Source: Goekera deserti
GTDB taxonomy: Bacteria > Actinomycetota > Actinomycetes > Mycobacteriales > Geodermatophilaceae
NCBI RefSeq assembly: GCF_010685995.1
Contig: NZ_JAAGWK010000022.1
Location: 62,001-126,000 of the forward strand
Reading direction: 5' to 3'
Length of the DNA: 64,000 nt
Part shown: positions 1 through 64,000 of the stretch, one piece after another
Layout: each line of letters opens with the position of its first letter
How positions within the stretch are numbered: position 1 is the first letter of the stretch
Notes under the pieces: model-generated
The model's input: the letters and a program-made list of their open reading frames with translations, nothing else
Databases searched by the model: none
What the model was told of the DNA's origin: nothing
Translations under genes and position numbers: made by a program

Positions 1-68
1 AGGTCCGGCGCGGCGCGCTGGAGGAGCTGATCGGCTTCGACCGCGCCCAGCTCGAGGTGCTCACCTGA
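1..68 (+). CDS. 3' end of an unidentified CDS
   Basis: The window opens inside a reading frame that can be followed from base 3 to the TGA at 66-68 (about 21 codons, ending LEVLT). The tail, with residues RGALEELIGFD, resembles the C-terminal helix of CaiB/BaiF-type CoA transferases, which would suit the CoA-dependent genes that follow. The fragment is too short to name. The next gene starts 46 bases downstream on the same strand. Confidence 0.35.
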   Translation, partial: VRRGALEELIGFDRAQLEVLT

Positions 69-114
69 CCGCCCGCCGACAGTCACCCCGCCGTGCCGCC
101 CCCGAGAGGAACCG

Positions 115-1755
115 ATGACCACCACCCACGAGGTGTTCAACCAGGCCGAGGCGCTGGCCGACTCCGACCCCTCCGCCGACGAGGCCCTGCTGGACGCGCT
201 GCACCGGGAGGGCGCCGGCTGGGCGGAGAAGGACGTGCGCGCCGCCGGTGAGCTGGCCGGCTCCGCGCACACCCTCGAGCTCGCCCGGCTGGCCAACACC
301 CACCACCCGGTGCTGCACACCCACGACCGGGTGGGCCGCCGGGTCGACGAGGTCGAGTTCCACCCGGCCTGGCACGCGCTGATGGCCACCGCCGTCGGTC
401 TCGGCCTGACCGGCGCCGCGTGGCGGGACGAGCGGCCCGGCGCGCACGTCGCCCGGGCGGCGACCGGCTTCGTGTGGGGCCAGGCCGAGGCCGGCCACAT
501 GTGCCCGATCGAGATGACCTACGCCGTCGTCCCGGCGCTGCGGCACGCCCCGGAGCTCGCCGCGGCCTACGAGCCGCTGCTCGCCTCCACCGAGTACGAC
601 CCCACCGCCGCCGCCCCGCTGACCAAGCGCGGGCTGCTCGCCGGGATGTCGATGACCGAGAAGCAGGGCGGCTCGGACGTGCGGGCCAACACCTCGCGCG
701 CGGAGCCGGCCGGCGACGGCAGCTACGCGATCACCGGGCACAAGTGGTTCACCTCCGCACCGACCTGCGACCTGTTCCTGGTGCTCGCGTACGCCCCCGG
801 CGGGCTGTCCTGCTTCCTGCTGCCCCGGGTCCTGCCCGACGGCAGCCGCAACGCCATGCGGCTGATGCGGCTCAAGGACAAGCTCGGCAACCGCTCCAAC
901 GCCTCCTCCGAGCTGGAGTACGAGCGGGCCACCGGCTTCCTGGTGGGGGAGGAGGGCCGCGGCGTGCGCACCATCATCGAGATGGTCAACGGCACCCGGT
1001 TGGACGTCGCCCTGGCCGGTGCGGCCGGGATGCGCGCGGCCCTGCTCGCCGCCGTGCACCAGACCACGCAGCGGCACGCCTTCGGCCGCGCGCTGGTCGA
1101 CCAGCCGGCCATGACCGCGGTGCTGGCGGACATGACGCTGGAGAGCGAGGCCGCCACCCTGCTCACCATGCGGGTCGCCGGTGCCGCCGACCGCGCCGTC
1201 CGCGGCGACGCCACCGAGAGCGCCTTCCGCCGGGTCGCCGTCGCCCTGGCCAAGTACTGGGTGTGCAAGCGGGCGCCGGTGCTGGCGGCCGAGGCGCTGG
1301 AGTGCTTCGGCGGCAACGGCTACATCGAGGACTCGGTCATGCCGCGGCTCTACCGGGAGGCGCCGTTGGGCTCGATCTGGGAGGGCTCGGGGAACGTCGT
1401 CGCCCTGGACGTGCTGCGCGCGCTCAGCCGGGAGCCGGCCACCCTGCCGGCGTTCCTGGCCGAGCTGGACCTCGCCGCCGGCGCCGACCGGCACCTGGAC
1501 GCCGCCCGCACCCGGCTGGCCGAGGAGCTGCACGCCCCCGAGCGGCCCGAGGCGGGCGCCCGGCGCACCGTCGAGCTGATGGCGCTGACCCTGCAGGCCT
1601 CGCTGCTGGTGCGGCACAGCCCGCCGTCGGTCGCCGACGCGTTCTGCGCCTCCCGGCTCGGCGGTGACTGGGGCAGCTCCTTCGGCACGCTGTCGCCGTC
1701 GGTCGACGCCCGGGCGATCGTGGCCCGTGCGACCCCGGTGCTGGTGCCCCGGTGA
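115..1755 (+). CDS. aidB: AidB-type acyl-CoA dehydrogenase family flavoprotein
   Basis: A 546-residue member of the acyl-CoA dehydrogenase superfamily in the AidB branch; E. coli AidB is about 541 residues. AidB hallmarks run the whole length: VFNQ near the N-terminus, REGAGW, RRVDEVEFHPAWH, GMSMTEKQGGSDV, GHKWF, LKDKLGNRSNASSE and LYREAP..SIWEGSGN near residue 425. AidB proteins bind FAD; the E. coli protein is tied to alkylation resistance and binds DNA. The setting here, overlapping a DUF3237 gene and an SDR gene, suggests a catabolic acyl-CoA role instead, but that is inference. The ATG at 115 follows a GAGAGGAACCG ribosome site. Confidence 0.93.
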   Translation: MTTTHEVFNQAEALADSDPSADEALLDALHREGAGWAEKDVRAAGELAGSAHTLELARLANTHHPVLHTHDRVGRRVDEVEFHPAWHALMATAVGLGLTGAAWRDERPGAHVARAATGFVWGQAEAGHMCPIEMTYAVVPALRHAPELAAAYEPLLASTEYDPTAAAPLTKRGLLAGMSMTEKQGGSDVRANTSRAEPAGDGSYAITGHKWFTSAPTCDLFLVLAYAPGGLSCFLLPRVLPDGSRNAMRLMRLKDKLGNRSNASSELEYERATGFLVGEEGRGVRTIIEMVNGTRLDVALAGAAGMRAALLAAVHQTTQRHAFGRALVDQPAMTAVLADMTLESEAATLLTMRVAGAADRAVRGDATESAFRRVAVALAKYWVCKRAPVLAAEALECFGGNGYIEDSVMPRLYREAPLGSIWEGSGNVVALDVLRALSREPATLPAFLAELDLAAGADRHLDAARTRLAEELHAPERPEAGARRTVELMALTLQASLLVRHSPPSVADAFCASRLGGDWGSSFGTLSPSVDARAIVARATPVLVPR

Positions 1756-2222
1756 TCGGCGAGCTGCGCCACGAGCCGCTGTTCCTGATGGAGTTACAGG
1801 TGGGCTACGACCGGGCGCAGCCGATCGGCGCCACCGCCGCCGGGTGGCGCGGGGTCTACCCGGTGGACGGCGGCACCGTCACCGGCGAGCGGGTGAACGG
1901 CACCGTGCAGCCTGGCGGCGCCGACTGGGTGACCCAGCGCAGCGACGGCGTCATGGTGATCGACGTGCGGCTCACGCTGGCCACCGACGACGGCGCGGTG
2001 ATCGGCATGACCTACACCGGCCTGGCCCGCGGGCGCACTCCGGAGCTGACCGAGCGGTTCCGCCGCCGCGAGCTGCTGGGCTACGACGACTTCTACCTGC
2101 GCACCACGCCCCGCTTCGAGACCGGCGACGCGCGCTACGCCTGGCTCAACGGGCTGGTCGCCGTGGCCAACGGCGAGCGCACCGCCACCGGCGGGCGCTA
2201 CCAGGTCTTCGCGATCACGTGA
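1752..2222 (+). CDS. DUF3237 domain protein
   Basis: A 156-residue protein starting at a GTG that overlaps the aidB stop by four bases (GTGA). It matches the small beta-barrel DUF3237 family: LFLMELQVGYDRAQPIGATAAGWRGVYPV at the N-terminus, GGADWVTQRSDGVMVIDVRLTLATDDGAVI in the middle, and a C-terminal YAWLNGLVAVANGER. No catalytic residue is established for this family, which often sits in catabolic operons. Translational coupling to aidB and to the following SDR suggests one transcript. The molecular role is unknown. Confidence 0.85.
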   Translation: MIGELRHEPLFLMELQVGYDRAQPIGATAAGWRGVYPVDGGTVTGERVNGTVQPGGADWVTQRSDGVMVIDVRLTLATDDGAVIGMTYTGLARGRTPELTERFRRRELLGYDDFYLRTTPRFETGDARYAWLNGLVAVANGERTATGGRYQVFAIT

Positions 2223-2980
2223 GCGGGATGCCGCAGCAGGGCCGGGTCGCCCTCGTCACCGGTGGCGCCGGCGGCATCGGTGCCGCCACCGCCCACCGCC
2301 TCGCCCGGGACGGCGCGAGCGTGGCGGTGCTCGACCTGGACGCCGACGGCGCCGCCGCGGTGGCCGGTGACCTGCCGCACGGCGGGCTCGGCCTGCGCTG
2401 CGACATCACCGACCCGGACTCGGTGGCCGCCGCGGTCGGCGCGGTGCTCCAGCGGTACGGCCGGGTGGACGTGCTGGTCAACAACGCCGGCATGCTGCGC
2501 AACGCCGACCTGCTGGACATGCCGGGCGACGTCTGGGCGGCGGTGCTCGCGGCCAACCTGACCGGTCCGTTCACCGTCACCCAGGCCGTCGTGGCGCACA
2601 TGGCCGCCGCCGGCTACGGGCGGATCGTCTTCGTCACCTCGCTCGCCGCGCTGGGCAACCCGGGGCAGGCCAACTACGCCGCCGCCAAGGCCGGGGCCGC
2701 CGGGCTGGCGCGCACCGTGGCGCTGGAGCTGGGAGCCCGCGGCGTCACCAGCAACGTGGTCGCACCCGGGTACGTGCGCACCGCCATGCTGCGCGACGGG
2801 CTGGCGGCGCGGGGCCGGACGGTCACGGAGTTCGAGGCCGGCGCGGCCGGGCAGCTCGCCGTCGGGCGGATCGGCGAGCCCGCGGACATCGCCGCCGCGG
2901 TCGCCTTCTTCGCCCTGCCCGAGGCCGGCTTCGTCACCGGTCAGACCCTGTACGTCACCGGTCACCCCAGCGGCGGGTGA
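2219..2980 (+). CDS. Short-chain dehydrogenase/reductase (FabG-like)
   Basis: A 253-residue classical SDR. It has the nucleotide-binding GGAGGIGAA near residue 16, the NNAG motif, a Ser in VTSLAALG and the catalytic pair Tyr153/Lys157 (YAAAK). It should interconvert an alcohol and a ketone, probably a CoA-linked or cyclic intermediate, with NAD(P). The GTG at 2219 overlaps the previous stop by four bases, which favours it over the ATG at 2228. It is the last gene of the aidB-DUF3237-SDR unit and ends two bases from a convergent SnoaL-like gene. The C-terminal motif TGQTLYVTGHPSGG replaces the usual VDGG. Confidence 0.9.
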   Translation: MSGMPQQGRVALVTGGAGGIGAATAHRLARDGASVAVLDLDADGAAAVAGDLPHGGLGLRCDITDPDSVAAAVGAVLQRYGRVDVLVNNAGMLRNADLLDMPGDVWAAVLAANLTGPFTVTQAVVAHMAAAGYGRIVFVTSLAALGNPGQANYAAAKAGAAGLARTVALELGARGVTSNVVAPGYVRTAMLRDGLAARGRTVTEFEAGAAGQLAVGRIGEPADIAAAVAFFALPEAGFVTGQTLYVTGHPSGG

Positions 2981-2982
2981 CG

Positions 2983-3453
2983 TCAGTCCGGCAGCGGAGC
3001 GCGCTCCAGGCGCTGGAAGCGTCCCGGCAGCTCCTCCGACGCCGTCCGGTTGACCCCGGTCACCCGCAGCGCCCGCCGCCGGATCAGCCAGCCGCCGTCC
3101 GCGCGCACCAGCTCGTCGTCGTAGCGGCCCCACAGGTGCATCCGCTCGCCGCGTCCCGGGGCGTCGTGGAAGGCGTACAGCTGACTGGTCGTGCCGGCGG
3201 TCGCGCCGTCGTAGTGCAGCACCCGGGTGGTCGAGCAGTGGTGGTTCGTGGTGGTCCAGCGGCCGACCCGGTCGCGCACCATGGCGCGCAGCGCCGGCTG
3301 CCCGGTCGCCGTCGCGCCGTGTCCCATGTCCAGCACGGCGTCGGCGGTGAACAGCGCGAGCAGCTGCTCGACCTCGGCCCGGTCGACCAGGTCGCAGTAG
3401 GCGTGCAGGGTCTCGGCGATGAGCAGCCGGTCGGCCAGCTCGGTCAGCTCCAC
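2983..3453 (-). CDS. SnoaL-like / NTF2-fold protein
   Basis: A 156-residue NTF2-fold protein of the SnoaL-like group, made of an N-terminal helix pair (LADRLLIAETLHAYCDLVDR) and a curved sheet ending in GGWLIRRRALRV. Members of this group are small isomerases, dehydratases, hydrolases or ring-hydroxylating oxygenase small subunits, and sequence alone does not separate these. It is divergent from the gcdH-like operon and convergent with the SDR. Three further NTF2-fold genes lie at 8.6, 39.3 and 41.6 kb. Confidence 0.8.
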   Translation of the reverse strand: MELTELADRLLIAETLHAYCDLVDRAEVEQLLALFTADAVLDMGHGATATGQPALRAMVRDRVGRWTTTNHHCSTTRVLHYDGATAGTTSQLYAFHDAPGRGERMHLWGRYDDELVRADGGWLIRRRALRVTGVNRTASEELPGRFQRLERAPLPD

Positions 3454-3617
3454 GGCGTGCTCCCCGGGTCGGTGGTGTGCCTATAGCGGCGTGCGCCAGC
3501 AGGGACGGTGACCGGCACCGCGTGGCCGTCCAGCCGTACTGCCGACGTGGTCACGGGCGCCTCCGGCTGCGGGTCGGGAGCGGGGCTGGTCACCCCGGCC
3601 GCTCTGTGCTCCAATAA

Positions 3618-3632
3618 CCTAACACCGTTCGG
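3618..3632. promoter_or_regulatory. Operator-like inverted repeat, CCTAAC-N3-GTTCGG
   Basis: CCTAAC ACC GTTCGG is an inverted repeat with 6-base arms, a 3-base spacer and one mismatch. It lies 34 bases before the gcdH-like start. Closely matching sites occur at 9242-9256 and 14224-14238 before two other catabolic operons. The size and symmetry suit a TetR-type dimer, but no regulator gene adjoins any of the three sites. Confidence 0.6.
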
Positions 3633-3665
3633 AACCCCGGGCGGCAGACCCGTGGAGGACAGCCC

Positions 3666-4859
3666 GTGGCACCCGGTACCGCCTCGCTCACCCGGCCCCG
3701 CGCGCCGCTGGCGCTGTTCGACCTCGACGGGCTGGTCGCCCCGGAGGAGCTCGCGATCCGGGACACCGTCCGGCGCTTCGTCGACGACCGGGTCGCCCCG
3801 CACGTCGCCGGTTGGTGGGAGGACGGCGTCCTGCCGATCCGCGAGCTGGCCCGCGAGCTCGGCGACCTCGGCGTCCTGGGCATGCACCTGGAGGGCCACG
3901 GCTGTGCCGGGACGACGGCCACCGCCTACGGGCTGGCCTGCCTGGAGCTGGAGGCGGGCGACTCGGGCCTGCGCTCGCTGGTGTCGGTGCAGGGCTCGCT
4001 GGCCATGTACGCGATCCACGCGTTCGGCAGCGACGAGCACCGGGACCGCTGGCTGCCGGCGATGGCCCGCGGCGAGGCGATCGGCTGCTTCGGCCTCACC
4101 GAGCCCGACTTCGGCTCCGACCCGGCCGGCATGCGCACCACCGCCCGCCGCGACGGCACCGACTGGGTGCTCACCGGCACCAAGATGTGGATCACCAACG
4201 GCAGCGTCGCTGACGTCGCCGTCGTCTGGGCGCGCACCGAGGACGGTATCCGCGGCTTCGTCGTCCCGACGGACACCCCGGGCTTCTCCGCCCCGGCGAT
4301 CGCGCACAAGATGTCGCTGCGCGCCTCGGTCACCTCCGAGCTGGTGCTGGACGGCGTCCGGCTGCCCGCGGACGCGGTGCTGCCCGGCGCGGCCGGGCTG
4401 TCCGGCCCGCTGTCCTGCCTGGACGAGGCGCGCTTCGGCATCGTGTTCGGCGCGCTCGGTGCGGCCCGGGACAGCCTGGAGAGCGCGCTTGCCTACAGCC
4501 AGAGCCGGATCATCTTCGACCGGCCGCTGGCCTCCTACCAGCTCACCCAGGCCAAGCTCGCCGACATGACCCTGGAGCTGGGCAAGGGCGTGCTGCTGGC
4601 CCTGCACCTGGCCCGGCTCAAGGACGCCGGCCGGCTGGCCCCCGACCAGGTCAGCCTGGGCAAGCTCAACAGCGTGCGGGAGGCGATCGCCATCGCCCGG
4701 GAGTGCCGCACCGTGCTCGGCGCCGCCGGGATCGTCGCGGAGTACCCGATGATGCGGCACGCGGCGAACCTGGAGTCGGTGCTCACCTACGAGGGCACCT
4801 CCGAGGTGCACCAGCTCGTCATCGGGCGGGCCGTCACCGGCATGGCGGCGTTCCGGTGA
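3666..4859 (+). CDS. Glutaryl-CoA dehydrogenase-like acyl-CoA dehydrogenase
   Basis: A 397-residue acyl-CoA dehydrogenase that follows glutaryl-CoA dehydrogenase closely: SGLRSLVSVQGSLAM, GCFGLTEPDFGSDP, TGTKMWITNGSVADV, KMSLRASVTSELVLDGV, and a C-terminal LTYEGTSEVHQLVIGRA carrying the predicted base Glu376. Glutaryl-CoA dehydrogenases oxidise, and usually decarboxylate, a dicarboxylyl-CoA and pass electrons to ETF. The true substrate may be another acyl-CoA made by this pathway. GTG 3666 has GGAGG seven bases upstream. It is the first gene of a five-gene unit with SDR, P450, ferredoxin and reductase. Confidence 0.88.
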   Translation: MAPGTASLTRPRAPLALFDLDGLVAPEELAIRDTVRRFVDDRVAPHVAGWWEDGVLPIRELARELGDLGVLGMHLEGHGCAGTTATAYGLACLELEAGDSGLRSLVSVQGSLAMYAIHAFGSDEHRDRWLPAMARGEAIGCFGLTEPDFGSDPAGMRTTARRDGTDWVLTGTKMWITNGSVADVAVVWARTEDGIRGFVVPTDTPGFSAPAIAHKMSLRASVTSELVLDGVRLPADAVLPGAAGLSGPLSCLDEARFGIVFGALGAARDSLESALAYSQSRIIFDRPLASYQLTQAKLADMTLELGKGVLLALHLARLKDAGRLAPDQVSLGKLNSVREAIAIARECRTVLGAAGIVAEYPMMRHAANLESVLTYEGTSEVHQLVIGRAVTGMAAFR

Positions 4860-5632
4860 CGGCCGTCGTGGACCCCGCCAGCGCGCCGGCCGGCACCGGG
4901 CGGGTCGCCGGGAAGACCGTGCTGGTCTCCGGCGGCGCGCGCGGCATGGGCGCCGCGCACGCCGCGCGGCTGGTCGCTGAGGGCGCGCGCGTCGTCGTCG
5001 CCGACGTCCTGGGCGAGGAGGGCCGGGCGCTGGCCACCGAGCTGGGGCCGAGTGCCGCCTTCACCCCGCTCGACGTCACCGAGCCCGACAGCTGGGCGGC
5101 GGCGCTCGCGCACACCCAGTCGACGTTCGGCCCGCTCGACGTCCTGGTGAACAACGCCGGTGTCGGCGGCGGCAGCTCGGCGCTGCTGGACATCACCCTC
5201 GCCGACTGGCAGCGCGTCATCGACGTCAACCTGACCGGCACCTTCCTCGGCATGCAGGCGGCGGTGCGCGCGATGGCGGCGTCCGGGGGTGGCTCGATCG
5301 TGAACGTCTCCTCGATCTTCGGGCTGCGCGGCATGCCGGTGATCCACGGCTACGTGGCCGCCAAGTTCGCCTCCCGGGGGCTGGCCAAGTCCGTCGCCCT
5401 GGAGGTCGCGGGCCTCGGCATCCGGGTCAACTCGGTGCACCCCGGGATGATCGTCACCCCGATGACGGCCTCCCGGGCCCGCGACGTGCTCACCATCCCG
5501 CTGGGCCGGCCCGGTGAGTCCGACGAGGTGTCCCAGCTGGTGCTGTTCCTGGCCAGTGACGAGTCGTCCTACTGCACCGGTGCCGAGTTCACCGTCGACG
5601 GCGGCGTGACCGCCGGCGTCCCCCTGGGCTGA
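4856..5632 (+). CDS. Short-chain dehydrogenase (hydroxysteroid-dehydrogenase-like)
   Basis: A 258-residue classical SDR with GGARGMGAAHA as the NAD(P) site, NNAG, Ser in NVSSIFG and the catalytic Tyr166/Lys170 (YVAAK). The overall pattern, including GMGAAHA and IHGYVAAKF, resembles actinobacterial 3-alpha/20-beta-hydroxysteroid dehydrogenases and other cyclic-alcohol dehydrogenases. GTG 4856 overlaps the previous stop by four bases. Beside the P450 it is a good candidate to oxidise the hydroxyl that the P450 installs into a ketone. That order of reactions is inferred from gene context. Confidence 0.88.
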   Translation: MTAVVDPASAPAGTGRVAGKTVLVSGGARGMGAAHAARLVAEGARVVVADVLGEEGRALATELGPSAAFTPLDVTEPDSWAAALAHTQSTFGPLDVLVNNAGVGGGSSALLDITLADWQRVIDVNLTGTFLGMQAAVRAMAASGGGSIVNVSSIFGLRGMPVIHGYVAAKFASRGLAKSVALEVAGLGIRVNSVHPGMIVTPMTASRARDVLTIPLGRPGESDEVSQLVLFLASDESSYCTGAEFTVDGGVTAGVPLG

Positions 5633-5658
5633 CCGCCCCCCTCCCGACTGGAGCCCCC

Positions 5659-6915
5659 GTGTCCGCAGACGTGCACGCCGCACCCACCCTCGACGTCGAC
5701 CGGTGCCTGACCGACCCGCAGTTCTTCGCCGGGATGCAGTTCCACGACCTGTTCCGCCGGCTGCGCGCCGAGGACCCGGTGCACTGGACCGTCGGGGACT
5801 ACGAGCGCCCCTACTGGTCACTGACCCGCTACGACGACTGCGTGGCGCTGATGAGCGACTCGACGCTGTTCAGCAACCTCGCCGGGCCGCACCTGCCTCC
5901 CAAGGGCCGCGACCTCACGCCCGAGGAGCACCGGATGTTCGGCACGAACACCCACATCCTCATGTCCGACCCGCCCGACCACGGTCGCCGCCGGCGGCCG
6001 ATGAACAAGCACTTCTCGGTCCCGGTGGTCACCCGGCTGCGACCGATGTTCAGCGAGATCGTCACCGATCTGCTGGACGCCGCCGAGGCCAAGGGCGACT
6101 TCGACATCGTCGCCGACATCGCCGCACCGCTGCCGGTCAAGGTGATCCTGCGGCTGCTCGGCGTGCAGGAGGAGGACTGGGCCGCGGTGCAGCAGATGGC
6201 GGTCAACGCCCTGCACTCCCAGGACGCCGAGTTCCAGGTGGACGGGCACGACGAGCTGACCGCCGTGGTCACCTACATCGACCAGGTGTACCAGTACGTG
6301 CTCGGGCTGATCCTGGACCGCCGGGCCACCCCGGCCGACGACTACGCCACGATCCTGGCCCAGCTGCGCGACGGCGACGAGCTGTTCACCGAGCGCGAGG
6401 CGGCCTTCATGGCGGTCGGCTTCGTGCTCGGCGGCCTGGAGGGCACCCGCAACGCGGTCTCGGTCGGGCTGATGGAGCTGATGGCGCACCCGGAGCAGGC
6501 CCGCGCCCTGGCCGCCGACCCGGCGCTGACCTCCGGCACGGTGGAGGAGGTGCTCCGCTGGACCACGCCGTCGAAGAACCGGCTGCGGGTCGCCACGGCC
6601 GACACCGAGCTCGGCGGCAAGCAGATCAGGGCCGGTGACTGGGTGGTCGGCTGGATCGCCTCGGCCAACCGCGACGAGGCCGTGTTCGACCGGCCCGACG
6701 ACTTCGACATCACCCGGACGCCGAACAAGCACCTCTCCTTCGGCCACGGCGACCACACCTGCATCGGCCGCGCGATGGCCCGGCTGGAGCTGGAGATCCT
6801 CTTCCCCGCCTTCGTGCAGCGCTTCGGTGACCTGCAGACCCGCGGCGAGCCGGAGTGGCTGGTGAGCGACAACGCCACCGGCCTCAAGCGCTACCCCGTC
6901 CGTGTGGGGGTGTGA
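5659..6915 (+). CDS. Cytochrome P450
   Basis: A 418-residue soluble bacterial P450. The haem-binding loop is SFGHGDHTCIGRAMARLEL with the thiolate ligand at Cys368; the K-helix ExxR is EEVLR. The I-helix reads GGLEGT at residues 258-263, so the usual acid-Thr pair is Glu261-Gly262, with a Thr one place later. It receives electrons from the ferredoxin and reductase encoded directly downstream, a complete class I system as in camphor and cineole catabolism. The likely job is first hydroxylation of an alicyclic or terpenoid-like substrate. GTG 5659 follows GGAG with a short spacer. Confidence 0.95.
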   Translation: MSADVHAAPTLDVDRCLTDPQFFAGMQFHDLFRRLRAEDPVHWTVGDYERPYWSLTRYDDCVALMSDSTLFSNLAGPHLPPKGRDLTPEEHRMFGTNTHILMSDPPDHGRRRRPMNKHFSVPVVTRLRPMFSEIVTDLLDAAEAKGDFDIVADIAAPLPVKVILRLLGVQEEDWAAVQQMAVNALHSQDAEFQVDGHDELTAVVTYIDQVYQYVLGLILDRRATPADDYATILAQLRDGDELFTEREAAFMAVGFVLGGLEGTRNAVSVGLMELMAHPEQARALAADPALTSGTVEEVLRWTTPSKNRLRVATADTELGGKQIRAGDWVVGWIASANRDEAVFDRPDDFDITRTPNKHLSFGHGDHTCIGRAMARLELEILFPAFVQRFGDLQTRGEPEWLVSDNATGLKRYPVRVGV

Positions 6916-6916
6916 G

Positions 6917-7237
6917 GTGCTCCCGGTGACGTTCACCGTCGAGGAGACCGGCCGCGAGCTGGTGCTCGACGCCAGCGGCCACGCCACGCTGATGCAGGTC
7001 GCGGTGGAGGCCGACGTGCCCGGCATCGTCGGCGAGTGCGGTGGGGAGATGACCTGCGGCACCTGCCACGTGCACGTCGAGTCGACGCCCGCCGGGTACA
7101 CCGCCGCACGCAGCCACGACGAGGAGGACATGCTGGAGGTCGTCGACGCCCCGGCCCCCGGCAGCCGGCTGGCCTGCCAGCTGCCGGTGACCCCGGCGGT
7201 CGCCGGCCTGCGCCTGCGGGTCCCCGCCCCGTCATGA
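6917..7237 (+). CDS. 2Fe-2S ferredoxin (adrenodoxin/putidaredoxin type)
   Basis: A ferredoxin of about 106 residues with the adrenodoxin-type cluster motif C-x5-C-x2-C (ECGGEMTCGTCHVHV) and the distant fourth Cys in SRLACQLPV. It shuttles single electrons from the adjacent FAD reductase to the P450. GTG 6917 begins one base after the P450 stop; GTG 6902 inside the P450 gene and GTG 6926 are alternatives. Its end overlaps the reductase start by four bases (ATGA), so the three redox genes are translationally coupled. Confidence 0.9.
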   Translation: MLPVTFTVEETGRELVLDASGHATLMQVAVEADVPGIVGECGGEMTCGTCHVHVESTPAGYTAARSHDEEDMLEVVDAPAPGSRLACQLPVTPAVAGLRLRVPAPS

Positions 7238-8496
7238 GCACCCACCGGGCCGACGTCGTCGTGGTGGGGGCCGGGCACGCGGGGGTGCAGCTGGCCGTCG
7301 CGCTGGCCACGTCGGCTGGACCGCGCGGGGTGCTGCTGCTCGGGGCCGAGTCGGGGTTGCCCTACGAGCGGCCGCCGCTGACCAAGAAGCTGCTGGTCGG
7401 CAGCGACCAGCCGGTGCCGGTGCCGCTCCGGTCGGCCGCCTACTGGGATCGCTCGCCGGTGACGCTGCGCACCGGTACCCGGGTGGTCTCCGTCGACCCG
7501 GACGCCCGCACGGTCGGCACCGACGCCGGGGAGACGATCGGCTACCGAGACCTCGTGTGGGCCACCGGTGGCCGTGCCGCGCGGTGCGGACTGCCAGGGG
7601 AGGACCTGCGCGGCGTGCACAGCATCCGCGACCTGGCCGACCTCACCGCGCTGCGCAGGCAGCTCGCCGGGGGTGCCGCGGCCCGCGCGGTGGTCGTCGG
7701 CGGCGGCTACGTGGGGCTGGAGGTCGCGGCCGGGCTGCGGCAGCTGGGTCTGGCGGTCACCCTCGTCGAGGTCGCCCCGCGGCTGCTGGCCCGGGTCACC
7801 GGCACGGTCGTCTCGGCAGCGTTCACGGCCCTGCACCGCCGGCGCGGGGTCGACGTCCGGCTCGGCACCGCGGTGACCCGGCTGCGGGCCGACGGCGACC
7901 GGGTGGCGGGCGTGGTGCTGGCCGACGGCACCGAGCTCGCAGCCGACGTCGTCGTGGTCGGTGTCGGGATGCGGCCGGAGGTCGACGCCCTGCTGGCCGC
8001 CGGGGCGCGGGGGGACACCGGCGGCGTGGACGTCGACGAGCAGTGCCGCACGTCGCTGCCCGGCGTGCTGGCGGTCGGTGACTGCGCGCGGCAGGCGAAC
8101 CCGTGGTCGGCGACGGGTGCGGCGATGCGGGTCGAGTCCGTGCACAACGCCGGCCTGCACGCGGCTGCCGCGGCCCGGGCGCTCACCGGCCGGCTGCCCG
8201 CCGGTCCGGTGCCGCCGCGGTTCTGGTCGACGCAGTACGGCGTCGAGCTGCGCACGGTGGGGCTGTCCGCCGGGGACGACGAGCAGGTGCTGCGCGGTGA
8301 CCCGGCCACCGGGTCGTTCAGCGTCGCCTACCTGCGCGGTGGACGGCTGGCCGCACTGGACACCGTCGACCGACCGCGCGACTTCGCCCGCGGCCAGGCC
8401 CTCGTCGCCGCCGCCTGGCAGCCCACCCGGGCGGAGCTGATCGACCCGGACACCGACCTGCCCCGCCTCCAGCCGGCCGGCACGTCGGTCACCTGA
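7234..8496 (+). CDS. NAD(P)H:ferredoxin reductase (FAD, putidaredoxin-reductase-like)
   Basis: A 420-residue FAD/NAD(P) oxidoreductase. It has an N-terminal FAD dinucleotide fold (VVVVGAGHAGVQLA), the PYERPPLTKK signature of oxygenase-coupled ferredoxin reductases, a central NAD(P) fold (VVVGGGYVGLEVAAGL), the FAD-binding motif GVLAVGDCA and a C-terminal reductase domain. It completes the P450 electron chain. It is the only such reductase in the window, although four Rieske oxygenases further on also need reductants. ATG 7234 overlaps the ferredoxin stop. The gene ends before a strong hairpin at 8552-8594. Confidence 0.92.
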   Translation: MSTHRADVVVVGAGHAGVQLAVALATSAGPRGVLLLGAESGLPYERPPLTKKLLVGSDQPVPVPLRSAAYWDRSPVTLRTGTRVVSVDPDARTVGTDAGETIGYRDLVWATGGRAARCGLPGEDLRGVHSIRDLADLTALRRQLAGGAAARAVVVGGGYVGLEVAAGLRQLGLAVTLVEVAPRLLARVTGTVVSAAFTALHRRRGVDVRLGTAVTRLRADGDRVAGVVLADGTELAADVVVVGVGMRPEVDALLAAGARGDTGGVDVDEQCRTSLPGVLAVGDCARQANPWSATGAAMRVESVHNAGLHAAAAARALTGRLPAGPVPPRFWSTQYGVELRTVGLSAGDDEQVLRGDPATGSFSVAYLRGGRLAALDTVDRPRDFARGQALVAAAWQPTRAELIDPDTDLPRLQPAGTSVT

Positions 8497-8551
8497 CGCC
8501 ACCTCAGGCCATCTCGGGAGTGCCTGCCCCGAGGGCGACTCCGACCTGCAG

Positions 8552-8594
8552 ACAGTTGTGCTCTGCTCGGCCTGGGCGAGCAGAGCACAACTGT
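8552..8594. terminator. Bidirectional hairpin terminator, 18-bp perfect stem
   Basis: ACAGTTGTGCTCTGCTCG (8552-8569) pairs perfectly with 8577-8594 around a 7-base loop. An outer pair, GCCTGCCC at 8522-8529 with GGGCAGGC at 8598-8605, could extend it. It lies between the convergent ferredoxin reductase and SnoaL-like genes, which fits a shared terminator. There is no T tract, as is common in high-GC actinobacteria. Confidence 0.75.
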
Positions 8595-8632
8595 GCCGGG
8601 CAGGCGTCGTCCGGCGCAGTCCGTGGCCGACG

Positions 8633-9169
8633 TCAGCGGTCGCGGGCGCCGTAGAGGTCGGAGCCCAGGCGGGGGAGCGCCGGGTCGCGCGTGCCGCTGA
8701 CCAGCGCGTTGGGGCCGAAGGTGTGCACCCAGCGCTCGCTGATCCGCCAGCCCTCGGGAGTGCGCTGCCAGGTGTCGTCGTAGGCGACGGCGACGGTGAG
8801 GTCGGCGGGCCCCGGGCCGTCGGTGCGCCAGTGCGCGCAGACGGCATAGGTGCGGCTGTGCGCCGTGTCGCCATCGACGTCGACGCGGCTGTTGCCCATC
8901 AGGTGCTGGGAGCCGGCGAAGCCGCGCATCGTCCGGTCGAGGAAGTCGGCGATCTCCGCCCGGCCCCGGGGCTCGGCGCCCATGGCCGGGCTGTGGTGGT
9001 CGACGGCGTCCTCGGTGAACACCGCCTCGGCGACGTCGCGCCAGCGGGCGGTGTCGAGCAGGAACGCGTACGAGTCCAGCACCTGCCGGATCTCCTCGCG
9101 GTCCCGCAGGGCCCTCAGCTCGCGGTCCAGGTCGGCCAGCTGCTCGGCCAGGTCGGGCGGGATCTGCAT
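8633..9169 (-). CDS. SnoaL-like / NTF2-fold protein
   Basis: A 178-residue NTF2-fold protein with an N-terminal coiled helix rich in charged residues (LADLDRELRALRDREEIRQVL), then the SnoaL-like core with WRDVAEAVFTEDAVDHHSP and GGWRISERW-like C-terminal strands (EGWRISERWVHTFGP). ATG 9169 is chosen because GGAGG lies six bases upstream; the frame opens 12 codons earlier. It is divergent from the ABC transporter operon, sharing a 120-base promoter region that holds the CCTAAC operator. It may act on a pathway intermediate; the reaction is unknown. Confidence 0.8.
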   Translation of the reverse strand: MQIPPDLAEQLADLDRELRALRDREEIRQVLDSYAFLLDTARWRDVAEAVFTEDAVDHHSPAMGAEPRGRAEIADFLDRTMRGFAGSQHLMGNSRVDVDGDTAHSRTYAVCAHWRTDGPGPADLTVAVAYDDTWQRTPEGWRISERWVHTFGPNALVSGTRDPALPRLGSDLYGARDR

Positions 9170-9241
9170 GGGTGCCTCCAGGGTTCGTGGGGTGCTGCAC
9201 AACAACTACGTGACAGCGGGAGTGACCTCCGCTACGTTCCA

Positions 9242-9256
9242 CCTAACACCGTTAGG
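9242..9256. promoter_or_regulatory. Operator-like inverted repeat, perfect CCTAAC-N3-GTTAGG
   Basis: CCTAAC ACC GTTAGG is a perfect 6-3-6 inverted repeat, 33 bases before the transporter ATPase start. The flank CTACGTTCCA just upstream is shared with the site at 14224, and TACGTT could be part of a -10 box. This is the best copy of the three-site family. Confidence 0.65.
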
Positions 9257-9289
9257 AAACCCCGCACCGCTGCGAGGAAGGACCACGGC

Positions 9290-10087
9290 ATGCCCAGCAC
9301 CCCCGTCGCCGCGCCGCCGGCACACCTGCGGATCGACCGGCTGACGCTGGAGTTCGGCGGCGTGCGGGCACTGTCGGAGGTGAGCATCGACCTCGCCGGC
9401 GGCGGTATCATCGGCCTCATCGGGCCCAACGGCGCCGGCAAGACCTCGCTGCTCAACTGCATCTCCGGGTTCTACCGGCCCACCAGCGGCGACGTCACCC
9501 TGGACGGCCGCAGTGTGCTGGACATGCGCCGGCACCAGCTCGCCGGCCAGGGCATCGCCCGCACCTTCCAGAACCTGGCGCTCTTCGGCGAGATGAGCGT
9601 CTACGACAACGTCGCCGCCGGCGCCCCGCGCGGCCGACGGCGGCTGCGCGGTGTGCCCGGCCTGCGCCCGCCCGGCACCGGTGCCGCCGAGCGGGACGCC
9701 GTCTGGGCGATGCTCGAGCGCTTCGACCTGGTGCAGCACGCCCGGCACCCGGCGCACGGCCTGCCGTTCGGCACGCTGAAGCGGGTCGAGTTCGCCCGGG
9801 CGCTCATGGCCCGCCCGCGCGTCCTGCTGCTCGACGAGCCCGCCGGCGGGCTCACCCACACCGAGGTCGACGAGCTCGGCGGGCTGATCACCGACGTCGT
9901 CCGGGACCTCGCGCCGGTGGTGCTGCTCATCGAGCACCACATGGGGCTGATCCTCTCGGTCTGCAGCCGCATCGTCGTCATGGACTCCGGCCGCACCATC
10001 GCCGACGGCCCCACGGAGCAGGTCCGGCACGACCCCGCCGTGATCAGCGCCTACCTGGGTGGGGGTGCCGACCTTGCTGCACGTTGA
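9290..10087 (+). CDS. Branched-chain amino acid-type ABC transporter ATPase (LivG family)
   Basis: A 265-residue ABC ATPase with Walker A GPNGAGKT, Q-loop ARTFQNLALF, Walker B VLLLDEPAGG and a switch His in LIEHHM. The signature LPFGTLKRVEFARAL is the divergent form usual in LivG. It supplies ATP hydrolysis with the adjacent LivF-type partner to import a substrate across the membrane. Many actinobacterial systems of this class sit in catabolic islands and import organic acids rather than amino acids; the setting here suggests that. ATG 9290 follows GAGGAAGG. The gene overlaps the next one by 29 bases. Confidence 0.92.
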   Translation: MPSTPVAAPPAHLRIDRLTLEFGGVRALSEVSIDLAGGGIIGLIGPNGAGKTSLLNCISGFYRPTSGDVTLDGRSVLDMRRHQLAGQGIARTFQNLALFGEMSVYDNVAAGAPRGRRRLRGVPGLRPPGTGAAERDAVWAMLERFDLVQHARHPAHGLPFGTLKRVEFARALMARPRVLLLDEPAGGLTHTEVDELGGLITDVVRDLAPVVLLIEHHMGLILSVCSRIVVMDSGRTIADGPTEQVRHDPAVISAYLGGGADLAAR

Positions 10088-10775
10088 GGGGATGTCGGCC
10101 GGCTACGGCGCCGCCGACGTCGTCCACCGGATCTCCCTGGACGTCGCCGAGGGCGAGATCGCCGTCGTGCTCGGGGCCAACGGCGCGGGCAAGACGACGA
10201 CGCTGCGCGCGATCTCCGGCGTGCTGGCCCGCTCCGGCGTCGTGCAGTTCGACGGTCGCCCGATGCCCACCCGGCCCGAGGACACGGTGCGGGTCGGCCT
10301 GAGCATGGTGCCGCAGGGCCGCGGCACGCTCACTGAGCTCACGGTGCTGGAGAACCTGCTGGTCGGAGCCGCTGTGCGTCCCCGCCACGAGGCCGACGCC
10401 GACGTCGAGAAGTGGTGCGGGTTCTTCCCCGTGCTCGGCGAGCGGCGCGAGCAGAAGGCCGGCTCGCTGTCCGGCGGGGAGCAGCAGATGCTCGCCATCG
10501 CCCGGGCGCTGATGGCCCGGCCCCGGCTGGTGCTGCTCGACGAGCCCAGCCTCGGGCTCGCCCCGATCGTGGTGCAGCGGGTCTTCGCCGCACTGGCCGA
10601 CATCAACGCCACCGACGGGACGTCGATGCTCATCGTGGAGCAGAACGCCGACCTCGCCCTGCGGCTGGCCCGCAGCGCCCACGTGCTGGAGGCCGGCCGG
10701 CTGGTCGCCTCCGGCGCGGCCGCGGACTTCCTGGACGACGATCGGGTGCGCAGCGCCTACCTCGGGGGGCGCTGA
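10059..10775 (+). CDS. Branched-chain amino acid-type ABC transporter ATPase (LivF family)
   Basis: A 238-residue ABC ATPase with Walker A GANGAGKTT, the LivF-type VPQGRGTLTELTVLENL, signature LSGGEQQMLAIARAL, Walker B LVLLDEPSLGLAP and the family motif ADIN..GTSMLIVEQN. It pairs with the upstream LivG-type ATPase. GTG 10059 or GTG 10065 may be the start; both lie inside the upstream gene. The stop is followed directly by the first permease, so the operon is tightly packed. Confidence 0.92.
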   Translation: MGVPTLLHVEGMSAGYGAADVVHRISLDVAEGEIAVVLGANGAGKTTTLRAISGVLARSGVVQFDGRPMPTRPEDTVRVGLSMVPQGRGTLTELTVLENLLVGAAVRPRHEADADVEKWCGFFPVLGERREQKAGSLSGGEQQMLAIARALMARPRLVLLDEPSLGLAPIVVQRVFAALADINATDGTSMLIVEQNADLALRLARSAHVLEAGRLVASGAAADFLDDDRVRSAYLGGR

Positions 10776-10776
10776 C

Positions 10777-11673
10777 GTGGACGTGCTCGTCGAGCGGCTG
10801 GTGGCCGGCTCCACCGAGGGCGCGGTCTACGCGCTCATCGCGCTCTCACTGGTGGTGGTGTTCCGCGGCACCGGCACGATCAACTTCGCGCAGGGCGAGA
10901 TGGCCCTGTTCACCACCTTCGTGGCCTGGTCGGTCATCGCCCGCGACCTGCCGGTGTGGGTGGCCCTGCTCGTGGCCACCGCCAGCGGGTTCGTGCTCGG
11001 CGCGCTGGTCGAGCGGTTCCTCGTCCGGCCGGTGCGCAAGCGCAACGACATGGCCGTGCTCATCGTGCTGCTCGGCCTGTTCACCGTGTTCAACTCCCTG
11101 GACGGGCTGATCTGGGGCGGGGAGACCAAGGTGCTGGCCAGCCTGCTGCCCAACGGCCCCGACGACTACGTCGCGCTCGGCCCGGCCCGCATCTACGGCG
11201 ACACCGCCGCGGTGTGGATCGGCACCGTGCTGGTGCTCATCGCGCTCACCGTGCTGTTCCGCTGCACCCGCACCGGCCTGCACATGCGGGCGGTCGCCAA
11301 CGACGGCGAGGCCGCGGCACTCGCCGGCGTCCGGGTGGGCCGGGTGCTCAGCCTCAGCTGGGGCCTGGCCGGCGCGATCGGGTCCGCCGCGGGCGTGCTG
11401 GTCACGCCGCTGGCCCCGGCCCAGCTCAGCCTGCTGACCATGCTGGCGATCTTCCTGTCCGCCGCCGCCGCGGCGCTGCTCGGCGGGCTGGACAGCCTGG
11501 TCGGTGCGGTCGTCGCGGGCCTGTCCATCGGGGTGCTGGAGGCGCTGGTCATCGGCTACGTGCCCGGCGTCGGCTCGAACCTCTCCGAGACCACCGTGCT
11601 GGTGATCATCGTCCTCGTCCTGCTGGTCCGGCCTCAGGGCCTGTTCGGCACCAAGAAGCTGGAGCGCGTGTGA
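10777..11673 (+). CDS. Branched-chain amino acid-type ABC permease (LivH family)
   Basis: A 298-residue integral membrane protein with about eight hydrophobic helices. LivH features include STEGAVYALIALSLVVVFRGTGTINFAQGEMA at the N-terminus, the cytoplasmic coupling segment MRAVANDGEAAALAGV and a C-terminal LVLLVRPQGLFG. It forms the transmembrane channel with the following LivM-type permease. GTG 10777 lies one base after the livF-type stop. Confidence 0.92.
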   Translation: MDVLVERLVAGSTEGAVYALIALSLVVVFRGTGTINFAQGEMALFTTFVAWSVIARDLPVWVALLVATASGFVLGALVERFLVRPVRKRNDMAVLIVLLGLFTVFNSLDGLIWGGETKVLASLLPNGPDDYVALGPARIYGDTAAVWIGTVLVLIALTVLFRCTRTGLHMRAVANDGEAAALAGVRVGRVLSLSWGLAGAIGSAAGVLVTPLAPAQLSLLTMLAIFLSAAAAALLGGLDSLVGAVVAGLSIGVLEALVIGYVPGVGSNLSETTVLVIIVLVLLVRPQGLFGTKKLERV

Positions 11674-12764
11674 CCACGACGACGACCCCGCCCGCGCCCG
11701 CCGTCGCCGGCGCCCCGCCCCGGCCGTCCGCCCGCCGGCTGCGGCTGGTGATCGGCTCGACCCGGCACCGGCTGCTCGTGCTGGGCAGCTGGCTCGTGGT
11801 CGCCCTGCTGGTGCTCGCCGCCACCGGGCTGGAGCCCTACCGGCTCGGCCAGCTCTCCGGGGCGGTCGTGATCGCCACCGCGATCGTCGGGCTCAACGTC
11901 GTCACCGGGTACACCGGCCTGCTGTCGGTCGGCCACTCGGCACTGCTCGGCGTGGGCGCCTACACGACCGGCGTCCTGGTGGTGCAGCTGAACCTGCTGC
12001 CGCTGATCACGGTCCCGGCGGCGGTCCTGACCGGTGCCCTGGTGGGCGCCTTCGTCGGGCTGCCGTCGATCCGGATCCGCGGGCTGTACCTGGCCATGGT
12101 CACCCTGGCGCTCGCCGTCGCCTTCCCCGAGGTGCTGCGCGCGCTGCCCGAGGTGACCGGTGGCAACTCCGGGCTGTCGATCCCGCTGCGGTTCCTGGCC
12201 CCGCCGGCGTGGACCGGCCTCACGCTGGCGGACCGCCCGCTGTGGACCTTCCTGCTCTGCCTGAGCGCGCTGCTGGTCTCCATGCTGCTGGTCTGGTGCG
12301 TGCTGCGCTCCCGGCTGGGCCGGGACATGCGCGCGGTGCGCGATCACGAGGCGGCGGCGGAGTCGTTCGGGGTGCACGTCGCGCGGACCAAGATCCTCGC
12401 CTTCACCATCTCCGGTGGCATCACCGGCCTGGCCGGCGCGATGCTCGCGATGTACGTCGGGGCACTCTCCCCGGCCGGCTCGTTCACCATCCTCAAGGCC
12501 ATCGAGCTGCTGAGCGGTCTGGTGCTCGGCGGGGTCGCCACCCAGCTCGGCCCGCTGGTCGGCGCCGCGGTGGTGGTCTACCTGCCGGTGCTGCTGGCCG
12601 ACGTGGTCCAGGGCCAGGGCTCGGGCGTGCTGTTCGGCGCGCTGCTGATCGTCATCGTGTTCGTCATGCCCGAGGGCGTGGTCGGCCGGCTCAACAAGCT
12701 GTGGCGCCAGCGCGTCGACGTCGTCCCCCGCGGCATGCCGGCGCCGGTCGCCGACCCGCCCTGA
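11670..12764 (+). CDS. Branched-chain amino acid-type ABC permease (LivM family)
   Basis: A 364-residue membrane protein with a short Thr/Pro-rich cytoplasmic start, then about ten hydrophobic segments. The LivM motifs are LNVVTGYTGLLSVGHSALLGVGAYT, IRGLYLAMVTLALA and the coupling helix GRDMRAVRDHEAAAESFGV. GTG 11670 overlaps the previous stop. A longer in-frame opening upstream is rejected because it runs through the LivH gene. The C-terminus ends in a basic cytoplasmic tail. Confidence 0.92.
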   Translation: MTTTTTPPAPAVAGAPPRPSARRLRLVIGSTRHRLLVLGSWLVVALLVLAATGLEPYRLGQLSGAVVIATAIVGLNVVTGYTGLLSVGHSALLGVGAYTTGVLVVQLNLLPLITVPAAVLTGALVGAFVGLPSIRIRGLYLAMVTLALAVAFPEVLRALPEVTGGNSGLSIPLRFLAPPAWTGLTLADRPLWTFLLCLSALLVSMLLVWCVLRSRLGRDMRAVRDHEAAAESFGVHVARTKILAFTISGGITGLAGAMLAMYVGALSPAGSFTILKAIELLSGLVLGGVATQLGPLVGAAVVVYLPVLLADVVQGQGSGVLFGALLIVIVFVMPEGVVGRLNKLWRQRVDVVPRGMPAPVADPP

Positions 12765-12808
12765 GCTCGGCCGCCTGGGGCCGACCCCGCCACCCCACCT
12801 GCTCGACG

Positions 12809-12825
12809 CACCGGCACCGCCGGTG
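12809..12825 (+). other. Short intercistronic hairpin before the binding-protein gene
   Basis: CACCGGC (12809-12815) and GCCGGTG (12819-12825) form a 7-bp stem with a 3-base loop in the 122-base gap between the LivM-type and binding-protein genes. It could be an attenuator or an RNA-stabilising element that sets the binding protein apart from the membrane genes. It may also be chance in GC-rich DNA. Confidence 0.35.
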
Positions 12826-12886
12826 GGTCCGCGGTCGCCTGCCCCGCACCACCCTCCCCGCTCCACCCCACAGAGAAGGAACACGC

Positions 12887-14146
12887 ATGAGCCGACCCAG
12901 AACGGTCGCCGCCCTCGCAGTCGCGACCGGCCTCCTCGTCACCGCCTGCGGCGGGGTCACCAATGACGCCGCTGCCCCCGCGGCGACCGGGGAGGCGGGC
13001 ACGGTCTCCACCGACGGCTGCACCGACCCGGACGCCGCGACCGCCGTCATCGACGACGCCGTGAAGGTGGGCTGGACCGTGCCGCTGTCCGGGCCGTACG
13101 CCGGTGTCTGGCAGCAGATCACCGACGCGTTCGCCGCGCGGATGGCGCTGTACAACGAGCAGGGCGGCGCGGGCGGGGTCGACGTGGACTTCTTCACCAC
13201 CGACTCCAAGCTCGACCCGGAGATCGCCAAGGCACTGAACAACGAGATGATCCAGAAGGACGGCGCCGACATCGTCTCCTCCACCGGCACCGGCCAGGTG
13301 GCCACCATGATCGACGACGCGGCCGCGGCCTGCGTGCCCTTCATCGCCGCCACCTCGGCCAGCGGGACCTACCGGGACGCCGCGACCTACCCGTGGGCCA
13401 CGCTCTACCTGCCCTCGGTCCAGCTGGAGACCAGTGCGATCGTCGCGGCCATCGAGCGGGAGTTCCCGGACGGCGCCACCGCCGCCGTCGCGATCAGCCC
13501 CTCGGAGTCGGGCACCGTCTACGCCGACGCGTTCAAGGCCTCGGCGCAGGGCACCAGCGTGGAGGTGGTCGAGGAGGCGAGCCTCACCGACCCGAACGCC
13601 GCGGCCAGCACGCTCAAGGCCTCCGGTGCCGACGTCCTGTTCGTGGCCTCGGCGGCCCAGGAGTGCCTGGCCATGACGACGGCGATCTCCCGCATCGGCT
13701 GGGCGCCGCAGGTCTACCAGAACTCCACCTGCGCCGACCGCTCGCTGTACGAGCCGGCCGGTGCGGCCGCCGACGGCCAGCGGGTCTTCAAGTACGAGGT
13801 CGTCCCCTCGCTGCCGGAGTTCGCCGGCACCCCGGCCGTGGAGCAGTACCTCGCCGACGCGGCATCCCAGGGCCTGGCCGACCCGATGTCGAACTGGTCG
13901 GTGACCGGCTGGACGATCGGGGAGGTCTACGCCGACCTGCTCACCGCCGCCGCCGAGTCCGACGACGGGCTCACCCGCCTGTCGATCATGGAGGCGGCCC
14001 GGGCGCAGGACTTCCACCCGGCGACCTTCATCGAGGGCATCGACTTCGACACCGCGACCGGCGGGGTCACGGGCATGCAGCCGTTCGCCTGGGACGCCGA
14101 GACGGCGCAGTTCGTGCTCGACGGCGACCCGGTCATCGTCAACTAG
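12887..14146 (+). CDS. Substrate-binding lipoprotein of the ABC importer (LivK-like)
   Basis: A 419-residue lipoprotein. The signal peptide (RTVAALAVATGLLVTACGG) ends in lipobox VTAC, so it is anchored outside the membrane at about Cys20. The mature part is a type I periplasmic binding fold of the Leu/Ile/Val receptor class: KVGWTVPLSGPYAGVW at the start, GQVATMIDDAAAACVPFI in the first lobe and WSVTGWTIGEVYADLL near the end. It determines what the five-gene importer brings in. ATG 12887 has GAAGGA upstream. The gene is followed by a strong terminator. Confidence 0.92.
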   Translation: MSRPRTVAALAVATGLLVTACGGVTNDAAAPAATGEAGTVSTDGCTDPDAATAVIDDAVKVGWTVPLSGPYAGVWQQITDAFAARMALYNEQGGAGGVDVDFFTTDSKLDPEIAKALNNEMIQKDGADIVSSTGTGQVATMIDDAAAACVPFIAATSASGTYRDAATYPWATLYLPSVQLETSAIVAAIEREFPDGATAAVAISPSESGTVYADAFKASAQGTSVEVVEEASLTDPNAAASTLKASGADVLFVASAAQECLAMTTAISRIGWAPQVYQNSTCADRSLYEPAGAAADGQRVFKYEVVPSLPEFAGTPAVEQYLADAASQGLADPMSNWSVTGWTIGEVYADLLTAAAESDDGLTRLSIMEAARAQDFHPATFIEGIDFDTATGGVTGMQPFAWDAETAQFVLDGDPVIVN

Positions 14147-14150
14147 GCCC

Positions 14151-14179
14151 CCGGGCGGGCCCGACCCGGGCCCGCCCGG
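14151..14179 (+). terminator. Hairpin terminator of the ABC transporter operon
   Basis: CCGGGCGGGCCCG (14151-14163) pairs perfectly with 14167-14179 around a 3-base loop, four bases after the binding-protein stop. The 13-bp GC stem without a T tract is typical for actinobacteria. It separates the transporter from the BVMO operon, which then needs its own promoter. Confidence 0.8.
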
Positions 14180-14223
14180 TGCCGGCGTCGGATGACACGG
14201 CAGGTGCCAGCACCTACGTTCTA

Positions 14224-14238
14224 CCTAACAACGTTCGG
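14224..14238. promoter_or_regulatory. Operator-like inverted repeat, CCTAAC-N3-GTTCGG
   Basis: CCTAAC AAC GTTCGG, one mismatch from the perfect dyad, lies 28 bases before the BVMO start. The preceding CTACGTTCTA matches the flank of the site at 9242, so promoter and operator seem conserved together. This links the BVMO operon to the transporter and P450 operons. Confidence 0.6.
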
Positions 14239-14266
14239 TTCATCGATTGCAGGGACGGGAGGGCGC

Positions 14267-15754
14267 ATGACGCCGAGACAGGTGCACGTGGCGGTCATCG
14301 GAGCCGGGATCGCCGGGATGCAGTTCACCCGCGACCTGACCCGCCGGGGGATCTCGCACACGGTCTACGAGCGTGGCCATGAGGTGGGCGGCACGTGGCG
14401 GGAGAACACCTACCCGGGCCTGTTCATCGACGTCCCGGTGTCGCTGTACCAGCTGTCCTTCGCCAGGAAGTACGACTGGAGCCACGCCTTCCCGCGCGGC
14501 ACCGAGATCCAGGAGTACCTGGTGCGGGCCAGCCACGAGCACGACCTGCGCCGGCACATCCGCTTCGGCGTCGAGGTGCTCGCCGCGACCTGGGTGGCCG
14601 ACCACTGGGAGCTCGAGCTCTCCGACGGCACCACCGAGGTGGCCGACGCGGTCGTGTCGGCCACCGGTTTCCTGGACAAGCCGTCGATGCCAGCCATCCC
14701 GGGCATGGACGGGTTCGCCGGGCTGTCGTTCCACTCCTCGAACTGGCCGGCGGGCCTGGACGTCGCCGGCAAGCGGATCGGCGTCGTCGGCACCGGCTCC
14801 TCGGGCATCCAGCTGACGACGTCGCTGTCCTCGATGGGCAGCCAGGTCACCCAGTTCGTCCGCTCCCCGCAGTGGGTGGAGGTGATCACCAACCCGCCCG
14901 CCCCCCGCTGGCTGAAGGCGGTCGGGCGCCTGCTGGGCGCCCGGGTGCCCGCCGTCGGCCGGCTGGTCTGGAAGCGGCTGCTCGGCGGCCCGCAGCTGGA
15001 CCCGCGACTGTGGCGGTCGATCCAGTGGCGGATCCAGCCCGGCCCCGACCGGGTGGCGGCCCAGGACGCGCTGCGCGAGGACGTGCTGCACATCCGGGAC
15101 GAGGATCTGCGCGCCCGGATGACGCCGGACTTCGAGCCGGGCTGCAAGCGCATCCCCAAGTCCGACCGGTACTTCGAGGCCGTGCAGCAGCCCAACGTGC
15201 GGGTGGCCGTCGGTGCCATCGACCGGGTCGTGCCGGCCGGGCTGGTGACCGCCGACGGCGAGCTGCACGAGCTCGACGTCATCGTCTACGCGACCGGCTA
15301 CGACTCGCACGCCTACATGCGCCCGATGAAGGTCACCGGTCTGCGCGGGCGCACCATCGACGAGGCCTGGGCGGACGGGCCGTACGCCTACCGCTGCGTC
15401 TCGGTGCCGGACTTCCCCAACTTCTGGGTGGTCAACGGGCCGTTCGCGCCGGTCGCCAACATCTCACCCACCATCTGCGTGGTCGACCAGAGCGACTACG
15501 TCTGCCGGCTCGTCGAGTACGGCGCCGAGCACGGCGTCGCGACCGCCCCGACGGCGGAGGCGGCGGAGCGCTTCGTGGCCGCGATCGACGAGGCCATGCC
15601 GAACACCATCTGGGCCGGCGACTGCGACAGCTGGTACCGCGCCGGGGACCGGGTCGTGCTGTGGCCCTGGGACGAGGCGACCTACCACGCGATGTTCGTC
15701 CCGCTCGGTCTGGACGACCTCGAGCTGGTCCCGCTGCCGGTGGCCGTACCGTGA
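14267..15754 (+). CDS. Baeyer-Villiger monooxygenase-type flavoprotein
   Basis: A 495-residue class B flavin monooxygenase. It has an N-terminal FAD fold (VIGAGIAGMQFTRDL), EVGGTWRENTYPGL, the exact Baeyer-Villiger fingerprint F-x-G-x3-H-x3-W-P (FAGLSFHSSNWP), a second dinucleotide fold (IGVVGTGSSGIQL) and the late ATGYDS motif. With NADPH and O2 such enzymes insert oxygen next to a ketone, giving an ester or lactone. In this island the ketone would come from P450 plus SDR chemistry. ATG 14267 follows GGGAGGG. The stop overlaps the FAH-family gene by four bases. Confidence 0.92.
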   Translation: MTPRQVHVAVIGAGIAGMQFTRDLTRRGISHTVYERGHEVGGTWRENTYPGLFIDVPVSLYQLSFARKYDWSHAFPRGTEIQEYLVRASHEHDLRRHIRFGVEVLAATWVADHWELELSDGTTEVADAVVSATGFLDKPSMPAIPGMDGFAGLSFHSSNWPAGLDVAGKRIGVVGTGSSGIQLTTSLSSMGSQVTQFVRSPQWVEVITNPPAPRWLKAVGRLLGARVPAVGRLVWKRLLGGPQLDPRLWRSIQWRIQPGPDRVAAQDALREDVLHIRDEDLRARMTPDFEPGCKRIPKSDRYFEAVQQPNVRVAVGAIDRVVPAGLVTADGELHELDVIVYATGYDSHAYMRPMKVTGLRGRTIDEAWADGPYAYRCVSVPDFPNFWVVNGPFAPVANISPTICVVDQSDYVCRLVEYGAEHGVATAPTAEAAERFVAAIDEAMPNTIWAGDCDSWYRAGDRVVLWPWDEATYHAMFVPLGLDDLELVPLPVAVP

Positions 15755-16653
15755 CCCGCTGGATGAGCTATTCCCACGCCGACGGCGTCGAGCGGGTGGG
15801 CATCGAGCGGGACGGCGTCGTCTCCGGGCTGGCGCCGGGGGAGACGATGCTCGGCCTGCTGCAGGCCGGGGCACTGGAGGAGGCGGCGGGCCGTCCGGCG
15901 TCCGAGACCGTCGCGGTGGCCGACGTCCGGGTGCTGCCGCTGCTGGTGCCGCCGTCGCTGCGCGACTCGATGTGCTTCCACGAGCACATCCGCAACTGCC
16001 GGCCCACCGAGGTCGAGCCGCGGCACGAGCAGTGGCCGATCTTCTACTTCCAGAACCCGCAGTCGGTCGTGGGCGCCCACGACGAGGTGCGGATCAGCCC
16101 GGAGAGCGCGAAGTTCGACTACGAGCTGGAGGTCGGGGCGGTCATCGGCAGGGCGGGGGAGAACATGACCCCGGAGCAGGCCGAGGCCTCGATCGCCGGG
16201 TACACCGTGTTCTGCGACTGGAGCGCCCGAGACCTGCAGCGCGAGCGGCTGGTCATGATCAAGGGCAAGGACGGCGCCACCACGCTGGGCCCGGTCCTGG
16301 TCACCGCCGACGAGCTCGAGCACCGGCGCAGCGGCAAGGGCTTCGACCTGGCGATGACGGTGACGCTCGGCGGCACCCCGTTCAGCGCCGGCAACTGGTC
16401 GAGCATCGACTGGTCGTTCGCCGACATCGTCTCCTACGCCTCCCGCGGCACCCGGCTGGTGCCCGGCGACGTCATCGGCTCCGGCACGGTCGGCTGGGGG
16501 TGCCTGCTGGAGCACGACATCTCCGCACCCGACCGGTTCCCCGGCTGGCTGCAGCCCGGCGACCGGGTGGAGCTGGAGGTCGAGCTGATCGGCCGGCTCG
16601 ACCACACCATCGCCGCCCCGCTGCCCTTCCACCCCCTGAGTTCCGGCTGCTGA
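15751..16653 (+). CDS. Fumarylacetoacetate hydrolase (FAH) family protein
   Basis: A 300-residue FAH-family protein. A divergent N-terminal domain is followed by the metal-binding core: SMCFHEHIRN, KFDYELEVGAVIG (acidic metal ligands), CDWSARDLQ, KGKDGATTLGPVLV and IGSGTVGWGC. Family members hydrolyse or decarboxylate beta-diketones and 2-oxo acids using Mg or Mn. Coupled to the BVMO by a GTGA overlap, it may open or cleave the oxygenated ring product. That assignment is inference. Confidence 0.88.
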   Translation: MTRWMSYSHADGVERVGIERDGVVSGLAPGETMLGLLQAGALEEAAGRPASETVAVADVRVLPLLVPPSLRDSMCFHEHIRNCRPTEVEPRHEQWPIFYFQNPQSVVGAHDEVRISPESAKFDYELEVGAVIGRAGENMTPEQAEASIAGYTVFCDWSARDLQRERLVMIKGKDGATTLGPVLVTADELEHRRSGKGFDLAMTVTLGGTPFSAGNWSSIDWSFADIVSYASRGTRLVPGDVIGSGTVGWGCLLEHDISAPDRFPGWLQPGDRVELEVELIGRLDHTIAAPLPFHPLSSGC

Positions 16654-16661
16654 GGAGCACC

Positions 16662-17462
16662 ATGACCCGCCTGGTCGACCTGACCGCCGTGATGGACCCC
16701 GCGCACCGCGCGCTGGTGCCGGCGGAGTTCCCGCGCTTCGACCGCATCGTCGCGCCGCTGATCAGCTACGCACCGCCGGAGACCGCCGGGCGCGAGGCGA
16801 TGATGGGCATCTACGGCTGCCCGGTCGAGCACCTGCCCGACGGCGACGGCTTCGGCTCCGACCTGGTCACCGAGATGACCACGCACTGCGGCACGCACGT
16901 CGACGCCCCGCTGCACAGCGGCCGCACCGTCGAGGGCCGGCCGGCGCGCACGATGAGCGACATCGGCCTGGAGGAGCTGTTCCGCCCCGGCCTGGTGCTC
17001 GACGTCCGGCCGTGGGCGCTGCCGGACGAGGGCATCCCGGTGTCGGCCCTGGAGCAGGCGATCGCGGCCACCGGACAGGAGGTGGAGCCGGGCCAGGCGG
17101 TGCTGGTGCGCACCGGGCAGGAGCGGTACACCAACGACCAGCCGGCGTTCTACCACTACCCCGGGATGACCGGGGACGGCACGCGGTACCTGACCGGGCT
17201 CGGCGCGACCGTGCTCGGCACCGACGCCCTGGCCTGGGACCGCCCCACGCCGGTGATGGTCCAGGCCTACCGGGAGACCGGCGACCCGCGGCAGATCTGG
17301 GACGGCCACTTCGCCATCCGCGACCGGGAGGCGTTCATCGTGCAGAAGCTGGTCAACCTCGACCGGCTCCCGCTGTCCGGGTTCATGGTCGGCTTCTTCC
17401 CGATCAACCTGCCGCGCACCAGCGCCGCCCCGTGCCGGGCCGTCGCCTTCCTCGATGACTGA
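16662..17462 (+). CDS. Cyclase-family (kynurenine-formamidase-like) metal hydrolase
   Basis: A 266-residue member of the cyclase/KynB superfamily, shown by the metal-binding motif H-x-G-T-H-x-D-x-P in TTHCGTHVDAPLH near residue 78 and the later GFFPINLP segment. Characterised relatives hydrolyse formamides, cyclic amides, lactones or isatin. Within this operon a lactone or ester hydrolase role after the BVMO is plausible. ATG 16662 follows GAGGAG, and the end overlaps the ligase gene by eight bases. Confidence 0.88.
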   Translation: MTRLVDLTAVMDPAHRALVPAEFPRFDRIVAPLISYAPPETAGREAMMGIYGCPVEHLPDGDGFGSDLVTEMTTHCGTHVDAPLHSGRTVEGRPARTMSDIGLEELFRPGLVLDVRPWALPDEGIPVSALEQAIAATGQEVEPGQAVLVRTGQERYTNDQPAFYHYPGMTGDGTRYLTGLGATVLGTDALAWDRPTPVMVQAYRETGDPRQIWDGHFAIRDREAFIVQKLVNLDRLPLSGFMVGFFPINLPRTSAAPCRAVAFLDD

Positions 17463-19428
17463 CGGCCCGCGCGTCGTCTGGACGCCGACGCCCGGGGCCC
17501 CGAGCAGGCTGTCGGAGTTCACCCGCTGGGTGGCCGACACCCGCGGGCTCGAGCTCGACGGCTACCCCCGGCTGTGGGAGTGGTCGGTGACCGACCTGCC
17601 CGGCTTCTGGAGCGCGGTGTGGGAGCACGGCGGGCTGGGCGCACCGGTCGACCCGGCGCGGGTGCTCACCGACGAGGCGATGCCCGGCGCGGTCTGGTTC
17701 CCCGACGCTCGGGTCAACCTGGCCGCCCGGGTGCTGCGTCCGCGCGCCGACGAGGACGCCGTCGCGGTGGTCACCGTGGGGGAGGGCGCGGCACCGGCCG
17801 AGCTGACCTGGCGGGAGCTGCGCCGCGACGTCGCCGCGCTCGCGGCCACGATGCGCCGGCTGGGGGTGCGCCCCGGGGACGTGGTCGCCGGCTACCTGCC
17901 CAACGTCGGCGAGACCGTCGTGACGTTCCTGGCGACGGCCTCGCTGGGCGCGATCTGGTCGGCGGTGGGGCAGGAGTACGCGCCGTCGGCGGCGGCCGAC
18001 CGGTTCGCCCAGCTGCGCCCGGTACTGCTGGTCGCCGCCGACGGGCACGTCTTCGACGGCCGGCCCCGCGACCGCCGTGCCGCGGTCGCCGAGCTGCGGG
18101 CGGCGCTGCCCACGGTGCGGCACGTCGTCGGCGTCCCCCGGCTCGGGCCCGGCCTGGACGACGCCCTGCCGTGGGCCGACGCCGTCGCCGAGCCGGCCCC
18201 GTTCGCGCCGGCCGACACCGCGTTCGGCGACCCGCTGTGGGTGCTGTTCTCCTCCGGCACGACCGGCCTGCCCAAGGGGATCGTGCACAGCCACGGCGGG
18301 GTGCTGCTGGAGCACCTCACGATGCTCGGGCTGCACCTGGACCTCGGCCCGGCCGACCGGTTCTGCTGGTACACCTCGCCCAGCTGGGTGGTGTGGAACT
18401 GCCTGGTCGGCGGGCTCGCGGTCGCGGGCTCGGTGGTCTGCTACGACGGTGCGCCGACACCGGACCTGCTGTGGCGGCTGGTCGCCGACCAGCGGGTCAC
18501 CGTGTTCGGCACCAGCCCCGGCTTCCTGGCCGCCACGCAGGACGCCGGCGCGCGCCCGGCCGCCGAGCACGACCTGTCCGCGCTGCGCGTGGTCGGCAGC
18601 ACCGGTGCGCCGCTGCCGGCCCGGGCCTACGACTTCGTGGCGGCCGAGGTGGGGCCGGTGCCGGTGTTCTCCATGTCCGGCGGCACCGACGTCGCCGGCG
18701 CCTTCGCGATGGGCGCCATGACCGAGCCGGTGGTCGCCGGGGAGATCCCGGTCCGCGGGCTCGGCGTGGCACTGGAGGCCTGGGACGACGCGGGCCGGCC
18801 GCTGGTCGGCGCGGTCGGTGAGCTGGTGGTGACCCGGCCGATGCCCAGCATGCCGACCCGCTTCTGGGACGACCCGGACGGCGCCCGGTACCGGGACGCC
18901 TACTTCGCCACCTTCCCCGGCGTGTGGCGGCACGGCGACTGGGTGACGCTCACCGAGCGCGGCAGCCTGCTGGTGCACGGCCGCTCGGACTCCACGCTCA
19001 ACCGGCACGGCGTCCGCATGGGCTCGGCGGACGTGTACGCCGCGGTCGAGTCGATGCCGGAGGTCGCCGAGGCGCTGGTCATCGGCGCCGAGGAGGACGA
19101 CGGCGGGTACTGGATGCCGCTGTTCGTCGTCCTGGCGCCGGGGTGCGTGCTGGACGCCGCGCTGGACGCGGCCATCCGGGCGCGGGTGCGCGAGCGGGCC
19201 AGCCCGCGGCACGTGCCCGACGTCGTCCTCGCCGTGCGCGGGATCCCGCACACCCGCACCGGCAAGAAGCTCGAGGTGCCGGTGAAGCGGCTGCTGCAGG
19301 GTGCCGACCCCGACGACGTCGTCGCACCGGACGTCGTCGACGACGTGTCGCTGCTGGCCGACTTCCAGCAGGTCGCCCGGGAGCGCCGCGCTCGGCTCAC
19401 CGCCGGGCGTGCCGCGGCAGGGTCATGA
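17455..19428 (+). CDS. Acetoacetyl-CoA synthetase-like acyl-CoA ligase
   Basis: A 657-residue AMP-forming ligase in the acetoacetate-CoA ligase branch: LWEWSVTDLPGFW at the N-terminus, ATP motif FSSGTTGLPKGIVHSHGG, then WYTSPSWVVWNCLVGGLA, SMSGGTD, HGDWV and a C-terminal HTRTGKKLEVPVKRLL with the catalytic Lys. It activates a short oxo or carboxylic acid to its CoA thioester with ATP, linking ring cleavage to beta-oxidation. ATG 17455 lies inside the end of the cyclase gene. Its 3' end runs 32 bases into the convergent map gene. Confidence 0.9.
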   Translation: MTDGPRVVWTPTPGAPSRLSEFTRWVADTRGLELDGYPRLWEWSVTDLPGFWSAVWEHGGLGAPVDPARVLTDEAMPGAVWFPDARVNLAARVLRPRADEDAVAVVTVGEGAAPAELTWRELRRDVAALAATMRRLGVRPGDVVAGYLPNVGETVVTFLATASLGAIWSAVGQEYAPSAAADRFAQLRPVLLVAADGHVFDGRPRDRRAAVAELRAALPTVRHVVGVPRLGPGLDDALPWADAVAEPAPFAPADTAFGDPLWVLFSSGTTGLPKGIVHSHGGVLLEHLTMLGLHLDLGPADRFCWYTSPSWVVWNCLVGGLAVAGSVVCYDGAPTPDLLWRLVADQRVTVFGTSPGFLAATQDAGARPAAEHDLSALRVVGSTGAPLPARAYDFVAAEVGPVPVFSMSGGTDVAGAFAMGAMTEPVVAGEIPVRGLGVALEAWDDAGRPLVGAVGELVVTRPMPSMPTRFWDDPDGARYRDAYFATFPGVWRHGDWVTLTERGSLLVHGRSDSTLNRHGVRMGSADVYAAVESMPEVAEALVIGAEEDDGGYWMPLFVVLAPGCVLDAALDAAIRARVRERASPRHVPDVVLAVRGIPHTRTGKKLEVPVKRLLQGADPDDVVAPDVVDDVSLLADFQQVARERRARLTAGRAAAGS

Positions 19429-20179
19429 TCTCGGCGCCGGTCTCGGTCACCGCGATGGTGTGCTCGCTGTGCGCGGTGCGGCTGCCGGTGGCGCTGCGCA
19501 GGGTCCAGCCGTCGTCGTCGGTGATCAGCTCGTCGGTGTCGGCCATCACCCACGGCTCCAGGGCCAGCAACATCCCCGGGCGCAGCTTCGGGCCGCGGCC
19601 GGGGCGCCCGGTGTTCGGCACGTGCGGGTCCTGGTGCATCGTCGACCCGACGCCGTGCCCGCCGAACTCGGTGTTGACCGGGTAGCCCGCGGCCTGGAGC
19701 ACGGTGCCGATGGCGTGCGAGATGTCGCCGACCCGGGCGCCGGGCCCGGCCACGGCGATGCCCGCGGCCAGCGCGCGCTGGGTGGTCTCGATCATCGCCG
19801 TGTCCGCCGGCGAGGGGGACCCGCCGACGACGAAGCTGATCGCGGAGTCCGCCACCACGCCGCCCAGGGAGACGGCCAGGTCCAGCGACAGCAGGTCGCC
19901 GTCGGCCAGCACGCGGTCGTGCGGCAGCCCGTGCAGCACGGCGTCGTTCACCGAGGTGCAGATGTAGTGCCCGAAGGGCCCGCGGCCGAAGGACGGCGCG
20001 TAGTCGACGTAGCAGGACACCGCCCCGGCGCCCAGGATCATGTCCTGCGCCCAGCGGTCGATGTCCAGCAGGTTGGTGCCGACCGTGCTGCGCTCCCGCA
20101 TGGCCTCCAGCACGTCGGCGACCAGGGCGCCGGTGATCTTCGCCCGGGCCAGTTCGGTGCGGTCCAGGACCTCGATCAT
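19397..20179 (-). CDS. map: Methionine aminopeptidase, type I
   Basis: A 260-residue type I methionine aminopeptidase that removes the N-terminal Met from new proteins in the cytoplasm. All five metal ligands are visible: the Asp pair in LDLAVSLGGVVADS, His in GGHGVGSTMH, Glu in LALEPWV and Glu in SEHTIAV. ATG 20179 has GAGG upstream; a GTG four codons earlier is possible. It has no N-terminal SH3 zinc extension. It is probably a second, non-essential copy (inference), divergent from an XRE regulator and overlapping the ligase gene tail to tail. Confidence 0.92.
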   Translation of the reverse strand: MIEVLDRTELARAKITGALVADVLEAMRERSTVGTNLLDIDRWAQDMILGAGAVSCYVDYAPSFGRGPFGHYICTSVNDAVLHGLPHDRVLADGDLLSLDLAVSLGGVVADSAISFVVGGSPSPADTAMIETTQRALAAGIAVAGPGARVGDISHAIGTVLQAAGYPVNTEFGGHGVGSTMHQDPHVPNTGRPGRGPKLRPGMLLALEPWVMADTDELITDDDGWTLRSATGSRTAHSEHTIAVTETGAEIMTLPRHARR

Positions 20180-20220
20180 CAGCTGCCTCACTCGTTCGAC
20201 CGACCACTGTCCCGGATGAC

Positions 20221-20237
20221 AGTACCGGTACTACTAT
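20221..20237 (+). promoter_or_regulatory. Promoter with palindromic operator before the XRE gene
   Basis: AGTACCGGTACT at 20221-20232 is a perfect 12-bp palindrome, directly followed by TACTAT (20232-20237), a good -10 box. Transcription would begin about seven bases later, at or one base before the ATG at 20245, so the mRNA is probably leaderless. The palindrome sits where an autorepressor would block RNA polymerase and is also 42 bases from the divergent map start. Confidence 0.55.
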
Positions 20238-20244
20238 CCCGCGC

Positions 20245-20535
20245 ATGGTCCGGTTGCCGCTCACCCCCGCCGAGGTCGAGCGCGGTCGGCGCCTCGGCGC
20301 CCTGCTCCGCCGCGCCCGCGCCGGGCGCTCGATGCTGGAGACGGCGCTGGACGCCGGGGTCTCCCCGGAGACGCTGCGCAAGATCGAGTCCGGCCGGGTG
20401 GCCACCCCGGCGTTCAGCACCGTCGCCGCCATCGCCGGTGTCCTCGGGCTTTCCCTGGACGTGGTCTGGGCCGAGATCACCCTGCCCGACGGCGAGGCGG
20501 CGGGTACGCGGGCACCGGAGCGCGCGGCCTCGTAG
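20245..20535 (+). CDS. XRE-family helix-turn-helix regulator
   Basis: A 96-residue DNA-binding protein of the XRE/Cro type. The HTH covers about residues 17-73: LGALLRRARAGRSM, SPETLRKIESGRVATPAFSTVAAIAGVLGLSLD. It has no ligand-binding domain, only a short acidic/alanine tail. It is divergent from map and has a palindrome in its own promoter, so autoregulation and control of map are the simplest model. No good ribosome site precedes the ATG, in line with a leaderless transcript. Confidence 0.88.
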   Translation: MVRLPLTPAEVERGRRLGALLRRARAGRSMLETALDAGVSPETLRKIESGRVATPAFSTVAAIAGVLGLSLDVVWAEITLPDGEAAGTRAPERAAS

Positions 20536-20558
20536 GCATCCCGTCGGTGCTGACCGGT

Positions 20559-20592
20559 CCCTTGCCGGGGCACGACAAGCGATCGGCAAGGG
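20559..20592 (+). terminator. Hairpin after the XRE gene
   Basis: CCCTTGCCG (20559-20567) and CGGCAAGGG (20584-20592) form a perfect 9-bp stem with a 16-base loop, 24 bases after the XRE stop and 48 bases before the hemerythrin-like gene. It may terminate the XRE transcript or act as a leader structure for the next gene. Confidence 0.45.
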
Positions 20593-20639
20593 CGGGGGAG
20601 CACGGTCGGCGTCGCCGCACCCGCCCCGGAGGAGTCCCG

Positions 20640-21338
20640 ATGCCCGTTCCCGTCCGTGTCACACCCCGCCGTCCCGGCGACCCCCTGCCCGACGTCCACG
20701 GCCTGCGGGTGACCACCCGGGTCGTGCGGCACGACGCCGACCGGCTGGCCGGCCTGGCCGAGCGGGTCGCGGCCGGCGTCACCCCGGTCGACGGCCGGCG
20801 CGCCGACGCGATCGCCCGCTACGTGTGCGACTGGGCCGACGCGGTGCACCACCTGCACACCACCGAGGACGACGTCCTCTGGCCGGTGCTCGTCGCCTCC
20901 GCCGGCCCGGACGTCGCCCTGCCCGACCGGCCCCGCGCGCTGGCACCGGCGCTGACCCGGCTGCGCGCCGCGGCCGACTCGTTCACCGCGCGCCCCGGCC
21001 AGGAGACCGCGACCGCGCTGGCCGGCACGTTGGCCGAGGTGCGCGACCTGCTCGCCGAGCGCGCCGCCGACGCCGACGACACGGTGTTGCCGCTGGTCGA
21101 GCGCTGGGTGTCGGTGGCCGACTTCGCCCGGGTCGACAAGCCGCTGCGGCGGCGTGCGCGCACCGCGCTGGAGCTGTTCCGGGCCGCCGGGACCGACCAG
21201 TGGTCGGCCGTCGTCGCCCGCGCCGGGCTGCTGCCCTTCGTCGGTCTCGCCCTCCGCGGCCCGGCCCTGCACCGCCGGGAGCGGATGGTCTTCGGCAGCG
21301 CCGTCCCCGTCCCCGTCCCGCCCGTCGCGCGCCGCTGA
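20640..21338 (+). CDS. Hemerythrin HHE-domain-like protein
   Basis: A 232-residue protein with a helical bundle at about residues 20-160. RHDADRLAGLAERV and VHHLHTTEDDVLWPVL match the first His and H-x3-E metal motifs of hemerythrin HHE domains. The third helix retains Asp/Glu in DDTVLPLVERW but a clear partner His is not evident. Such proteins bind a di-iron site and sense or carry O2 or reactive species. ATG 20640 has a strong GGAGGAG ribosome site. The Pro-Val-rich ends are low complexity. Confidence 0.75.
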   Translation: MPVPVRVTPRRPGDPLPDVHGLRVTTRVVRHDADRLAGLAERVAAGVTPVDGRRADAIARYVCDWADAVHHLHTTEDDVLWPVLVASAGPDVALPDRPRALAPALTRLRAAADSFTARPGQETATALAGTLAEVRDLLAERAADADDTVLPLVERWVSVADFARVDKPLRRRARTALELFRAAGTDQWSAVVARAGLLPFVGLALRGPALHRRERMVFGSAVPVPVPPVARR

Positions 21339-21372
21339 CCCCGGCTCCGTCCCACCAGGATCGACACGAACC

Positions 21373-21400
21373 CACCGCCAAGATGGCCATCGTGGCGGTG
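21373..21400. terminator. Convergent hairpin terminator
   Basis: CACCGCCA (21373-21380) pairs with TGGCGGTG (21393-21400). The 12-base loop contains the self-complementary ATGGCCAT. It lies between the convergent hemerythrin-like and DUF429-RelA genes, so it likely serves both. Confidence 0.6.
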
Positions 21401-21425
21401 TGGGGGGTGCGCGGGACCCGGCCGG

Positions 21426-23162
21426 TCAGGTGGGTGGGCGCTGGAGGCGGGCGAGCCGGGTGGACAGGGCCGCGCGTCGGTCGGCGTTGCCGTGCAGGTC
21501 GACGTACCGCTGCCCGAAGCCGGCGAGCAGGGCGTCGTCCAGCCGGCGCACCGCGCCGGGCGGGTACCGGTAGTCCATCCGGCCGGCGATGGCGTCGTCG
21601 TCGGCCGAGCGCAGCACCTCGCCCAGCTCCACCAGCGAGGTGATGCCCAGCTCCAGCAGCAGCCCGGAGATCCAGCTGTAGTGGTCCGGCCGGGACCAGC
21701 CCGCCTCGGCGTACTGGCCGGCCAGGAACGCGGCGAGCTCGCGCGGGGCGATGCGCGGGTCGTCCGGGTCGTCGTCGGCGGTGTCGTCGGTCGGGGCCGG
21801 GGCGCGCAGCCGCTCGCGGATCGCGGTGAACTCCCGGTCGGCCAGCTCCAGCAGGCCGGCGGCCAGGGTGAAGCGGCGGTCGAACTCCGAGGCGTGCTCG
21901 GCCGGCACCGTGCCCTTGTAGCGGATGTCGTGCTCGAACTCGGCCCACGCGTGCTGCAGCACGGTGCGCACCTGCACCTGCACCACCCGGCCCACCAGCT
22001 CGGGCAGCTCGGCGGCCCGCGCGGCGTCCGGGCCGATCAGCAGGTGCCGGCTGGCGTAGCCGAACCTGCCCTCCTGCGCGGTCTGCCGGCCCATGTCCCG
22101 GTCGTCCAGCACCACCACCTGCGAGCCCAGCAGGTCGGCGACCGCCTGGACGTCGTCCTGCACGTAGGTGATCACCCGGACGCCGATCTGGTCGGTGATG
22201 TCCCGCAGCGGGTCGGGGTAGGCGGGCCGGCCGTCGACGGTGCGCGCCGCCTTCTCCGCGAACGAGGCGACGGTCTTGGTGCGCCCGGTGACCGACAGGT
22301 AGTTGATCCCGGCGTCGTCCAGCAGCCCGGTGACCAGCGCCAGCGCCGCGGCGCCGGCGGCGAGCGTCGCGGGCCGGCCGTCGGCGTAGGCCTGGATCGC
22401 CTGCTGCACCGGGTCCGGCGCCGGCGCCTGCGCGCCCGGCTGCAGGTCCGGGGGCAGCGTGGGCGTCACGATCGCGCCGTGCGCGGCGTCGCCGTAGGTG
22501 GTGACGGCGTCCGGACGGCGGACGGCGATGAACGCGACGTAGGCGCACACCACCGCGTCGACCTGGTCCTCCACCACGCGCAGCTCGCTCTTGCGCCCGG
22601 CCCGCTCGACCTGCTCGCGCAGCCCGGCGAACAGCGCGCCCAGTTGGAGCTCCCGCACCGACTCCAGGTGGGCCATCAGCACCAGCAGCTCGGCGCGCAG
22701 GCCCTCCACGGTGCGGCCGGGCTTGTTCTTGTACTTCAGCGTCCGGCCCAGGCGGAACAGCGCCACGGTCGCCGCATGCGGGTAGACCTCGATCGCCCGG
22801 CGGTCCCGGCCCGAGCGCGGGTCGAGGTCCAGCCGCAGCATCCGGCCGATCCGGCCACCGCGGGTGTCGCCGTCGGTGAACTCCGGCTTGCCGGTGTTGG
22901 TGGGGTGCGCGCCGGCCTGGAACCGCGCGAAGTCGGCGTTCAGCGCGCGCTCGGCGGCCCGGTTGCCGGTCGGGTTGGTGACCACCAGCGGCGCGTCGAT
23001 CGCCACGGTGCACGCACCCATCGTGAACGGGGCCAGCGCGGCCTCGATCTGCTCGTCGGTGCGCACCGCGCTGACGTGCACCAGCCGGCCGTCGTCGTCC
23101 AGCACGGCGAGGCCGGTCGGCTGCTTGAGGCCCCAGGCGAGGTCGATCCCGATGTGCTGCAC
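21426..23162 (-). CDS. DUF429 - RelA/SpoT synthetase domain fusion protein
   Basis: A 578-residue two-domain protein. Residues 1-240 are DUF429, a predicted RNase H-like fold (IGIDLAWG with Asp7, AIDAPL with Asp56, AIEVYPHA, VVEDQVDAVVCAY around residue 200). Residues 285-420 are a RelA/SpoT nucleotidyltransferase domain: TGRTKTVASFAEKA keeps the basic, Ser and Lys positions, DITDQIGVRV keeps the Mg-binding Asp324, GYASRH follows. The motif normally read as E-x-Q-x-R-T is QVQVRT here, so the second metal ligand is Gln395. A helical tail follows. It may make or hydrolyse an alarmone-like nucleotide, pyrophosphorylate another target, or be inactive. GTG 23162 is the start. Confidence 0.8.
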   Translation of the reverse strand: MQHIGIDLAWGLKQPTGLAVLDDDGRLVHVSAVRTDEQIEAALAPFTMGACTVAIDAPLVVTNPTGNRAAERALNADFARFQAGAHPTNTGKPEFTDGDTRGGRIGRMLRLDLDPRSGRDRRAIEVYPHAATVALFRLGRTLKYKNKPGRTVEGLRAELLVLMAHLESVRELQLGALFAGLREQVERAGRKSELRVVEDQVDAVVCAYVAFIAVRRPDAVTTYGDAAHGAIVTPTLPPDLQPGAQAPAPDPVQQAIQAYADGRPATLAAGAAALALVTGLLDDAGINYLSVTGRTKTVASFAEKAARTVDGRPAYPDPLRDITDQIGVRVITYVQDDVQAVADLLGSQVVVLDDRDMGRQTAQEGRFGYASRHLLIGPDAARAAELPELVGRVVQVQVRTVLQHAWAEFEHDIRYKGTVPAEHASEFDRRFTLAAGLLELADREFTAIRERLRAPAPTDDTADDDPDDPRIAPRELAAFLAGQYAEAGWSRPDHYSWISGLLLELGITSLVELGEVLRSADDDAIAGRMDYRYPPGAVRRLDDALLAGFGQRYVDLHGNADRRAALSTRLARLQRPPT

Positions 23163-23266
23163 GGGGCCAGCCTGCCGTGCTCGCCCGTCCTCCGGGTGCG
23201 GCGGTGCCGCCGAGGTGGGACCGGGCCGGGTCGCGGCGCGGCCGGGCGACCGGCGAGAGTGGCCCG

Positions 23267-24145
23267 GTGAGCCTCCGGATGCGCCTTCTCGAGCCCCTGT
23301 TCCGCCTGCGCTTCCGCCCGCGGATGGCCACCGTCGAGCGGGCCCAGCGGCGGATCGCCGAGCCGAAGGGCTCTCCCGAGCCGCCGGCCCGGCTGCGCCG
23401 GCGCCACGACGTGCGCAGCCGGACGGTCGGCGGGTTCGCCTGCCACACCGTCGCCCCCCGCGGCCGGACGGCGTCCCGTGCGGCGGTCTACCTGCACGGC
23501 GGCGCCTACATCAGCGAGATCTCCCCGCAGCACTGGACGCTGGTCTCGAAGCTGGCCGACGCCGGTGTGCGCGTGGAGGTGCCGCTGTACGGCCTGGCGC
23601 CGCAGCACACCCACCGCGAGGCGTACCCGCTGGTCACCGCGGTGTACCGGGAGCTGCTCGCGGAGGTCGACGCGTCGGCGGTCAGCATCGCCGGGGACTC
23701 CGCCGGCGGCGGCCTCGCCCTCGGGTTCGCCCAGACCCTCGAGGCCGAGGGGCTGCCCCAGCCGCGGCAGCTGGTGCTGCTGTCGCCGTGGCTGGACCTG
23801 ACGATCGGCAACCCGGAGGTCCCTGCCGTCGAGCTCCGCGACCCGTGGCTGGCCAGCACCGGGCTGCGGGTGGCCGGGCTGTCCTGGGCCGGTGGCGACG
23901 ACCCGACGCTGCCCCGGCTCAGCCCGCTGAACGGCCCGCTCACCGGGCTGGCGCCGATGGTGGTCTACGTCGGCACCCACGAGATCTGCCTGCCCGACGT
24001 CCTGGAGCTGCAGCGCCGCGCGCAGCGGGCCGGGGCGCCGATCGACGTCACGGTCTGCGAGGGAGCCGTGCACGTCTACCCGCTGATCCCCGTCCCCGAG
24101 GGCCGCGCGGCCGCGGCGGACATCGTGCGCCGCGTCGCCGGCTGA
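23267..24145 (+). CDS. Alpha/beta hydrolase (hormone-sensitive-lipase-like esterase)
   Basis: A 292-residue esterase of the HSL group. The oxyanion motif is LHGGAYI near residue 75, the nucleophile lies in GDSAGGG, and the late segment GTHEICLPD with EGAVHVYPL supplies the acid and His. It should cleave short acyl or aryl esters in the cytoplasm, as no signal peptide is visible. GTG 23267 is chosen; ATG 23279 is an alternative, and the ribosome site is weak for both. It is divergent from the DUF429-RelA gene. Confidence 0.87.
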   Translation: MSLRMRLLEPLFRLRFRPRMATVERAQRRIAEPKGSPEPPARLRRRHDVRSRTVGGFACHTVAPRGRTASRAAVYLHGGAYISEISPQHWTLVSKLADAGVRVEVPLYGLAPQHTHREAYPLVTAVYRELLAEVDASAVSIAGDSAGGGLALGFAQTLEAEGLPQPRQLVLLSPWLDLTIGNPEVPAVELRDPWLASTGLRVAGLSWAGGDDPTLPRLSPLNGPLTGLAPMVVYVGTHEICLPDVLELQRRAQRAGAPIDVTVCEGAVHVYPLIPVPEGRAAAADIVRRVAG

Positions 24146-24224
24146 GGGGTGGGGGACCGGCGAAACGCCTGCGCCGAGCTGCGGGTCGCCGGTGACCCCG
24201 CACCGCCGTGACAGGGTGGTCGGC

Positions 24225-26972
24225 GTGTCTGCCGCAGAACCTGGCTCCCCGCTCCACGAACCGGGCTCCTCGCCCCGACAGCCGCCCCCCGGCCCGCAGG
24301 ACGCGACCGCGCCGCGCAGCGCCGAGCACGCCCGGCTGGCCGAGTCCAGCGACATGGGCTCGCCCTGGCGGATGTGGGGCCCGTACCTGGCCGGGCGGCA
24401 GTGGGGCACCGTGCGCGAGGACTACTCCACCGACGGCGACGCGTGGGCGGCCTTCCCGTTCGACCACGCGCACGCCCGCGCCTACCGCTGGGGCGAGGAC
24501 GGCCTGGGCGGCATCTGCGACCGCTACGGGTTCCTCAACTTCTCCGTCGCGCTGTGGAACGGCAAGGACCCGGTGCTCAAGGAGCGGCTGTTCGGCCTCA
24601 CCAACGAGGAGGGCAACCACGGCGAGGACGCCAAGGAGCACTGGTGGGCCGTCGACGGCACGCCCACCCACTCCTGGATGCAGTGGCTCTACCGCTACCC
24701 GCAGGCCGAGTACCCGTACGCGAAGCTCCGCGCGGAGAACGCCAGGCGCACCCGGCTGGAGCGCGAGTACGAGCTGTCCGACACCGGCGTGCTCGACGAG
24801 GACCGCTTCTTCGACGTCCAGGTGACCTACGCCAAGGCCGGCCCGGACGACGTCTGCATCACCGTCACCGCCACCAACCACGGCCCCGACCCGGCGCCGC
24901 TGCACCTGCTGCCGCAGGCCTGGTTCCGCAACACCTGGTCCTGGGGCGGTGACAAGCGGCAGGGCCACCTCACCCAGCTGCTGGCCCCCACCCTGACCGT
25001 CAGCGGCCTGGAGGCGGTGGAGGCCGAGCACGGGTTCCTGGGCCGCTACGTGCTCGCCGCCGAGGGCTCGCCAGTGGTGCTGTGCTGCGACAACGAGACC
25101 AACGCCGTCGACCTGTTCGGCGCCGCGCGCAACACCAGCCGCTACCCCAAGGACGGCGTCGACCGCCGCGTGGTGCGCGGCGACCGCTCCGGCATCAACC
25201 CCGCCGACCACGGCACCAAGGCCGCGTTCTGGTACCGCTGGGACGCCGTCGCGCCCGGGGAGACGGTGCGCGTGAAGCTGCGGCTGCGCACCGAGGACCC
25301 GGCCGACGGCATGTTCGGCGCGGAGTTCGACGAGGTGCTGGCCGCCCGCCGGAGCGAGGCCGACGACTTCTACGGCGTGGTCATCCACCCGGGCCTGTCC
25401 GCCGAGGACCGGCACGTCGCCCGCCGCGCCTACGCCGGGCTGCTCTGGACCAAGCAGCTCTACCGCTTCGACGTCGCCCAGTGGCTGGACGGCGACCGCG
25501 ACGTCCCGGCGCCGGACGGCCGCGCCGCGCAGGGACGGCGGAACACCAGCTGGCGGCACGTGGCGCTGGCCGACGTGATCTCCATGCCCGACGAGTGGGA
25601 GTACCCGTGGTTCGCCGCGTGGGACACCGCCTTCCACACCATCCCGCTGGCGCACGTCGACCCCGACTTCGCCAAGGAGCAGCTGCTCCTGATGTGCCGC
25701 GAGTGGGCGATGCACCCCAACGGCCAGCTGCCCGCCTACGAGTGGGCCTTCGGCGACGTCAACCCGCCGGTGCACGCCTGGGCCGCCTGGCACGTGTACC
25801 GGATCGACGGCTACCGCGACCGGCAGTTCCTCATCCGGGTGTTCACCAAGCTGCTGCTCAACTTCTCCTGGTGGGTCAACCGCAAGGACTCCGACGGCAG
25901 CAACGTCTTCGAGGGCGGCTTCCTCGGGATGGACAACATCGCGCTGTTCGACCGGTCCGCGCCGCTGCCTCCCGGCTACCGGCTGGAGCAGAGCGACGCG
26001 ACGAGCTGGATGGCGTTCTACTGCCAGCAGATGTTCAAGATCGCCCTGGAGCTGTCCCGGTCCGACCAGGCGTGGGACGGCACGGCGACCAAGTTCCTGG
26101 AGCACTTCCTGTCCATCGCCGAGGCGATGAACACCTTCGGCTCGCACGGCGTGAGCCTGTGGGACGAGGAGGACGGCTTCTTCTACGACGTGCTCGTCGC
26201 CCCGGACGGCGAACCGGAGCCGATGCGGGTGCGCTCGATGGTCGGCCTGCTGCCGATCCTGGGCGCCACCGAGGTGCCGGCGTGGATCACCCAGGAGGTG
26301 CCCGACGTGACCGCCCGGCTGCGCTGGCTGCAGAAGCGCCGCCCGGAGCTGATGGGCCCGCTGCGCAGCCGGTCGGCGCCGGAGGGCCGCAAGATGCTGC
26401 TGTCCCTGGTGGACCGGGAGCGGCTGGAGCGCATCCTGTCCCGGATGTTCGACCGGGCCGAGTTCCTGTCGCCCTACGGCATCCGGTCGCTGTCCAAGGC
26501 CACCGAGCAGGTGATCGCCAAGGTCGGTGGCCGGGACGCCTCCATCGAGTACGAGCCGGGGGAGTCGCGCACCGGCCTGTTCGGCGGCAACTCCAACTGG
26601 CGCGGGCCGGTGTGGTTCCCGGTGAACGTGCTGCTGGCCGACAAGCTGCGCACCCTGGGCCGGTTCTACGGCGACTCGTTCACCATCGAGCTGCCCACCG
26701 GCTCGGGCAACCGCTGCACCCTCGTGGACGCCGCCGACCTGATCGACAACTCGCTGACCGCGCTGTTCCGCCCCGTCGACGGCAAGCGCCCGGCCGACGG
26801 CGACCGGATCGAGTCCAGCGACTCCCCGCTGTGGCGCGAGCACCCCACCTTCAGCGAGTTCTTCGACGGCGACACCGGCGAGGGCCTGGGTGCCAGCCAC
26901 CAGACCGGGTGGACGGCGCTGGTCGCCCACCTGCTCAACCCGCGGCTGCCCCCGGACCCCCGCTGGGCGTGA
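24225..26972 (+). CDS. MGH1/GH63-like glucosidase
   Basis: A protein of about 915 residues matching the long MGH1-like glycoside hydrolase group (clan with GH63). A beta-rich N-terminal half (SPWRMWGPYLAGRQWGTVRED, NEEGNHGEDAKEHWW) precedes an (alpha/alpha)6 barrel. Likely catalytic carboxylates lie in GQLPAYEWAFGDVNPPVHAW and EYEPGESRTGLFGG, by comparison with GH63 acid/base pairs. It probably hydrolyses an alpha-glucoside or compatible-solute glucoside, but the substrate is unknown. No signal peptide is visible. GTG 24225 is preferred; GTG 24192 is possible. It stands alone. Confidence 0.85.
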   Translation: MSAAEPGSPLHEPGSSPRQPPPGPQDATAPRSAEHARLAESSDMGSPWRMWGPYLAGRQWGTVREDYSTDGDAWAAFPFDHAHARAYRWGEDGLGGICDRYGFLNFSVALWNGKDPVLKERLFGLTNEEGNHGEDAKEHWWAVDGTPTHSWMQWLYRYPQAEYPYAKLRAENARRTRLEREYELSDTGVLDEDRFFDVQVTYAKAGPDDVCITVTATNHGPDPAPLHLLPQAWFRNTWSWGGDKRQGHLTQLLAPTLTVSGLEAVEAEHGFLGRYVLAAEGSPVVLCCDNETNAVDLFGAARNTSRYPKDGVDRRVVRGDRSGINPADHGTKAAFWYRWDAVAPGETVRVKLRLRTEDPADGMFGAEFDEVLAARRSEADDFYGVVIHPGLSAEDRHVARRAYAGLLWTKQLYRFDVAQWLDGDRDVPAPDGRAAQGRRNTSWRHVALADVISMPDEWEYPWFAAWDTAFHTIPLAHVDPDFAKEQLLLMCREWAMHPNGQLPAYEWAFGDVNPPVHAWAAWHVYRIDGYRDRQFLIRVFTKLLLNFSWWVNRKDSDGSNVFEGGFLGMDNIALFDRSAPLPPGYRLEQSDATSWMAFYCQQMFKIALELSRSDQAWDGTATKFLEHFLSIAEAMNTFGSHGVSLWDEEDGFFYDVLVAPDGEPEPMRVRSMVGLLPILGATEVPAWITQEVPDVTARLRWLQKRRPELMGPLRSRSAPEGRKMLLSLVDRERLERILSRMFDRAEFLSPYGIRSLSKATEQVIAKVGGRDASIEYEPGESRTGLFGGNSNWRGPVWFPVNVLLADKLRTLGRFYGDSFTIELPTGSGNRCTLVDAADLIDNSLTALFRPVDGKRPADGDRIESSDSPLWREHPTFSEFFDGDTGEGLGASHQTGWTALVAHLLNPRLPPDPRWA

Positions 26973-27067
26973 CCCCCGCCCGGCGACCACCCAGCCAGTG
27001 ACCGTCTGCCGGTGACCGCCTGCGCCTGCGGCGCCCGTTGGGTCGAAGATCGCCGCGCGATCCCCGG

Positions 27068-27475
27068 CTCTTGCGGTGTTCCCCGTGCTCCTGCGGTGCT
27101 GCAACACCGCAAGAGGCGCAACACGACCGCAAGAGTGGGCGTGCGGGTGAGCGCGGGTGGGGGGAGGGGCCGAGCCGGCGAGCGGGCGCGGTGGAGGCGC
27201 CGTGCCGCGCTCGGCTCTTGCGGTGTTCTCGTTGCTCTTGCGGTGCGGCAACACCGCAGGAGCAGCAACACGACCGCAGAAGCGGGCGAGAAGGGCGAAG
27301 GGTCAGGGCGCGCGGGCGAGAGGTAGGCGCTGGCAAGCGGGCTTGCGGGGTGGTGTGGCGTCCGGCCGCCATCGGCAGGGTGGCCGCGGGCGCCGCGCAC
27401 CGCCCGGCTCTTGCGGTGTTCTCGTTGCTCTCGCGGTGATGCGCGGCCGCACGAGCCGCAACGACACCGCAGGAG
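27068..27475. repeat. Three spaced 68-bp imperfect repeats with internal dyads
   Basis: Copies lie at 27068-27135, 27215-27282 and 27408-27475. Each begins CTCTTGCGGTGTT, has a central G(C/T)GGTG block, and ends in ACACCGCA or GACCGCA with AGA/AGG. In copy 1 the opening 13 bases pair perfectly with AACACCGCAAGAG at 27103-27115, so each unit can fold. They occupy most of the 632-base gap between the glucosidase and the next gene. Open frames across them on both strands are repeat-derived and not credible genes. A mobile palindromic repeat family or structured RNA are both possible. Confidence 0.75.
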
Positions 27476-27604
27476 CGAGGAGGGGGACACGGCTCGGCGA
27501 TGAGCGGTACCGCGGGCGAGGCGCGGCCGGCGCGGGGCGGCCTGCGCGGGGGGCGGCGCGGCGCGGCGGCGGTGGGTGTCGGTGGTGGCTGCGACACTCG
27601 GCGG

Positions 27605-28171
27605 GTGGGGGAGACGTCGGGTGTCGACCGGTGGCGGAGCAAGGTCGCTTCGGTGCTGCCGCCGGCCCGGGCACGGACGCACGCCGACCTCGTCGATGCC
27701 CGCGCCGTCCCCGGGGCGGTTGCCGGCACCACGATCGACGAGACGCTGCTGGCACTGGTGAACGCCGAGATCGGCCAGCGGCTCGACGGGCAGCGCGCGG
27801 TGATCAACGAGCTGGACACCAAGGCCGGGTCGCTGGTCGCCGCCGGCATCGCACTGGTCGGCTACCTGCTCGCCGAGCAGGGCGGCGCCCTCGTGGTGGT
27901 GGCCCTCGTCGCCCACGCGGCGGTCATCGCCACCGGCCTGTTCGCCCTCGGCGTCCGGCGCTGGCACCAGGCGCCGACGCCGGAGCTGCTCGTGCGCACC
28001 CTCACCGTGCCGACCGCGGCCGCGTACACCGCGATCATCCGCGCCAAGGTCGACGCGCTGCACGCCAACGGCACCAGTGTCGGCGCCAAGGCCGACTGGG
28101 TGAAGATCAGCACCTGGCTGCTGGTGGTGGCCATCGTGTTCACCGCGCTGAGCGCCGCCCGGGGTGAGTGA
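27605..28171 (+). CDS. Small membrane protein, unknown function
   Basis: A 188-residue protein with a cytoplasmic N-terminal helix (IDETLLALVNAEIGQRLDGQ), the motif INELDTKAGSLVAAG entering a first membrane helix, a second helix (GALVVVALVAHAAVIATGLFALGV), a cytoplasmic segment with AIIRAKVDALHANG, and a last helix (WVKISTWLLVVAIVFTAL). The D-x-K-A motif before paired helices recalls small membrane proteins such as SLATT and PycTM-type effectors. That likeness is by eye only, and no nucleotide cyclase is nearby. GTG 27605 is chosen because codons upstream are low complexity. A decayed relative lies at 29352-29558. Confidence 0.65.
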   Translation: MGETSGVDRWRSKVASVLPPARARTHADLVDARAVPGAVAGTTIDETLLALVNAEIGQRLDGQRAVINELDTKAGSLVAAGIALVGYLLAEQGGALVVVALVAHAAVIATGLFALGVRRWHQAPTPELLVRTLTVPTAAAYTAIIRAKVDALHANGTSVGAKADWVKISTWLLVVAIVFTALSAARGE

Positions 28172-28304
28172 GCCGCCGCGCGCTGATCGAGCGCACCTCG
28201 GCGGTCATCGACGTCCTGGAGGTGGCGCGCCCCGGCGCGAACCAGCCGTGTCTGCAGAGGACCATGGGACGTCGCCGCCCTGACACCGGTCCATGGGGGA
28301 ACAC

Positions 28305-29258
28305 ATGCGCTGCGCCGTGCTGGACGACTACCAGGGTGTCGCCCTGACGTCGGCCGACTGGTCACCGATCGTCGACGCCGTCGAGGTGATCGTCGTCCGC
28401 GAGCACCTGGCGGACGAGGACGCGGTGGTCGCCGCGCTGGCCGGTGTCGAGATCGTCGTGGTCATGCGGGAGCGGACGCCTCTCACTGCGTCGTTGATCG
28501 CCCGGCTGCCGCAGTTGCGCCTGGTGGTCACCAGTGGGATGCGCAACGCGTCGATCGACCTGGTCGCGGCCGAGCAGCACGGCGTCGTCGTGTGCGGCAC
28601 CCGCAGCAACTCCGAACCGCCCGCTGAACTGACCTGGGCTCTGATCCTCGGTCTGGCTCGCCACCTGGCGCAGGAGAACGCGACGCTGCGCGCATCGGGA
28701 CCGTGGCAGAGCACCGTCGGCACGGACCTGTACGGGGCCACGCTCGGTCTGTTGGGGCTCGGGAAGATCGGGGCGATGGTGGCCCGGGTGGGCACCGCGT
28801 TCGGCATGGACGTCGTCGCTTGGAGCCAGAACCTGACGGCCGCCCGCGCCGAGGAGGTGGGCGTCCGGCTGGCGCCGAGCAAGGAGGAGCTGGTCGCCGA
28901 GAGCGACGTCCTGTCGGTGCACCTGGTGCTCGGTGACCGCACCCGCGGGCTGATCGGCGCCGCCGAGCTGGCGGCGATGAAGCCGACCGCCCTCCTGGTC
29001 AACACCTCGCGCGCGGCCGTCGTGGACGGCGCGGCACTGGTGACGGCGCTGCGCGAGGGGCGGATCGCCGGTGCGGGACTGGACGTGTTCGAGGTCGAGC
29101 CCCTTCCTGCCCAGGACGAGCTCCGCACGCTGCCGAACGTGCTGGCCACACCGCACCTGGGCTACGTGACCCGGCGCAACTACACCGGGTACTTCACCGA
29201 GGCAGTCCAGGACATTGCCGCCTTCCTCGCCGGCACGCCGGTCCGCGTCCTGACCTGA
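28305..29258 (+). CDS. D-2-hydroxyacid dehydrogenase family protein
   Basis: A 317-residue member of the D-isomer-specific 2-hydroxyacid dehydrogenase family (PGDH-like). It has an N-terminal catalytic lobe, the NAD fold LGLLGLGKIGAMVARVG, Arg in VNTSRAAVVD, Glu in FEVEPLP and the catalytic His in TPHLGY. It reduces a 2-oxo acid or oxidises a D-2-hydroxy acid with NAD(P). ATG 28305 has GGGGGA upstream, better than ATG 28293. It lies between an intact membrane-protein gene and that gene's degenerate partial copy, which may mark an insertion or duplication. Confidence 0.88.
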   Translation: MRCAVLDDYQGVALTSADWSPIVDAVEVIVVREHLADEDAVVAALAGVEIVVVMRERTPLTASLIARLPQLRLVVTSGMRNASIDLVAAEQHGVVVCGTRSNSEPPAELTWALILGLARHLAQENATLRASGPWQSTVGTDLYGATLGLLGLGKIGAMVARVGTAFGMDVVAWSQNLTAARAEEVGVRLAPSKEELVAESDVLSVHLVLGDRTRGLIGAAELAAMKPTALLVNTSRAAVVDGAALVTALREGRIAGAGLDVFEVEPLPAQDELRTLPNVLATPHLGYVTRRNYTGYFTEAVQDIAAFLAGTPVRVLT

Positions 29259-29351
29259 GGCAGGTCAGCGGGCCGCGTCTCGACGGGTGTACTGTCTGCC
29301 CGCCGCCCGTGGTCCGCTGCCCACCGCCGGGCGCGGGCGCCCAGCGCGGAG

Positions 29352-29558
29352 ATGCTGGTGCGCACCCCTCGGCGTTCCACAGCTGCCGCCCACCGCGGTC
29401 CTCCGGGCCGAGGTCGGCGCGCTCCACCCAGCGGCAATGGCCTCGGCGCCGGGGCCGACCGGGTGGAGATCAGCACCTGGCTGCTCGCGGTGGCCCTCGT
29501 GCTCACCGCACTCGACGCCGCGCTGTCGGACCGATCGGGGCGGGTCACCCGTCTGGGT
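29352..29558 (+). pseudogene. Degenerate partial copy of the 27605-28171 membrane protein
   Basis: Translated with frame changes, this stretch mirrors the C-terminal third of the upstream membrane protein. MLVRT..STAAAH matches LLVRT..PTAAAY in frame 3; RAEVGALHP matches RAKVDALHA in another frame; then ADRVEISTWLLAVALVLTALDAA matches ADWVKISTWLLVVAIVFTALSAA back in frame 3. Small indels therefore separate the blocks and there is no intact start or N-terminus. It is a remnant of a duplication. Apart from this I see no gene in the gap between 29258 and 29661. Confidence 0.7.
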
Positions 29559-29660
29559 CAGCACGCGGGGAAACTCGCGCCTCGCCGGTCACGGACCTGC
29601 TTACGCTCAGTCGCGCTGCGGGTGGTCGCCCGCACTCGAACGAAGGCCGGGACGAGCAAC

Positions 29661-30440
29661 GTGACCCCACTGGACTACGGGCCGCCGAACGGTGATCCTC
29701 GGATGCGCCCATTTGGCGGGCAGCCTGGTCCGCGGCCACACCCGATGCCCGGCGCAGGTCCGCATCATCAGTTCCCCGGCCAGTCGCCGCACGTCTACGG
29801 ACCGATCCCGACCGCATACCTGCCGCCCCCGAAACCGCCGTTCTACAAGCGGCCCTGGGTCCTGGTCTGTGCCGGCCTGTTCCTGTTCGGCGCCGTCCTG
29901 GAGGCGAGCGAGACGGACGGACGCATCGCTGGGAGCGGGCCTGCGTCGGCATCGGGTCAAGTCACTCCGGACGCCGCGCAGACAGACGTCGCCGGCGCAG
30001 ACGTCGACGGTGCCACGCCGGCCCCGCAGCCGGTGGACCCTCCCGCTCCACGGCTCGGCGAAGCAGTCGCGGATGGCGACTTGAGCTTCGTCGTCCACGG
30101 CATCGACTGCTCCGTCACCACCATCGGCGGCAGGTACCTCAACGCCACCGCGCAGGGGACCTTCTGCGTCGTCGATCTGACGGTCCACAACATCGGCGAC
30201 GAAGCACAGAGGTTCTCGGGCGACGACTCGACCTTGTACAACGCCCAGGGGCAGGAGTACTCGGCTGATGTCGGTGCGGCCCTCTACCTCGAAGATGCAC
30301 AGTCGTTCTACGAGCAGATCAACCCCGGCAACGCACTGGACGCCAAGATCGTGTTCGACGTGCCCTCCGGCATGATCCCCACGTCCATCGAGCTCCACGA
30401 CTCCCCCTTCTCGACGGGAGTCAGCGTCGAGCTCCGCTGA
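29661..30440 (+). CDS. DUF4352-like single-pass membrane protein
   Basis: A 259-residue protein. The N-terminal 60 residues are rich in Pro, Gly and His (PPNGDPRMRPFGGQPGPRP). One membrane helix follows (RPWVLVCAGLFLFGAVLE), then an acidic linker and a C-terminal domain from about residue 130 with VVDLTVHNIGDEAQRFSGDDSTLYNAQGQEYS and NPGNALDAKIVFDVPSGM. The pattern is that of DUF4352 (immunoglobulin-like, telokin-like) domains displayed outside the cell. GTG 29661 is a tentative start; ATG 29703 is an alternative. The exact role is unknown, and its codon use is slightly less GC-rich than its neighbours. Confidence 0.72.
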   Translation: MTPLDYGPPNGDPRMRPFGGQPGPRPHPMPGAGPHHQFPGQSPHVYGPIPTAYLPPPKPPFYKRPWVLVCAGLFLFGAVLEASETDGRIAGSGPASASGQVTPDAAQTDVAGADVDGATPAPQPVDPPAPRLGEAVADGDLSFVVHGIDCSVTTIGGRYLNATAQGTFCVVDLTVHNIGDEAQRFSGDDSTLYNAQGQEYSADVGAALYLEDAQSFYEQINPGNALDAKIVFDVPSGMIPTSIELHDSPFSTGVSVELR

Positions 30441-30448
30441 GGCCCGGG

Positions 30449-30468
30449 GGCCGGCCTGCTGGCCGGCC
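30449..30468 (+). terminator. Hairpin terminator after the DUF4352-like gene
   Basis: GGCCGGCC (30449-30456) pairs with GGCCGGCC (30461-30468) around TGCT. It begins nine bases past the stop codon and precedes the riboswitch region, so it probably ends the upstream transcript. Confidence 0.6.
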
Positions 30469-30566
30469 AGTGCACTCGTCTGACGAGCGCGGACATGCGC
30501 GCGACACGAAAGACCACCAAGCCGATCGGTTTGACGTGATGGGGCTGCGCTGTCAGTCTGGAGGCC

Positions 30567-30665
30567 GGTCACGAGTGCCAGCGCGAAGCCCCGGCTCGCT
30601 GGCCGGCAACCCTCCTCCGCGACGGGGTGCCCCGGGTGACGACCAGGCAGGTTGCCGTCCGGCAG
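30567..30665 (+). ncRNA. SAM-IV-type riboswitch
   Basis: The leader matches the actinobacterial SAM-IV S-adenosylmethionine riboswitch as I know it: GGTCACGAGTGCCAGCG at 30567, AGCCCCGGCTCGCTGGCC, CGGCAACCCTCC, then GGGGTGCCCCGGGTGACGACC ending near 30645, plus a downstream segment likely to complete a pseudoknot. It lies 55-150 bases before a class V aminotransferase gene. A hairpin at 30682-30703 (CGGGCC with GGCCCG), just before the GGGAG ribosome site at 30706, could be the expression platform. The end coordinate is approximate. Confidence 0.85.
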
Positions 30666-30718
30666 CCGGCAAGCGCGGACCCGGGCCCCGGGTCCCCGGC
30701 CCGCTGGGAGCTCCACCC

Positions 30719-32071
30719 ATGTCGATCTCCACGCTGCCCACCACCGTCGCAACTCGCACCGACGCCCTGCTGCCGCTGGTCGGCGCGGACATCGAGGTGC
30801 CGCTCGTGCCATCGGGCACCGCCCGCTACGTGGACCTGGACGGCGCGGCCAGCACCCGCCCGCTCGCGTCCGTCGCCGCGCGGGTCACCGAGGTGCTGCC
30901 GCTGTACGCCAGCGTGCACCGCGGCGCCGGCTACCTCTCCCAGGTGTCCACCGCGCTGTACGAGCAGGCCCGGCAGACCGTCGGCCGCTTCGTCGGTGCC
31001 CGGGACGACGACGTCACCGTGCTCGTCCGGCACACCACCGACGCGCTCAACCTGCTGGCCGGCGCCGTGCCCGAGGGGGCGGCGGTGCTGGTGCTGGACT
31101 GCGAGCACCACGCCGACCTGCTGCCCTGGCAGCGCCGCGGCCCGGTGACGGTGCTGCCCACGGCCGGCACGGTCACCGGCACGCTGCGCGCGATCGGTGC
31201 CGAGCTGGCCCGTGGCGAGTACGCGCTGCTGGCCGTCACCGGCGCTTCCAACCTCACCGGCGAGGCGCTGCCGCTGGAGGAGGTCGTGGCGCTCGCCCAC
31301 GCGGCCGGCACCCGCGTGCTGGTGGACGGCGCCCAGCTGGTGCCGCACCGGCGCTTCTCGCTGGCCGCGACCGGTGCGGACTACGTGGCGTTCTCCGGGC
31401 ACAAGACGTACGCGCCGTTCGGCACCGGGGCGCTGGTGGGGCGCCGGGACTGGCTGGACGCGGCACCGGCGTACCTGGCCGGCGGCGGCGCGGTGCACGA
31501 GGTCACCGTCGACCGGACCAGCTGGGCCGCAGCACCGCACCGGCACGAGGGCGGCTCACCGAACGTGGTGGGTGCGGTGGCGCTGGCGGCGGCGTGCGAC
31601 GCGCTGGTCGCCCTGCCCGACGGTGCCCGCCAGCAGCACGAGCGGGCGCTGCGCACCCGGCTGGTCGACGGGCTCACCGCACTGCCGGGGGTGCGGGTGC
31701 TGCGCATCTGGCCCGACGCGGGCGAGCCCACGGGCGTCGTCGCGTTCACCGTCGAGGGCGCGGACCCCGGGCTGGTCGCCGCGGTGCTGTCCGCGGAGCA
31801 CGGGATCGGCGTACGGGACGGCCGGTTCTGCGCGCACCCGCTCACCGAGCGGCTCGGCGTCCCGGAGGGAGCGCTGCGGGCGAGCGTCGGCGTGGGCAGC
31901 ACCACCGAGGACGTCGACCGGCTGCTCCACGGGCTGACCCGGTACCTCACCGACGGGCCCGCCGTCGCCTACACCCGGGTGGCCGGGCGCTGGCAGCCGG
32001 CGGACGACCCGCGGCCGTCCGCCGGCGAGCTGCTGGCCCGCGCCTCGGTCTGCGGCCCGGCCGCCGCCTGA
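30719..32071 (+). CDS. Class V aminotransferase (cysteine-desulfurase-like, PLP)
   Basis: A 450-residue PLP enzyme of aminotransferase class V. Visible features are YVDLDGAASTRPL, the His pair in LDCEHHADLLPW, VDGAQLVPH with the cofactor-binding Asp, and the Schiff-base Lys in VAFSGHKTYAPFG near residue 225. Relatives include cysteine desulfurases and isopenicillin-epimerase-like enzymes. Because a SAM riboswitch controls it, a role in sulfur amino acid or methionine metabolism is likely; the exact reaction is not clear. ATG 30719 has GGGAG eight bases upstream. A C-terminal extension of about 40 residues (RVAGRWQPADDPRPSAGE) is unusual. Confidence 0.85.
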   Translation: MSISTLPTTVATRTDALLPLVGADIEVPLVPSGTARYVDLDGAASTRPLASVAARVTEVLPLYASVHRGAGYLSQVSTALYEQARQTVGRFVGARDDDVTVLVRHTTDALNLLAGAVPEGAAVLVLDCEHHADLLPWQRRGPVTVLPTAGTVTGTLRAIGAELARGEYALLAVTGASNLTGEALPLEEVVALAHAAGTRVLVDGAQLVPHRRFSLAATGADYVAFSGHKTYAPFGTGALVGRRDWLDAAPAYLAGGGAVHEVTVDRTSWAAAPHRHEGGSPNVVGAVALAAACDALVALPDGARQQHERALRTRLVDGLTALPGVRVLRIWPDAGEPTGVVAFTVEGADPGLVAAVLSAEHGIGVRDGRFCAHPLTERLGVPEGALRASVGVGSTTEDVDRLLHGLTRYLTDGPAVAYTRVAGRWQPADDPRPSAGELLARASVCGPAAA

Positions 32072-32110
32072 CCCCGGCGCGAGCTGGGCGGGCAGGCGGT
32101 GCGCCGACCC

Positions 32111-32233
32111 CGACCGGGGGCCTGCACCGCGGGATCCGCGCGCGTCGGAAGCGACCGGGGCCTGCAGCGCTGCATCCGGGCACGCCGGCCGCCACCAGGG
32201 GCCTGCAGCGCTGGATCCGGGCACGCCGACCCG
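32111..32233. repeat. Three tandem 41-bp degenerate repeats
   Basis: Units start at 32111, 32152 and 32193. Each reads roughly CGACCGGGGCCTGCA, GCGC(T/G)G(G/C)ATCC, GGGCACGCCG. Units 2 and 3 are nearly identical over 30 bases and unit 1 is more diverged. They fill the gap between the aminotransferase and the convergent isomerase-like gene. No credible gene overlaps them. Confidence 0.7.
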
Positions 32234-32284
32234 AGGCCCGCACCGGGCCCCGGAGCTGCAGCCGGCCGCGCCCGTGCGGGCCGG

Positions 32285-33115
32285 TCAGCCGGCCGCGGCG
32301 GCCTGCACGGCACGCGTGCCGTCGTACAACCGGCGCGCCAGCACGTCGGCCGGCAGCGCCAGCAGCTGCTCGGAGAGCACCTCGACCGACAGCGGCACCC
32401 GCACCCCCATCCTGTCGAGCAGCCGCAGGAACCGGGGCAGGTCGAACTCGCCCTCGCCGGGCACCTGCCGGTGCCGCGTGCAGTCCGAGCGGTAGTCGGC
32501 CTCGACCCGGCGCCGCGGCCCGTCGCCCAGCTGGACGGCGACCACCCGCTCCGGCGGCACCCGTCGCAGCATCGCCTCGTCGTGCGCGCCGCGCACGTGG
32601 TGCCACACGTCGATGCACAGCCCGCCGTTGGGGCGCCCGGCCCGGGTGACCAGCTCCAGCGCGGTGCCGGCGTCCGGGATGTTGGTCATCTCCGGCAGGA
32701 ACTCCAGCGCCGCGGCCAGCCCGTGCTCGGCCGCGCGGTCGCACACCCCGGCGAAGGCCTCCGCCGCGTCGTCCAGGGTGCCCAGGTACGGGCCGACCAC
32801 CTGGACGTGCCGGGCGGGGCCGAGCGTCCCGGCCATGGCGAAGACCTCGCGTTCGGCGGCCCGGTACGCCTCGGCCTCCGCGCCCACCGCCGACCAGCCG
32901 CGCAGCACCTCCAGTTCCACGACGCGCATGCCGTGCGCGTCGAGCACCGCACGCAGGTCCGCGTCGGTGGCGCCCTCGGCCAGCAGCCGCCGGTGCTCAC
33001 CGGCGTAGAGACCAATCCCGGCGAACCCGGCGCCGGCTGCCGCCCGCACCCGCTCCTCGAACGGCCGGTGCCGGCCCAGGCTGAAGTGGCTGAGCACCAG
33101 CTCGCTGCCGATCAC
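32285..33115 (-). CDS. Sugar-phosphate isomerase/epimerase-like TIM-barrel protein
   Basis: A 276-residue AP-endonuclease-2/xylose-isomerase-like TIM barrel. Metal-binding positions are suggested by Glu in AALEFLPEMTNIP, Asp/His in LCIDVWHHVRG, His/Arg in TRHRQVPGEGEFD and Glu in LSVEVLSEQL. Relatives include hydroxypyruvate isomerases, inosose isomerases and 3-dehydroshikimate dehydratases. GTG 33115 overlaps the stop of the upstream alcohol dehydrogenase by four bases, so the two are co-translated. A much longer frame running upstream through the ADH gene is not real coding. Confidence 0.85.
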   Translation of the reverse strand: MIGSELVLSHFSLGRHRPFEERVRAAAGAGFAGIGLYAGEHRRLLAEGATDADLRAVLDAHGMRVVELEVLRGWSAVGAEAEAYRAAEREVFAMAGTLGPARHVQVVGPYLGTLDDAAEAFAGVCDRAAEHGLAAALEFLPEMTNIPDAGTALELVTRAGRPNGGLCIDVWHHVRGAHDEAMLRRVPPERVVAVQLGDGPRRRVEADYRSDCTRHRQVPGEGEFDLPRFLRLLDRMGVRVPLSVEVLSEQLLALPADVLARRLYDGTRAVQAAAAG

Positions 33116-34170
33116 GACGCCGGCCCGCGGCGCGGGTCCACCAGCACCTTGACGTCGTCGCCGGCCCCGGCGGCCAGCGAGCGCAGGGTCGCGTCCAGGT
33201 CGGCCAGCCCGACCGTGCGGGTGTGCAGCGGCGCCGCCTGCACCCGGCCGTCGGCGAGGAAGGACATCGCCCGGCGGACGTCCTCGTGGGTGCAGGCGTT
33301 GGACGCCACCAGGGTCAGCTCCCGGGCCAGCCAGTGCGCACCCTGCAGCGCGGCCGGCTCGCTCAGGTAGCTGAGCAGCCCGACCACGCCGCCGGTACGG
33401 GCCAGCTCCGCGGCGCCCTGCAGCAGCGACGCCACGCCGGTGCACTCCAGGACGACGTCGGCGCCCAGCCCGCCGGTCGCCTCCTGCACCGCGTCCGCGG
33501 CCGCCGCGGGGGCCACGGCCAGCGTGGCGCCGAGCGTGGCGGCGAGGGCGCGGCGGCCGGGTGAGGGTTCCACGACCAGGACCTGCCCGGCCCCGGCGGC
33601 GCGGGCGAACTGGGCGACCAGCAGGCCGATCGGGCCGGCGCCCTGCACCACCACGGCGTCGCCGGGGCGCACCCGGGAGCGGCGCACCCCGTGCAGGGCC
33701 ACGGCCGCGGGCTCCACCTGGGCGGCCTCCTCGTCGGACAGGCCGGGGTGGGCGGGCAGCACCCGGCCGGCAGCGACGACGATCCGGGTGGCGAACCCGC
33801 CGTGGGCGGGGGCCAGCGGGTCGCGCCCGCGGGCGACCAGCGACGCGGTGCGGCAGTGGTCGCCGAGCCCGGCGCGGCACTCCGGGCAGTGCCCGCACGC
33901 CGGGGGCACCGCGACGACGACGCGCTGCCCGGCCAGGGGTGCGGCGACGCCGGGGCCCACGTCGGCGACGACGCCGACCCACTCGTGCCCGCACACCGCG
34001 GGGCTGTGCAGGTGGCCGGTGCGGTAGGAGGCCACGTCGGTGCCGCAGATGCCGCACAGCGCGATGTCCACCGCGACCGTGCCGGGGCCGGGCTCCTGCG
34101 CCGGCAGGGTGCGCAGCTCCAGCCGCCCGGCGCCGGTGACCAGCGCCGCGGTCACCGCGGTCACGGCCAC
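33112..34170 (-). CDS. Zinc-dependent alcohol dehydrogenase (MDR family)
   Basis: A 352-residue medium-chain dehydrogenase. The catalytic zinc ligands lie in CGICGTD and GHEWVG; the structural zinc site is C-x2-C-x2-C-x7-C in CGHCPECRAGLGDHC. The NAD(P) fold is GAGPIGLLVAQFA. It probably oxidises a polyol or alcohol (sorbitol/threonine-dehydrogenase-like). GTG 34170 is the likely start. It belongs to the minus-strand group Rieske oxygenase, small protein, ADH, TIM-barrel protein, transcribed from about 35.8 kb. Confidence 0.88.
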   Translation of the reverse strand: MAVTAVTAALVTGAGRLELRTLPAQEPGPGTVAVDIALCGICGTDVASYRTGHLHSPAVCGHEWVGVVADVGPGVAAPLAGQRVVVAVPPACGHCPECRAGLGDHCRTASLVARGRDPLAPAHGGFATRIVVAAGRVLPAHPGLSDEEAAQVEPAAVALHGVRRSRVRPGDAVVVQGAGPIGLLVAQFARAAGAGQVLVVEPSPGRRALAATLGATLAVAPAAAADAVQEATGGLGADVVLECTGVASLLQGAAELARTGGVVGLLSYLSEPAALQGAHWLARELTLVASNACTHEDVRRAMSFLADGRVQAAPLHTRTVGLADLDATLRSLAAGAGDDVKVLVDPRRGPAS

Positions 34171-34174
34171 GTGC

Positions 34175-34417
34175 TCAGCGTTCGGCGGGCGCGTCGACCA
34201 GCCGGCTGAGCCGGTGGTGACCGGCCGGCCGCGGCGCCGACACCCACAGGCACAGCTCGGGGTCGGCCTCGAACAGCGGACCCTCCAGCCACCGGCCGTC
34301 CCGGCTGAAGCGGCCGCACCGCCGGCCCATGGTCACCCGCACGGTGCCGCCCTCGTCCGGGGAGTACAGCGCGCGGGGGTTCAGCGGGTGCCGGATCCCA
34401 CCGGTCGGCTGGGTCAT
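34175..34417 (-). CDS. Small Rieske-linked protein, copy 1
   Basis: An 80-residue protein overlapping the stop of the upstream Rieske oxygenase gene by four bases (ATGA). It is clearly related to the 81-residue protein at 35964-36209, which overlaps the other Rieske gene of this divergent pair. Shared residues: IRH, RA-x-Y, V-x-V-T, GRF-x-RDG-x-W-x2-G, and ADPELC-x-W. It has no membrane segment, no signal peptide and a single Cys. A small subunit, assembly factor or substrate adaptor for this oxygenase subgroup are all possible. I do not know the family. Confidence 0.75.
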   Translation of the reverse strand: MTQPTGGIRHPLNPRALYSPDEGGTVRVTMGRRCGRFSRDGRWLEGPLFEADPELCLWVSAPRPAGHHRLSRLVDAPAER

Positions 34418-35793
34418 GCCCGCTCCCGGGCGGCGGGCCGCTCCACCCAGTCGGTGAGCAGGTCGTGGCGCCAGCTGATCACGTCCTCCTGGAAGTCGGA
34501 GGTGATCAGGTGCGAGCGCCGGGTGGCCTGCAGCCCGCGCTGCACCGCCTCCATGTTGAAGCAGTCCTGCTCCATCACCAGGGCCAGGGTCTGCAGCTCG
34601 GTGGCCTCGGTCCACGGGTCGTCGAGCCCCAGCCGGCGCACCGGCGCGGGCGGGGGCCGCTCGCCGCGGAAGGGCGTCAGGAACATGACCTCGAAGATGC
34701 ACCGGTCGTGCCGGTCGCCGTCGGGCCGGAACCGGTAGACGATCCGGTTGAACGCCCCCCAGGGGTGCAGGTTGGGGAAGACGGCGTAGTTCCAGTGGTC
34801 GACGAACTCCGCGTCGGAGACGCCGTCCACCTCGTCGCCGAGCACCGCCCGCCAGCGTTCCCGGGCCGCGGTGGCCATGCTGTCGCGCGCGGTGGTGCGC
34901 TGCTCGAACGGGATGGGCAGGTCCTCGCCCTCGCGCACGTCCAGCATCCGGGCGAGGATGTCCCGCTCGGTGGGCTCGACCGGGATCTCCTCGATCGGGG
35001 TGCCCGACGGGCTGATCTGCCGCGCCCACGTGCCGTAGACGTCGACGGCGCTGTTCGCGTCGCCGACGTAGGGCGCCGACTGCGGGTGGGTGGCGCCCAG
35101 GTGCAGGCCCTCGTCGAACGCCTCCTGCGCCACCTTCCAGTTGCAGCGCACCTGCTTGGCCACGTGCGCCTGCACGTACCGGTGCTCCAGGTCCCAGCCG
35201 CGGAAGTGCTCGGGCAGCCCGCCGAGGAAGTCCGCCAGCGGCTCGGCGTCCGGGTCGGGGTTGAGGAAGACGAACCCGCCCCAGGTGCCCACGGCCGCCT
35301 CGGGCAGCCGCCACGCGTCCCGGTCGGCCTCGATCTCCGGGAACTCCCGGCTCCCGGGCATGTGCCGCAGCGTGCCGTCCAGCTTCCAGGTGAAGCCGTG
35401 GAACGAGCAGCGGAACTCGCTGCACCGGCCGTCGTCGTCCTTCAGCGCGCGGCCCCGGTGCAGGCAGGCGTTGACGTAGGCGCGGATGGACCCGTCCCGG
35501 GTGCGGGTCACCAGGTAGGAGTCGCCGGCGATGTCGTAGACCACGTAGCTGCCCACCTCGGGCAGGTGCTCCTCCCGGCAGGCCATCTGCCACACCCGGC
35601 GCCACAGGTGACGCCGCTCGGCCTCGTGCCAGGCGCGGCTGGTGTAGCGCTCCACCGGCACGTGCTGCGTGCGGGCGGTGTAGGGGTGCCGGCGGCGCAG
35701 GTGCTCGGCCGGCGGGTGCTCGTCCTCGCCGACCAGGTCGTACCAGCTCAGGCCGGCCGTGCGCGTCCTGCCGGGCACCTCGGAGATCGTCAC
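34414..35793 (-). CDS. Rieske non-haem iron oxygenase, alpha subunit (1)
   Basis: A 459-residue Rieske oxygenase. The 2Fe-2S motif is C-x-H ... C-x2-H (NACLHRGRALKDDDGRC then CSFHGFTW) near residues 110-130. The mononuclear iron site is NWKVAQEAFDEGLHLGATH, with Glu in place of the usual bridging Asp, as in carnitine monooxygenase CntA, and the third ligand is likely Asp in MEQDCFN. It hydroxylates or demethylates a substrate with O2 and an external reductase, none of which is encoded beside it. ATG 35793 starts the minus-strand operon. It is a paralogue of the divergent Rieske at 36206. Confidence 0.92.
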   Translation of the reverse strand: MTISEVPGRTRTAGLSWYDLVGEDEHPPAEHLRRRHPYTARTQHVPVERYTSRAWHEAERRHLWRRVWQMACREEHLPEVGSYVVYDIAGDSYLVTRTRDGSIRAYVNACLHRGRALKDDDGRCSEFRCSFHGFTWKLDGTLRHMPGSREFPEIEADRDAWRLPEAAVGTWGGFVFLNPDPDAEPLADFLGGLPEHFRGWDLEHRYVQAHVAKQVRCNWKVAQEAFDEGLHLGATHPQSAPYVGDANSAVDVYGTWARQISPSGTPIEEIPVEPTERDILARMLDVREGEDLPIPFEQRTTARDSMATAARERWRAVLGDEVDGVSDAEFVDHWNYAVFPNLHPWGAFNRIVYRFRPDGDRHDRCIFEVMFLTPFRGERPPPAPVRRLGLDDPWTEATELQTLALVMEQDCFNMEAVQRGLQATRRSHLITSDFQEDVISWRHDLLTDWVERPAARERA

Positions 35794-35811
35794 GGTCGGC
35801 TCCCTGGGCGT

Positions 35812-35823
35812 GAGTAACTTGAG
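35812..35823. promoter_or_regulatory. Second-family motif, GAGTAACTTGAG
   Basis: The reverse complement, CTCAAGTTACTC, matches the core seen before many genes from 35.8 to 53.4 kb (TCAAGNAAC). It lies 19 bases upstream of the Rieske 1 start, in a spot suited to repression. Confidence 0.45.
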
Positions 35824-35903
35824 GGCAACCGTACAAAGTGCCGGGCCCGGTTGTCGACGTCGGATCGTGTCCGGGGCCTCCCCGGTGGCGCGGTCGAGTA
35901 CAT

Positions 35904-35925
35904 ACTGGTCACGGACAGCAGAAAG
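35904..35925. promoter_or_regulatory. Second-family motif before small protein copy 2
   Basis: ACTG, eight bases, then CAGCAGAAAG fits the pattern CTG-N8-NTCAAGNAAC loosely. It lies about 40 bases before the small protein start at 35964, so both arms of the 170-base divergent region carry a copy. Confidence 0.35.
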
Positions 35926-35963
35926 TGCGCGGCCCGTGCCGCTGCCGGCCCCGGGGAGGGTGG

Positions 35964-36209
35964 ATGCGCAAGATCAGGCACGCGCTCAGCCGTGCGGTCT
36001 ACGAGTGGGCACCCGACGACCACGGGCCGGTGCTGGTCACCGACCGCGAGGGCCGGCAGGGCCGGTTCGACCGGGACGGCGGCTGGGTGGCCGGCGAGGT
36101 GCGCCGGGCCGACCCCGAGCTGTGCCGCTGGATCGTCAGCGGTGGCCGGGAGCCGGGTGGCCCGGGCAGCCGCAGCCGCCGCTTCGAGACCGAGGAGACG
36201 TTCTCGTGA
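35964..36209 (+). CDS. Small Rieske-linked protein, copy 2
   Basis: An 81-residue protein (starts MRKIRHALSRAVYEW) that overlaps the following Rieske gene by four bases (GTGA). It shares the IRH, RA-x-Y, GRF-x-RDG-x-W and ADPELC-x-W residues with the protein at 34175-34417. In copy 1 the gene follows its oxygenase; here it precedes it. The order is swapped but the pairing is kept, which argues for a functional link. ATG 35964 has GGAGGG upstream. The C-terminus is Gly/Arg/Ser-rich and less conserved. Function unknown. Confidence 0.78.
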   Translation: MRKIRHALSRAVYEWAPDDHGPVLVTDREGRQGRFDRDGGWVAGEVRRADPELCRWIVSGGREPGGPGSRSRRFETEETFS

Positions 36210-37582
36210 CCGCCGAGCCCGACGGCCGCCCCCGCACCGGCTTCCTGGGCCGGGGGCCCAGCTACCAGGACCTGCTGGACCGGGACAGCAAGCCGGTGCC
36301 GGCACTGCTGCGCCGCTCCGAGCCCGGGTACTTCGGCGAGCAGGACGTGCCGGTCGAGCGGTACCTCGACCGCGCCTGGCACGAGCGGGAGAAGGAGCAC
36401 CTGTGGTCGCGGGTCTGGCAGTTCGCCTGCCGCGAGGAGCTGCTCGCCGAGGTGGGGGACACCCAGGTCTACGACATCGTGGACAAGAGCTACCTGCTGG
36501 TGCGCGCCGCGCCGGGGGCCGGGGGCATCCGCGGCTACGTCAACGCGTGCCTGCACCGCGGCCGGACGCTGCGCGACGGGCCCGGGCGGGTCGAGGAGCT
36601 GGAGTGCGCCTTCCACGGCTTCTGCTGGTCGCTGGGCGGCCGGCTCAAGCGGGTGCCCAGCGCCTGGGACTTCCCGCAGGTGCGCCCGGACGCCTTCACG
36701 CTGCCCGAGGTGGCGGTGGGCACGTGGGGCGGGTTCGTGTTCCTCAACCCCGACCCGGACTGCGCGCCGCTGGCGGACTTCCTCGGTGACCTGGACGCGC
36801 TGTTCGAGCGCTGGCCGCTGACCGAGCGGTACACCCGCGTGCACCTGTCGAAGGTGATCCGGACCAACTGGAAGGTCGCGCAGGAGGCCTTCATGGAGTC
36901 CTACCACGTGATCACCACGCACCCGCAGCTGCTCCCGGGCTTCGGTGACGCCAACTCCCAGTACGACGTCTTCGGCAACGTCTCCCGCGCCATCTCACCG
37001 CGCGGGGTGCCCAGCCCCTACCTGCCGTGGGACCCGACCGAGCAGGAGCGGCTGGACTCCCAGGTCGACCAGCGGATGGACGACCCCCCGGGCCTCGAGG
37101 TGCCGGACGGCTGGACGGCGCGCCAGGCGCTGGCCCGGTCGGCCCGGCGCTCCCTGCGCCCGGTCATCGGCGAGCGGGCCGACGAGCTGTCGGACGCCGA
37201 GCTGGTCGACAGCCACTTCCTCACCGTGTTCCCGAACATGCACCCGTGGGGTGGCTACAACCAGATCACCTACCGCTGGCGACCCGACGGCGACGACCAC
37301 GAGCGCTGCATCATGGACGTGCTGCTGCTCGCCCCGTTCGCCGGTGAGCGGCCGCCGCCGGCACGGGAACGCCGGCTCGGCCCGGACGAGCCGTGGCGCA
37401 GCGCAGTGGGGGAGCTGGGGTCGCTGGCCCGCGTCTTCGACCAGGACGAGTTCAACCTGGAGGCGGTGCAGAAGGGCCTGCGGGCCAGCCGGAAGCCGGG
37501 GCTGTCGTTCGCCGTCTACCAGGAGAGCAAGATCCGGCACTTCCACGACCTGTACGACCGGTGGGTGGGCGACGACCGCTGA
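36206..37582 (+). CDS. Rieske non-haem iron oxygenase, alpha subunit (2)
   Basis: A 458-residue Rieske oxygenase, paralogous to the one at 34414-35793. The cluster motif is NACLHRGRTLRDGPGRV followed by CAFHGFCW. The iron site is NWKVAQEAFMESYHVITTH (bridging Glu, two His), with Asp in FDQDEFN as the likely third ligand. Both carry ERYxxRAWHExE near the N-terminus and an NPDPD..PLADFL segment. Substrate unknown; a reductase must come from elsewhere. GTG 36206 overlaps the small protein gene, so the two should be made in step. Confidence 0.92.
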   Translation: MTAEPDGRPRTGFLGRGPSYQDLLDRDSKPVPALLRRSEPGYFGEQDVPVERYLDRAWHEREKEHLWSRVWQFACREELLAEVGDTQVYDIVDKSYLLVRAAPGAGGIRGYVNACLHRGRTLRDGPGRVEELECAFHGFCWSLGGRLKRVPSAWDFPQVRPDAFTLPEVAVGTWGGFVFLNPDPDCAPLADFLGDLDALFERWPLTERYTRVHLSKVIRTNWKVAQEAFMESYHVITTHPQLLPGFGDANSQYDVFGNVSRAISPRGVPSPYLPWDPTEQERLDSQVDQRMDDPPGLEVPDGWTARQALARSARRSLRPVIGERADELSDAELVDSHFLTVFPNMHPWGGYNQITYRWRPDGDDHERCIMDVLLLAPFAGERPPPARERRLGPDEPWRSAVGELGSLARVFDQDEFNLEAVQKGLRASRKPGLSFAVYQESKIRHFHDLYDRWVGDDR

Positions 37583-37605
37583 GTTTCTTGACGGGGTCAC
37601 CAGTA
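37581..37605. promoter_or_regulatory. Second-family motif before the SDR at 37685
   Basis: GAGTTTCTTGAC, then CGGGGTCACCAGTATC. The reverse complement gives GTCAAGAAACTC, nearly identical to sites at 47905 and 52289. It overlaps the Rieske 2 stop codon and lies 80-100 bases before the SDR gene. Confidence 0.5.
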
Positions 37606-37684
37606 TCTGCTTGCGTGGGCGGGTGACCACCCGGGCCTGCGCCCGTGCGTGGTGAGCCGACCGTCCACCCCACCCGGAGGTCCC

Positions 37685-38437
37685 GTGCGCTTCTCGGACA
37701 AGGTCCTGTTCGCCACCGGCGGCGGGTCCGGCATCGCGGCCGCGGTGGCCCGCCGCTTCACCGCCGAGGGTGGTCGGGTCGCCGTCGCCGACCTGGACGG
37801 CGACCGGGCCCGGGCGGTCGCGGCGGAGCTGGACGGAGCGGTCGGGCTGGCCTGCGACGTCGCCGACGAGGAGTCGGTCCGCGCCGCGCTCGCCGCGGCC
37901 GAGCAGCAGCTGGGTGGGATCGACGCCGTGCTCAGCGCCGCCGGTCACGCCGAGTTCGGGCCGATCGAGCAGTGGTCGCTGGAGCGCTGGAACCGGATGA
38001 TGCTGGTGCACGCCGGCGGCACCTTCCTGGTCTGCAAGCACGCACTGCCGTTGCTGCGGCGCCGCGGTGGCGGGTCCATCGTCACCGTCGCGTCGGTCGC
38101 CGCGCTGGTCGCCCAGCGCGACAACGCGCCCTACGGCGCGGCCAAGGCCGCCGTGCTCGGCTTCACCCGCCAGCTGGCCCTGGAGGTCGGGCCGCAGGTG
38201 CGGGTGAACGCGCTGGCCCCGGGGCGCACCCGCTCGGGGATGACCGAGCCGATCATCCTCGCCCGCGGGGACGGCGACCTGGAGCGCGGCTCGGTGGCCT
38301 TCGGTGCCGGCACCATCCAGAGGCGGGTCGCCGAGCCCGACGAGCAGGCCGCCGCCGCGTGCTTCCTGCTCTCCGACGACGCCGGCTTCGTGACCGGTGC
38401 GACGCTGGTCGTCGACGGCGGCGAGACGGTGGTCTGA
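37685..38437 (+). CDS. Short-chain dehydrogenase/reductase
   Basis: A 250-residue classical SDR. The NAD(P) site is TGGGSGIAAAVA, the usual NNAG is SAAG here, Ser lies in VASVAAL, and the catalytic pair is Tyr150/Lys154 (YGAAK). The C-terminal VDGGETVV is typical. It is probably an alcohol or dihydrodiol dehydrogenase acting after the adjacent Rieske oxygenase; that order is inferred from position. GTG 37685 has CGGAGGTCCC upstream, better than GTG 37649. Confidence 0.88.
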   Translation: MRFSDKVLFATGGGSGIAAAVARRFTAEGGRVAVADLDGDRARAVAAELDGAVGLACDVADEESVRAALAAAEQQLGGIDAVLSAAGHAEFGPIEQWSLERWNRMMLVHAGGTFLVCKHALPLLRRRGGGSIVTVASVAALVAQRDNAPYGAAKAAVLGFTRQLALEVGPQVRVNALAPGRTRSGMTEPIILARGDGDLERGSVAFGAGTIQRRVAEPDEQAAAACFLLSDDAGFVTGATLVVDGGETVV

Positions 38438-38475
38438 CGGTGCCGGGCCGTCCGTGCCGGCGGGTGCCGGGGAGG

Positions 38476-39153
38476 TCAGTAGGTCAGCAGCCCCGGCTCG
38501 GCGCCGGTCAGGTGGTCACGCTCGTTGAGGCTGTGCAGTGCCCGGCGGGCACCCAGCCGGCGCACCCGGCTGACCGAGGTGTGCGCGGGCATGAAGAACA
38601 TGTCCTCGGCGACCCCGAGCAGGTGGGCGAGGTAGGCGTTGACCACCCCGCCGTGGCAGACCACCACCAGGTTCGAGCCGGGGTGCAGCGCGAGCAGGCC
38701 CTCGATGGTGGACACCACCCGCTGGCGCAGCTCGGCGCTGCCCTCGCCGAAGGGCACCAGGTCCCAGCGGCGCTCCAGCGGGAACCGGGCGCGCACGCCG
38801 GCCCAGAACGGCTCCGGCAGGGCGTCGCCGGGGGAGGTGCCGTCGGGCAGGTCGCGGAAGACCTCCACCTCGCGCAGGTCCTCGTGCACCTCGGGCGAGA
38901 GGCCGTGGTGGCGCGCGACCTGCTCGGCGGTCTCCCGGGCGCGGCTCAGGTGGCTGGTGGCCACCAGGTCGACCGGCTGGGCTGCCAGTGCCTGCCCCAC
39001 CAGCTCGGCCTGGCGCCGGCCCACCGCCGACAGCGGCGGGTCCACCCACTCGGCCGGCAGGAACACCGGCGAGGTCGGGACCTGCTGCTGCCCGTGCCGG
39101 ACCAGGGTGAGCTCGGTGCCGTCGGGCTGGGAGAGCAGGAAGGTGTCGTGCAT
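38476..39153 (-). CDS. Histidine phosphatase family protein
   Basis: About 225 residues from ATG 39153. The phosphohistidine motif is LVRHGQQQ near the N-terminus, with Arg in SHLSRARETAEQVA and the second His in VVVCHGGVVNAYLAHLLG. These are all marks of the phosphoglycerate-mutase-like histidine phosphatase fold. The frame extends upstream to GTG 39240 through a Pro/Ala-rich stretch, so the N-terminus could be 29 residues longer. The substrate is not predictable. It is convergent with the SDR. Confidence 0.85.
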   Translation of the reverse strand: MHDTFLLSQPDGTELTLVRHGQQQVPTSPVFLPAEWVDPPLSAVGRRQAELVGQALAAQPVDLVATSHLSRARETAEQVARHHGLSPEVHEDLREVEVFRDLPDGTSPGDALPEPFWAGVRARFPLERRWDLVPFGEGSAELRQRVVSTIEGLLALHPGSNLVVVCHGGVVNAYLAHLLGVAEDMFFMPAHTSVSRVRRLGARRALHSLNERDHLTGAEPGLLTY

Positions 39154-39278
39154 CGAGAACGGCGGAGGTGCCGGCGCGGGCGGCCGGCGGGCCGGCGAGG
39201 GTGTCGCCGGGGACGCGGGCACCGGGTGCGCGGAGGTCACCCGGCGGACGGTAGCGGACGCGGCCGAGGGTGCAGGTC

Positions 39279-39719
39279 GTGAGCGGGTGCGGCGCCGAGG
39301 ACGAGCTCGCCGTGCGCGACCTGGTCGCCCGGTACTGCGACGCGGTGTCCCGCCGCGACCCGGTCGCCTGGGCCGGGACCTGGACCGACGACGCGGTGTG
39401 GGACCTGGGCGGCGGGCGGGTCGTGCACGGCCGGGCCGCCGTCGTCGAGCTGTGGACCTCGGCCCTGGAGCGCTACCCGTGGGTCGCCCAGCTGGCCCCC
39501 ACCGGCACCGTGCAGCTCGACGGCGGGACCGCGACCGGGTCGTGGTGGGTGCTGGAGCTCAACCACCGGGCCGACGGCACCGGCGCGCTGCACCTGGGCC
39601 ACTACGACGACGTCTACCGCCGCACCGACGCGGGCTGGCGGTTCGCCGCGCGCCGGCACTCGATGGTCTACCGCGGGCCGCTGGACCCCGGCACCGTCGT
39701 GCCGCTGCCGCCCCGCTGA
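39279..39719 (+). CDS. SnoaL-like / NTF2-fold protein
   Basis: A 146-residue NTF2-fold protein: VRDLVARYCDAVSRRDPVAWAGTWTDDAVWDLGGG, then GTATGSWWVLELNHR, HLGHYDDVYRRTDAGWRFAARRHSM. The YDDVYRRTDAGW segment is typical of the SnoaL-like group found in ring-hydroxylation and polyketide pathways. GTG 39279 or GTG 39270 may start it. It precedes the PEP-utilizing-like gene by 131 bases that contain a strong palindrome. Confidence 0.8.
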   Translation: MSGCGAEDELAVRDLVARYCDAVSRRDPVAWAGTWTDDAVWDLGGGRVVHGRAAVVELWTSALERYPWVAQLAPTGTVQLDGGTATGSWWVLELNHRADGTGALHLGHYDDVYRRTDAGWRFAARRHSMVYRGPLDPGTVVPLPPR

Positions 39720-39745
39720 CCGGTCGACCGGCCCGCCGCCGCTGA

Positions 39746-39766
39746 AACTAGTGACAGTCACAAGTT
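39746..39766. promoter_or_regulatory. 21-bp palindrome AACTNGTGAC-N-GTCACNAGTT
   Basis: AACTAGTGAC A GTCACAAGTT is a dyad with 10-base arms that differ only at the fifth base. The right half (CACAAGTTAG) aligns with the second-family motif. It lies 85 bases before the PEP-utilizing-like gene and may be the fullest form of that operator. Confidence 0.6.
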
Positions 39767-39850
39767 AGTGCCTCTAGAGTTCCGGCCACCCGGCGTCGTG
39801 AGCCGGGTCACAGCGGGTCCTCCCGCTCCGAGCCAGGAAGGACCTCGCCG

Positions 39851-41572
39851 ATGGCCGAGCACGGCTGGTTGATCGACACCGTCCCGAGTCAGCAGTTCCC
39901 GGTCTACACGCGGCTCAACGCCAACGACGTGCTGCCCGACCCGATCACCCCGCTGGGTGCCAGCTTCTGCTGGATCCCGCACATCATCCCGGGCTGGGCG
40001 GCCGGCTACGCCGCGCTGGACGCCTTCACCCCCTCCGAGCTCGCCCAGGAGGAGATGGCCCCGGTGGCCGGCTTCTTCTACGGCTACCTCTACATCAACC
40101 AGTCCAACGTGCGGGTCGTCGGCATCCGGGCCGGCATCGGCTGGCGGGCCATCGACGCGGCGTTCTTCAGCGCCGACTCGCCCCCGCACGACGAGCGCCC
40201 CGACGACGTCAACGCCGAGCTCAGCGCCCGGATGGCCGCCCGCACCCAGTGGGCGCTGACCACCACCACGTTCCCCGAGGTGGAGGAGGAGCGGCAGATC
40301 GCCGAGCGGGTGCGGGTGGCCCGGCCCGACCTGGCCACGCTGTCCCCGGCCGCCCTGGTGATGTACGCCCGCTCCCTGATGCCGCTGGAGCGGCTGTGCT
40401 GGCGCAGCGAGACCATCGCCAGCAACCAGGCGGCCACCGGCCCCGCGGTCCTCGCCCAGCTCCTCGGTGAGGCCGACGCCTCCCTGGTGGTCCAGGTGAT
40501 CGGGCAGGCCGGCGAGGTGGACTCCGCCGCCCCCTCGTTCGCGCTGTGGGACCTCTCCCGCGTGGTGCGCGCCGACCCGTCGCTGACCGCGACGTTCGAC
40601 GGCGGCGTCGACGGGCTGCTGGGCCGGCTGGAGGCCGGGCACGCCGACTTCGCCTCCCAGTTCCACCGTTTCCTGCGCGACTTCGGCTACCGCGGCCCCA
40701 GCGAGTGGGACCTGGGGGCCGACTCGTGGGAGACCCGCCCGGAGCTCGCGCTGGGCCTGGTGGACCGGCTGCGCCAGCTGGACGACCAGGCCTCGCCCGG
40801 CTCGCGGCAGGGGGAGCAGGACCGGCAGCGCGCCGAGGCGACCGCCAAGGCGTTCGCCGTCCTGGGGGAGAGCGTCGAGGCCCGGCAGACCTTCGAGCTC
40901 GCCGTCGCCTCGGCCCGGCGCTTCGGCGCGTGGCGGGAGCGGGCCAAGACCAACTGCATCAAGGTCATGCACGAGGCGCGGATGGCGTTGACCGAGCTCG
41001 CCCGGCGGCTGCACGCCGAGGGCCACCTGGCCTCCCCGCAGCAGCTGTTCATGGCCACCGACGAGGAGCTCGACGTCCTCATCGCCGAGCCGCAGGCGCT
41101 GACCGAGCGGCTGGCGGAGCGGGAGCGGGAGTGGCACCGCCTCGCCGGCCTGGACATCCCGACGTTCCTGGACTCCCGCGCGGGCGTGCCAGCGCTGGCC
41201 GACATCCCGCGGCGGGAGCAGGCCGGGGTCCAGGTCGCCCGGGCGGGCGACGTGCTGCAGGGCGGGCCGGCCTCGGCCGGGGTCGCCCGCGGCCGGGCGC
41301 GCATCGTGCGGGACACGGCCAGCATCTCGGAGTTCCAGCCGGGCGAGGTGCTGGTGGCGCCGCAGACCGACCCGTCCTGGACGCCGCTGTTCATGGTGGC
41401 CAGCGCCGTCGTGGTGGACGTCGGCGCGATGGGCAGCCACGCGATGATCGTCAGCCGCGAGCTGGGCATCCCGTGCGCCGCCGGCGTCACCGGCGCCACG
41501 CGGCGCATCCCCGACGGGGCCGAGGTGGAGGTCGACGGCTCCACCGGCCGGGTGACGGTGCTCAGCGTCTGA
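39851..41572 (+). CDS. PEP-utilizing-enzyme mobile-domain protein without ATP-grasp domain
   Basis: A 573-residue protein. The C-terminal 90 residues are a PEP-utilizing phosphohistidine domain: GPASAGVARGRARIV, EVLVAPQTDPSWTPLF, and the His in GSHAMIVSRELGIPCAAGV (His530). Residues 1-470 are mostly helical and resemble the substrate-binding middle part of rifampin phosphotransferase and phenylphosphate-synthase-type proteins. The ATP-grasp domain that normally phosphorylates the His is absent. It may work with a separate ATP-binding subunit, but none is in the window. ATG 39851 follows AGGAAGG. Confidence 0.85.
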   Translation: MAEHGWLIDTVPSQQFPVYTRLNANDVLPDPITPLGASFCWIPHIIPGWAAGYAALDAFTPSELAQEEMAPVAGFFYGYLYINQSNVRVVGIRAGIGWRAIDAAFFSADSPPHDERPDDVNAELSARMAARTQWALTTTTFPEVEEERQIAERVRVARPDLATLSPAALVMYARSLMPLERLCWRSETIASNQAATGPAVLAQLLGEADASLVVQVIGQAGEVDSAAPSFALWDLSRVVRADPSLTATFDGGVDGLLGRLEAGHADFASQFHRFLRDFGYRGPSEWDLGADSWETRPELALGLVDRLRQLDDQASPGSRQGEQDRQRAEATAKAFAVLGESVEARQTFELAVASARRFGAWRERAKTNCIKVMHEARMALTELARRLHAEGHLASPQQLFMATDEELDVLIAEPQALTERLAEREREWHRLAGLDIPTFLDSRAGVPALADIPRREQAGVQVARAGDVLQGGPASAGVARGRARIVRDTASISEFQPGEVLVAPQTDPSWTPLFMVASAVVVDVGAMGSHAMIVSRELGIPCAAGVTGATRRIPDGAEVEVDGSTGRVTVLSV

Positions 41573-41579
41573 CCGCCGG

Positions 41580-41609
41580 CCGCCGGCGCCCCCGCGGGGG
41601 TGCCGGCGG
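41580..41609. terminator. Convergent hairpin terminator
   Basis: CCGCCGGC (41580-41587) pairs with GCCGGCGG (41602-41609), and CCCCC (41589-41593) pairs inside with GGGGG (41596-41600). It sits in the 43 bases between the convergent PEP-utilizing-like and SnoaL-like genes. Confidence 0.75.
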
Positions 41610-41615
41610 CACCGC

Positions 41616-42059
41616 TCACCCGCGGCGGACGACGTCCCGGTTGCCCCGGTGCCACGACCGGTGCAGCGTGCGGTGCGCGATCCGCCAGCCGGCCGGGGTG
41701 CGCACCAGCTCGTCGTGGTAGCGGGCGCCGATCTCGTAGTGCTCGCCCCCCGGCTCGCCCAGGCGCACGTGCTGGGCGAGCAGGTAGCAGTCCGCGGTCG
41801 CCGCGTCCCCGTCGACGCCCACCACCACGTTGGCCAGCAGGTGCTGGGTGGCGTCCAGGTCGCCGATGGTGCCGCGTACCAGCGCGACGATCTCCGGCAC
41901 GCCCCGCGGCGTCCCGAGGGGGCCGTAGTCGCAGCGGGCGTCGGCGGTGAAGACCTGCTCCAGCAGGTCCCACTCCCGGGAGTCCAGGGCCGTGGCGTAG
42001 CGGGCCAGCAGCTCGCTGATCTCGGCGCGGTCCAGCAGCAGCCGTACGGGATCGGACAC
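41616..42059 (-). CDS. SnoaL-like / NTF2-fold protein
   Basis: A 147-residue NTF2-fold protein: LLLDRAEISELLARYATALDSREWDLLEQVFTADARCDYG, then GARYHDELVRTPAGWRIAHRTLHRSWHRG. The RYHDELVRTPAGWRIAHR segment resembles the protein at 2983-3453 (RYDDELVRADGGWLIRRR). GTG 42059 is chosen; an upstream extension of the frame is Pro/Gly-rich and overlaps the divergent promoter region. Reaction unknown. Confidence 0.82.
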   Translation of the reverse strand: MSDPVRLLLDRAEISELLARYATALDSREWDLLEQVFTADARCDYGPLGTPRGVPEIVALVRGTIGDLDATQHLLANVVVGVDGDAATADCYLLAQHVRLGEPGGEHYEIGARYHDELVRTPAGWRIAHRTLHRSWHRGNRDVVRRG

Positions 42060-42153
42060 CGGCAGAACGTAGACAGCACCCCCGGACGGCGCAAGGCGTC
42101 CGGCGTCGTACCCGCGCCGCACCGGGTCCGCCCGTGCAGGAGGAGAGACCACC

Positions 42154-42747
42154 GTGACCCACCAGCCGACCGGCCCCGCTCCGACCAGCCCCGCCCCGAC
42201 CGGCCCCGCCCTGGGCGGCGGGGACCCCATGCGCGGGGACGCCGCCCGGGACTGGGAGGACGTCCGCGCCTACCCCCTCGGGCAGCAACAGGAGGCCGAG
42301 CTGCTCGAGCGGCAGACCGAGTGCACCTTCATCTGGCTGGACCGCGACGGGCACCCGCGCGGCGTGGTCATGAACTACCTGGTCGCCGACTCGCGGTTCT
42401 GGCTCACCGCCACGGCCGGCCGGCCGCGGGTGGCTGCCGTGCGCCGCGACCCGCGGGTCAGCATCGCCATCAGCTCCCGGGGGTCGGGCATCGCGGTGAG
42501 CCGGTCGCTGACCCGCACCGGCACCTGCGTCGTGCACGACGACGACGCGACGCGAGCGTGGTTCTACCCGGCCCTGGCCGCCCGCCTGCGCCCGGGCGAC
42601 GAGGCGGCGGCCGCGTCCTTCGCCGCCCACCTGGACTCGCCCGGACGGGTCGTGCTGGAGGTCGTGCCCGCCGGCCGGATCGGCTTCGACGGTGCGGCGA
42701 TGTGGTCCGCGGCGCCGTCGGCCGCGCCCACCCGCCCGGCGTCGTGA
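42154..42747 (+). CDS. Pyridoxamine 5'-phosphate oxidase-like flavin/F420-binding protein
   Basis: A 197-residue split-barrel protein. The barrel starts at about residue 45: ECTFIWLDRDGHPRGVVMNYLVADSRFWLTATAGRPRVAAVRRDPRVSIAIS. These are the strands and R-x-A-x-x-R-x-D-P-R-V motif of FMN- or F420-binding PNPOx-like proteins. The first 30 residues are a Pro/Gly-rich leader. GTG 42154 has AGGAGGAGAG upstream. Members reduce a range of small molecules; the role here is not clear. Confidence 0.83.
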   Translation: MTHQPTGPAPTSPAPTGPALGGGDPMRGDAARDWEDVRAYPLGQQQEAELLERQTECTFIWLDRDGHPRGVVMNYLVADSRFWLTATAGRPRVAAVRRDPRVSIAISSRGSGIAVSRSLTRTGTCVVHDDDATRAWFYPALAARLRPGDEAAAASFAAHLDSPGRVVLEVVPAGRIGFDGAAMWSAAPSAAPTRPAS

Positions 42748-42755
42748 GCGCGACC

Positions 42756-42780
42756 TAGTTACTTGACACGGTCTCCTCTT
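42756..42780. promoter_or_regulatory. Second-family motif before Rieske 3
   Basis: TAGTTACTTGACACGGTCTC. The reverse complement has GTCAAGTAACTA, matching the family core. TTGACA within it could also be a -35 box, about 95 bases before the Rieske 3 start. Confidence 0.5.
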
Positions 42781-42860
42781 TGGGGCACTGTCGGGCCGCC
42801 GGAGGTGTGCTCGGTCACACGCAGCCGGCGCGCCTGTCCCGCCCCCGATCGGAGGGTCTC

Positions 42861-44012
42861 GTGGTCTTCGTCCCCACCCGGGGGGACCTGCCTCCCCGGC
42901 ACGGTCCCGACGTCCCGCTGCTGCCCGCGGGCGCGGAGCCCGCCACGGTGCCGGCGTCGGTCTACCGGGACCCCGAGCGCTACGAGCGGGAGCGCACCGA
43001 CGTGCTGGCCCGCACCTGGCAGATCGTCTGCCGCTCCTCGCAGATCCCCGCCGCCGGTGACCACCAGGTGTGGGAGGGGCAGGGCGAGACGATCGTGGTC
43101 ACCCGCCGTCGCGACGGTGGGGTGACCGGCTTCCACAACGTGTGCCAGCACCGCGGCGCGCGGATCGTGAAGGAGTCCGGCTGCGGTGCCCGGCGCTTCC
43201 GCTGCCGCTGGCACAACTGGACCTACGACCTGGAGGGCGCCGTGCTCGGCGTCCCCGACCGGGAGGACTTCGCGCCCGAGCAGCTCGACGGGCTGGCCGC
43301 CCCGCCGGTCGAGTGCGCGGAGTGGGGTGGCTGGGTGTGGGTGGTGCTGGCCGGTCCCGGCGTCGCGCCGCCGCTGACCGAGTGGCTGGGCCCCGAGCTG
43401 ACCGGCGACCTCGGTGCCTACCGCATGGAGGACATGCTGCTGATCGACAAGCTCGAGTTCGACCTGCCGGTCAACTGGAAGGTCGTCATCGACGGCTTCA
43501 ACGAGAACTACCACGCCCCGGCGCTGCACCGGGTGCCCGCGCAGGACGTCAAGGACGGCCGGGAGAGCACGTTCTTCCACTGGGGCCCGCACGGGATGAT
43601 GGTCGTGCCCTACAAGGGCGTGCTGCCCCGGCTCAAGGAGAGCCGCGACCACCAGGGCCTGGCCATCTGCCACTACACGGTCTTCCCGACCGCGGTGTTC
43701 AACAACAACCCCAACCACCTGCAGCTCTTCCGCGCCGTGCCGCTGGCGGTCGACCGCACCCGGTTCGAGACCTGGGAGCTGCAGTACGACCCGCAGGGCG
43801 ACGAGGACTACACCGCCGAGGTGGACGCGCACTGGGAGCGGCTCAAGCAGGTCGTGGCCGAGGACGTCGAGATCTACGGCGAGGTGGCGGCCACCCGCAC
43901 CTCCTCGGCCTACACGCGCAACGTGCTCAACGACCACGAGTGCAAGATCACCCACTTCCACCGCACCGTGCAGCGGATGCTCGACGCCGGCGAGGCGCGC
44001 CGTGAGCAGTGA
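42861..44012 (+). CDS. Rieske non-haem iron oxygenase, alpha subunit (3)
   Basis: A 383-residue Rieske oxygenase of a different subgroup from the 34-37 kb pair. The cluster motif is CQHRGARIVKESGCG with CRWHNWTY. The iron site is NWKVVIDGFNENYHAPALH, again with a bridging Glu, and Asp in VAEDVEIYGE is the likely third ligand. Many relatives act on betaines, carnitine or small aromatics. GTG 42861 has GGAGGG five bases upstream; frame upstream of it lies in the promoter. It overlaps the antibiotic-biosynthesis-monooxygenase-like gene by 11 bases. Confidence 0.92.
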   Translation: MVFVPTRGDLPPRHGPDVPLLPAGAEPATVPASVYRDPERYERERTDVLARTWQIVCRSSQIPAAGDHQVWEGQGETIVVTRRRDGGVTGFHNVCQHRGARIVKESGCGARRFRCRWHNWTYDLEGAVLGVPDREDFAPEQLDGLAAPPVECAEWGGWVWVVLAGPGVAPPLTEWLGPELTGDLGAYRMEDMLLIDKLEFDLPVNWKVVIDGFNENYHAPALHRVPAQDVKDGRESTFFHWGPHGMMVVPYKGVLPRLKESRDHQGLAICHYTVFPTAVFNNNPNHLQLFRAVPLAVDRTRFETWELQYDPQGDEDYTAEVDAHWERLKQVVAEDVEIYGEVAATRTSSAYTRNVLNDHECKITHFHRTVQRMLDAGEARREQ

Positions 44013-44358
44013 CCCGGCCGTGATCGTCGCCGGCTGGATGGACTTCGCCCCGGCCGATCGGGACGCCGCGCTGGCCGCCTTCGCCGAGGTGGTGGCCGAG
44101 AGCCGGCGCGAGCCCGGCTGCGTCGACTACGCGTTCTCGCCCGACGCCCTCGTGCCGGGCCGGGTCCGGGTGTTCGAGCACTGGAGCGGCGAGGCGGCGC
44201 TGGCCGCGCACCTGGCCCTGCCGCACGTCGCCCGGCTGCGTGCCTCGATCGCCGGCCTGACCCGCACGGGCCGGCAGCTGGCCCGGCACACCGTCGTGGC
44301 CTCGGCACCCATGGGCGGCGCCGCCGCCCCCCGCAGCACCGAGGAGTCCCCGGCATGA
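44002..44358 (+). CDS. Antibiotic biosynthesis monooxygenase (ABM) domain protein
   Basis: A 118-residue ferredoxin-like-fold protein of the ABM/YgiN group: VIVAGWMDFAPADRDAALAAFAEVVAESRREPGCVDYAF, then RVRVFEHWSGEAALAAHLALPHVARL. The E-x-G-C-x-x-Y and F-E-x-W blocks are standard. Relatives are cofactor-free quinol monooxygenases or structural dimers. It lies between two Rieske genes, overlapping both ends (GTG 44002; ATGA at 44355), so it probably acts on the same substrate series. Confidence 0.85.
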   Translation: MSSDPAVIVAGWMDFAPADRDAALAAFAEVVAESRREPGCVDYAFSPDALVPGRVRVFEHWSGEAALAAHLALPHVARLRASIAGLTRTGRQLARHTVVASAPMGGAAAPRSTEESPA

Positions 44359-45578
44359 CCACCGCACCCGAGTACGCCGCCGGCGTCGCGTTCGGCGACG
44401 CGACCGTGCGCGCGGACGCCTTCGACGTCATGGCCCGGCTGGTCGAGCACCACCGGCACACCACGACCGACACGGTCGCCGACCAGTGGCGGGAGCCGGT
44501 GCGCAACTACACCGACCCCGAGGTATGGGAGCGCGAGGTGCAGGCGGTGCACCGCACCCGCCCGCTGCCGGTCGCGCTGTCCTGCGAGCTGCCGACGCCG
44601 GGCTCGTACAAGGCGGTCGAGGTGGTCGGCACGCCGCTGGTGCTCACCCGCGATCGCGGCGGCGAGCTCCGCGCCATGGTCAACTCCTGCCGGCACCGCG
44701 GTGGCGCGATCCTCCCGGACGGGACCGGCCAGACCCGCCGGCTCACCTGCCCCTACCACTCCTGGTCCTACGACCTGGCCGGGTGCCTGACCGGGGTCTA
44801 CGGCGAGAAGACCTTCGGCCCGGTCGACCGCAGCGAGCTCGGCCTGCGGCAGCTCCCGGTGGCCGAGCGCGCCGGCATCGTGTTCGTGTGCCTGACCCCG
44901 GGCGCGGAGCTCGACCTCGACGCCTGGATCGACCCGGAGCTGTTCACGTTGCTCGACGCCCTCGAGCTGGCCGGCTGCCACCACTGGTCGACCCGGACGC
45001 TGGACGGCCCGAACTGGAAGCTGGTCGTCGACGGCTACCTGGAGGGCTACCACTTCGCCTCGCTGCACCGGACCACGGTCTTCCGCACCAACCTGTCGAA
45101 CATGGCCGCGTTCGACTCCTGGGGTCCGCACCAGCGCAACTCCTTCGCGCTGCGGCCCATCGCCCAGGCCGTGGACGCCCCGCCGGAGACCTGGGACCCG
45201 CGCACCTGCGTGGGGGCGATCTACTGGCTGTACCCGGGCCTGGCCATCGCCGGGGGCTGGCGCGAGCAGGTCGCGGTGTCCTTCGTCTTCCCGGGGCGCA
45301 CCTGGGACAGCTCCCGCACCGAGCAGCACATCCTGCTGCGCCGGGAACCCCTGGACGACGAGGAGCGCAAGGGCGCCGACCACACCCGGGACTGGTTCCA
45401 CGACGTGGTGCTCGACGAGGACTACGAGGCCGGCTTCGGCATCCAGCGGGGGCTGGCGGCCATGGCCGACCAGGACTTCGTCTTCGGGCGCAACGAGCCC
45501 GGCGTCCAGCACTTCCACCGCACCCTCGGCGAGCACCTCGCGAGCGGGGGCGGTGAGCGGGCCGTCAGAGGCTGGTGA
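44355..45578 (+). CDS. Rieske non-haem iron oxygenase, alpha subunit (4)
   Basis: A 407-residue Rieske oxygenase. The cluster motif is NSCRHRGGAILPDGTG then CPYHSWSYDL; the iron site is NWKLVVDGYLEGYHFASLH with a bridging Glu, and Asp in VLDEDYEAG likely completes the triad. The N-terminal 45 residues precede the Rieske domain and have no clear match. ATG 44355 overlaps the ABM gene. The 3' end overlaps the convergent TetR gene by 14 bases. With Rieske 3 and the ABM protein it forms a three-gene unit. Confidence 0.92.
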   Translation: MTTAPEYAAGVAFGDATVRADAFDVMARLVEHHRHTTTDTVADQWREPVRNYTDPEVWEREVQAVHRTRPLPVALSCELPTPGSYKAVEVVGTPLVLTRDRGGELRAMVNSCRHRGGAILPDGTGQTRRLTCPYHSWSYDLAGCLTGVYGEKTFGPVDRSELGLRQLPVAERAGIVFVCLTPGAELDLDAWIDPELFTLLDALELAGCHHWSTRTLDGPNWKLVVDGYLEGYHFASLHRTTVFRTNLSNMAAFDSWGPHQRNSFALRPIAQAVDAPPETWDPRTCVGAIYWLYPGLAIAGGWREQVAVSFVFPGRTWDSSRTEQHILLRREPLDDEERKGADHTRDWFHDVVLDEDYEAGFGIQRGLAAMADQDFVFGRNEPGVQHFHRTLGEHLASGGGERAVRGW

Positions 45579-46167
45579 TCCGCCGGGCCAGCAGGTCGGT
45601 CTCCTCCAGGAACGCCGGCCGGCCCAGACCGGTCAGGGACTCGTCCTCGACCAGCCACGAGGTGGCCGCGGTCTCCAGCAGGCTGAGCAGGGCCGTGGCG
45701 ATGACCGCGGCCTCGGCCGCCGACGTGCGGGCCCGGGCGGCCTTCGCCGCGCGCGTGAACACCGTCATCAGGTCGTGCCGCAGCTCGCGGCGCAGCTGCT
45801 CGACGGCCAGGCTGACCCCGGAGGAGGTCACGAACCACACGCGTGCTTCGTCCGCGCGGGCGTCCATCCAGCCCAGCAGCCGCACCGGCACCTCGCCGAC
45901 CGAGGCGCCCCGCGCGGCGACGTCCTGCTGCACCCGGCGGGCCTCGGTCACCATCGCCTCGCCGAAGGAGCGCAGCCCCTCGAGCAGCACGTCGTCCTTG
46001 GAGGCGAAGTGGTAGTAGACCGCGGCGCTGGTCATCCCCGCGGCCTCGGCGATCTGGGCGACGGTCACCGCGTCGGAGCGGGGGGAGGCGAACAGCTGCA
46101 TCGCCGCCTGCACGACCGCGGTGCGCCGTGACGGACGGTGCGCCGGGCGCTTGTCCGCTGCGGTCAC
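45565..46167 (-). CDS. TetR-family transcriptional regulator (1)
   Basis: A 200-residue regulator. The N-terminal TetR HTH covers about residues 14-60 (TVAQIAEAAGMTSAAVYYHFASKDDVLLEGL). The C-terminal ligand domain is unique, as usual for the family. It is divergent from a second TetR gene and convergent with the Rieske operon, so it is a good candidate to control the nearby oxygenase genes. GTG 46167 is the start. The 65-base gap to the second TetR gene holds GAGAC-N6-GTCTC (46173-46188). Confidence 0.9.
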   Translation of the reverse strand: MTAADKRPAHRPSRRTAVVQAAMQLFASPRSDAVTVAQIAEAAGMTSAAVYYHFASKDDVLLEGLRSFGEAMVTEARRVQQDVAARGASVGEVPVRLLGWMDARADEARVWFVTSSGVSLAVEQLRRELRHDLMTVFTRAAKAARARTSAAEAAVIATALLSLLETAATSWLVEDESLTGLGRPAFLEETDLLARRITSL

Positions 46168-46172
46168 GGTGA

Positions 46173-46188
46173 GAGACTAGTGCGTCTC
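46173..46188. promoter_or_regulatory. Inverted repeat between divergent TetR genes
   Basis: GAGAC TAGTGC GTCTC has 5-base arms around a 6-base spacer. It lies 5 bases from one start and 45 from the other, a usual place for TetR autoregulation. It differs from both other operator families in the window. Confidence 0.4.
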
Positions 46189-46232
46189 CGAGGTGCGGGG
46201 GCCGCACCCGCCAGCGCCGAGGAGGCACACCC

Positions 46233-46913
46233 GTGGAGGACGGAGCACCGCCCGCCGAGGGTGCCGAGGTGGACGCCCGCCGGCCGGCCAAGCTGCCCGC
46301 GCACCGGCCCTCCCGCCGCCAGGAGATCGTGGACGCCGCGATCGAGGTGTTCAGCCGCAACGGGTTCGCCGAGACGAGCATCCAGGACGTCGCCGACGAG
46401 GCCGGCGTGGTGCCGACCGCGGTCTACTACCACTTCTCCGGCAAGGAGGAGCTGTTCGACGTCGTCCTGCAGTCGGTGATCGCCGAGCTGGACGAGGTGG
46501 TCGAGCGGGCCCGGCCGCAGGGGGACCAGGCCCGGGCCCTGCCGCGCGTCGTCGACGCCGTCTGGCAGTGGATCGAGGCCCGGCCGGACCACGCGCGGGT
46601 GCTCTACAGCCACCTGCCGGGCGCCACCGAGCAGGCCCGGCAGCTGCGCGTGCAGTTCGAGGAGCAGCACATCGAACGGGCCTACGTCTACGCCCGGGCG
46701 GTGCCCACCGACCAGCGCCGGCACGGCTCGGACGCCGCGCAGCACGCCGCGACGCGCCTGGCGGTGCGCACCCTGATCCACACGCTCATGGCCATCCACC
46801 CCATGCGCCTGGACGGCGGGCCGCTGAGCCGGCGCTCGCCGCGGGCGCTGCACGCCGCCCTGGACGAGGTGTCCATGCGGATCGTCGGCCAGGACCTGCC
46901 CGCCGGCCGCTGA
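46233..46913 (+). CDS. TetR-family transcriptional regulator (2)
   Basis: A 226-residue regulator. The HTH follows a 25-residue leader: SRRQEIVDAAIEVFSRNGFAETSIQDVADEAGVVPTAVYYHFSGKEELFDVVL. The long C-terminal domain contains WQWIEARPDHARVLYSHLPGATEQARQL and probably binds an acyl-CoA or pathway ligand. It is divergent from TetR 1. The PAHRPSRR leader is shared with TetR 1 (RPAHRPSRR), so the pair may stem from a duplication. GTG 46233 is the start. A strong convergent terminator follows. Confidence 0.9.
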   Translation: MEDGAPPAEGAEVDARRPAKLPAHRPSRRQEIVDAAIEVFSRNGFAETSIQDVADEAGVVPTAVYYHFSGKEELFDVVLQSVIAELDEVVERARPQGDQARALPRVVDAVWQWIEARPDHARVLYSHLPGATEQARQLRVQFEEQHIERAYVYARAVPTDQRRHGSDAAQHAATRLAVRTLIHTLMAIHPMRLDGGPLSRRSPRALHAALDEVSMRIVGQDLPAGR

Positions 46914-46951
46914 CCGGCAGGGTGCGGGCCACCGGGCCGGCACCCCGCCGG
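46914..46951. terminator. Convergent hairpin terminator
   Basis: CCGGC-A-GGGTGC pairs with GCACCC-C-GCCGG, and the loop holds GGCC-ACCG-GGCC, which can pair further. It lies between the convergent TetR 2 and SDR genes. Confidence 0.7.
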
Positions 46952-46970
46952 GACGTGTCAGCTGCAGGTG

Positions 46971-47747
46971 TCAGTACGCGGCGGTGCCGCCGTCGATCGA
47001 CAGCATGGCCCCGGTGATGCCGGCGCCGGCGTCGGAGGCGAGCAGCACGGCCATCGCGGAGACCTCCTCGACGGTGATGGGCCGCTTGATCGCCGACTCG
47101 GAGGAGAACAGGTCGACCATGCCCTCGAAGGTCATCCCCATGGCGGCCGCCGTCGACGGGCCGTTCTCCTGCACGATCTCGGTGATCACCAGGCCGGGGC
47201 AGAGGGCGTTGACCGTGATGCCCTGCGTGCCCACCTCCTTGGCCGCGACCTTGGTGAGCCCGTTGACCGCGTGCTTGGCGGTGACGTAGCCGGACAGCAC
47301 CGCCTTGCCGTGCTTGCCCTCCACCGAGGACATGTTGATGATCCGGCCGCACTGCTGCGGGATCATGTACCTCAGTGCTCGCCTGGTCCCGTAGAAGGTC
47401 GAGTACAGGTTCCACTTCATGTTGAGGTCCCAGTCCTCGTCGGTCACGTCGACGACGGGGGCGGTCACGCCGGTGCCGCCGGCGTTGTTGACCATGATGT
47501 CGATCCGGCCGAAGTGCTCGACGGCGAAGTCGATCGTGGCCTCGATCTGGTCCTTCTCCATCACGTCGCCCTGCCGGAACACCGCCCGGTCGCCGACGCC
47601 GAGCTCGGCCACCACCTTCTCGCCCTTCTCCGCGCGGCGGCCCATCAGCACCACCTTGCCCCCCTCGCGGAGGTAGGCCTCGGCTATGCCCAGACCGAGT
47701 CCGGCCGTCCCACCGGTGATCACGGCGACTTTGTCCTGCAGCAGCAC
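46971..47747 (-). CDS. Short-chain dehydrogenase/reductase
   Basis: A 258-residue classical SDR: TGGTAGLGLGIAEA as NAD(P) site, NNAG, MSSVEGKHG with the Ser, and Tyr154/Lys158 (YVTAK). Codons and sequence are slightly richer in Lys, Met and Glu than in neighbouring SDRs (DRAVFRQGDVMEKDQIEATID). GTG 47747 has GAGGAGGAACC upstream, so the longer frame to 48179 is rejected. It is divergent from the MDR reductase across a 238-base region with two second-family motifs. Confidence 0.9.
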   Translation of the reverse strand: MLLQDKVAVITGGTAGLGLGIAEAYLREGGKVVLMGRRAEKGEKVVAELGVGDRAVFRQGDVMEKDQIEATIDFAVEHFGRIDIMVNNAGGTGVTAPVVDVTDEDWDLNMKWNLYSTFYGTRRALRYMIPQQCGRIINMSSVEGKHGKAVLSGYVTAKHAVNGLTKVAAKEVGTQGITVNALCPGLVITEIVQENGPSTAAAMGMTFEGMVDLFSSESAIKRPITVEEVSAMAVLLASDAGAGITGAMLSIDGGTAAY

Positions 47748-47779
47748 GGTTCCTCCTCGGGCACCCGGTCCGGGCGATC

Positions 47780-47803
47780 GACTTACTTGGGTCGGCGTAC
47801 AGT
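47780..47803. promoter_or_regulatory. Second-family motif upstream of the SDR
   Basis: GACTTACTTGGG, six bases, then TACAGT. Read in reverse it is ACTGTA, eight bases, CCAAGTAAGTC, close to the sites at 52277 and 53344. It lies 33 bases before the SDR start. Confidence 0.45.
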
Positions 47804-47904
47804 GAAGCACGCCACATCTGTGCCAGAAAGGGCTTCGTGCACCGCATGCGCCGCCATCGAGGTTCGGGGTTGTCCTGCGCGGCCCAGCCGTTACTCTGCG
47901 CGGA

Positions 47905-47916
47905 GTCAACAAACTC
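47905..47916. promoter_or_regulatory. Second-family motif upstream of the MDR reductase
   Basis: GTCAACAAACTC differs by one base from GTCAAGAAACTC found (in reverse) at 37581. It lies 69 bases before the MDR reductase start. Both genes of this divergent pair thus carry a copy. Confidence 0.4.
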
Positions 47917-47984
47917 CATGGGCCGCCGGCCGGCTGCGGGACCGTCGCAGCCACGCCGCCCCACCACATCGCGGAGGCCCCATC

Positions 47985-49022
47985 GTGACGACGGCGCAGC
48001 CGACCACCACGCGGGTCGTCACGCTGGCCCGCCGGCCGGCGGGCGCCCCGCAGCCGGCCGACTTCGCCCTGGAGGAGCGGGCCCTGCCGGAGCTCGGGCC
48101 GGGGCAGCTGCTGGTGCGCAACGCCTGGATGAGCGTCGACCCGTCGATGCGGGGGCGCCTGGAGGAGACCGAGAAGCACTACACGACCAACTTCCGGGTC
48201 GGCGAGCCGCTGGACGGCTCAGCGCTGGGCCGGGTGCTGGACAGCCGGGCCGCGGGGGTCCCGACCGGCGCCTGGGTGCGGCACCGCCTGGGCTGGCGCG
48301 ACGTCGCGGTGGTCGACGCCGCCACCGCGGCCGTGGTGGACCCCGGGCTGGCCGCGCCCGCCGACTGGCTGGGCGTCCTGGGCCAGACCGGGTTCACCGC
48401 CTACGTCGGCCTGGTGCGGGCCGCCGAGCTGCGGGCCGGCGACGCGGTCTTCGTGTCCGCCGCGGCCGGTGCGGTCGGCTCGGCGGCGGGGCAGCTGGCG
48501 CGCCTGCTCGGTGCCGCGTCGGTCGTGGGCAGCGCCGGCGGTGCGCGGAAGGCCGCGCTGCTGGTCGACGAGCTCGGCCTGGACGGCGCCGTCGACCACC
48601 GCGCCGAGCGGGTGCGCGACGGGCTGGCCCGGGTGGCGCCGGAGGGCATCGACGTCTACTTCGACAACGTCGGCGGCGACCACCTGGTGGCGGCGCTGGA
48701 GAGCCTGCGCCAGGGCGGGCGCGTGGCGCTGTGCGGCATGATCTCGCAGTTCGACGCCGAGCAGCGCCGGCCCAGCATCGACCACCTGATCCAGGCCGTG
48801 CTCAAGCGGGTCACCCTGCGCGGGTTCATCGTGCGCGACCACGAGGACCTGCGGCCGGAGTTCGAGCGCCGCGTCGCCGGCTGGCTCCGCTCCGGTGAGC
48901 TGGTCGCCAAGCAGACCGTCGCCGACGACCTGGGCTCGGCCGTGACGGCGTTCCTGGGCATGCTGCGCGGGGCGAACGTCGGCAAGATGCTCGTCCGCCT
49001 CGACCCGTCCGTGCAGGCCTGA
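47985..49022 (+). CDS. MDR-family NADP-dependent oxidoreductase (zinc-free, enoyl/alkenal reductase-like)
   Basis: A 345-residue medium-chain reductase of the leukotriene-B4-dehydrogenase/curA-like group. WMSVDPSMRGRL near residue 50, LGQTGFTAYVGL, the NADP fold VFVSAAAGAVGSAAGQLARLLG, VYFDNVGGDHL and RGFIVRDH are characteristic. No zinc ligands are present. These enzymes reduce alpha-beta double bonds of ketones or aldehydes with NADPH. GTG 47985 is the start, as upstream frame is non-coding. It precedes an SDR 62 bases later. Confidence 0.9.
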   Translation: MTTAQPTTTRVVTLARRPAGAPQPADFALEERALPELGPGQLLVRNAWMSVDPSMRGRLEETEKHYTTNFRVGEPLDGSALGRVLDSRAAGVPTGAWVRHRLGWRDVAVVDAATAAVVDPGLAAPADWLGVLGQTGFTAYVGLVRAAELRAGDAVFVSAAAGAVGSAAGQLARLLGAASVVGSAGGARKAALLVDELGLDGAVDHRAERVRDGLARVAPEGIDVYFDNVGGDHLVAALESLRQGGRVALCGMISQFDAEQRRPSIDHLIQAVLKRVTLRGFIVRDHEDLRPEFERRVAGWLRSGELVAKQTVADDLGSAVTAFLGMLRGANVGKMLVRLDPSVQA

Positions 49023-49084
49023 CCGGCCGTGCACACCCCACCCGCGCACCCCCCACCCGTGCACCCCCGCCCCGAGGAGACGAC

Positions 49085-49846
49085 ATGGACCTGCAGCTGA
49101 CCGGTGCGCGTGCGCTGGTGACCGGCGCCAGCCGGGGCATCGGCCGGGCGATCGCCGAGACCCTCGCCGAGGAGGGCTGCGCGCTGGCGATCTGCGCCCG
49201 GGGGCAGGAGGGCCTGGACGCCGCGGCGTCCGCGCTGCGCGAGCGGGGCGCCACGGTGCACGCCGAGGCCTTCGACGTCGCCGACACCGCGCAGCTGGCC
49301 GGCTTCGTCGACCGCTCGGCCCAGCAGCTGGGCGGCCTGGACGCCGTCGTCTCCAACGTCTCCGCCGGTGCCTCCAAGGCCGCCGACCAGTGGCAGCGCA
49401 GCCTGGACGGCGACCTGCTGCCGCTGGTCCGGCTGATCGAGGCCGCCGTGCCGCACCTGGAGCAGGGCGGGGGATCGATCGTCTCGATCGGCACGACCAA
49501 CGCCTTCGACACGGTCCGGCCGGCCTCGCCCAACGCCTACTCGGCGCTGAAGGCGGCCGTGCTGCACCACGCCGCCGCGCAGTCCCGGGCGCTCGCCCCC
49601 CGGGGCATCCGGGTGAACACCGTCTCACCCGGGCCGATCGAGTTCCCCGGCGGCGACTGGGAGAAGATCCGCGCGGGCCGCCGGGAGGTCTACGACGAGG
49701 TGCTGGCGAAGATCCCGGTCGGCCGCTACGGCCGCCCGGAGGACGTCGCCGCGGCCGTCGCGTTCCTGCTCAGCCCCCGCTCGGCCTTCACCACCGGGGT
49801 GAACCTCGTCGTCGACGGCGGCATCGTCACCCGCGTCCAGAGCTGA
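49085..49846 (+). CDS. Short-chain dehydrogenase/reductase, atypical motifs
   Basis: A 253-residue SDR with TGASRGIGRAIAE for cofactor binding and Tyr152/Lys156 (YSALK). Two motifs are unusual: NNAG is replaced by SNVSAG, and the catalytic Ser region is VSIGTTNAF, with Thr where Ser is expected. The rest (RVNTVSPGPIEFPGGDW, VVDGG) is ordinary. It may still be an active dehydrogenase. ATG 49085 has GAGGAGACG upstream. A C-rich stretch with repeated GTGCAC-CCC words precedes it. Confidence 0.88.
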   Translation: MDLQLTGARALVTGASRGIGRAIAETLAEEGCALAICARGQEGLDAAASALRERGATVHAEAFDVADTAQLAGFVDRSAQQLGGLDAVVSNVSAGASKAADQWQRSLDGDLLPLVRLIEAAVPHLEQGGGSIVSIGTTNAFDTVRPASPNAYSALKAAVLHHAAAQSRALAPRGIRVNTVSPGPIEFPGGDWEKIRAGRREVYDEVLAKIPVGRYGRPEDVAAAVAFLLSPRSAFTTGVNLVVDGGIVTRVQS

Positions 49847-49859
49847 CGGCCGGCTCGTC

Positions 49860-50690
49860 GTGGCGGGGCCGGCGGGTCGGGTCGACGTCGTCCTGGTGTG
49901 CGGCGGTCGCTGGCACGACGTCGACCACGCGCGGCTGCGGCTGCTGGAGGCCCTCGCCCGGCACCCGCACGCCCGCACGCGCGTGTTCGAGGACTACGCC
50001 ACGGGCAGCGCCGCCGGCGGGGATGCCCTCGCCCGGGCCGACCTGCTGGTGACCTACGCCTGCGACCTGCGGCCCGACCCCCACCAGCAGCGCCGGCTGG
50101 CCGACTGGGTGGCCGCCGGCGGGCGGTGGCTCGCGCTGCACGGGACCAACGCGGCCATCGACCCACCCCCGGACGGCGGCCCCCGCGTGTTCGGCACCCC
50201 GCGGGTGCTGGGGCCGGTGGCCGAGGTGCTGGGCAGCCAGTTCCTCGGCCACCCGCCGATCGCGCCGTACCGGGTGGAGGTGACCCGGCCCGAGCACCCG
50301 CTGGTGGCCGGCATCGCGCCGTTCGAGGTGGGCGACGAGCTCTACGTCAGCGAGCTGCACCCCCCGCTGGAGGTGCTGCTGCACGCCCGCTTCACCGGGT
50401 CGTGCCGCGGCTTCCAGGAGGGCCGGGTGGACGACGACGAGCCCCGGCCGGTGCTCTACCTCAAGCGCACCGGCGCCGGGACGGTCTGCTACCTCACGCT
50501 CGGGCACACCCGGGGCCGGTTCGACGTGCAGGACCTCGGGGTCGACGACACCGGCCGGGAGGACCGCGGCAGCTGGCTGGTCCCGGCGTTCACCACCGTG
50601 CTGGAGCGCTGCCTGGAGTGGGGCGTCACCGGGGCGTTCCCCGCGGTGGGGCCCGCGGCGTCCCCGGCCTCGCCGGGCCGACCGGGCTGA
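49860..50690 (+). CDS. ThuA-like domain protein
   Basis: A 276-residue protein of the ThuA (trehalose-utilisation) glutamine-amidotransferase-like fold: VLVCGGRWHDVDHARLRLLEALA, LVTYACDLRPDPHQQRRLADWVAAGGRWLALHGTNA, the HPLVAGI block, ELYVSEL and VCYLTLGHTRGRFD. In ThuA-like proteins a Cys nucleophile is absent. Members act on sugars or oxo compounds, or are structural. GTG 49860 lies 13 bases past the SDR stop, so it is probably co-transcribed. It ends five bases from a convergent ligase gene. Confidence 0.87.
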   Translation: MAGPAGRVDVVLVCGGRWHDVDHARLRLLEALARHPHARTRVFEDYATGSAAGGDALARADLLVTYACDLRPDPHQQRRLADWVAAGGRWLALHGTNAAIDPPPDGGPRVFGTPRVLGPVAEVLGSQFLGHPPIAPYRVEVTRPEHPLVAGIAPFEVGDELYVSELHPPLEVLLHARFTGSCRGFQEGRVDDDEPRPVLYLKRTGAGTVCYLTLGHTRGRFDVQDLGVDDTGREDRGSWLVPAFTTVLERCLEWGVTGAFPAVGPAASPASPGRPG

Positions 50691-50695
50691 CCGGC

Positions 50696-52237
50696 TCAGC
50701 CGGCGATGGTGCGCTCGCCGTCCCAGAACGGGCGGCGCAGCGCCCGCTTGTCCAGCTTGCCCATGACGGTGCGCGGCAGGGACTCCACGACGGTGTAGCC
50801 CCGCGGGCACTTGTAGGCGGCCAGCCGTGCCCGGCACCAGGCGTCCAGCTCCGCGGGGGCCGGTGCCGGCCCGTCGGCGACGACCAGGGCCCGCAGCGTC
50901 TCGCCCAGGTCGGCATCGGGGACGCCGATCACGGCGACGTCGGCGACCGCCGGGTGCTGCTGGAGCACCTGCTCGCTCTCGGCCGGGTACAGGTTGACCC
51001 CGCCGGAGACGACCATGTCGGCGACCCGGTCGGTGACGTACACGAACCCGTCGGCGGTCACGTGCCCCACGTCGCCGAGTGTGGCCACCCCGGGGGCGGG
51101 GTGCGCCGCGCGGGTCTTGTCCTCGTCGGCGTGGAAGCGGACCTCCCGGCCCGGCGGGGTCCGGAAGCCCAGCAGCCCGGTCTGCCCCGGCGGCAGCTCC
51201 CGGCCCTGCTCGTCCAGCACGACCACCTCGAACGGCGGCACCACCCGGCCCACCGACCCGGGGTGGGCCAGCCACTCGTCGCTGCTGATCCGGCAGACCG
51301 TGCCGATCTCGCTGCCGCCGTAGCTCTCCACCAGGACCGGGCCGAACCACGCGATCATCGCCCGCTTCACGTCCGGTGGGCAGGCCGAGCCGGTGTGCGC
51401 CACCGAGCGGAGGCTGGACACGTCGAAGCGGCGGCGGACGTCCTCGGGCAGGGCCAGCAGGCGGGTGAAGTGCGTGGGCACCATGACCGTCGAGGCGACC
51501 CGGTGCTGCTGCACCAGCTGCAGCACCCGCTCGGGGTCGAACCGGCCCAGCACCACCACCGGCTGCCCGCTCAGCAGGTGCCGCACCGAGGTGAGCGGGC
51601 CGTTGTGCTGCAGCGGCCCGACGACCAGGTGCGGTCCGGGCGGGAAGCCCGACCGGCCGGCCAGCAGCGCGGCGTACCCGGCGGCGTCGGTCACCGTCGA
51701 GGGGGCCCAGCGCACCGTCGTGCCGCGGGCCCGGCCGGTGGTGCCCGAGGTGTAGACCAGCGGCGGGCGGGCCGGCCGGTCCGTCGTCGCCGGGACGGTG
51801 CGGGCGCTGCCGGTCCAGGCCGCCCACGGGGTCGTGCCGGCCGGTGCGTCGGTGCCGTGCACCACGACGGTGCGCACCCCGGTGGCCCGGGCGGCCGCCA
51901 CGGTGGCGGCCAGCCCGGCCGGCCCGGTGACGGCGGCGACGACGCCCGCGTCGCGGAACTGGTCGGCCATCTCGGCGGCGGTGAGCTGCCGGGACACCGC
52001 CACCGTGCCCACCCCGGTCAGGATGCCGGCGGCGTGGGTGAGCAGCGTGGCCGCGGTGTTCTCACCGGTCACCGCCACCCGGGCGTCAGGCCCGGGCGCG
52101 ACCGCGAGCAGCTCGCCGCCGACCGCGTCGAGGTGCCGCGCGACCTCGCGCCAGGTGAGCCGGACGGTGTCGTCGGCCAGCCCCGGCCCGTCGGGGGAGT
52201 CGTCCGCGCGGGCGCCCACACCTGCCAGCCGATGCAC
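50696..52237 (-). CDS. AMP-dependent acyl-CoA synthetase/ligase
   Basis: A 513-residue ANL-superfamily enzyme: VYTSGTTGRARGTT as the P-loop, PLQHNGPLTSVRHLL, VESYGGSEIGTV, TLGDVGHVTADGFVYVTDRVADM and the catalytic Lys in RTVMGKLDKRAL. It activates a carboxylic acid to its CoA ester. GTG 52237 is chosen because GGGAG lies just upstream; the frame extends to GTG 52288, inside the regulatory motif. It is divergent from the LLM oxidoreductase, with the motif at 52277 between them, so both may be controlled together. Confidence 0.9.
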   Translation of the reverse strand: MHRLAGVGARADDSPDGPGLADDTVRLTWREVARHLDAVGGELLAVAPGPDARVAVTGENTAATLLTHAAGILTGVGTVAVSRQLTAAEMADQFRDAGVVAAVTGPAGLAATVAAARATGVRTVVVHGTDAPAGTTPWAAWTGSARTVPATTDRPARPPLVYTSGTTGRARGTTVRWAPSTVTDAAGYAALLAGRSGFPPGPHLVVGPLQHNGPLTSVRHLLSGQPVVVLGRFDPERVLQLVQQHRVASTVMVPTHFTRLLALPEDVRRRFDVSSLRSVAHTGSACPPDVKRAMIAWFGPVLVESYGGSEIGTVCRISSDEWLAHPGSVGRVVPPFEVVVLDEQGRELPPGQTGLLGFRTPPGREVRFHADEDKTRAAHPAPGVATLGDVGHVTADGFVYVTDRVADMVVSGGVNLYPAESEQVLQQHPAVADVAVIGVPDADLGETLRALVVADGPAPAPAELDAWCRARLAAYKCPRGYTVVESLPRTVMGKLDKRALRRPFWDGERTIAG

Positions 52238-52276
52238 GGTCCACTCCCTCTCGCGATGGGCTAAGGTCCCGCCGCA

Positions 52277-52301
52277 ACTGTAGTCCACGTCAAGAAACTA
52301 C
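52277..52301. promoter_or_regulatory. Second-family motif between ligase and LLM oxidoreductase
   Basis: ACTGTAGTCCAC then GTCAAGAAACTAC. It is the best match to the site at 53344 (ACTGTAGTC shared, then AGAAAC at the same spacing). GTAGT and ACTAC within it form an inverted repeat. It lies 40 bases from the ligase start and five bases from the LLM start. Confidence 0.55.
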
Positions 52302-52306
52302 GGACG

Positions 52307-53284
52307 GTGTCGATGGCTCCCGACGTACGCCCCTTCCGGTTCGCGGTCCAGGCCTACCGCCCGCCGTCCGGCGCGGCCTGGCGCGAGCTCGCCCGCCAGG
52401 TCGAGGGCCTGGGCTACTCGGCGCTGCACACCTCCGACCACTACCTGGGCCCCGGTGCGGTGTCCGAGCAGACCGGGCACCGCCCGGTCACCCTCGCGCC
52501 GGTGCCGGCGATGGCGGTGGCCGCGGAGGTCACCAGCACGCTGCGGATCGGCTGCCGGATGTTCTGCGTCGGCTACCACCACGCCTACGTGCTGGCCAAG
52601 GAGGTCGCCACGCTCGCCGAGCTCTCCGGCGGGCGCACCGAGGTCGGGCTGGGGGCCGGCTGGCTGGCTGCCGAGTACGCCGCCATGGGCATCCCCTTCC
52701 CGCCCGCCGGTGAGCGGATCGCGCACCTGGCGGAGTTCGTGGACCTGCTGCGGGACTTCCTCGCCGGCCGGCCGGCCGACACCCGGGGCGCGCACGTGCA
52801 CGCCACGGACATGAGCCCGCTGCCGCTGCTGCCGTCGCCCCCGCCGATCATGATCGGCGGGGGCGCGCCGCGGGTGCTCCGGCTGGCCGGCTCGGTGGCC
52901 GACATCGTGAGCGTCAACTTCGACAACCGGTCCGGGGTGATCGGCGCCGCCAGCATCGCCGGCTCCGGGCACGAGGAGACGCTGCGCAAGACGGGGTGGG
53001 TGCTCGAGGGCGCTGCCGGCCGCCCGGCCCTGCCGGAGCTGGAGGTCGGGGTCTACTTCCTGGCCGTCGACGGCGGGGGCACCACCGAGGCCGAGCTGTC
53101 CGCGCAGACCGGGCTGGCCGGCGAGCAGTTGCGCTCGTTCCCGCACGCCCTGGTCGGCTCGGTCGACGCCGTCTGTGCCGAGCTGGAACGCCGCCGTGAG
53201 GTCTACGGCTTCTCCTACGTCACCGTCGGTGACCGCTCGGTGGAGGCCTTCGCGCCGGTGGTGGAGCGGCTCACCGGCCGGTGA
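52307..53284 (+). CDS. LLM-class F420- or FMN-dependent oxidoreductase
   Basis: A 325-residue luciferase-like TIM barrel: FRFAVQAYRPPSGAAWRELARQVEGLGYSALHTSDHY, RIGCRMFCVGYHHAYVLAKEVATLAELSGGRTEVGLGAGW, MIGGGAPRVLRLAG and VDIVSV-like SVADIVSV. The pattern fits F420-dependent N5,N10-methylene-H4MPT reductase-like proteins common in actinobacteria. It may carry out a reduction or oxygenation in this pathway. GTG 52307 or ATG 52313 may be the start; ribosome sites are weak, so a leaderless transcript is possible. Confidence 0.88.
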   Translation: MSMAPDVRPFRFAVQAYRPPSGAAWRELARQVEGLGYSALHTSDHYLGPGAVSEQTGHRPVTLAPVPAMAVAAEVTSTLRIGCRMFCVGYHHAYVLAKEVATLAELSGGRTEVGLGAGWLAAEYAAMGIPFPPAGERIAHLAEFVDLLRDFLAGRPADTRGAHVHATDMSPLPLLPSPPPIMIGGGAPRVLRLAGSVADIVSVNFDNRSGVIGAASIAGSGHEETLRKTGWVLEGAAGRPALPELEVGVYFLAVDGGGTTEAELSAQTGLAGEQLRSFPHALVGSVDAVCAELERRREVYGFSYVTVGDRSVEAFAPVVERLTGR

Positions 53285-53343
53285 GCCTGCCGCCGACCGC
53301 GGGCAACGGGACCGCGCGCAGGGGGTTCCGCTGTGTCGCTCTT

Positions 53344-53368
53344 ACTGTAGTCTGCCACCAGAAACACA
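53344..53368. promoter_or_regulatory. Second-family motif before the 2-oxoacid dehydrogenase operon
   Basis: ACTGTAGTCTGC then CACCAGAAACACA. It shares ACTGTAGTC and AGAAAC at identical spacing with the site at 52277. It lies 40 bases before the E1-alpha start. Confidence 0.5.
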
Positions 53369-53407
53369 GGTGATGCAGCCCACAGGGGCGCCAACCGGGA
53401 GGTGCTC

Positions 53408-54427
53408 GTGGAACCAGTCGGGGCCGTCGCGACCAGGACCGACCGTGCGCCGTCCGTGGAGGGTCTCGACGCGGCGTCGCTGCTCGACCTGCACCGGCGG
53501 ATGGTGCGCATCCGGGTCTTCGAGACCGAGGCCGGCCGGCTGATGGAGAGCGGCGACCTGCCCGGCTTCCTGCACCTGTACGTGGGGCAGGAGGCGGTCG
53601 CGGCCGGCGCGCTGGCCACCCTCACCGACGCCGACCAGATCACCTCCACCCACCGCGGGCACGGGCACGCGGTCGCCAAGGGCGCCGGCTTCCGGAAGAT
53701 GTTCGCCGAGCTGTTCGGCCGGGTCGACGGCTACTGCCACGGCCGGGGCGGCAGCATGCACATCAACGACCTGTCGATCGGCATGCTCGGCGCCAACGGC
53801 ATCGTCGGCGCCGGGCTGCCCATCGCGGTGGGCGCCGCCTTCGCCGCCCGCTACCGCGGCGACGGCTCGATCGCGATGACCTTCTTCGGCGACGGAGCCA
53901 GCAACATCGGCGCCTTCCACGAGGCCGCCAACATGGCCGCCGTCCTGCAGCTGCCGGTCGTCTTCGTCTGCGAGAACAACGGCTACGCCGAGTTCACCGC
54001 CCAGGCGCGGCACATGCGCCTGGACGACGTCGCCGACCGCGCGGCCGCCTACGGCATGCCCAGCGAGGTGTGCGACGGGATGGACGCCGTGGCCGTGCGG
54101 CAGGCGTGCCGGCGCGCGGTCGACCGGGCCCGGGCGGGGGAGGGGCCGTCGCTGGTGGAGGCGAAGACCTACCGGTACTACGACCACCAGGGCGTGAAGG
54201 GTCTCCGCAAGCCCTACCGCACCCAGGAGGAGATCGACGCCTGGAAGGCGCGCGACGCCATCGAGCTGCTCGAGGCCCGGGCCGCCGCGGACGGCGTCGT
54301 CGACGCGGCGGAGTTCGCGCGCGTGTGGGAGGAGACCCGGGCCGACGCCGTGGACGCCATCGCCTTCGCCCGGGCCAGCCCGCTGCCCGACCCGGCGACG
54401 CTCACCCGCGACGTCTACACCGACTGA
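53408..54427 (+). CDS. 2-oxoacid (acetoin-type) dehydrogenase E1 component, alpha subunit
   Basis: A 339-residue thiamin-diphosphate subunit. GHGHAVAKGA, GRGGSMHINDLSIGMLGANGIVGAGLPIAVGAA, the TPP motif GDGASNIGAFHEAANMAAVLQLPVVFVCENN from about residue 161, and THRGHGHA resemble acetoin dehydrogenase AcoA and branched-chain E1-alpha. With the next two genes it forms a decarboxylating or acetoin-cleaving complex that yields an acyl-CoA. GTG 53408 has GGGAGG six bases upstream; GTG 53402 is an alternative. It is the first gene of a six-gene operon. Confidence 0.92.
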   Translation: MEPVGAVATRTDRAPSVEGLDAASLLDLHRRMVRIRVFETEAGRLMESGDLPGFLHLYVGQEAVAAGALATLTDADQITSTHRGHGHAVAKGAGFRKMFAELFGRVDGYCHGRGGSMHINDLSIGMLGANGIVGAGLPIAVGAAFAARYRGDGSIAMTFFGDGASNIGAFHEAANMAAVLQLPVVFVCENNGYAEFTAQARHMRLDDVADRAAAYGMPSEVCDGMDAVAVRQACRRAVDRARAGEGPSLVEAKTYRYYDHQGVKGLRKPYRTQEEIDAWKARDAIELLEARAAADGVVDAAEFARVWEETRADAVDAIAFARASPLPDPATLTRDVYTD

Positions 54428-54442
54428 GTCGAGAGGACCGGC

Positions 54443-55429
54443 ATGGCCGTGCGCGAGCTGACCTACGTGAAGGCCTACACCGAGGCCCTGCACCAGCTCA
54501 TGGGGGCCGACGACGACGTCTTCGTCGTCGGGGAGGACGTGGCCGGCTACGGCGGGGTCTTCCACATGTACGACGGGCTGCTGGCCGCCTACGGCGAGCG
54601 GCGGATGATCGACACCCCGATCTCCGAGACCGCGATCGTGGGGCTCGGGGTCGGTGCCGCGGCCCGCGGGCTGCGCCCGGTCGTGGACATCATGTTCATG
54701 GACTTCCTCGCCGTCTGCCTGGACCAGCTGGTCAACCAGGCGGCCAAGATGAAGTTCATGTTCGGCGGTGAGGTGCGGGTGCCCATGGTGCTCACCGTGG
54801 CCGCCGGCGCGGGCCTGTCCGCCGGGGCCCAGCACAGCCAGAGCCTGGAGGCGTGGCTGGCGCACACCCCGGGTCTGAAGGTGGCCATGCCGTCCTCGGC
54901 GCACGACGTCAAGGGCCTGATGGTCACCGCGGTCCGGGACGACAACCCGGTCGTGATGATGCTCAACAAGAAGCTGCTCGGCGCGAAGGGCGCGGTGCCC
55001 GAAGAGCTGTACGAGGTGCCGTTCGGGCAGGCGGCGGTGCTGCGCGAGGGCACCGACGTCACCGTGGTGGCGCTGGGCCGGATGGTCGTGGAGGCCACCG
55101 CCGCGGCCGGGACGCTGGCCGCCGAGGGCATCTCGGTGGAGGTGGTCGACCCGCGCACCGTGCAGCCGCTGGACACCGCGACCATCGCCGAGTCCGCCCG
55201 CCGCACGCACCGGGTGGTCGTCGTGCACGAGGCGGTGACCTTCGGCGGGCTGGGCGCGGAGATCGCCGCGCAGGTCACCGACGCCGCCTTCGACCACCTG
55301 GACGCACCCGTCCTGCGGGTCGGGGCGCCGTTCGCGCCGGTGCCGTTCAGCCCGGCGCTGGAGAACGCCTACCTGCCCGACCGCACGCGGATCGCCGAGG
55401 CGTGCCGGCAGATCACGAAGCGGAGCTGA
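54443..55429 (+). CDS. 2-oxoacid (acetoin-type) dehydrogenase E1 component, beta subunit
   Basis: A 328-residue transketolase-like subunit: ELTYVKAYTEALHQLMGADDDVFVVGEDVAGYGGVF, DTPISETAIVGLGVGAA, FMDFLAVCLDQLVNQAAKMKFM, GAQHSQSLEAWLAHTPGLKVAMPS and EVVDPRTVQPLDTATI are standard E1-beta motifs. It pairs with E1-alpha to form the thiamin active site. ATG 54443 has GAGAGGA upstream. The gene sits three bases before E2. Confidence 0.93.
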   Translation: MAVRELTYVKAYTEALHQLMGADDDVFVVGEDVAGYGGVFHMYDGLLAAYGERRMIDTPISETAIVGLGVGAAARGLRPVVDIMFMDFLAVCLDQLVNQAAKMKFMFGGEVRVPMVLTVAAGAGLSAGAQHSQSLEAWLAHTPGLKVAMPSSAHDVKGLMVTAVRDDNPVVMMLNKKLLGAKGAVPEELYEVPFGQAAVLREGTDVTVVALGRMVVEATAAAGTLAAEGISVEVVDPRTVQPLDTATIAESARRTHRVVVVHEAVTFGGLGAEIAAQVTDAAFDHLDAPVLRVGAPFAPVPFSPALENAYLPDRTRIAEACRQITKRS

Positions 55430-55432
55430 GCC

Positions 55433-56845
55433 GTGGCCCAGCAGGTCCTGCTGCCCAAGCTGGGGCTGACGATGGAGGAGGGCACCATCGTCGAGTGGGT
55501 GGCCCGCCCCGGCGACCAGGTGCGCACCGGCGACGTGCTGCTGCGCCTGGGCACCGACAAGGTCGACGCCGACGTGGAGGCCGAGGGGGAGGGCCGCTTC
55601 CAGCCGGTGGTCGACGAGGGCGCGACCCTGGCGCCCGGGGCGCTGATCGCCTGGCTGCTCGACGGCGACGAGCAGCCGCCCGGCGCCGCGCCCGCCCCGG
55701 CCGCCGGGCGGGCCCCCGAGCCGGTCCCTGAGCCGATCCTCGCGTCCGGCGCGGTCGCACCCGGCCGGCCGGAGCCCGGTGGGCGGCTGCTCGCCTCGCC
55801 GAACGCGCGCCGGGTCGCCGCCGAGCTGGGCGTCGACCTGACCACGCTGCGCGGCACCGGGCCGGGCGGGCGGATCGTGTCCGAGGACGTCGCAGACGCC
55901 GTCGTCGCGGCCCGCGTGCCCGCACCGACCGCGGACCGCCCCTCCCCGCGGCCGGTCGACGGCGGCGGGGTGGGCTCCCCGCTGGTGCGCCGGCACGCCG
56001 CGAGCTCCGGGGTGGACCTGGGCTCGGTGCGCGGCTCCGGGCTGGGCGGGCGGATCCGCCGGGCCGACGTGCTGGCCGCCGCGGGCCCCCCGCCGGCAGC
56101 GCCGGTACCGGCCCCCGAGGCGCCCCCCGCGCAGCCGGCCGCAGGGCCCGTGCCCGGCACGGTGCTGCCGCTGACCGGGATGCGTGGCGCGATCGCCCGC
56201 AGCATGCACGCCAGCCTGCAGGAGATGGCCCAGCTGACCCTGGGCCACGAGGCCGACGTCGGTGGCCTGCTGGCGCTGCGCGAGCAGCTCACCCGCGAGT
56301 GGGACGGCACCGGGCTGCGGGTGCCGACGGTCACCGACTTCGTCGTCCGGGCGGCCGCGCAGGCGCTGCCCGAGCACCCGGTGCTCAACGCGAGCGTGCG
56401 CGCGGACGGGATCCACCTGCACGAGCAGGTGCACGTGGGGATCGCCGTGGCCGTGCCCGGCGGGCTGCTCGTCCCGGTGCTGCGCGACGCCGACCGGCGC
56501 GGGATGGTCGACCTCGCCGGGCAGACCCGGGAGCTGGCCGTGGCCGCCCGGGCGGGCCGGCTGACGGCGGCGCAGCTGGAGGGCGCCACCTTCGTCGTCA
56601 CGTCGCTGGGCTCCTACGGCGTGGACTTCTTCACCCCGGTGGTCAACCCGGGCACCACCGGCATCCTCGGCGTCGGCCGGGTCCGGGACGGCGTCCGGTG
56701 GGAGGGGGAGGTGCCGCGCCGCACGTCGGTGCTGACCCTGAGCCTGTCCTTCGACCACCGGGCCGTGGACGGCGCGCCGGCCGCGGAGTTCCTGCGCACG
56801 GTCAGCGGCCTGCTCGCCCGCCCGCACCTGCTGCTGGCCGGCTGA
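55433..56845 (+). CDS. Dihydrolipoamide acyltransferase E2 with two E3-binding domains
   Basis: A 470-residue E2. Order: lipoyl domain 1-78 (lipoylated Lys43 in TDKVDADVE); a Pro/Ala linker; a first peripheral-subunit-binding domain at about 119-155 (ASPNARRVAAELGVDLTTLRGTGPGGRIVSEDV); a second at about 184-217 (SPLVRRHAASSGVDLGSVRGSGLGGRIRRADV); then the catalytic domain with His442 in DHRAVDG. Most E2 proteins carry one binding domain, so the pair is unusual. It transfers the acyl group to CoA. No E3 lipoamide dehydrogenase is encoded in the window. GTG 55433 is the start. Confidence 0.93.
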   Translation: MAQQVLLPKLGLTMEEGTIVEWVARPGDQVRTGDVLLRLGTDKVDADVEAEGEGRFQPVVDEGATLAPGALIAWLLDGDEQPPGAAPAPAAGRAPEPVPEPILASGAVAPGRPEPGGRLLASPNARRVAAELGVDLTTLRGTGPGGRIVSEDVADAVVAARVPAPTADRPSPRPVDGGGVGSPLVRRHAASSGVDLGSVRGSGLGGRIRRADVLAAAGPPPAAPVPAPEAPPAQPAAGPVPGTVLPLTGMRGAIARSMHASLQEMAQLTLGHEADVGGLLALREQLTREWDGTGLRVPTVTDFVVRAAAQALPEHPVLNASVRADGIHLHEQVHVGIAVAVPGGLLVPVLRDADRRGMVDLAGQTRELAVAARAGRLTAAQLEGATFVVTSLGSYGVDFFTPVVNPGTTGILGVGRVRDGVRWEGEVPRRTSVLTLSLSFDHRAVDGAPAAEFLRTVSGLLARPHLLLAG

Positions 56846-56847
56846 CC

Positions 56848-57261
56848 GTGACCACCACACCGCTGGAGCCGGCCCTGTTCGCCTCGCTCGACCCGCCGCG
56901 GCTGGCCGGCAGCCGGTGCGCCGACTGCGGCACGGTCACCTTCCCGGCCGCCACCTCCTGCCCGCGGTGCACCGGGCAGCAGGTGCTGGCCCACGTGCTG
57001 CCCGACCGGGGCACGGTGTGGAGCTGGACGGTGCAGCGCTTCTGCCCCAAGCCGCCCTACCTGCCGCCGGACGGCGGCTTCCGCCCGTTCGCGGTCGGCT
57101 ACGTCGACCTGGGCGAGGTGCTCGTGGAGGCGCGCCTGGTCGCCGAGCCGGAGCAGCTGAGCATCGGCGCGCCCGTGCGGCTGGTGCTGGAACCCGCCGT
57201 CGGCGTCGACGGCGCCCCCGCCGTGGGGCACGCCTTCGCACCCGTGGCGGAGGGGGCATGA
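56848..57261 (+). CDS. DUF35 OB-fold / zinc-ribbon protein, thiolase partner
   Basis: A 137-residue DUF35 protein. The zinc ribbon is C-x2-C-x10-C-x2-C (CADCGTVTFPAATSCPRC), followed by an OB-fold (GTVWSWTVQRF, PFAVGYVDLGEVLVEARL). Such proteins bind acyl-CoA and partner thiolase-fold enzymes, as in the steroid side-chain aldolase Ltp2-ChsH2. Here it overlaps the thiolase gene by four bases (ATGA), which strongly suggests a complex. GTG 56848 lies two bases after the E2 stop. Confidence 0.88.
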   Translation: MTTTPLEPALFASLDPPRLAGSRCADCGTVTFPAATSCPRCTGQQVLAHVLPDRGTVWSWTVQRFCPKPPYLPPDGGFRPFAVGYVDLGEVLVEARLVAEPEQLSIGAPVRLVLEPAVGVDGAPAVGHAFAPVAEGA

Positions 57262-58418
57262 GGGCCGACGACGTCGCCGTCGTCGGCGGGGGGCTGCACG
57301 CCTTCGGCCGGCACGAGGGCCGCACCGGGCTGGACATGGCCGAGGTCGCGGTGCGCGCCGCCCTCGACGACGCCGGGGTGCGCTGGGCCGACGTCGACCT
57401 CGCCGTCGGCGGCAGCAACGTCTCGGGCAAGCCCGACTCGCTGGTCGCCCGGCTCGGGCTCACCGGCCTGCCGTTCACCACGGTGCGCAACGGGTGCGCC
57501 ACCGGCGGGGTGGCGCTGGCCACGGCGGTGAGCGCGCTGCAGTCGCGGCGCGCCGAGCTGGTGGTCGTGCTCGGCTTCGACGCCCACGAGCGCGGCGCCT
57601 TCGCCGCCGACCCGGCCGCCTACGGCCTCGGCGAGTGGTACGCGAGCAGCGGGCTGATGGTCACCACCCAGTACTTCGCGATGCGCACGCGGCGCTACCA
57701 GCACGAGCACGGGGTCTCCGACCTGGCGCTGGCCCGGATCGCCTCCCGGGCGTTCCGCAACGGCGCCGCCCACCCCACGGCGTGGCGGCGCACCCCGTGG
57801 ACGGAGGAGGAGGTGCTGGCCTCCGCGCCGGTGAACGACCCGCTGACCACGTACATGTTCTGCCAGCCCAGCCAGGGTGCCGTGGCGCTGGTCCTGGCCC
57901 GCGGTGACCGGGCCGCCGACCTGTGCCCGCGGCCCGTCCGGCTGGCCTCGGTGACCCAGCGGACCCGCCGCTTCGGCTCCTTCGAGGTCTTCTCCCCGGG
58001 GCTGGCACCCGACCCGTGGCACAGCCCGAGCGTCGACGCCGCTGCGGCGGCCTTCGCCGAGGCCGGCGTCGCACCCGCCGACGTGCAGGTCGCGCAGGTG
58101 CAGGACACCGACAGCGGCTCGGAGCTCGTGCACCTGGCCGAGACCGGGCTGTGCGCGCACGGGGCGCAGGAGCAGCTGCTCGCCGACGGCGCCACCGACG
58201 TCGACGGGGTGCTGCCGGTGAACACCGACGGCGGGTGCCTGGCCAACGGGGAGCCGGTCGGGGCCTCGGGGCTGCGGCAGGTGCACGAGGTGGTCCGGCA
58301 GCTGCAGGGCCGGGCCGCGGGGGCGCAGGTGCCCGGCGGCCCGCGCGTCGGCTTCACCCACGTGTACGGCGCCCCCGGCATCTCGGCCTGCGCCGTGCTG
58401 ACGGCGGACGCTCCGTGA
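57258..58418 (+). CDS. SCP-X-type thiolase / lipid-transfer-protein-like enzyme
   Basis: A 386-residue thiolase-fold enzyme. A nucleophile-position Cys80 lies in RNGCATGGVALATAV. The C-terminal motif is NTDGGCLANGEPVGASGLRQVHE, where the usual GHP His is Glu, as in many actinobacterial SCP-X-like proteins. It may cleave a 3-oxoacyl-CoA, or act as a retro-aldolase with the DUF35 partner, as Ltp2 does. Sequence alone does not decide. ATG 57258 is coupled to the DUF35 gene. Confidence 0.88.
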   Translation: MRADDVAVVGGGLHAFGRHEGRTGLDMAEVAVRAALDDAGVRWADVDLAVGGSNVSGKPDSLVARLGLTGLPFTTVRNGCATGGVALATAVSALQSRRAELVVVLGFDAHERGAFAADPAAYGLGEWYASSGLMVTTQYFAMRTRRYQHEHGVSDLALARIASRAFRNGAAHPTAWRRTPWTEEEVLASAPVNDPLTTYMFCQPSQGAVALVLARGDRAADLCPRPVRLASVTQRTRRFGSFEVFSPGLAPDPWHSPSVDAAAAAFAEAGVAPADVQVAQVQDTDSGSELVHLAETGLCAHGAQEQLLADGATDVDGVLPVNTDGGCLANGEPVGASGLRQVHEVVRQLQGRAAGAQVPGGPRVGFTHVYGAPGISACAVLTADAP

Positions 58419-59653
58419 GCGCGCCGGACCTGGCTGCCTGGCGGGCGGAGGTGCGCGCCTGGCTGGCCGCGACGGTGCCCCCGCGCGACCCGGCGGCCGC
58501 GCAGGGCCCGCCGGACCTCGCGGTGTTCCGCAACGTGTCCGACGAGCAGGAGCGGCAGCTGCTGGACGCCGTCCGCGCCTACCGGCGGGCCCGCTACGAC
58601 GCCGGCTACGGCGCCCTCACGCTGCCCGTCGAGCAGGGCGGGGCGGGTCTGCCGGCGTCCTTCGCGATGGCCATGGCGCAGGAGGAGGCGGCCGTCGCCG
58701 TGCCGCCGTCCACCGAGCTGATCAGCGTCACCACCGGTCTGGTGGGGCCCGCGGTGGCGATGTTCGGCACCGCGGAGCAGCGCCGCACCCACGCCGAGCG
58801 GTTCCTGCGCACCGACCTGCTGGCCTGCCAGCTGTTCAGCGAGCCGGGCGCCGGCTCCGACCTGGCCGCGCTGGCCTGCCGTGCCGTCGCCGACGGCGAG
58901 GAGTGGGTGGTCGACGGGCAGAAGGTGTGGACCTCCGGGGCCCGGCACGCCGACCACGGGCTGCTGCTGGCCCGCACCGACCCCGACGTGCCCAAGCACC
59001 GGGGCATCACCGCGTTCCTGCTGCCGATGGACAGCCCCGGCGTCGACGTCCGCCCGATCCGGCAGATGAGCGGCGGGTCCTCGTTCAACGAGGTGTTCCT
59101 GTCCGGCGTGCGCATCCCGGACGCGCTGCGGATCGGCGGGGTGGGCGAGGGCTGGCGGGTGGCGACGGCGACGCTGGCCTTCGAGCGGACCGCGTCCGGC
59201 TCGGGCACCCGGCGCAAGGGCGGCACCGTGGACGACGTCCTCACCGTGGCCCGGGCCACCGGCGCCGCCGCCGACCCGGTCACCCGGCAGGCGCTGGCCG
59301 ACCTCTACGTGCGCACCGCGCTGCGGGTGGCGACGGCGCAGCGGGTGGCCCGGGCCGCGGCCGCCGGCGTCTCGCCCGGGCCGGGCGCCTCGATCGGCAA
59401 GCTGCTGGCCTCGGACCTGCTCGTGCGCACCGGGGAGCTCGCCGCGGACCTGCTCGGCCCGCAGGTCACCGCGGACACCGGCGTGCCCGGCACCTTCGGC
59501 TGGACCGAGCACCTGCTCGGCGCACCCGGCTACCGGCTGGCCGGCGGCACCGACCAGGTCCAGCGGACGATCATCGCCGAGCGGGTCCTGGGCCTGCCCG
59601 CCGAGCCGCGGGTGGACCGCGACCGGCCCTGGTCGGCCTCCGACCGAGGCTGA
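58415..59653 (+). CDS. Acyl-CoA dehydrogenase
   Basis: A 412-residue acyl-CoA dehydrogenase of the actinobacterial FadE type: GYGALTLPVEQGGAGLP, ACQLFSEPGAGSDLA, VVDGQKVWTSGARHADHGLLLARTDP, FNEVFLSGVRIPD and a C-terminal YRLAGGTDQVQRTIIAERVLGLP. It introduces an alpha-beta double bond into an acyl-CoA with FAD and passes electrons to ETF. GTG 58415 overlaps the thiolase stop. The last residues (SASDRG) are encoded by the first unit of a four-copy 25-bp tandem repeat. A partner-like subunit is encoded on the other strand at 59751. Confidence 0.9.
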   Translation: MSAPDLAAWRAEVRAWLAATVPPRDPAAAQGPPDLAVFRNVSDEQERQLLDAVRAYRRARYDAGYGALTLPVEQGGAGLPASFAMAMAQEEAAVAVPPSTELISVTTGLVGPAVAMFGTAEQRRTHAERFLRTDLLACQLFSEPGAGSDLAALACRAVADGEEWVVDGQKVWTSGARHADHGLLLARTDPDVPKHRGITAFLLPMDSPGVDVRPIRQMSGGSSFNEVFLSGVRIPDALRIGGVGEGWRVATATLAFERTASGSGTRRKGGTVDDVLTVARATGAAADPVTRQALADLYVRTALRVATAQRVARAAAAGVSPGPGASIGKLLASDLLVRTGELAADLLGPQVTADTGVPGTFGWTEHLLGAPGYRLAGGTDQVQRTIIAERVLGLPAEPRVDRDRPWSASDRG

Positions 59654-59735
59654 CCGGTCGGCCCCCGACCGCGGGTGAACCGCCGGCCTCCGACCGCGGG
59701 TGAACCGCCGGCCTCCGACCGCGGGTGACCCGCCG
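59636..59735. repeat. Four tandem 25-bp repeats at the end of the acyl-CoA dehydrogenase gene
   Basis: Units start at 59636, 59661, 59686 and 59711 with consensus GCCTCCGACCGCGGG then TGAACCGCCG. Units 2-4 differ by one or two bases; unit 1 is more diverged and contains the stop codon of the upstream gene. Each unit carries an in-frame-looking TGA, so the array may set or protect the gene end. It fills the gap to the convergent acyl-CoA dehydrogenase. Confidence 0.8.
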
Positions 59736-59750
59736 GCGCCGGCCGGGTGG

Positions 59751-60839
59751 TCACCAGCCCAGCAGCTGGGCCAGCCGTTCCCGGTGGTGGGCCGCGCCGC
59801 CCAGCAGGACGGCGTCGGCGCGGGCGCGCCGGAAGTACAGGTGGGCGTCGTGCTCCCAGGTGAAACCGATCCCGCCGTGCAGCTGGACGTTCTCGGCGCT
59901 GACGGTCCGGTAGGCCTCCGAGCACCAGGCCTGGGCGACGGCGGCCGCCTCGGCCATCGCGTCGGGCGACCCCTCGGCGTCCAGGGCGCGGGTGACCGCG
60001 GAGCGGCAGCTCTCGACCAGCACGAGCAGGTCGGCGCAGGTGTGCTTGAGCGCCTGGAAGCTGCCGATCGGCCGGCCGAACTGGCGGCGCTCCCCGAGGT
60101 ACGCGACGCTCGCCTCCAGGCAGGCCGCCGCGCCGCCCAGCTGCTCGGCGGCCAGCGCCACCCCGGCCACGTCCAGCGCCGGGACGACGGCGGCACCGGC
60201 CGTCCCGCCGCTGGTCAGCCGGGTCGCCGGGGCGCCGGTGAGGGTGACGGCGGCCGACGGGCGGGACAGGTCGAGGCTGTCCAGCGGCACCGTGTCGACG
60301 CCCGGCCCGGCCTCCACGGCGTACAGGTCGACGCCCTCGGCCGAGCGGGCGGCCACCACCAGCAGCTGGGCGCCCCCCGCGCCGGGCACCACGGGCAGCA
60401 CGCCGCGCACGGTGCCGCCGACAGCGGTGAGCTCGACGGCGGCCGGGTCCCAGACACCCCGGGGGCCGGTCACCCCGAGCGCGGCGACCGTGCCGTCGGC
60501 CACCCGGGTCACCAGCGCGTCGGCGCCGGCCGCGGCGAGCACCTGACCGGCGAGCACCGTGGAGGTCAGGAACGGCACCGGGAGCAGCGCGCGGCCCAGC
60601 TCCTCGCAGACCGTGGTCAGCTCGGCCAGGCCCCCGCCCCCGCCGGCCCGCTCGGGCAGGCACAGCCCGGCCAGCCCGACCTGCCGGCCGAGGACGTCCC
60701 ACAGCGCGGGGTCCCAGCCGGGGCCGCCGGCCGGCAGGGCGCGCACGGCGGCCGGGCCCCCGGCGTCCCGGCAGACCTCCCGGACGGCGTCGCGCAGGTC
60801 GGCCAGCTCGGCGGCCCGGTCGGTGTCCAGCACGGTCAC
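59751..60839 (-). CDS. Acyl-CoA dehydrogenase-like protein (short FadE subunit type)
   Basis: A 362-residue acyl-CoA dehydrogenase-fold protein: GLCLPERAGGGGGLAELTTVCEELGRALLPVPF, AACLEASVAYLGERRQFGRPIGSFQALKHTCADLL, ENVQLHGGIGFTWEHDAHLYFRRARAD. It lacks the long TEP-GSD active-site loop, as do the smaller subunits of actinobacterial heteromeric FadE pairs. It may team with a larger subunit such as that at 58415, but this is not shown. GTG 60839 overlaps the PPDK-like stop by four bases, so the two are co-translated. Confidence 0.87.
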   Translation of the reverse strand: MTVLDTDRAAELADLRDAVREVCRDAGGPAAVRALPAGGPGWDPALWDVLGRQVGLAGLCLPERAGGGGGLAELTTVCEELGRALLPVPFLTSTVLAGQVLAAAGADALVTRVADGTVAALGVTGPRGVWDPAAVELTAVGGTVRGVLPVVPGAGGAQLLVVAARSAEGVDLYAVEAGPGVDTVPLDSLDLSRPSAAVTLTGAPATRLTSGGTAGAAVVPALDVAGVALAAEQLGGAAACLEASVAYLGERRQFGRPIGSFQALKHTCADLLVLVESCRSAVTRALDAEGSPDAMAEAAAVAQAWCSEAYRTVSAENVQLHGGIGFTWEHDAHLYFRRARADAVLLGGAAHHRERLAQLLGW

Positions 60840-63409
60840 GGCGCGGCCTGCGCCCGGTCCTGAGCCCTGTCCTGCGCCCTCTCCTCCGCCGTGTCCTGCA
60901 GCGCCGCGTGCGCCGCCGCGAGCCGGGCGACCGGCACCCGCTGCGGGGAGCAGGACACGTAGTCCAGCCCGAGCGCGGCCAGCCGGCCGACGGAGACCGC
61001 GTCGCCCCCGTGCTCGCCGCAGAGGCCGAGCTTGATGTCCGGTCGGACCGCGCGGGCCTTCTGCACCGCGATCGCCACCAGCGCGCCGACGCCGTCGGCG
61101 TCGAACTCGGCGAACGGGCTGGCCGTCAGCAGGCCCTCGCCGACGTAGTGCGCCAGCAGCCGGCTCTCGACGTCGTCCCGGGAGAAGCCGAAGGTCATCT
61201 GGGTGAGGTCGTTGGTGCCGAAGGAGAGGAAGTCGGCGTGCTCGGCGAGCCGGTCGGCGAGCAGCGCGGCCCGGGGCGTCTCGACCATGCTGCCCACCTG
61301 GTACGGCACCCGGACGCCGGTCGTCCGCTCCACCCGGTCGGCGGCCCGGCGCACCTGGCCGATGGCGAGCTCCAGCTCCTGCGGGATGGACACCATCGGC
61401 ACCATCACCTCCAGCCGCGGGCGGGTGCCCGCGGCGGCCACGGTCACCCACGCGGAGAACAGCGCCTCCGCCTGCGCGGCGTAGAGGTCGTCCTCGAGCA
61501 GCGCCAGCCGCACCCCGCGCAGCCCGAGCATGGGGTTGACCTCGCGGAGCTGGGCGGCGCGGCGGGCGTGGGCAGGGTCGGCGTAGACCTCGTCGTGCGG
61601 CAGGAACTCGTGCAGCGGTGCGTCGAGCAGCCGCACGGTCACCGGCCGGTCGCCGGTCACCTGCAGCAGCGCGGTGAAGTCGGCCTGCTGGGCCGCGGTG
61701 AGCGCGTCCAGGGCCAGCCGGTGGGCGTCCTCGTCGGGCGCCAGCAGGAACCGCCGGACCACGGGCAGCCGGTCGCCCAGGAACTGGTGCTCGGTGCGGC
61801 ACAGCCCGATGCCCTCCGCGCCCAGGCGCAGTGCGGCCTCGGCCTCGGCCGCGTTGTCGGCGTTGGCCCGCACCCCCAGCGTCCGTTCCGCGTCGGCCCA
61901 GGACAGCAGGGTGTCGAGCTCGGCGGACGGTTCGGCCGGGCGGACGTCCAGCTCGCCCAGGTAGACGGTGCCGGCGCGCCCGTCGACGGTGACCCGCTCG
62001 CCCTCCCGGACGGTGTGCCCGTGCGCGGTGACGGTGCCGGCGTCCCGGTCGATGCACAGCTCGGCCACCCCGCACACGGCCGGTGTTCCGGTGCCCCGGG
62101 CGACGACGGCCGCGTGCGAGGCCAGCCCGCCGGCGGAGGTCACCACGGCGGCGCTGGCCACCAGCGCGGGCACGTCCGCCGGGGTCGTCTCGGTGGAGAC
62201 CAGGACGACCGGCACCCCGTCGCCGCTCAGCTCCAGCGCCCGCTCGGCACTCAGCGCGACCACGCCGGACGCGGCACCGGGGGAGGCGGCCAGGCCCCGC
62301 GCCAGCTCCCTCTCCGCACCGGTGAGCCGCAGCTGGGCGTGCAGCAGCTCCTGCACCGCCGCGGGCCGGACGGCGCGCACCGCGGTGGCGCGGTCGATCG
62401 TGCCCGCCGTCGCCAGGTCGACCGCCAGGCGCAGCCCGGCGCGGGCGCCGGGGTGCGGGAGCGCGGCGGCCGACAGCAGTGCCAGCTTGCCGTCCCGCAG
62501 CTCGAAGGTGACCGTGGCGACGGCCCGCAGGTGGTTCTCCAGGGTGGCCAGCGCGTGCCGGAGCAGGTCGGTGCCCTCGGGCAGGGCCGACAGCGGCTCC
62601 CCCTCGCCGGACGTGGACCGGCGGCTGACCCCGCGGTGGAAGGTGCCGTGCGGCCGCGGTGCACCGGTGCCGGGGTCGCGGCTGCTCGCGGTGCCGTGCC
62701 CGGACCGCTCCCACGGGCCGACGTGCAGGGCCTGCACGTGCAGGGCCAGGCCGAGGTCGTCCGGCAGGCCCTGCGCGCGGCGGGCGCGCCGCCCGCGCGG
62801 GGAGTCCCAGCGGTGCAGCAGGGCCCGGGCAGCCAGTGCCAGCTGCTCGGCCGGGTCGTCGGGGAAGGGCGCGCTGCCGGTGCGGGCGACGAGGTCCAGC
62901 AGCGCGGGGGCCCGGTCGCCGTCGGCGGTGTCGGTCAGCACGTCGTCGACGTCGTCGGCGTCCACGTCCAGGGCGTCGACCGCGACGACGGCGAGCACCG
63001 TCGTCCAGACGTCGTGCAGCTGGTGCTCGCGCCCGATAAGCTCCGCCAGGGCGCGGGCGTTGGCCGGGCAGACGCCCAGCGCGGGCAGGTCGGGGGGCAC
63101 GCCGGTGGCCGCGACCGGTGTGCTGGGGACCAGGCGGAGCAGCAGCGGGCGGTCGGTCGAGCCCACCCTGCGGCCGGTGAGCTCCTCCACGAGGTCCACC
63201 GCCTCGCGGGCGAGCGCCGGGTCGGTGAGCTGTCGTGCCCGGCTGACCGGGACCGTGATGCCGACGACGGTGGGCAGCCCCAGGGAGACCAGCCGGTCCA
63301 TCTGCTCGCCGTGGACGCCCAGCTCCTCCGCGCCGAGGCCACGGCCGCGGCCCTGCCCGTACGGGACCAGGCTGCTGATCACCGACGGTGCCCCGGCCAG
63401 GGTCGGCAT
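60836..63409 (-). CDS. Pyruvate phosphate dikinase-like protein with degenerate ATP-binding half
   Basis: An 857-residue protein with PPDK architecture. The phosphohistidine domain (GGLASHAAVV, His432) and the PEP/pyruvate barrel are intact: GIGLCRTEHQF, VRLLDAPLHEFLP, NPMLGLRGVRL, VETPRAAL, SFGTNDLTQMTFGFSRDD, CGEHGGD with Cys797. The N-terminal ATP-grasp half is not: the GGKG Lys loop is missing, VRSGA reads LRLVPST, D-x-E-F-T-I reads TVTFEL, and LQTR reads LSAA. It should still handle PEP and a phospho-His but probably not ATP. ATG 63409 is the start; upstream frame is another gene. Confidence 0.85.
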   Translation of the reverse strand: MPTLAGAPSVISSLVPYGQGRGRGLGAEELGVHGEQMDRLVSLGLPTVVGITVPVSRARQLTDPALAREAVDLVEELTGRRVGSTDRPLLLRLVPSTPVAATGVPPDLPALGVCPANARALAELIGREHQLHDVWTTVLAVVAVDALDVDADDVDDVLTDTADGDRAPALLDLVARTGSAPFPDDPAEQLALAARALLHRWDSPRGRRARRAQGLPDDLGLALHVQALHVGPWERSGHGTASSRDPGTGAPRPHGTFHRGVSRRSTSGEGEPLSALPEGTDLLRHALATLENHLRAVATVTFELRDGKLALLSAAALPHPGARAGLRLAVDLATAGTIDRATAVRAVRPAAVQELLHAQLRLTGAERELARGLAASPGAASGVVALSAERALELSGDGVPVVLVSTETTPADVPALVASAAVVTSAGGLASHAAVVARGTGTPAVCGVAELCIDRDAGTVTAHGHTVREGERVTVDGRAGTVYLGELDVRPAEPSAELDTLLSWADAERTLGVRANADNAAEAEAALRLGAEGIGLCRTEHQFLGDRLPVVRRFLLAPDEDAHRLALDALTAAQQADFTALLQVTGDRPVTVRLLDAPLHEFLPHDEVYADPAHARRAAQLREVNPMLGLRGVRLALLEDDLYAAQAEALFSAWVTVAAAGTRPRLEVMVPMVSIPQELELAIGQVRRAADRVERTTGVRVPYQVGSMVETPRAALLADRLAEHADFLSFGTNDLTQMTFGFSRDDVESRLLAHYVGEGLLTASPFAEFDADGVGALVAIAVQKARAVRPDIKLGLCGEHGGDAVSVGRLAALGLDYVSCSPQRVPVARLAAAHAALQDTAEERAQDRAQDRAQAAP

Positions 63410-64000
63410 CAGACCTTCTGGCCGGCCACGAGCGCGGCCTCGAGCTGCTCGTCCTCCGCCCGGCTGATGCCCAGCAGCAGCAGCAGCTCCTGGTGCAGGT
63501 GCATCCACACCGTGTGGTACGAGCGGGTCAGCGGCGAGGTCAGTGCCGACGGGTTGCCCTCGTCGAGCTGCGCCAGCGCCGCGCCGAGGTCCGCCCGGTA
63601 GTGCTCGAGCCCCGGGTGCACGTCGGCCATCCGGCGCAGGATGCGGCCCACGGCCGCGTCCACGTCGTCCAGCCGGTCGCGGACCCCGGCGTCGTAGGCG
63701 GCGTCGCGGTGGTCGTTGGGGGAGCCGTCGGGCCGGATCTGCCAGGCCGAGCACACCTCCCGCAACTCGTGGTTGACCGGCAGGAACCGCTCGAACAGCG
63801 GCCGCAGGGCCGCCTCCTCCGGGCCCCCGGCCGGCAGCCGGGTGAGCTCGGCGGCGGTGGCGGCGCCCACGGCGGTGGGCATCACCAGCGGGCCCTTGAC
63901 CATCGCGAGCCCGGCGTCGACGAGCGCCTGCTGGGCGGCGGACAGCTGGCCCCGGTGCATCCCCTGCACCACCAGCCCGACCAGGGCCTGCCGGGTCGGC
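63409..64000 (-). CDS. Unidentified protein upstream of the PPDK-like gene (5' end outside window)
   Basis: The frame is open to the window edge, so the start lies beyond 64000; an internal ATG at 63972 is probably not the start. At least 196 residues are visible: RQALVGLVVQG, GQLSAAQQALVDAGLAMVKGPLVMP, FERFLPVNHELREVCSAWQIRPDGSPNDH, and LTRSYHTVWMHLHQELLLLLGISRAEDEQ. The protein is mostly helical with no membrane segment. I recall similar proteins beside actinobacterial PPDK genes but cannot name the family. The stop overlaps the PPDK-like start by one base (TGATG). Confidence 0.7.
   Translation of the reverse strand, partial: PTRQALVGLVVQGMHRGQLSAAQQALVDAGLAMVKGPLVMPTAVGAATAAELTRLPAGGPEEAALRPLFERFLPVNHELREVCSAWQIRPDGSPNDHRDAAYDAGVRDRLDDVDAAVGRILRRMADVHPGLEHYRADLGAALAQLDEGNPSALTSPLTRSYHTVWMHLHQELLLLLGISRAEDEQLEAALVAGQKV

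Follow-up and report, generated by a model that had tools for sequence, protein, structure and literature searches.

An undescribed small domain, proposed as a cap subunit, accompanies one clade of Rieske oxygenases

Introduction

Rieske oxygenases are iron enzymes that act on recalcitrant carbon compounds. Their beta subunits belong to a Pfam family of their own and exceed the protein described here in size. These subunits are among its closest known parallels: in the alpha3beta3 enzymes (NDO, CDO, BPDO, HcaF) a non-catalytic second subunit is likewise encoded beside alpha, with presumed roles in assembly and selectivity (PMC12445004). A 2025 review lists only four assemblies for Rieske oxygenases: alpha3, alpha3beta3, alpha3alpha'3, and alpha3alpha3 (PMC12445004). 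The carnitine monooxygenase CntA is an alpha-only trimer (PMC7948474), and its published account includes no small partner. In cumene dioxygenase, two loops that follow the histidine ligands, G236-N264 and F278-G290, cap the active site, and mutations in these cap loops alter activity and selectivity (PMC7889853).

Our search of the open-access literature found no account of a small or third Rieske subunit, or of the small domain that we report here. We describe a clade of Rieske oxygenases accompanied by a small, hitherto undescribed subunit or domain, whose status as a subunit we propose from sequence and predicted structure.

Results

The window (the whole 64,000-nucleotide stretch of Goekera deserti DNA analyzed here) contains two divergently transcribed gene pairs, each composed of a small gene and a Rieske oxygenase alpha subunit gene. 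P0001, an 80-residue protein encoded on the minus strand at 34175..34417 (profile i-Evalue 4.9e-25), lies downstream of its oxygenase P0003 (34414..35793, minus strand). P0002, an 81-residue protein encoded on the plus strand at 35964..36209 (profile i-Evalue 3.5e-24), lies upstream of its oxygenase P0004 (36206..37582, plus strand). Both pairs overlap by four bases, ATGA for P0003/P0001 and GTGA for P0002/P0004, and by their coordinates the pairs are separated by a 170-bp region (35794..35963) that presumably holds both promoters. The small proteins are homologues, with 53% identity over 55 residues (E 7e-14 in a single comparison), and the two alpha subunits are 52% identical over nearly their full length. 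The earlier note had described this layout, with two related small genes that overlap paralogous oxygenase genes by four bases, in reversed order and on opposite strands, and it proved correct throughout.

P0003 and P0004 match PF00355 (Rieske) and PF00848 (Ring_hydroxyl_A) above the cut-off, indicating a Rieske [2Fe-2S] domain and a ring-hydroxylating catalytic domain. Both carry the CxH...CxxH cluster motif and the HxxxxH metal-binding histidines, and the ligand residues C109, H111, C129, H132, H231, and H236 occupy invariant columns of the oxygenase alignment (A4). The carboxylate metal ligand is probably D391 or D396, both of which are nearly invariant. Against the NCBIfam equivalog models (GbcA, HcaE, and others), the best score was 84 bits, with a cut-off of 670. 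Immediately 3' of P0004 is an SDR dehydrogenase gene (37649..38437, plus strand; Pfam adh_short_C2); SDR families recur beside this subgroup, and this gene is only a candidate ortholog of the fused SDRs described below.

A Rieske profile finds just four matches in the whole genome: P0003, P0004, and two further genes in the window at 42759-44009 and 44355-45575, which are distant relatives that match the subgroup profile with E values of about 1e-41 and 1e-28. Searches with the small-domain profile place no small-protein partner near either of these two, as the earlier note had observed, and P0001 and P0002 are the only clear small-domain matches in the genome.

Across the family, the small domain is 58 to 80 residues long, of which about 58 are conserved, with near-invariant H, Y, F, G, D, and W. 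P0001 and P0002 match no model in Pfam or NCBIfam, and the 80 family members in our small-domain alignment (A3, built from Rieske neighborhoods) give no match above the cut-off in either database, only stray hits that each occur in 1 to 5 of the 80. The best E value against PDB sequences is 0.47, for an AIG2-like protein (2kl2); this match covers 20 residues and was considered to be due to chance. The earlier note knew of no described family and had named membership in an unrelated described domain as evidence against its reading; neither Pfam, NCBIfam, nor the PDB yielded such a domain above the cut-off. Similarly, none of the 80 members matches the Rieske beta-subunit family (Pfam Ring_hydroxyl_B, NTF2-like) at E values up to 1. 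The small domain further differs from beta subunits in its size, in its predicted beta5-alpha fold, and in also occurring inserted in alpha or fused to an SDR. Identity as a Rieske-type ferredoxin was rejected as well: the CxH...CxxH motif is absent, no CxH pair occurs, and a single cysteine is common (in 76% of 144 sequences). With only about one cysteine conserved, the small domain itself is not an iron-sulfur electron carrier.

Since a protein of 60 residues makes a poor query, we used the alignment of P0003 and P0004 for a forward search of 84,980 genomes, from which 79 loci were kept, and sought the small domain in these loci in all six frames with an iterated profile. It was present within one gene of the Rieske gene, or inside it, in 75 of the 75 subgroup loci with sufficient flank; the remaining four loci are truncated by a contig edge. 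As the loci were picked by their likeness to partner-bearing Rieske proteins, this result measures completeness inside the clade only. Initial genome searches with two sequences had returned many marginal matches (E 0.002-0.01) in unrelated long frames, and these matches were set aside. One sequence (L016; E 1.9e-4, and E 4e-8 in the first iterative HMM) was obviously unrelated, had no Rieske gene nearby, and was excluded from A3.

A reverse search used A3 alone against 396 genomes of the phylum, 248 genomes of a putatively acidimicrobial order, and 36 genomes holding forward-search loci. With this query, itself derived from Rieske neighborhoods, and with some genomes common to both searches, 100 of the 103 distinct small-domain homologues lie inside or adjoining a subgroup Rieske gene. 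Counting only the phylum and order searches and excluding the window, the association holds for 55 of 57. Of the three exceptions, the small domain at L168 is bordered by masked sequence, that at L213 sits on a short contig amid pathway-like neighbors, and that at L167 belongs to an odd open reading frame of a MAG-like assembly, where it is joined to an enoyl-CoA-hydratase-like fragment. The proposal in the earlier note that the small protein serves a Rieske subgroup as a dedicated subunit, assembly factor, or regulator is thus largely supported, and the outcome that it had set against this proposal, homologues lying mostly away from Rieske genes, is not what the profile search found. Members of the clade occur in Actinomycetota, Myxococcota, Chloroflexota, Pseudomonadota, and candidate phyla, with soil and marine groups among them. 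One pair is on plasmid pRZP2 of the culturable Rhodococcus sp. ZPP (WP_208963840 and WP_208963839).

Four ARRANGEMENTS of the small domain occur: as a downstream gene, as an upstream gene, as an SDR fusion, and as an insertion in the Rieske alpha subunit. In the first, a separate gene lies directly 3' of the Rieske gene, generally no more than 50 bp away, and in the second it lies directly 5'. In the third, the gene immediately 5' of the Rieske gene encodes an SDR dehydrogenase that carries the small domain at its N terminus. This fusion is found at 14 distinct loci of a mostly myxococcal group, in frame each time, and its linkers of about 25 to 50 residues are enriched in Ser, Pro, Gly, and Ala. 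In the fourth, seen in 28 Rieske proteins before redundancy removal, the small domain is inserted in the catalytic domain about 50 residues past the second metal-ligand histidine; a Novosphingobium protein (L110) is one example. From this histidine to the conserved SDAE motif, proteins with the insert have 163 to 183 residues, compared with 63 to 117 (median about 103) in those without it, indicating an added domain rather than an altered lid. The insert cleanly adds about 62 residues, and the median of about 103 is that of all non-inserted members, whether or not they have a partner.

Among other genes at these loci, the SDR family is a neighbor of the subgroup Rieske gene in 41 of 78 loci, and further frequent neighbors are families that resemble P450s (19) and 2-oxoacid dehydrogenase components in sequence. 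This set of neighbors fits a catabolic pathway.

We built a tree of 117 Rieske proteins with the insert columns removed. Carriers of the small domain form one clade of 102 (SH-aLRT 97), barring two uncertain rows and one labeling artifact. The uncertain rows (L164 and L165) have an upstream domain but were placed, with weak support, outside the main clade; the artifact (L035_3125) is a distant Rieske protein labeled "downstream," where the small gene belongs to its neighbor. No sampled member of the carrier clade is without the small domain. The five arrangement labels require 8 changes on the tree, compared with a mean of 63 after shuffling, and both the insertion and the SDR fusion have a single origin. 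Just outside the clade are Rieske proteins from Nostoc, from Novosphingobium pNL2 and PP1Y, and the second Rieske protein of several acidimicrobial loci. No small domain lies near these genes, and the lids of their products are of comparable length, so the small domain is not required for this fold generally.

Pairwise distances among small domains correlate with those among their Rieske partners, with an r of 0.63 overall (permutation maximum, 0.09) and of 0.74 to 0.84 within each arrangement (above all permutations), a correlation that partly reflects the shared descent of linked genes. P0003 belongs to a clade of 41 sampled Rieske proteins that all have a downstream gene, and P0004 belongs to a separate upstream group. 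The same divergent double pair recurs in L032, a Frankiales MAG, and in a further genome (G256). The small proteins of the window are each 76% identical to their counterparts in the Frankiales MAG, compared with 60% to one another. The tree placement and these identities indicate that the pairs were inherited as pairs and that the change of order is old; they contradict a local duplication with a flip as the origin of the two pairs.

For separate P0002, AlphaFold2 predicts five strands, a single helix, and a disordered tail (mean pLDDT 77; 82 to 91 in the ordered part). For a natural inserted Rieske protein (L094), the model has a pLDDT of 91.3 and a pTM of 0.90, and its small domain, residues 286 to 343 (pLDDT about 94), has the same order of strands and helix as separate P0002. 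The fold used alignment A4 without the separate small proteins as rows, which MAFFT had aligned to the wrong domain. The nearest solved structures to the L094 model are CntA (Z 28.9, 330 residues aligned, identity about 21%) and other Rieske oxygenases; CntA is shorter, with 391 residues in its PDB sequence.

Fold searches with the small domain gave no convincing relative; the best Foldseek E value is 0.36, for an entry that is not a polo-box. In the VIA comparison, polo-box-like entries were best, with a Z of 4.7 at most, which is below the tool's own meaningful level. Sequence identity within this weak resemblance to the polo-box domain fold is mostly under 10% and carries no functional implication.

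Discussion

The small protein is most likely an overlooked oxygenase subunit. More specifically, we think it probable that it is a dedicated subunit of one Rieske oxygenase clade, binding the catalytic domain at the active-site cap. This proposal follows from the position of the insert, some 50 residues beyond the second histidine ligand, in the part of the chain where cumene dioxygenase has its cap loops. Those loops, of 29 and 13 residues, lie in the same chain region after the histidine ligands and cap the active site (PMC7889853), whereas here a whole extra domain would be in this region or, by inference, on it. Judged from its chain position and the published loops, the insert would lie over the active site. 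In the proposed mechanism, the domain of five beta strands and one helix would bind the alpha catalytic domain at the cap that covers the active site, and the separate protein would occupy the place of the insert on the oxygenase. Once docked, it may stabilize or close the cap and so help to set substrate access and specificity. In the mostly myxococcal SDR-fused version, the flexible linker would tether the enzyme of the next step to the oxygenase, which suggests a further ability of the small domain, to keep a downstream dehydrogenase there.

The SDR fusion would also fit a docking adaptor, a surface for a ferredoxin, a reductase, or the next enzyme (such as the SDR dehydrogenase) with no action on substrate access. 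The flexible linkers at the 14 fusion loci fit a role in holding another enzyme on the oxygenase, and the beta subunits of alpha3beta3 enzymes aid interactions with redox partners (PMC12445004). However, the other arrangements have no third protein attached, no redox-partner family was recognized among the commonest neighbors, and with about one conserved cysteine the small domain would not carry an iron-sulfur cluster itself. We consider this explanation improbable, but the best of the alternatives to a cap subunit.

The insertion in the alpha chain goes beyond the earlier note and points to a structural subunit rather than to a transcriptional regulator or a transient factor; judged from the sequences, it argues that the small domain belongs to the mature oxygenase. 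A maturation or assembly factor that helps alpha to fold, load its metal, or assemble as a trimer, and that is dispensable afterwards, could also show strict one-to-one pairing and overlaps in the style of translational coupling, as both are known for dedicated chaperones. A domain built permanently into the alpha chain in one clade, and fused to an SDR in another, is awkward for such a transient role, and we rate this explanation somewhat below the adaptor. Finally, a regulator or chance operon neighbor physically unconnected to the enzyme, as might be supposed of a small, conserved, apparently cotranscribed gene with four-base overlaps, is highly improbable given that the domain matches no DNA-binding family in Pfam or NCBIfam, that the 100-of-103 association holds across several phyla and differing gene orders, and that its insertion in the enzyme chain nearly refutes this explanation.

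If the small domain is a cap subunit as proposed, these Rieske oxygenases could constitute a new quaternary class, in which a small, detachable subunit that is not related to beta subunits caps an alpha trimer. Evolution would have left this subunit separate, shifted it to one or the other side of the gene, incorporated it in the cap, or joined it to the next enzyme, with the same module setting substrate access and docking the downstream dehydrogenase. We see the case for this broader picture as evenly balanced. Were the small domain a stoichiometric subunit, it would add a further assembly class beyond the four in the review. The cap is a region that engineers have already altered for selectivity, and the natural inserted proteins are ready-made fusions for structural work. 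An alpha gene of this clade expressed without its partner may give a dead or unstable enzyme.

Gene fusions of the small domain

At loci in other genomes, the N terminus of an SDR dehydrogenase carries the small domain, joined through a Ser/Pro/Gly-rich linker, and the fusion gene lies immediately upstream of a Rieske gene. These fusions (loci L089, L070, L060, L067, L069, L073, L075, L076, L078, L080, L082, L083, L086, and L091) are found chiefly in Myxococcota and 'Deltaproteobacteria' MAGs. At a separate locus, L167, an enoyl-CoA-hydratase-like N-terminal fragment is joined directly to the small domain (1992-2306, minus strand), with no Rieske gene within ~2 kb of this domain. This open reading frame is probably either chimeric or the remnant of a gene that has decayed.

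Genomic context of the Rieske genes

In the window, the small protein-Rieske pairs are adjoined by genes for an SDR, a histidine phosphatase, two SnoaL-like proteins, and a PEP-utilising-enzyme-like protein (37649-42230). Similarly, a homologous Rieske gene on Rhodococcus pRZP2 (L215) is flanked by SDR, histidine phosphatase, NTF2-like, and pyruvate phosphate dikinase genes, suggesting a pathway common to both. Pseudoalteromonas plasmid pTML1 (L217, NC_015708) carries a more remote relative within the wider Rieske group, which is without the small domain; it adjoins a phytanoyl-CoA dioxygenase family gene and lies upstream of an NRPS gene.

The closest relatives are from Frankiales and Aeromicrobium MAGs (L032 and L064). 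A genome-wide profile search placed all four Rieske matches of Goekera deserti within ~11 kb (34414-45575), and the small-domain family has no clear match in the other searched genomes of the same taxonomic family. This clustering and the lack of clear matches in the family suggest that the region is probably a catabolic island acquired by transfer.

Follow-up and report, generated by a model that had tools for sequence, protein, structure and literature searches.

Described relatives

In pyruvate, phosphate dikinase (PPDK; TIGR01828; C. symbiosum 1dik/1kbl, maize 1vbg), a single swivelling histidine links two active sites that lie far apart. P0001, the long-form protein described here, shares with PPDK its domain order, fold, phospho-histidine and barrel residues, but it is without the ATP-site residues, falls under the family cut-off and is encoded beside a small protein, UP208, in a catabolic island. 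In combining a PEP barrel and a swivelling histidine with no ATP site, P0001 also resembles PTS Enzyme I, although its N-domain is a remnant of ATP-grasp rather than an HPr-binding domain, and its score against PTS_I_fam (126 bits) does not reach the family cut-off of 341.7.

According to PMC13400623, VadK (Rv1127c of M. tuberculosis; NF004531/PRK05878) is an ATP-dependent autophosphorylating kinase for which regulation of methylcitrate-cycle enzymes has been proposed, and Rv1126c, its operonic partner, was co-expressed for better solubility. Like P0001, VadK is a descendant of PPDK in which one half has been disabled, the swivelling histidine has been kept and a probable UP208-type gene lies next door. 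VadK, however, retains the ATP half and has no PEP barrel, while the long form retains the barrel, and so the long form is the mirror image of VadK. A single sentence in the same 2026 paper mentions full-length PPDKs without critical kinase-activity motifs in two Mycobacterium species; these are taken to be candidates for the long-form type. No paper on a PEP-only PPDK was found in the literature searched.

Gene and domain organization of P0001

Within the window, the whole 64,000-nucleotide stretch of DNA that was analysed, P0001 (857 aa) occupies positions 60836..63409 on the minus strand, as defined by its ORF, profile searches, alignments and an AF2 model. The placement of the frame is exact, with ATG at 63409 and TGA at 60838-60836. 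The start codon overlaps the stop of the upstream UP208 gene (TGATG at 63409), and the stop codon overlaps the GTG of a downstream acyl-CoA dehydrogenase-like gene, ACAD-B (GTGA at 60839-60836), so that co-translation of P0001 with its neighbours is plausible.

Three domains follow one another along the protein. Residues 1-365 (62315..63409, minus strand) form a degenerate ATP-grasp half, in which the fold is kept according to the model and the catalytic residues are lost. Pfam, alignment and structure matches place a swivelling phospho-histidine domain at residues 366-490 (61940..62314, minus strand) and an intact PEP/pyruvate barrel at residues 491-840 (60890..61939, minus strand); the phospho-histidine itself, identified by alignment to PPDK, is H432 (62116-62114, minus strand). 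The barrel and the phospho-histidine domain are matched in Pfam at 2.4e-71 and 8.3e-18, respectively, and PPDK_N finds no match in P0001 at E<=0.01. The match to TIGR01828 spans the full length at 661.9 bits, under the curated cut-off of 843.45. Elsewhere in the window's genome, the sole match to PPDK_N (PF01326) lies in a PEP synthase-like protein, and thus an ordinary PPDK was not found there.

Loss of the ATP site and retention of the PEP half

Residues were mapped by alignment to the C. symbiosum PPDK chain and to 126 PPDKs, using the roles and numbers of the catalytic residues in the C. symbiosum enzyme. In the ATP site, K22 is replaced by H33, R92 by V94, D321 by T299, E323 by T301, Q335 by S313 and R337 by A315. 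In the rest of the protein, the catalytic residues are retained: H455 corresponds to H432, R561 to R538, R617 to R593, E745 to E710, N768 to N733, D769 to D734 and C831 to C797. The alignments therefore uphold the earlier note, which had described a full-length protein with the PEP-barrel residues and phospho-histidine present and the ATP-site Lys, Arg, Asp, Glu and Arg replaced.

The ortholog searches covered 112 genomes from the family to which the window's genome belongs, 200 from its order and 345 from its class. Orthologs occur in few genomes, at 51-72% identity, with 12 in the sample of 345 class genomes (E<=1e-160) and 14 overall once the order sample is included, distributed over families f1, f8, f10, f32, f33 and f49. 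Thirteen of these 14 long forms were aligned with 126 control PPDKs, each required to span residues 60-800 at E<1e-80, and with 49 VadK-type (short) proteins; one long form containing unknown residues (L164, genome G442) was left out, as were 6 of 55 VadK-type rows shorter than 350 aa. Seven further rows fell outside these groups, six of them UP208-linked VadK-like proteins carrying an extra region, and the last (L305) having no UP208 link within the stretch fetched.

A survey of relatives, which the earlier note had proposed, reveals the same losses throughout the clade. Seven ATP-site positions were scored (K22, R92, the S-M-P loop, E323 and R337); none is kept in 12 of the 13 aligned orthologs, and the remaining one, L154, keeps R92 and E323. 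Among the 126 PPDKs, the same positions are all kept except for one cell, a gap at K22. The barrel and histidine residues are intact in 13/13. Comparable results are obtained from all columns with 93% or higher conservation in PPDK, which number 114 for the ATP half, 38 for the histidine domain and 112 for the barrel. The long form retains on average 32%, 90% and 91% of these columns, respectively, and each of the 13 orthologs keeps 88-93% of the barrel columns versus 29-37% of those in the ATP half, a contrast beyond what chance would give. The VadK type displays means of 74%, 83% and 6% over the same columns.

The AF2 model of P0001 (pLDDT 89) has the full PPDK fold, with a best VIA match of Z 50.1 over 805 residues (rmsd 3.9). 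The first VIA match outside PPDK is Enzyme I (2hwg, Z 33.2), and the histidine domain matches 2fm4 at Z 17.8. In this model the N-domain is predicted to retain the ATP-grasp fold, even though the known ATP-site residues are gone. Values of dN/dS are 0.10-0.40 for the N-half (7 usable of 8 pairs) and 0.10-0.29 for the barrel. The retention of the N-domain fold together with purifying selection indicates that loss of the ATP site is not decay. The losses are a trait of a whole actinobacterial protein family, a selectively maintained, PEP-only descendant of PPDK.

UP208, a small partner encoded upstream

Immediately upstream of P0001 is the gene for UP208 (208 aa; 63409..64000, minus strand), which runs 35 bases beyond the window to 64035 (L002:13410-14036). 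UP208 has no match in Pfam or NCBIfam. It adjoins the long form in 14/14 loci, versus 0/132 PPDK control loci with flanks of 1.5-9 kb, and it also adjoins VadK-type genes, in which the ATP half is kept and the barrel is gone. F84 and W98 are invariant in 100 UP208 sequences, and H174, H181 and R192 are kept in all 99 that are readable at these positions. A Foldseek search with a UP208 model built from two sequences returned 124 matches, none of them at E<=0.001, and a VIA search returned generic four-helix bundles (best Z 11.9), which point to no particular function.

UP208 is found in 63/340 class genomes and 22/246 phylum genomes. Of 70 loci fetched for their UP208 gene, 43 contain a PPDK-type ORF and 27 do not, and UP208 is therefore not bound to the long form. 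In 13 of the 27, another ATP-grasp or phospho-histidine protein is present, and at one further locus (L278) UP208 is fused to a phospho-histidine domain. This distribution associates UP208 with swivelling-histidine kinases as a class. A different fusion, joining UP208 to an acyl-CoA ligase, is found at another locus (L255).

A catabolic neighbourhood

Downstream of P0001 lies ACAD-B (362 aa; 59751..60839, minus strand). The earlier note had treated co-translation with this gene as odd for PPDK; the codon overlap makes co-translation plausible, but ACAD-B follows the long form directly in only 8 of 14 loci and is thus context rather than a fixed partner of P0001. At the remaining loci, five from family f49 and one in genome G252, it is missing from that place, which is taken by an ABC transporter gene in four of the f49 loci and by nothing that was called in the fifth. 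Other neighbours encode an acyl-CoA dehydrogenase, ACAD-A (412 aa; 58415..59653, plus strand), a ChsH2-like OB/Zn-ribbon protein with a thiolase-like protein (56848..58418, plus strand), and 2-oxoacid dehydrogenase E1 alpha, E1 beta and E2 (53456..56845, plus strand; E1 beta named by sequence only). Pairing of a ChsH2-like protein with a thiolase is also seen in steroid side-chain aldolases. Farther away, four genes for Rieske ring-hydroxylating oxygenases (34414..45578) flank both sides of a gene termed SWV.

SWV, a candidate acceptor

SWV (573 aa; 39851..41572, plus strand) comprises an RPH/RedH-like substrate region and a swivelling histidine, H530, with no ATP-grasp, as judged from profile searches and alignment. 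It is matched by RPH, RedH and PigC over the substrate and swivel parts (NF041857 and others, residues 221-571); an ATP-grasp match is absent. H530 is present in 31/31 full-length frames of the family. SWV thus resembles the substrate-binding and swivel part of RPH/RedH, and its nearest described systems are RPH and the two-component phenol dikinases HpeHI, CreHI and PpsAB. It differs from these systems in that the HpeI-type subunit is missing in three of the 14 long-form genomes and in that the donor would be PEP. A search with PF01326 detected no HpeI-type ATP-grasp subunit in the window's genome, where only the PEP synthase is matched, or in G243 and G252, neither of which contains any PPDK_N; in these three genomes SWV therefore occurs without an ATP-grasp subunit of known type. 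In two others (G447 and G517), an HpeI/HpeH-like pair is encoded elsewhere in the genome.

SWV was found (E<=1e-70) in 17/345 class genomes, comprising 12 with the long form and five of family f27, all five of which carry UP208. It is thus present in 12/12 genomes with the long form versus 5/333 others (Fisher p 1.3e-18, uncorrected for kinship), the long-form and SWV counts coming from two identically specified draws of 345 class genomes that may not coincide. In 11 of 14 genomes no more than 20 kb separates SWV from the long form, and in the other three (G299, G429 and G531) the two are on different contigs. SWV and the long form may co-occur simply because a single catabolic island contains both, and the Fisher p is inflated by kinship among the genomes.

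Proposed function and alternatives

From its sequence, P0001 probably takes phosphate from PEP and passes it to partner proteins in a cluster for the catabolism of carbon compounds. Our preferred reading, to which we assign a probability of roughly 0.55, is that it is an Enzyme-I-like phosphocarrier charged by PEP, a PEP-fuelled counterpart of ATP-fuelled VadK/Rv1126c that serves UP208 and/or SWV. Direct support comes from the residue pattern, its fixation across the clade, the predicted fold and the gene linkage, and from these we infer the charging, which way the phosphate moves and what accepts it. By analogy with PPDK, PEP would phosphorylate H432 at the intact barrel, as its residues suggest, and the swivelling domain would then leave the barrel. 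The ATP-grasp half, predicted to be unable to make ATP, could now offer a docking or acceptor surface, and the phosphate would pass to a partner, most likely UP208 and/or SWV. SWV, with its own invariant swivelling histidine, might in turn phosphorylate a pathway substrate. Transfer from PEP via histidine to a small molecule is plausible, since Enzyme I of B. subtilis is reported to phosphorylate rifampicin in vitro (PMC13099321). Should SWV be the acceptor, catabolic small-molecule dikinases would have PEP as a second donor besides ATP.

The earlier note had offered either a shuttle of phosphate between PEP and another carrier or a regulatory pseudoenzyme. The former is the better supported, given that the PEP site and histidine are untouched in 13/13 orthologs; the latter is less likely, because R538, R593, E710, N733, D734 and C797 would be needless in a pure scaffold.

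A more specific arrangement, which we advance tentatively, is a three-component small-molecule kinase fuelled by PEP, in which P0001 would be charged in the manner of Enzyme I, UP208 would serve in transfer or as acceptor, and SWV would phosphorylate an intermediate in the degradation of an aromatic or alicyclic compound. If so, Actinobacteria would have swapped ATP for PEP in powering one kinase module, a single ancestral PPDK having lost one half in one line and the other half in the other.

It is conceivable, if rather unlikely, that P0001 is instead a regulatory kinase akin to VadK, with its phosphorylated form binding or phosphorylating a metabolic enzyme, for example the cluster's E1/E2 complex or one of its dehydrogenases. 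It would then sense the PEP/pyruvate ratio, UP208 would be a regulator, and no small molecule would be phosphorylated. The regulation of methylcitrate-cycle enzymes proposed for VadK (PMC13400623) points in this direction, as does the finding that 10 of 13 neighbour loci have one or more E1/E2 genes close to the long form. Outside the long-form loci, the N-terminus of UP208 is mostly winged-helix-like (judged by eye, alignment A1), which also favours a regulator, but in the UP208s of long-form loci this N-terminus is shortened and diverged in the same alignment. Nor does regulation predict the strict link to SWV, a protein resembling small-molecule kinases.

Rather more doubtful is a one-protein PEP:X phosphotransferase, in which the remodelled N-domain would bind a new small-molecule acceptor at a site including S96, P105, W135, R200, R208 and H224. 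These six residues are invariant in the N-half of 13/13 long forms, whereas almost no PPDK or VadK-type protein has them, and the ATP-grasp fold that would house them is retained in the model. The N-half, however, is the least conserved part of the long form (mean pairwise identity 49%, versus 68% for the barrel), and residues at the former K22 (H/R) and R337 (A/G/S/E) vary by subgroup.

Lost ATP-site positions rule out an ordinary PPDK, and one whose ATP site is built from other residues is very improbable despite the full-length TIGR01828 match, as positions near-universal in PPDKs are lost in 12 orthologs and mostly so in the thirteenth. Scarcely credible is a functionless, decaying pseudoenzyme: one active site is indeed lost, but the frame is intact, gene order is similar across several families, and dN/dS well below 1 in both halves rules out a pseudogene.

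Relationship of the long form to VadK

Rv1126c appears from its gene position to be a member of the UP208 family. Two VadK-type proteins in our set (L169 and L238) contain both of the peptides encoded by primers in PMC13400623, and UP208 adjoins both. As to the role of VadK/Rv1126c in M. tuberculosis, what the two kinds of descendant have in common is the small partner rather than the ATP or the PEP half. Actinobacterial descendants each keep one of the two sites of PPDK, and the two types, accompanied by the same small partner family, amount to a natural dissection of the enzyme.

The shared partner supports descent of the long form and VadK from a common ancestor separate from PPDK, and the trees give a mixed picture. 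In the tree of the ATP half plus histidine domain, the long form groups with the VadK type (95/84) on a very long stem, but an AU test does not reject a grouping with actinobacterial PPDK (p-AU 0.171, with long branches involved). The barrel tree places the long form near actinomycetote PPDKs (L082-L133), where long branches meet, and a FastTree of the histidine domain puts one PPDK within the long form/VadK group with weak support. A preliminary 111-row tree served only for row selection. The short form's own ATP half is imperfect too, as D occupies the D321 column in 23 of 49 sequences.

Other gene arrangements around UP208

Members of UP208, the family of the 208-aa protein, also occur beside a 414-aa protein that carries an ATP-grasp domain of the RPH/PEPS type together with a phospho-His (fetched loci L262, L263, L266-L269, L274, L280 and L292). 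This pairing is a further putative kinase module. Most of these loci also encode a small conserved protein of ~131 aa, and a histidine-phosphatase-like gene is often present.

UP208 is additionally linked to VadK-like proteins with frames of 840-1035 codons (L279, L294, L295, L302, L303 and L304), which retain the ATP half of PPDK (pyruvate phosphate dikinase) and contain extra sequence, without the PEP barrel. At L165 and L171, UP208 and a gene of the short VadK type are part of a row of genes that also encodes a biotin carrier protein and includes biotin carboxylase-like and carboxyltransferase-like genes, the latter two named by eye.

Fusions occur as well. A 762-aa protein (L278:2646-4934) joins an N-terminal phospho-His-like domain to a C-terminal UP208 domain, the two being separated by several hundred unassigned residues. 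At L255:4679-6778, UP208 is fused to an acyl-CoA ligase, 1.7 kb from a gene for SWV, the RPH-like protein with a swivel His and no ATP-grasp. At L282, L290, L291 and L293, where no kinase gene was found, UP208 adjoins genes assigned by eye as DapA-like and RNase J-like.

Genome G253 has a genuine PPDK next to the long form, the PPDK relative with lost ATP-site residues; the two genes lie on opposite strands (L152, 3782-6523 and 7606-10131), with UP208 between them. The PPDK of G091 (L305:3017-5761), without UP208 at the fetched locus, has an intact barrel and an ATP half that matches poorly (43% of conserved columns); it is possibly frameshifted.

In the window, two similar small proteins of 80 and 81 aa (34175-34417 and 35964-36209) each adjoin a Rieske oxygenase, and another such small protein, of 88 aa, likewise adjoins a Rieske-like gene at L153.
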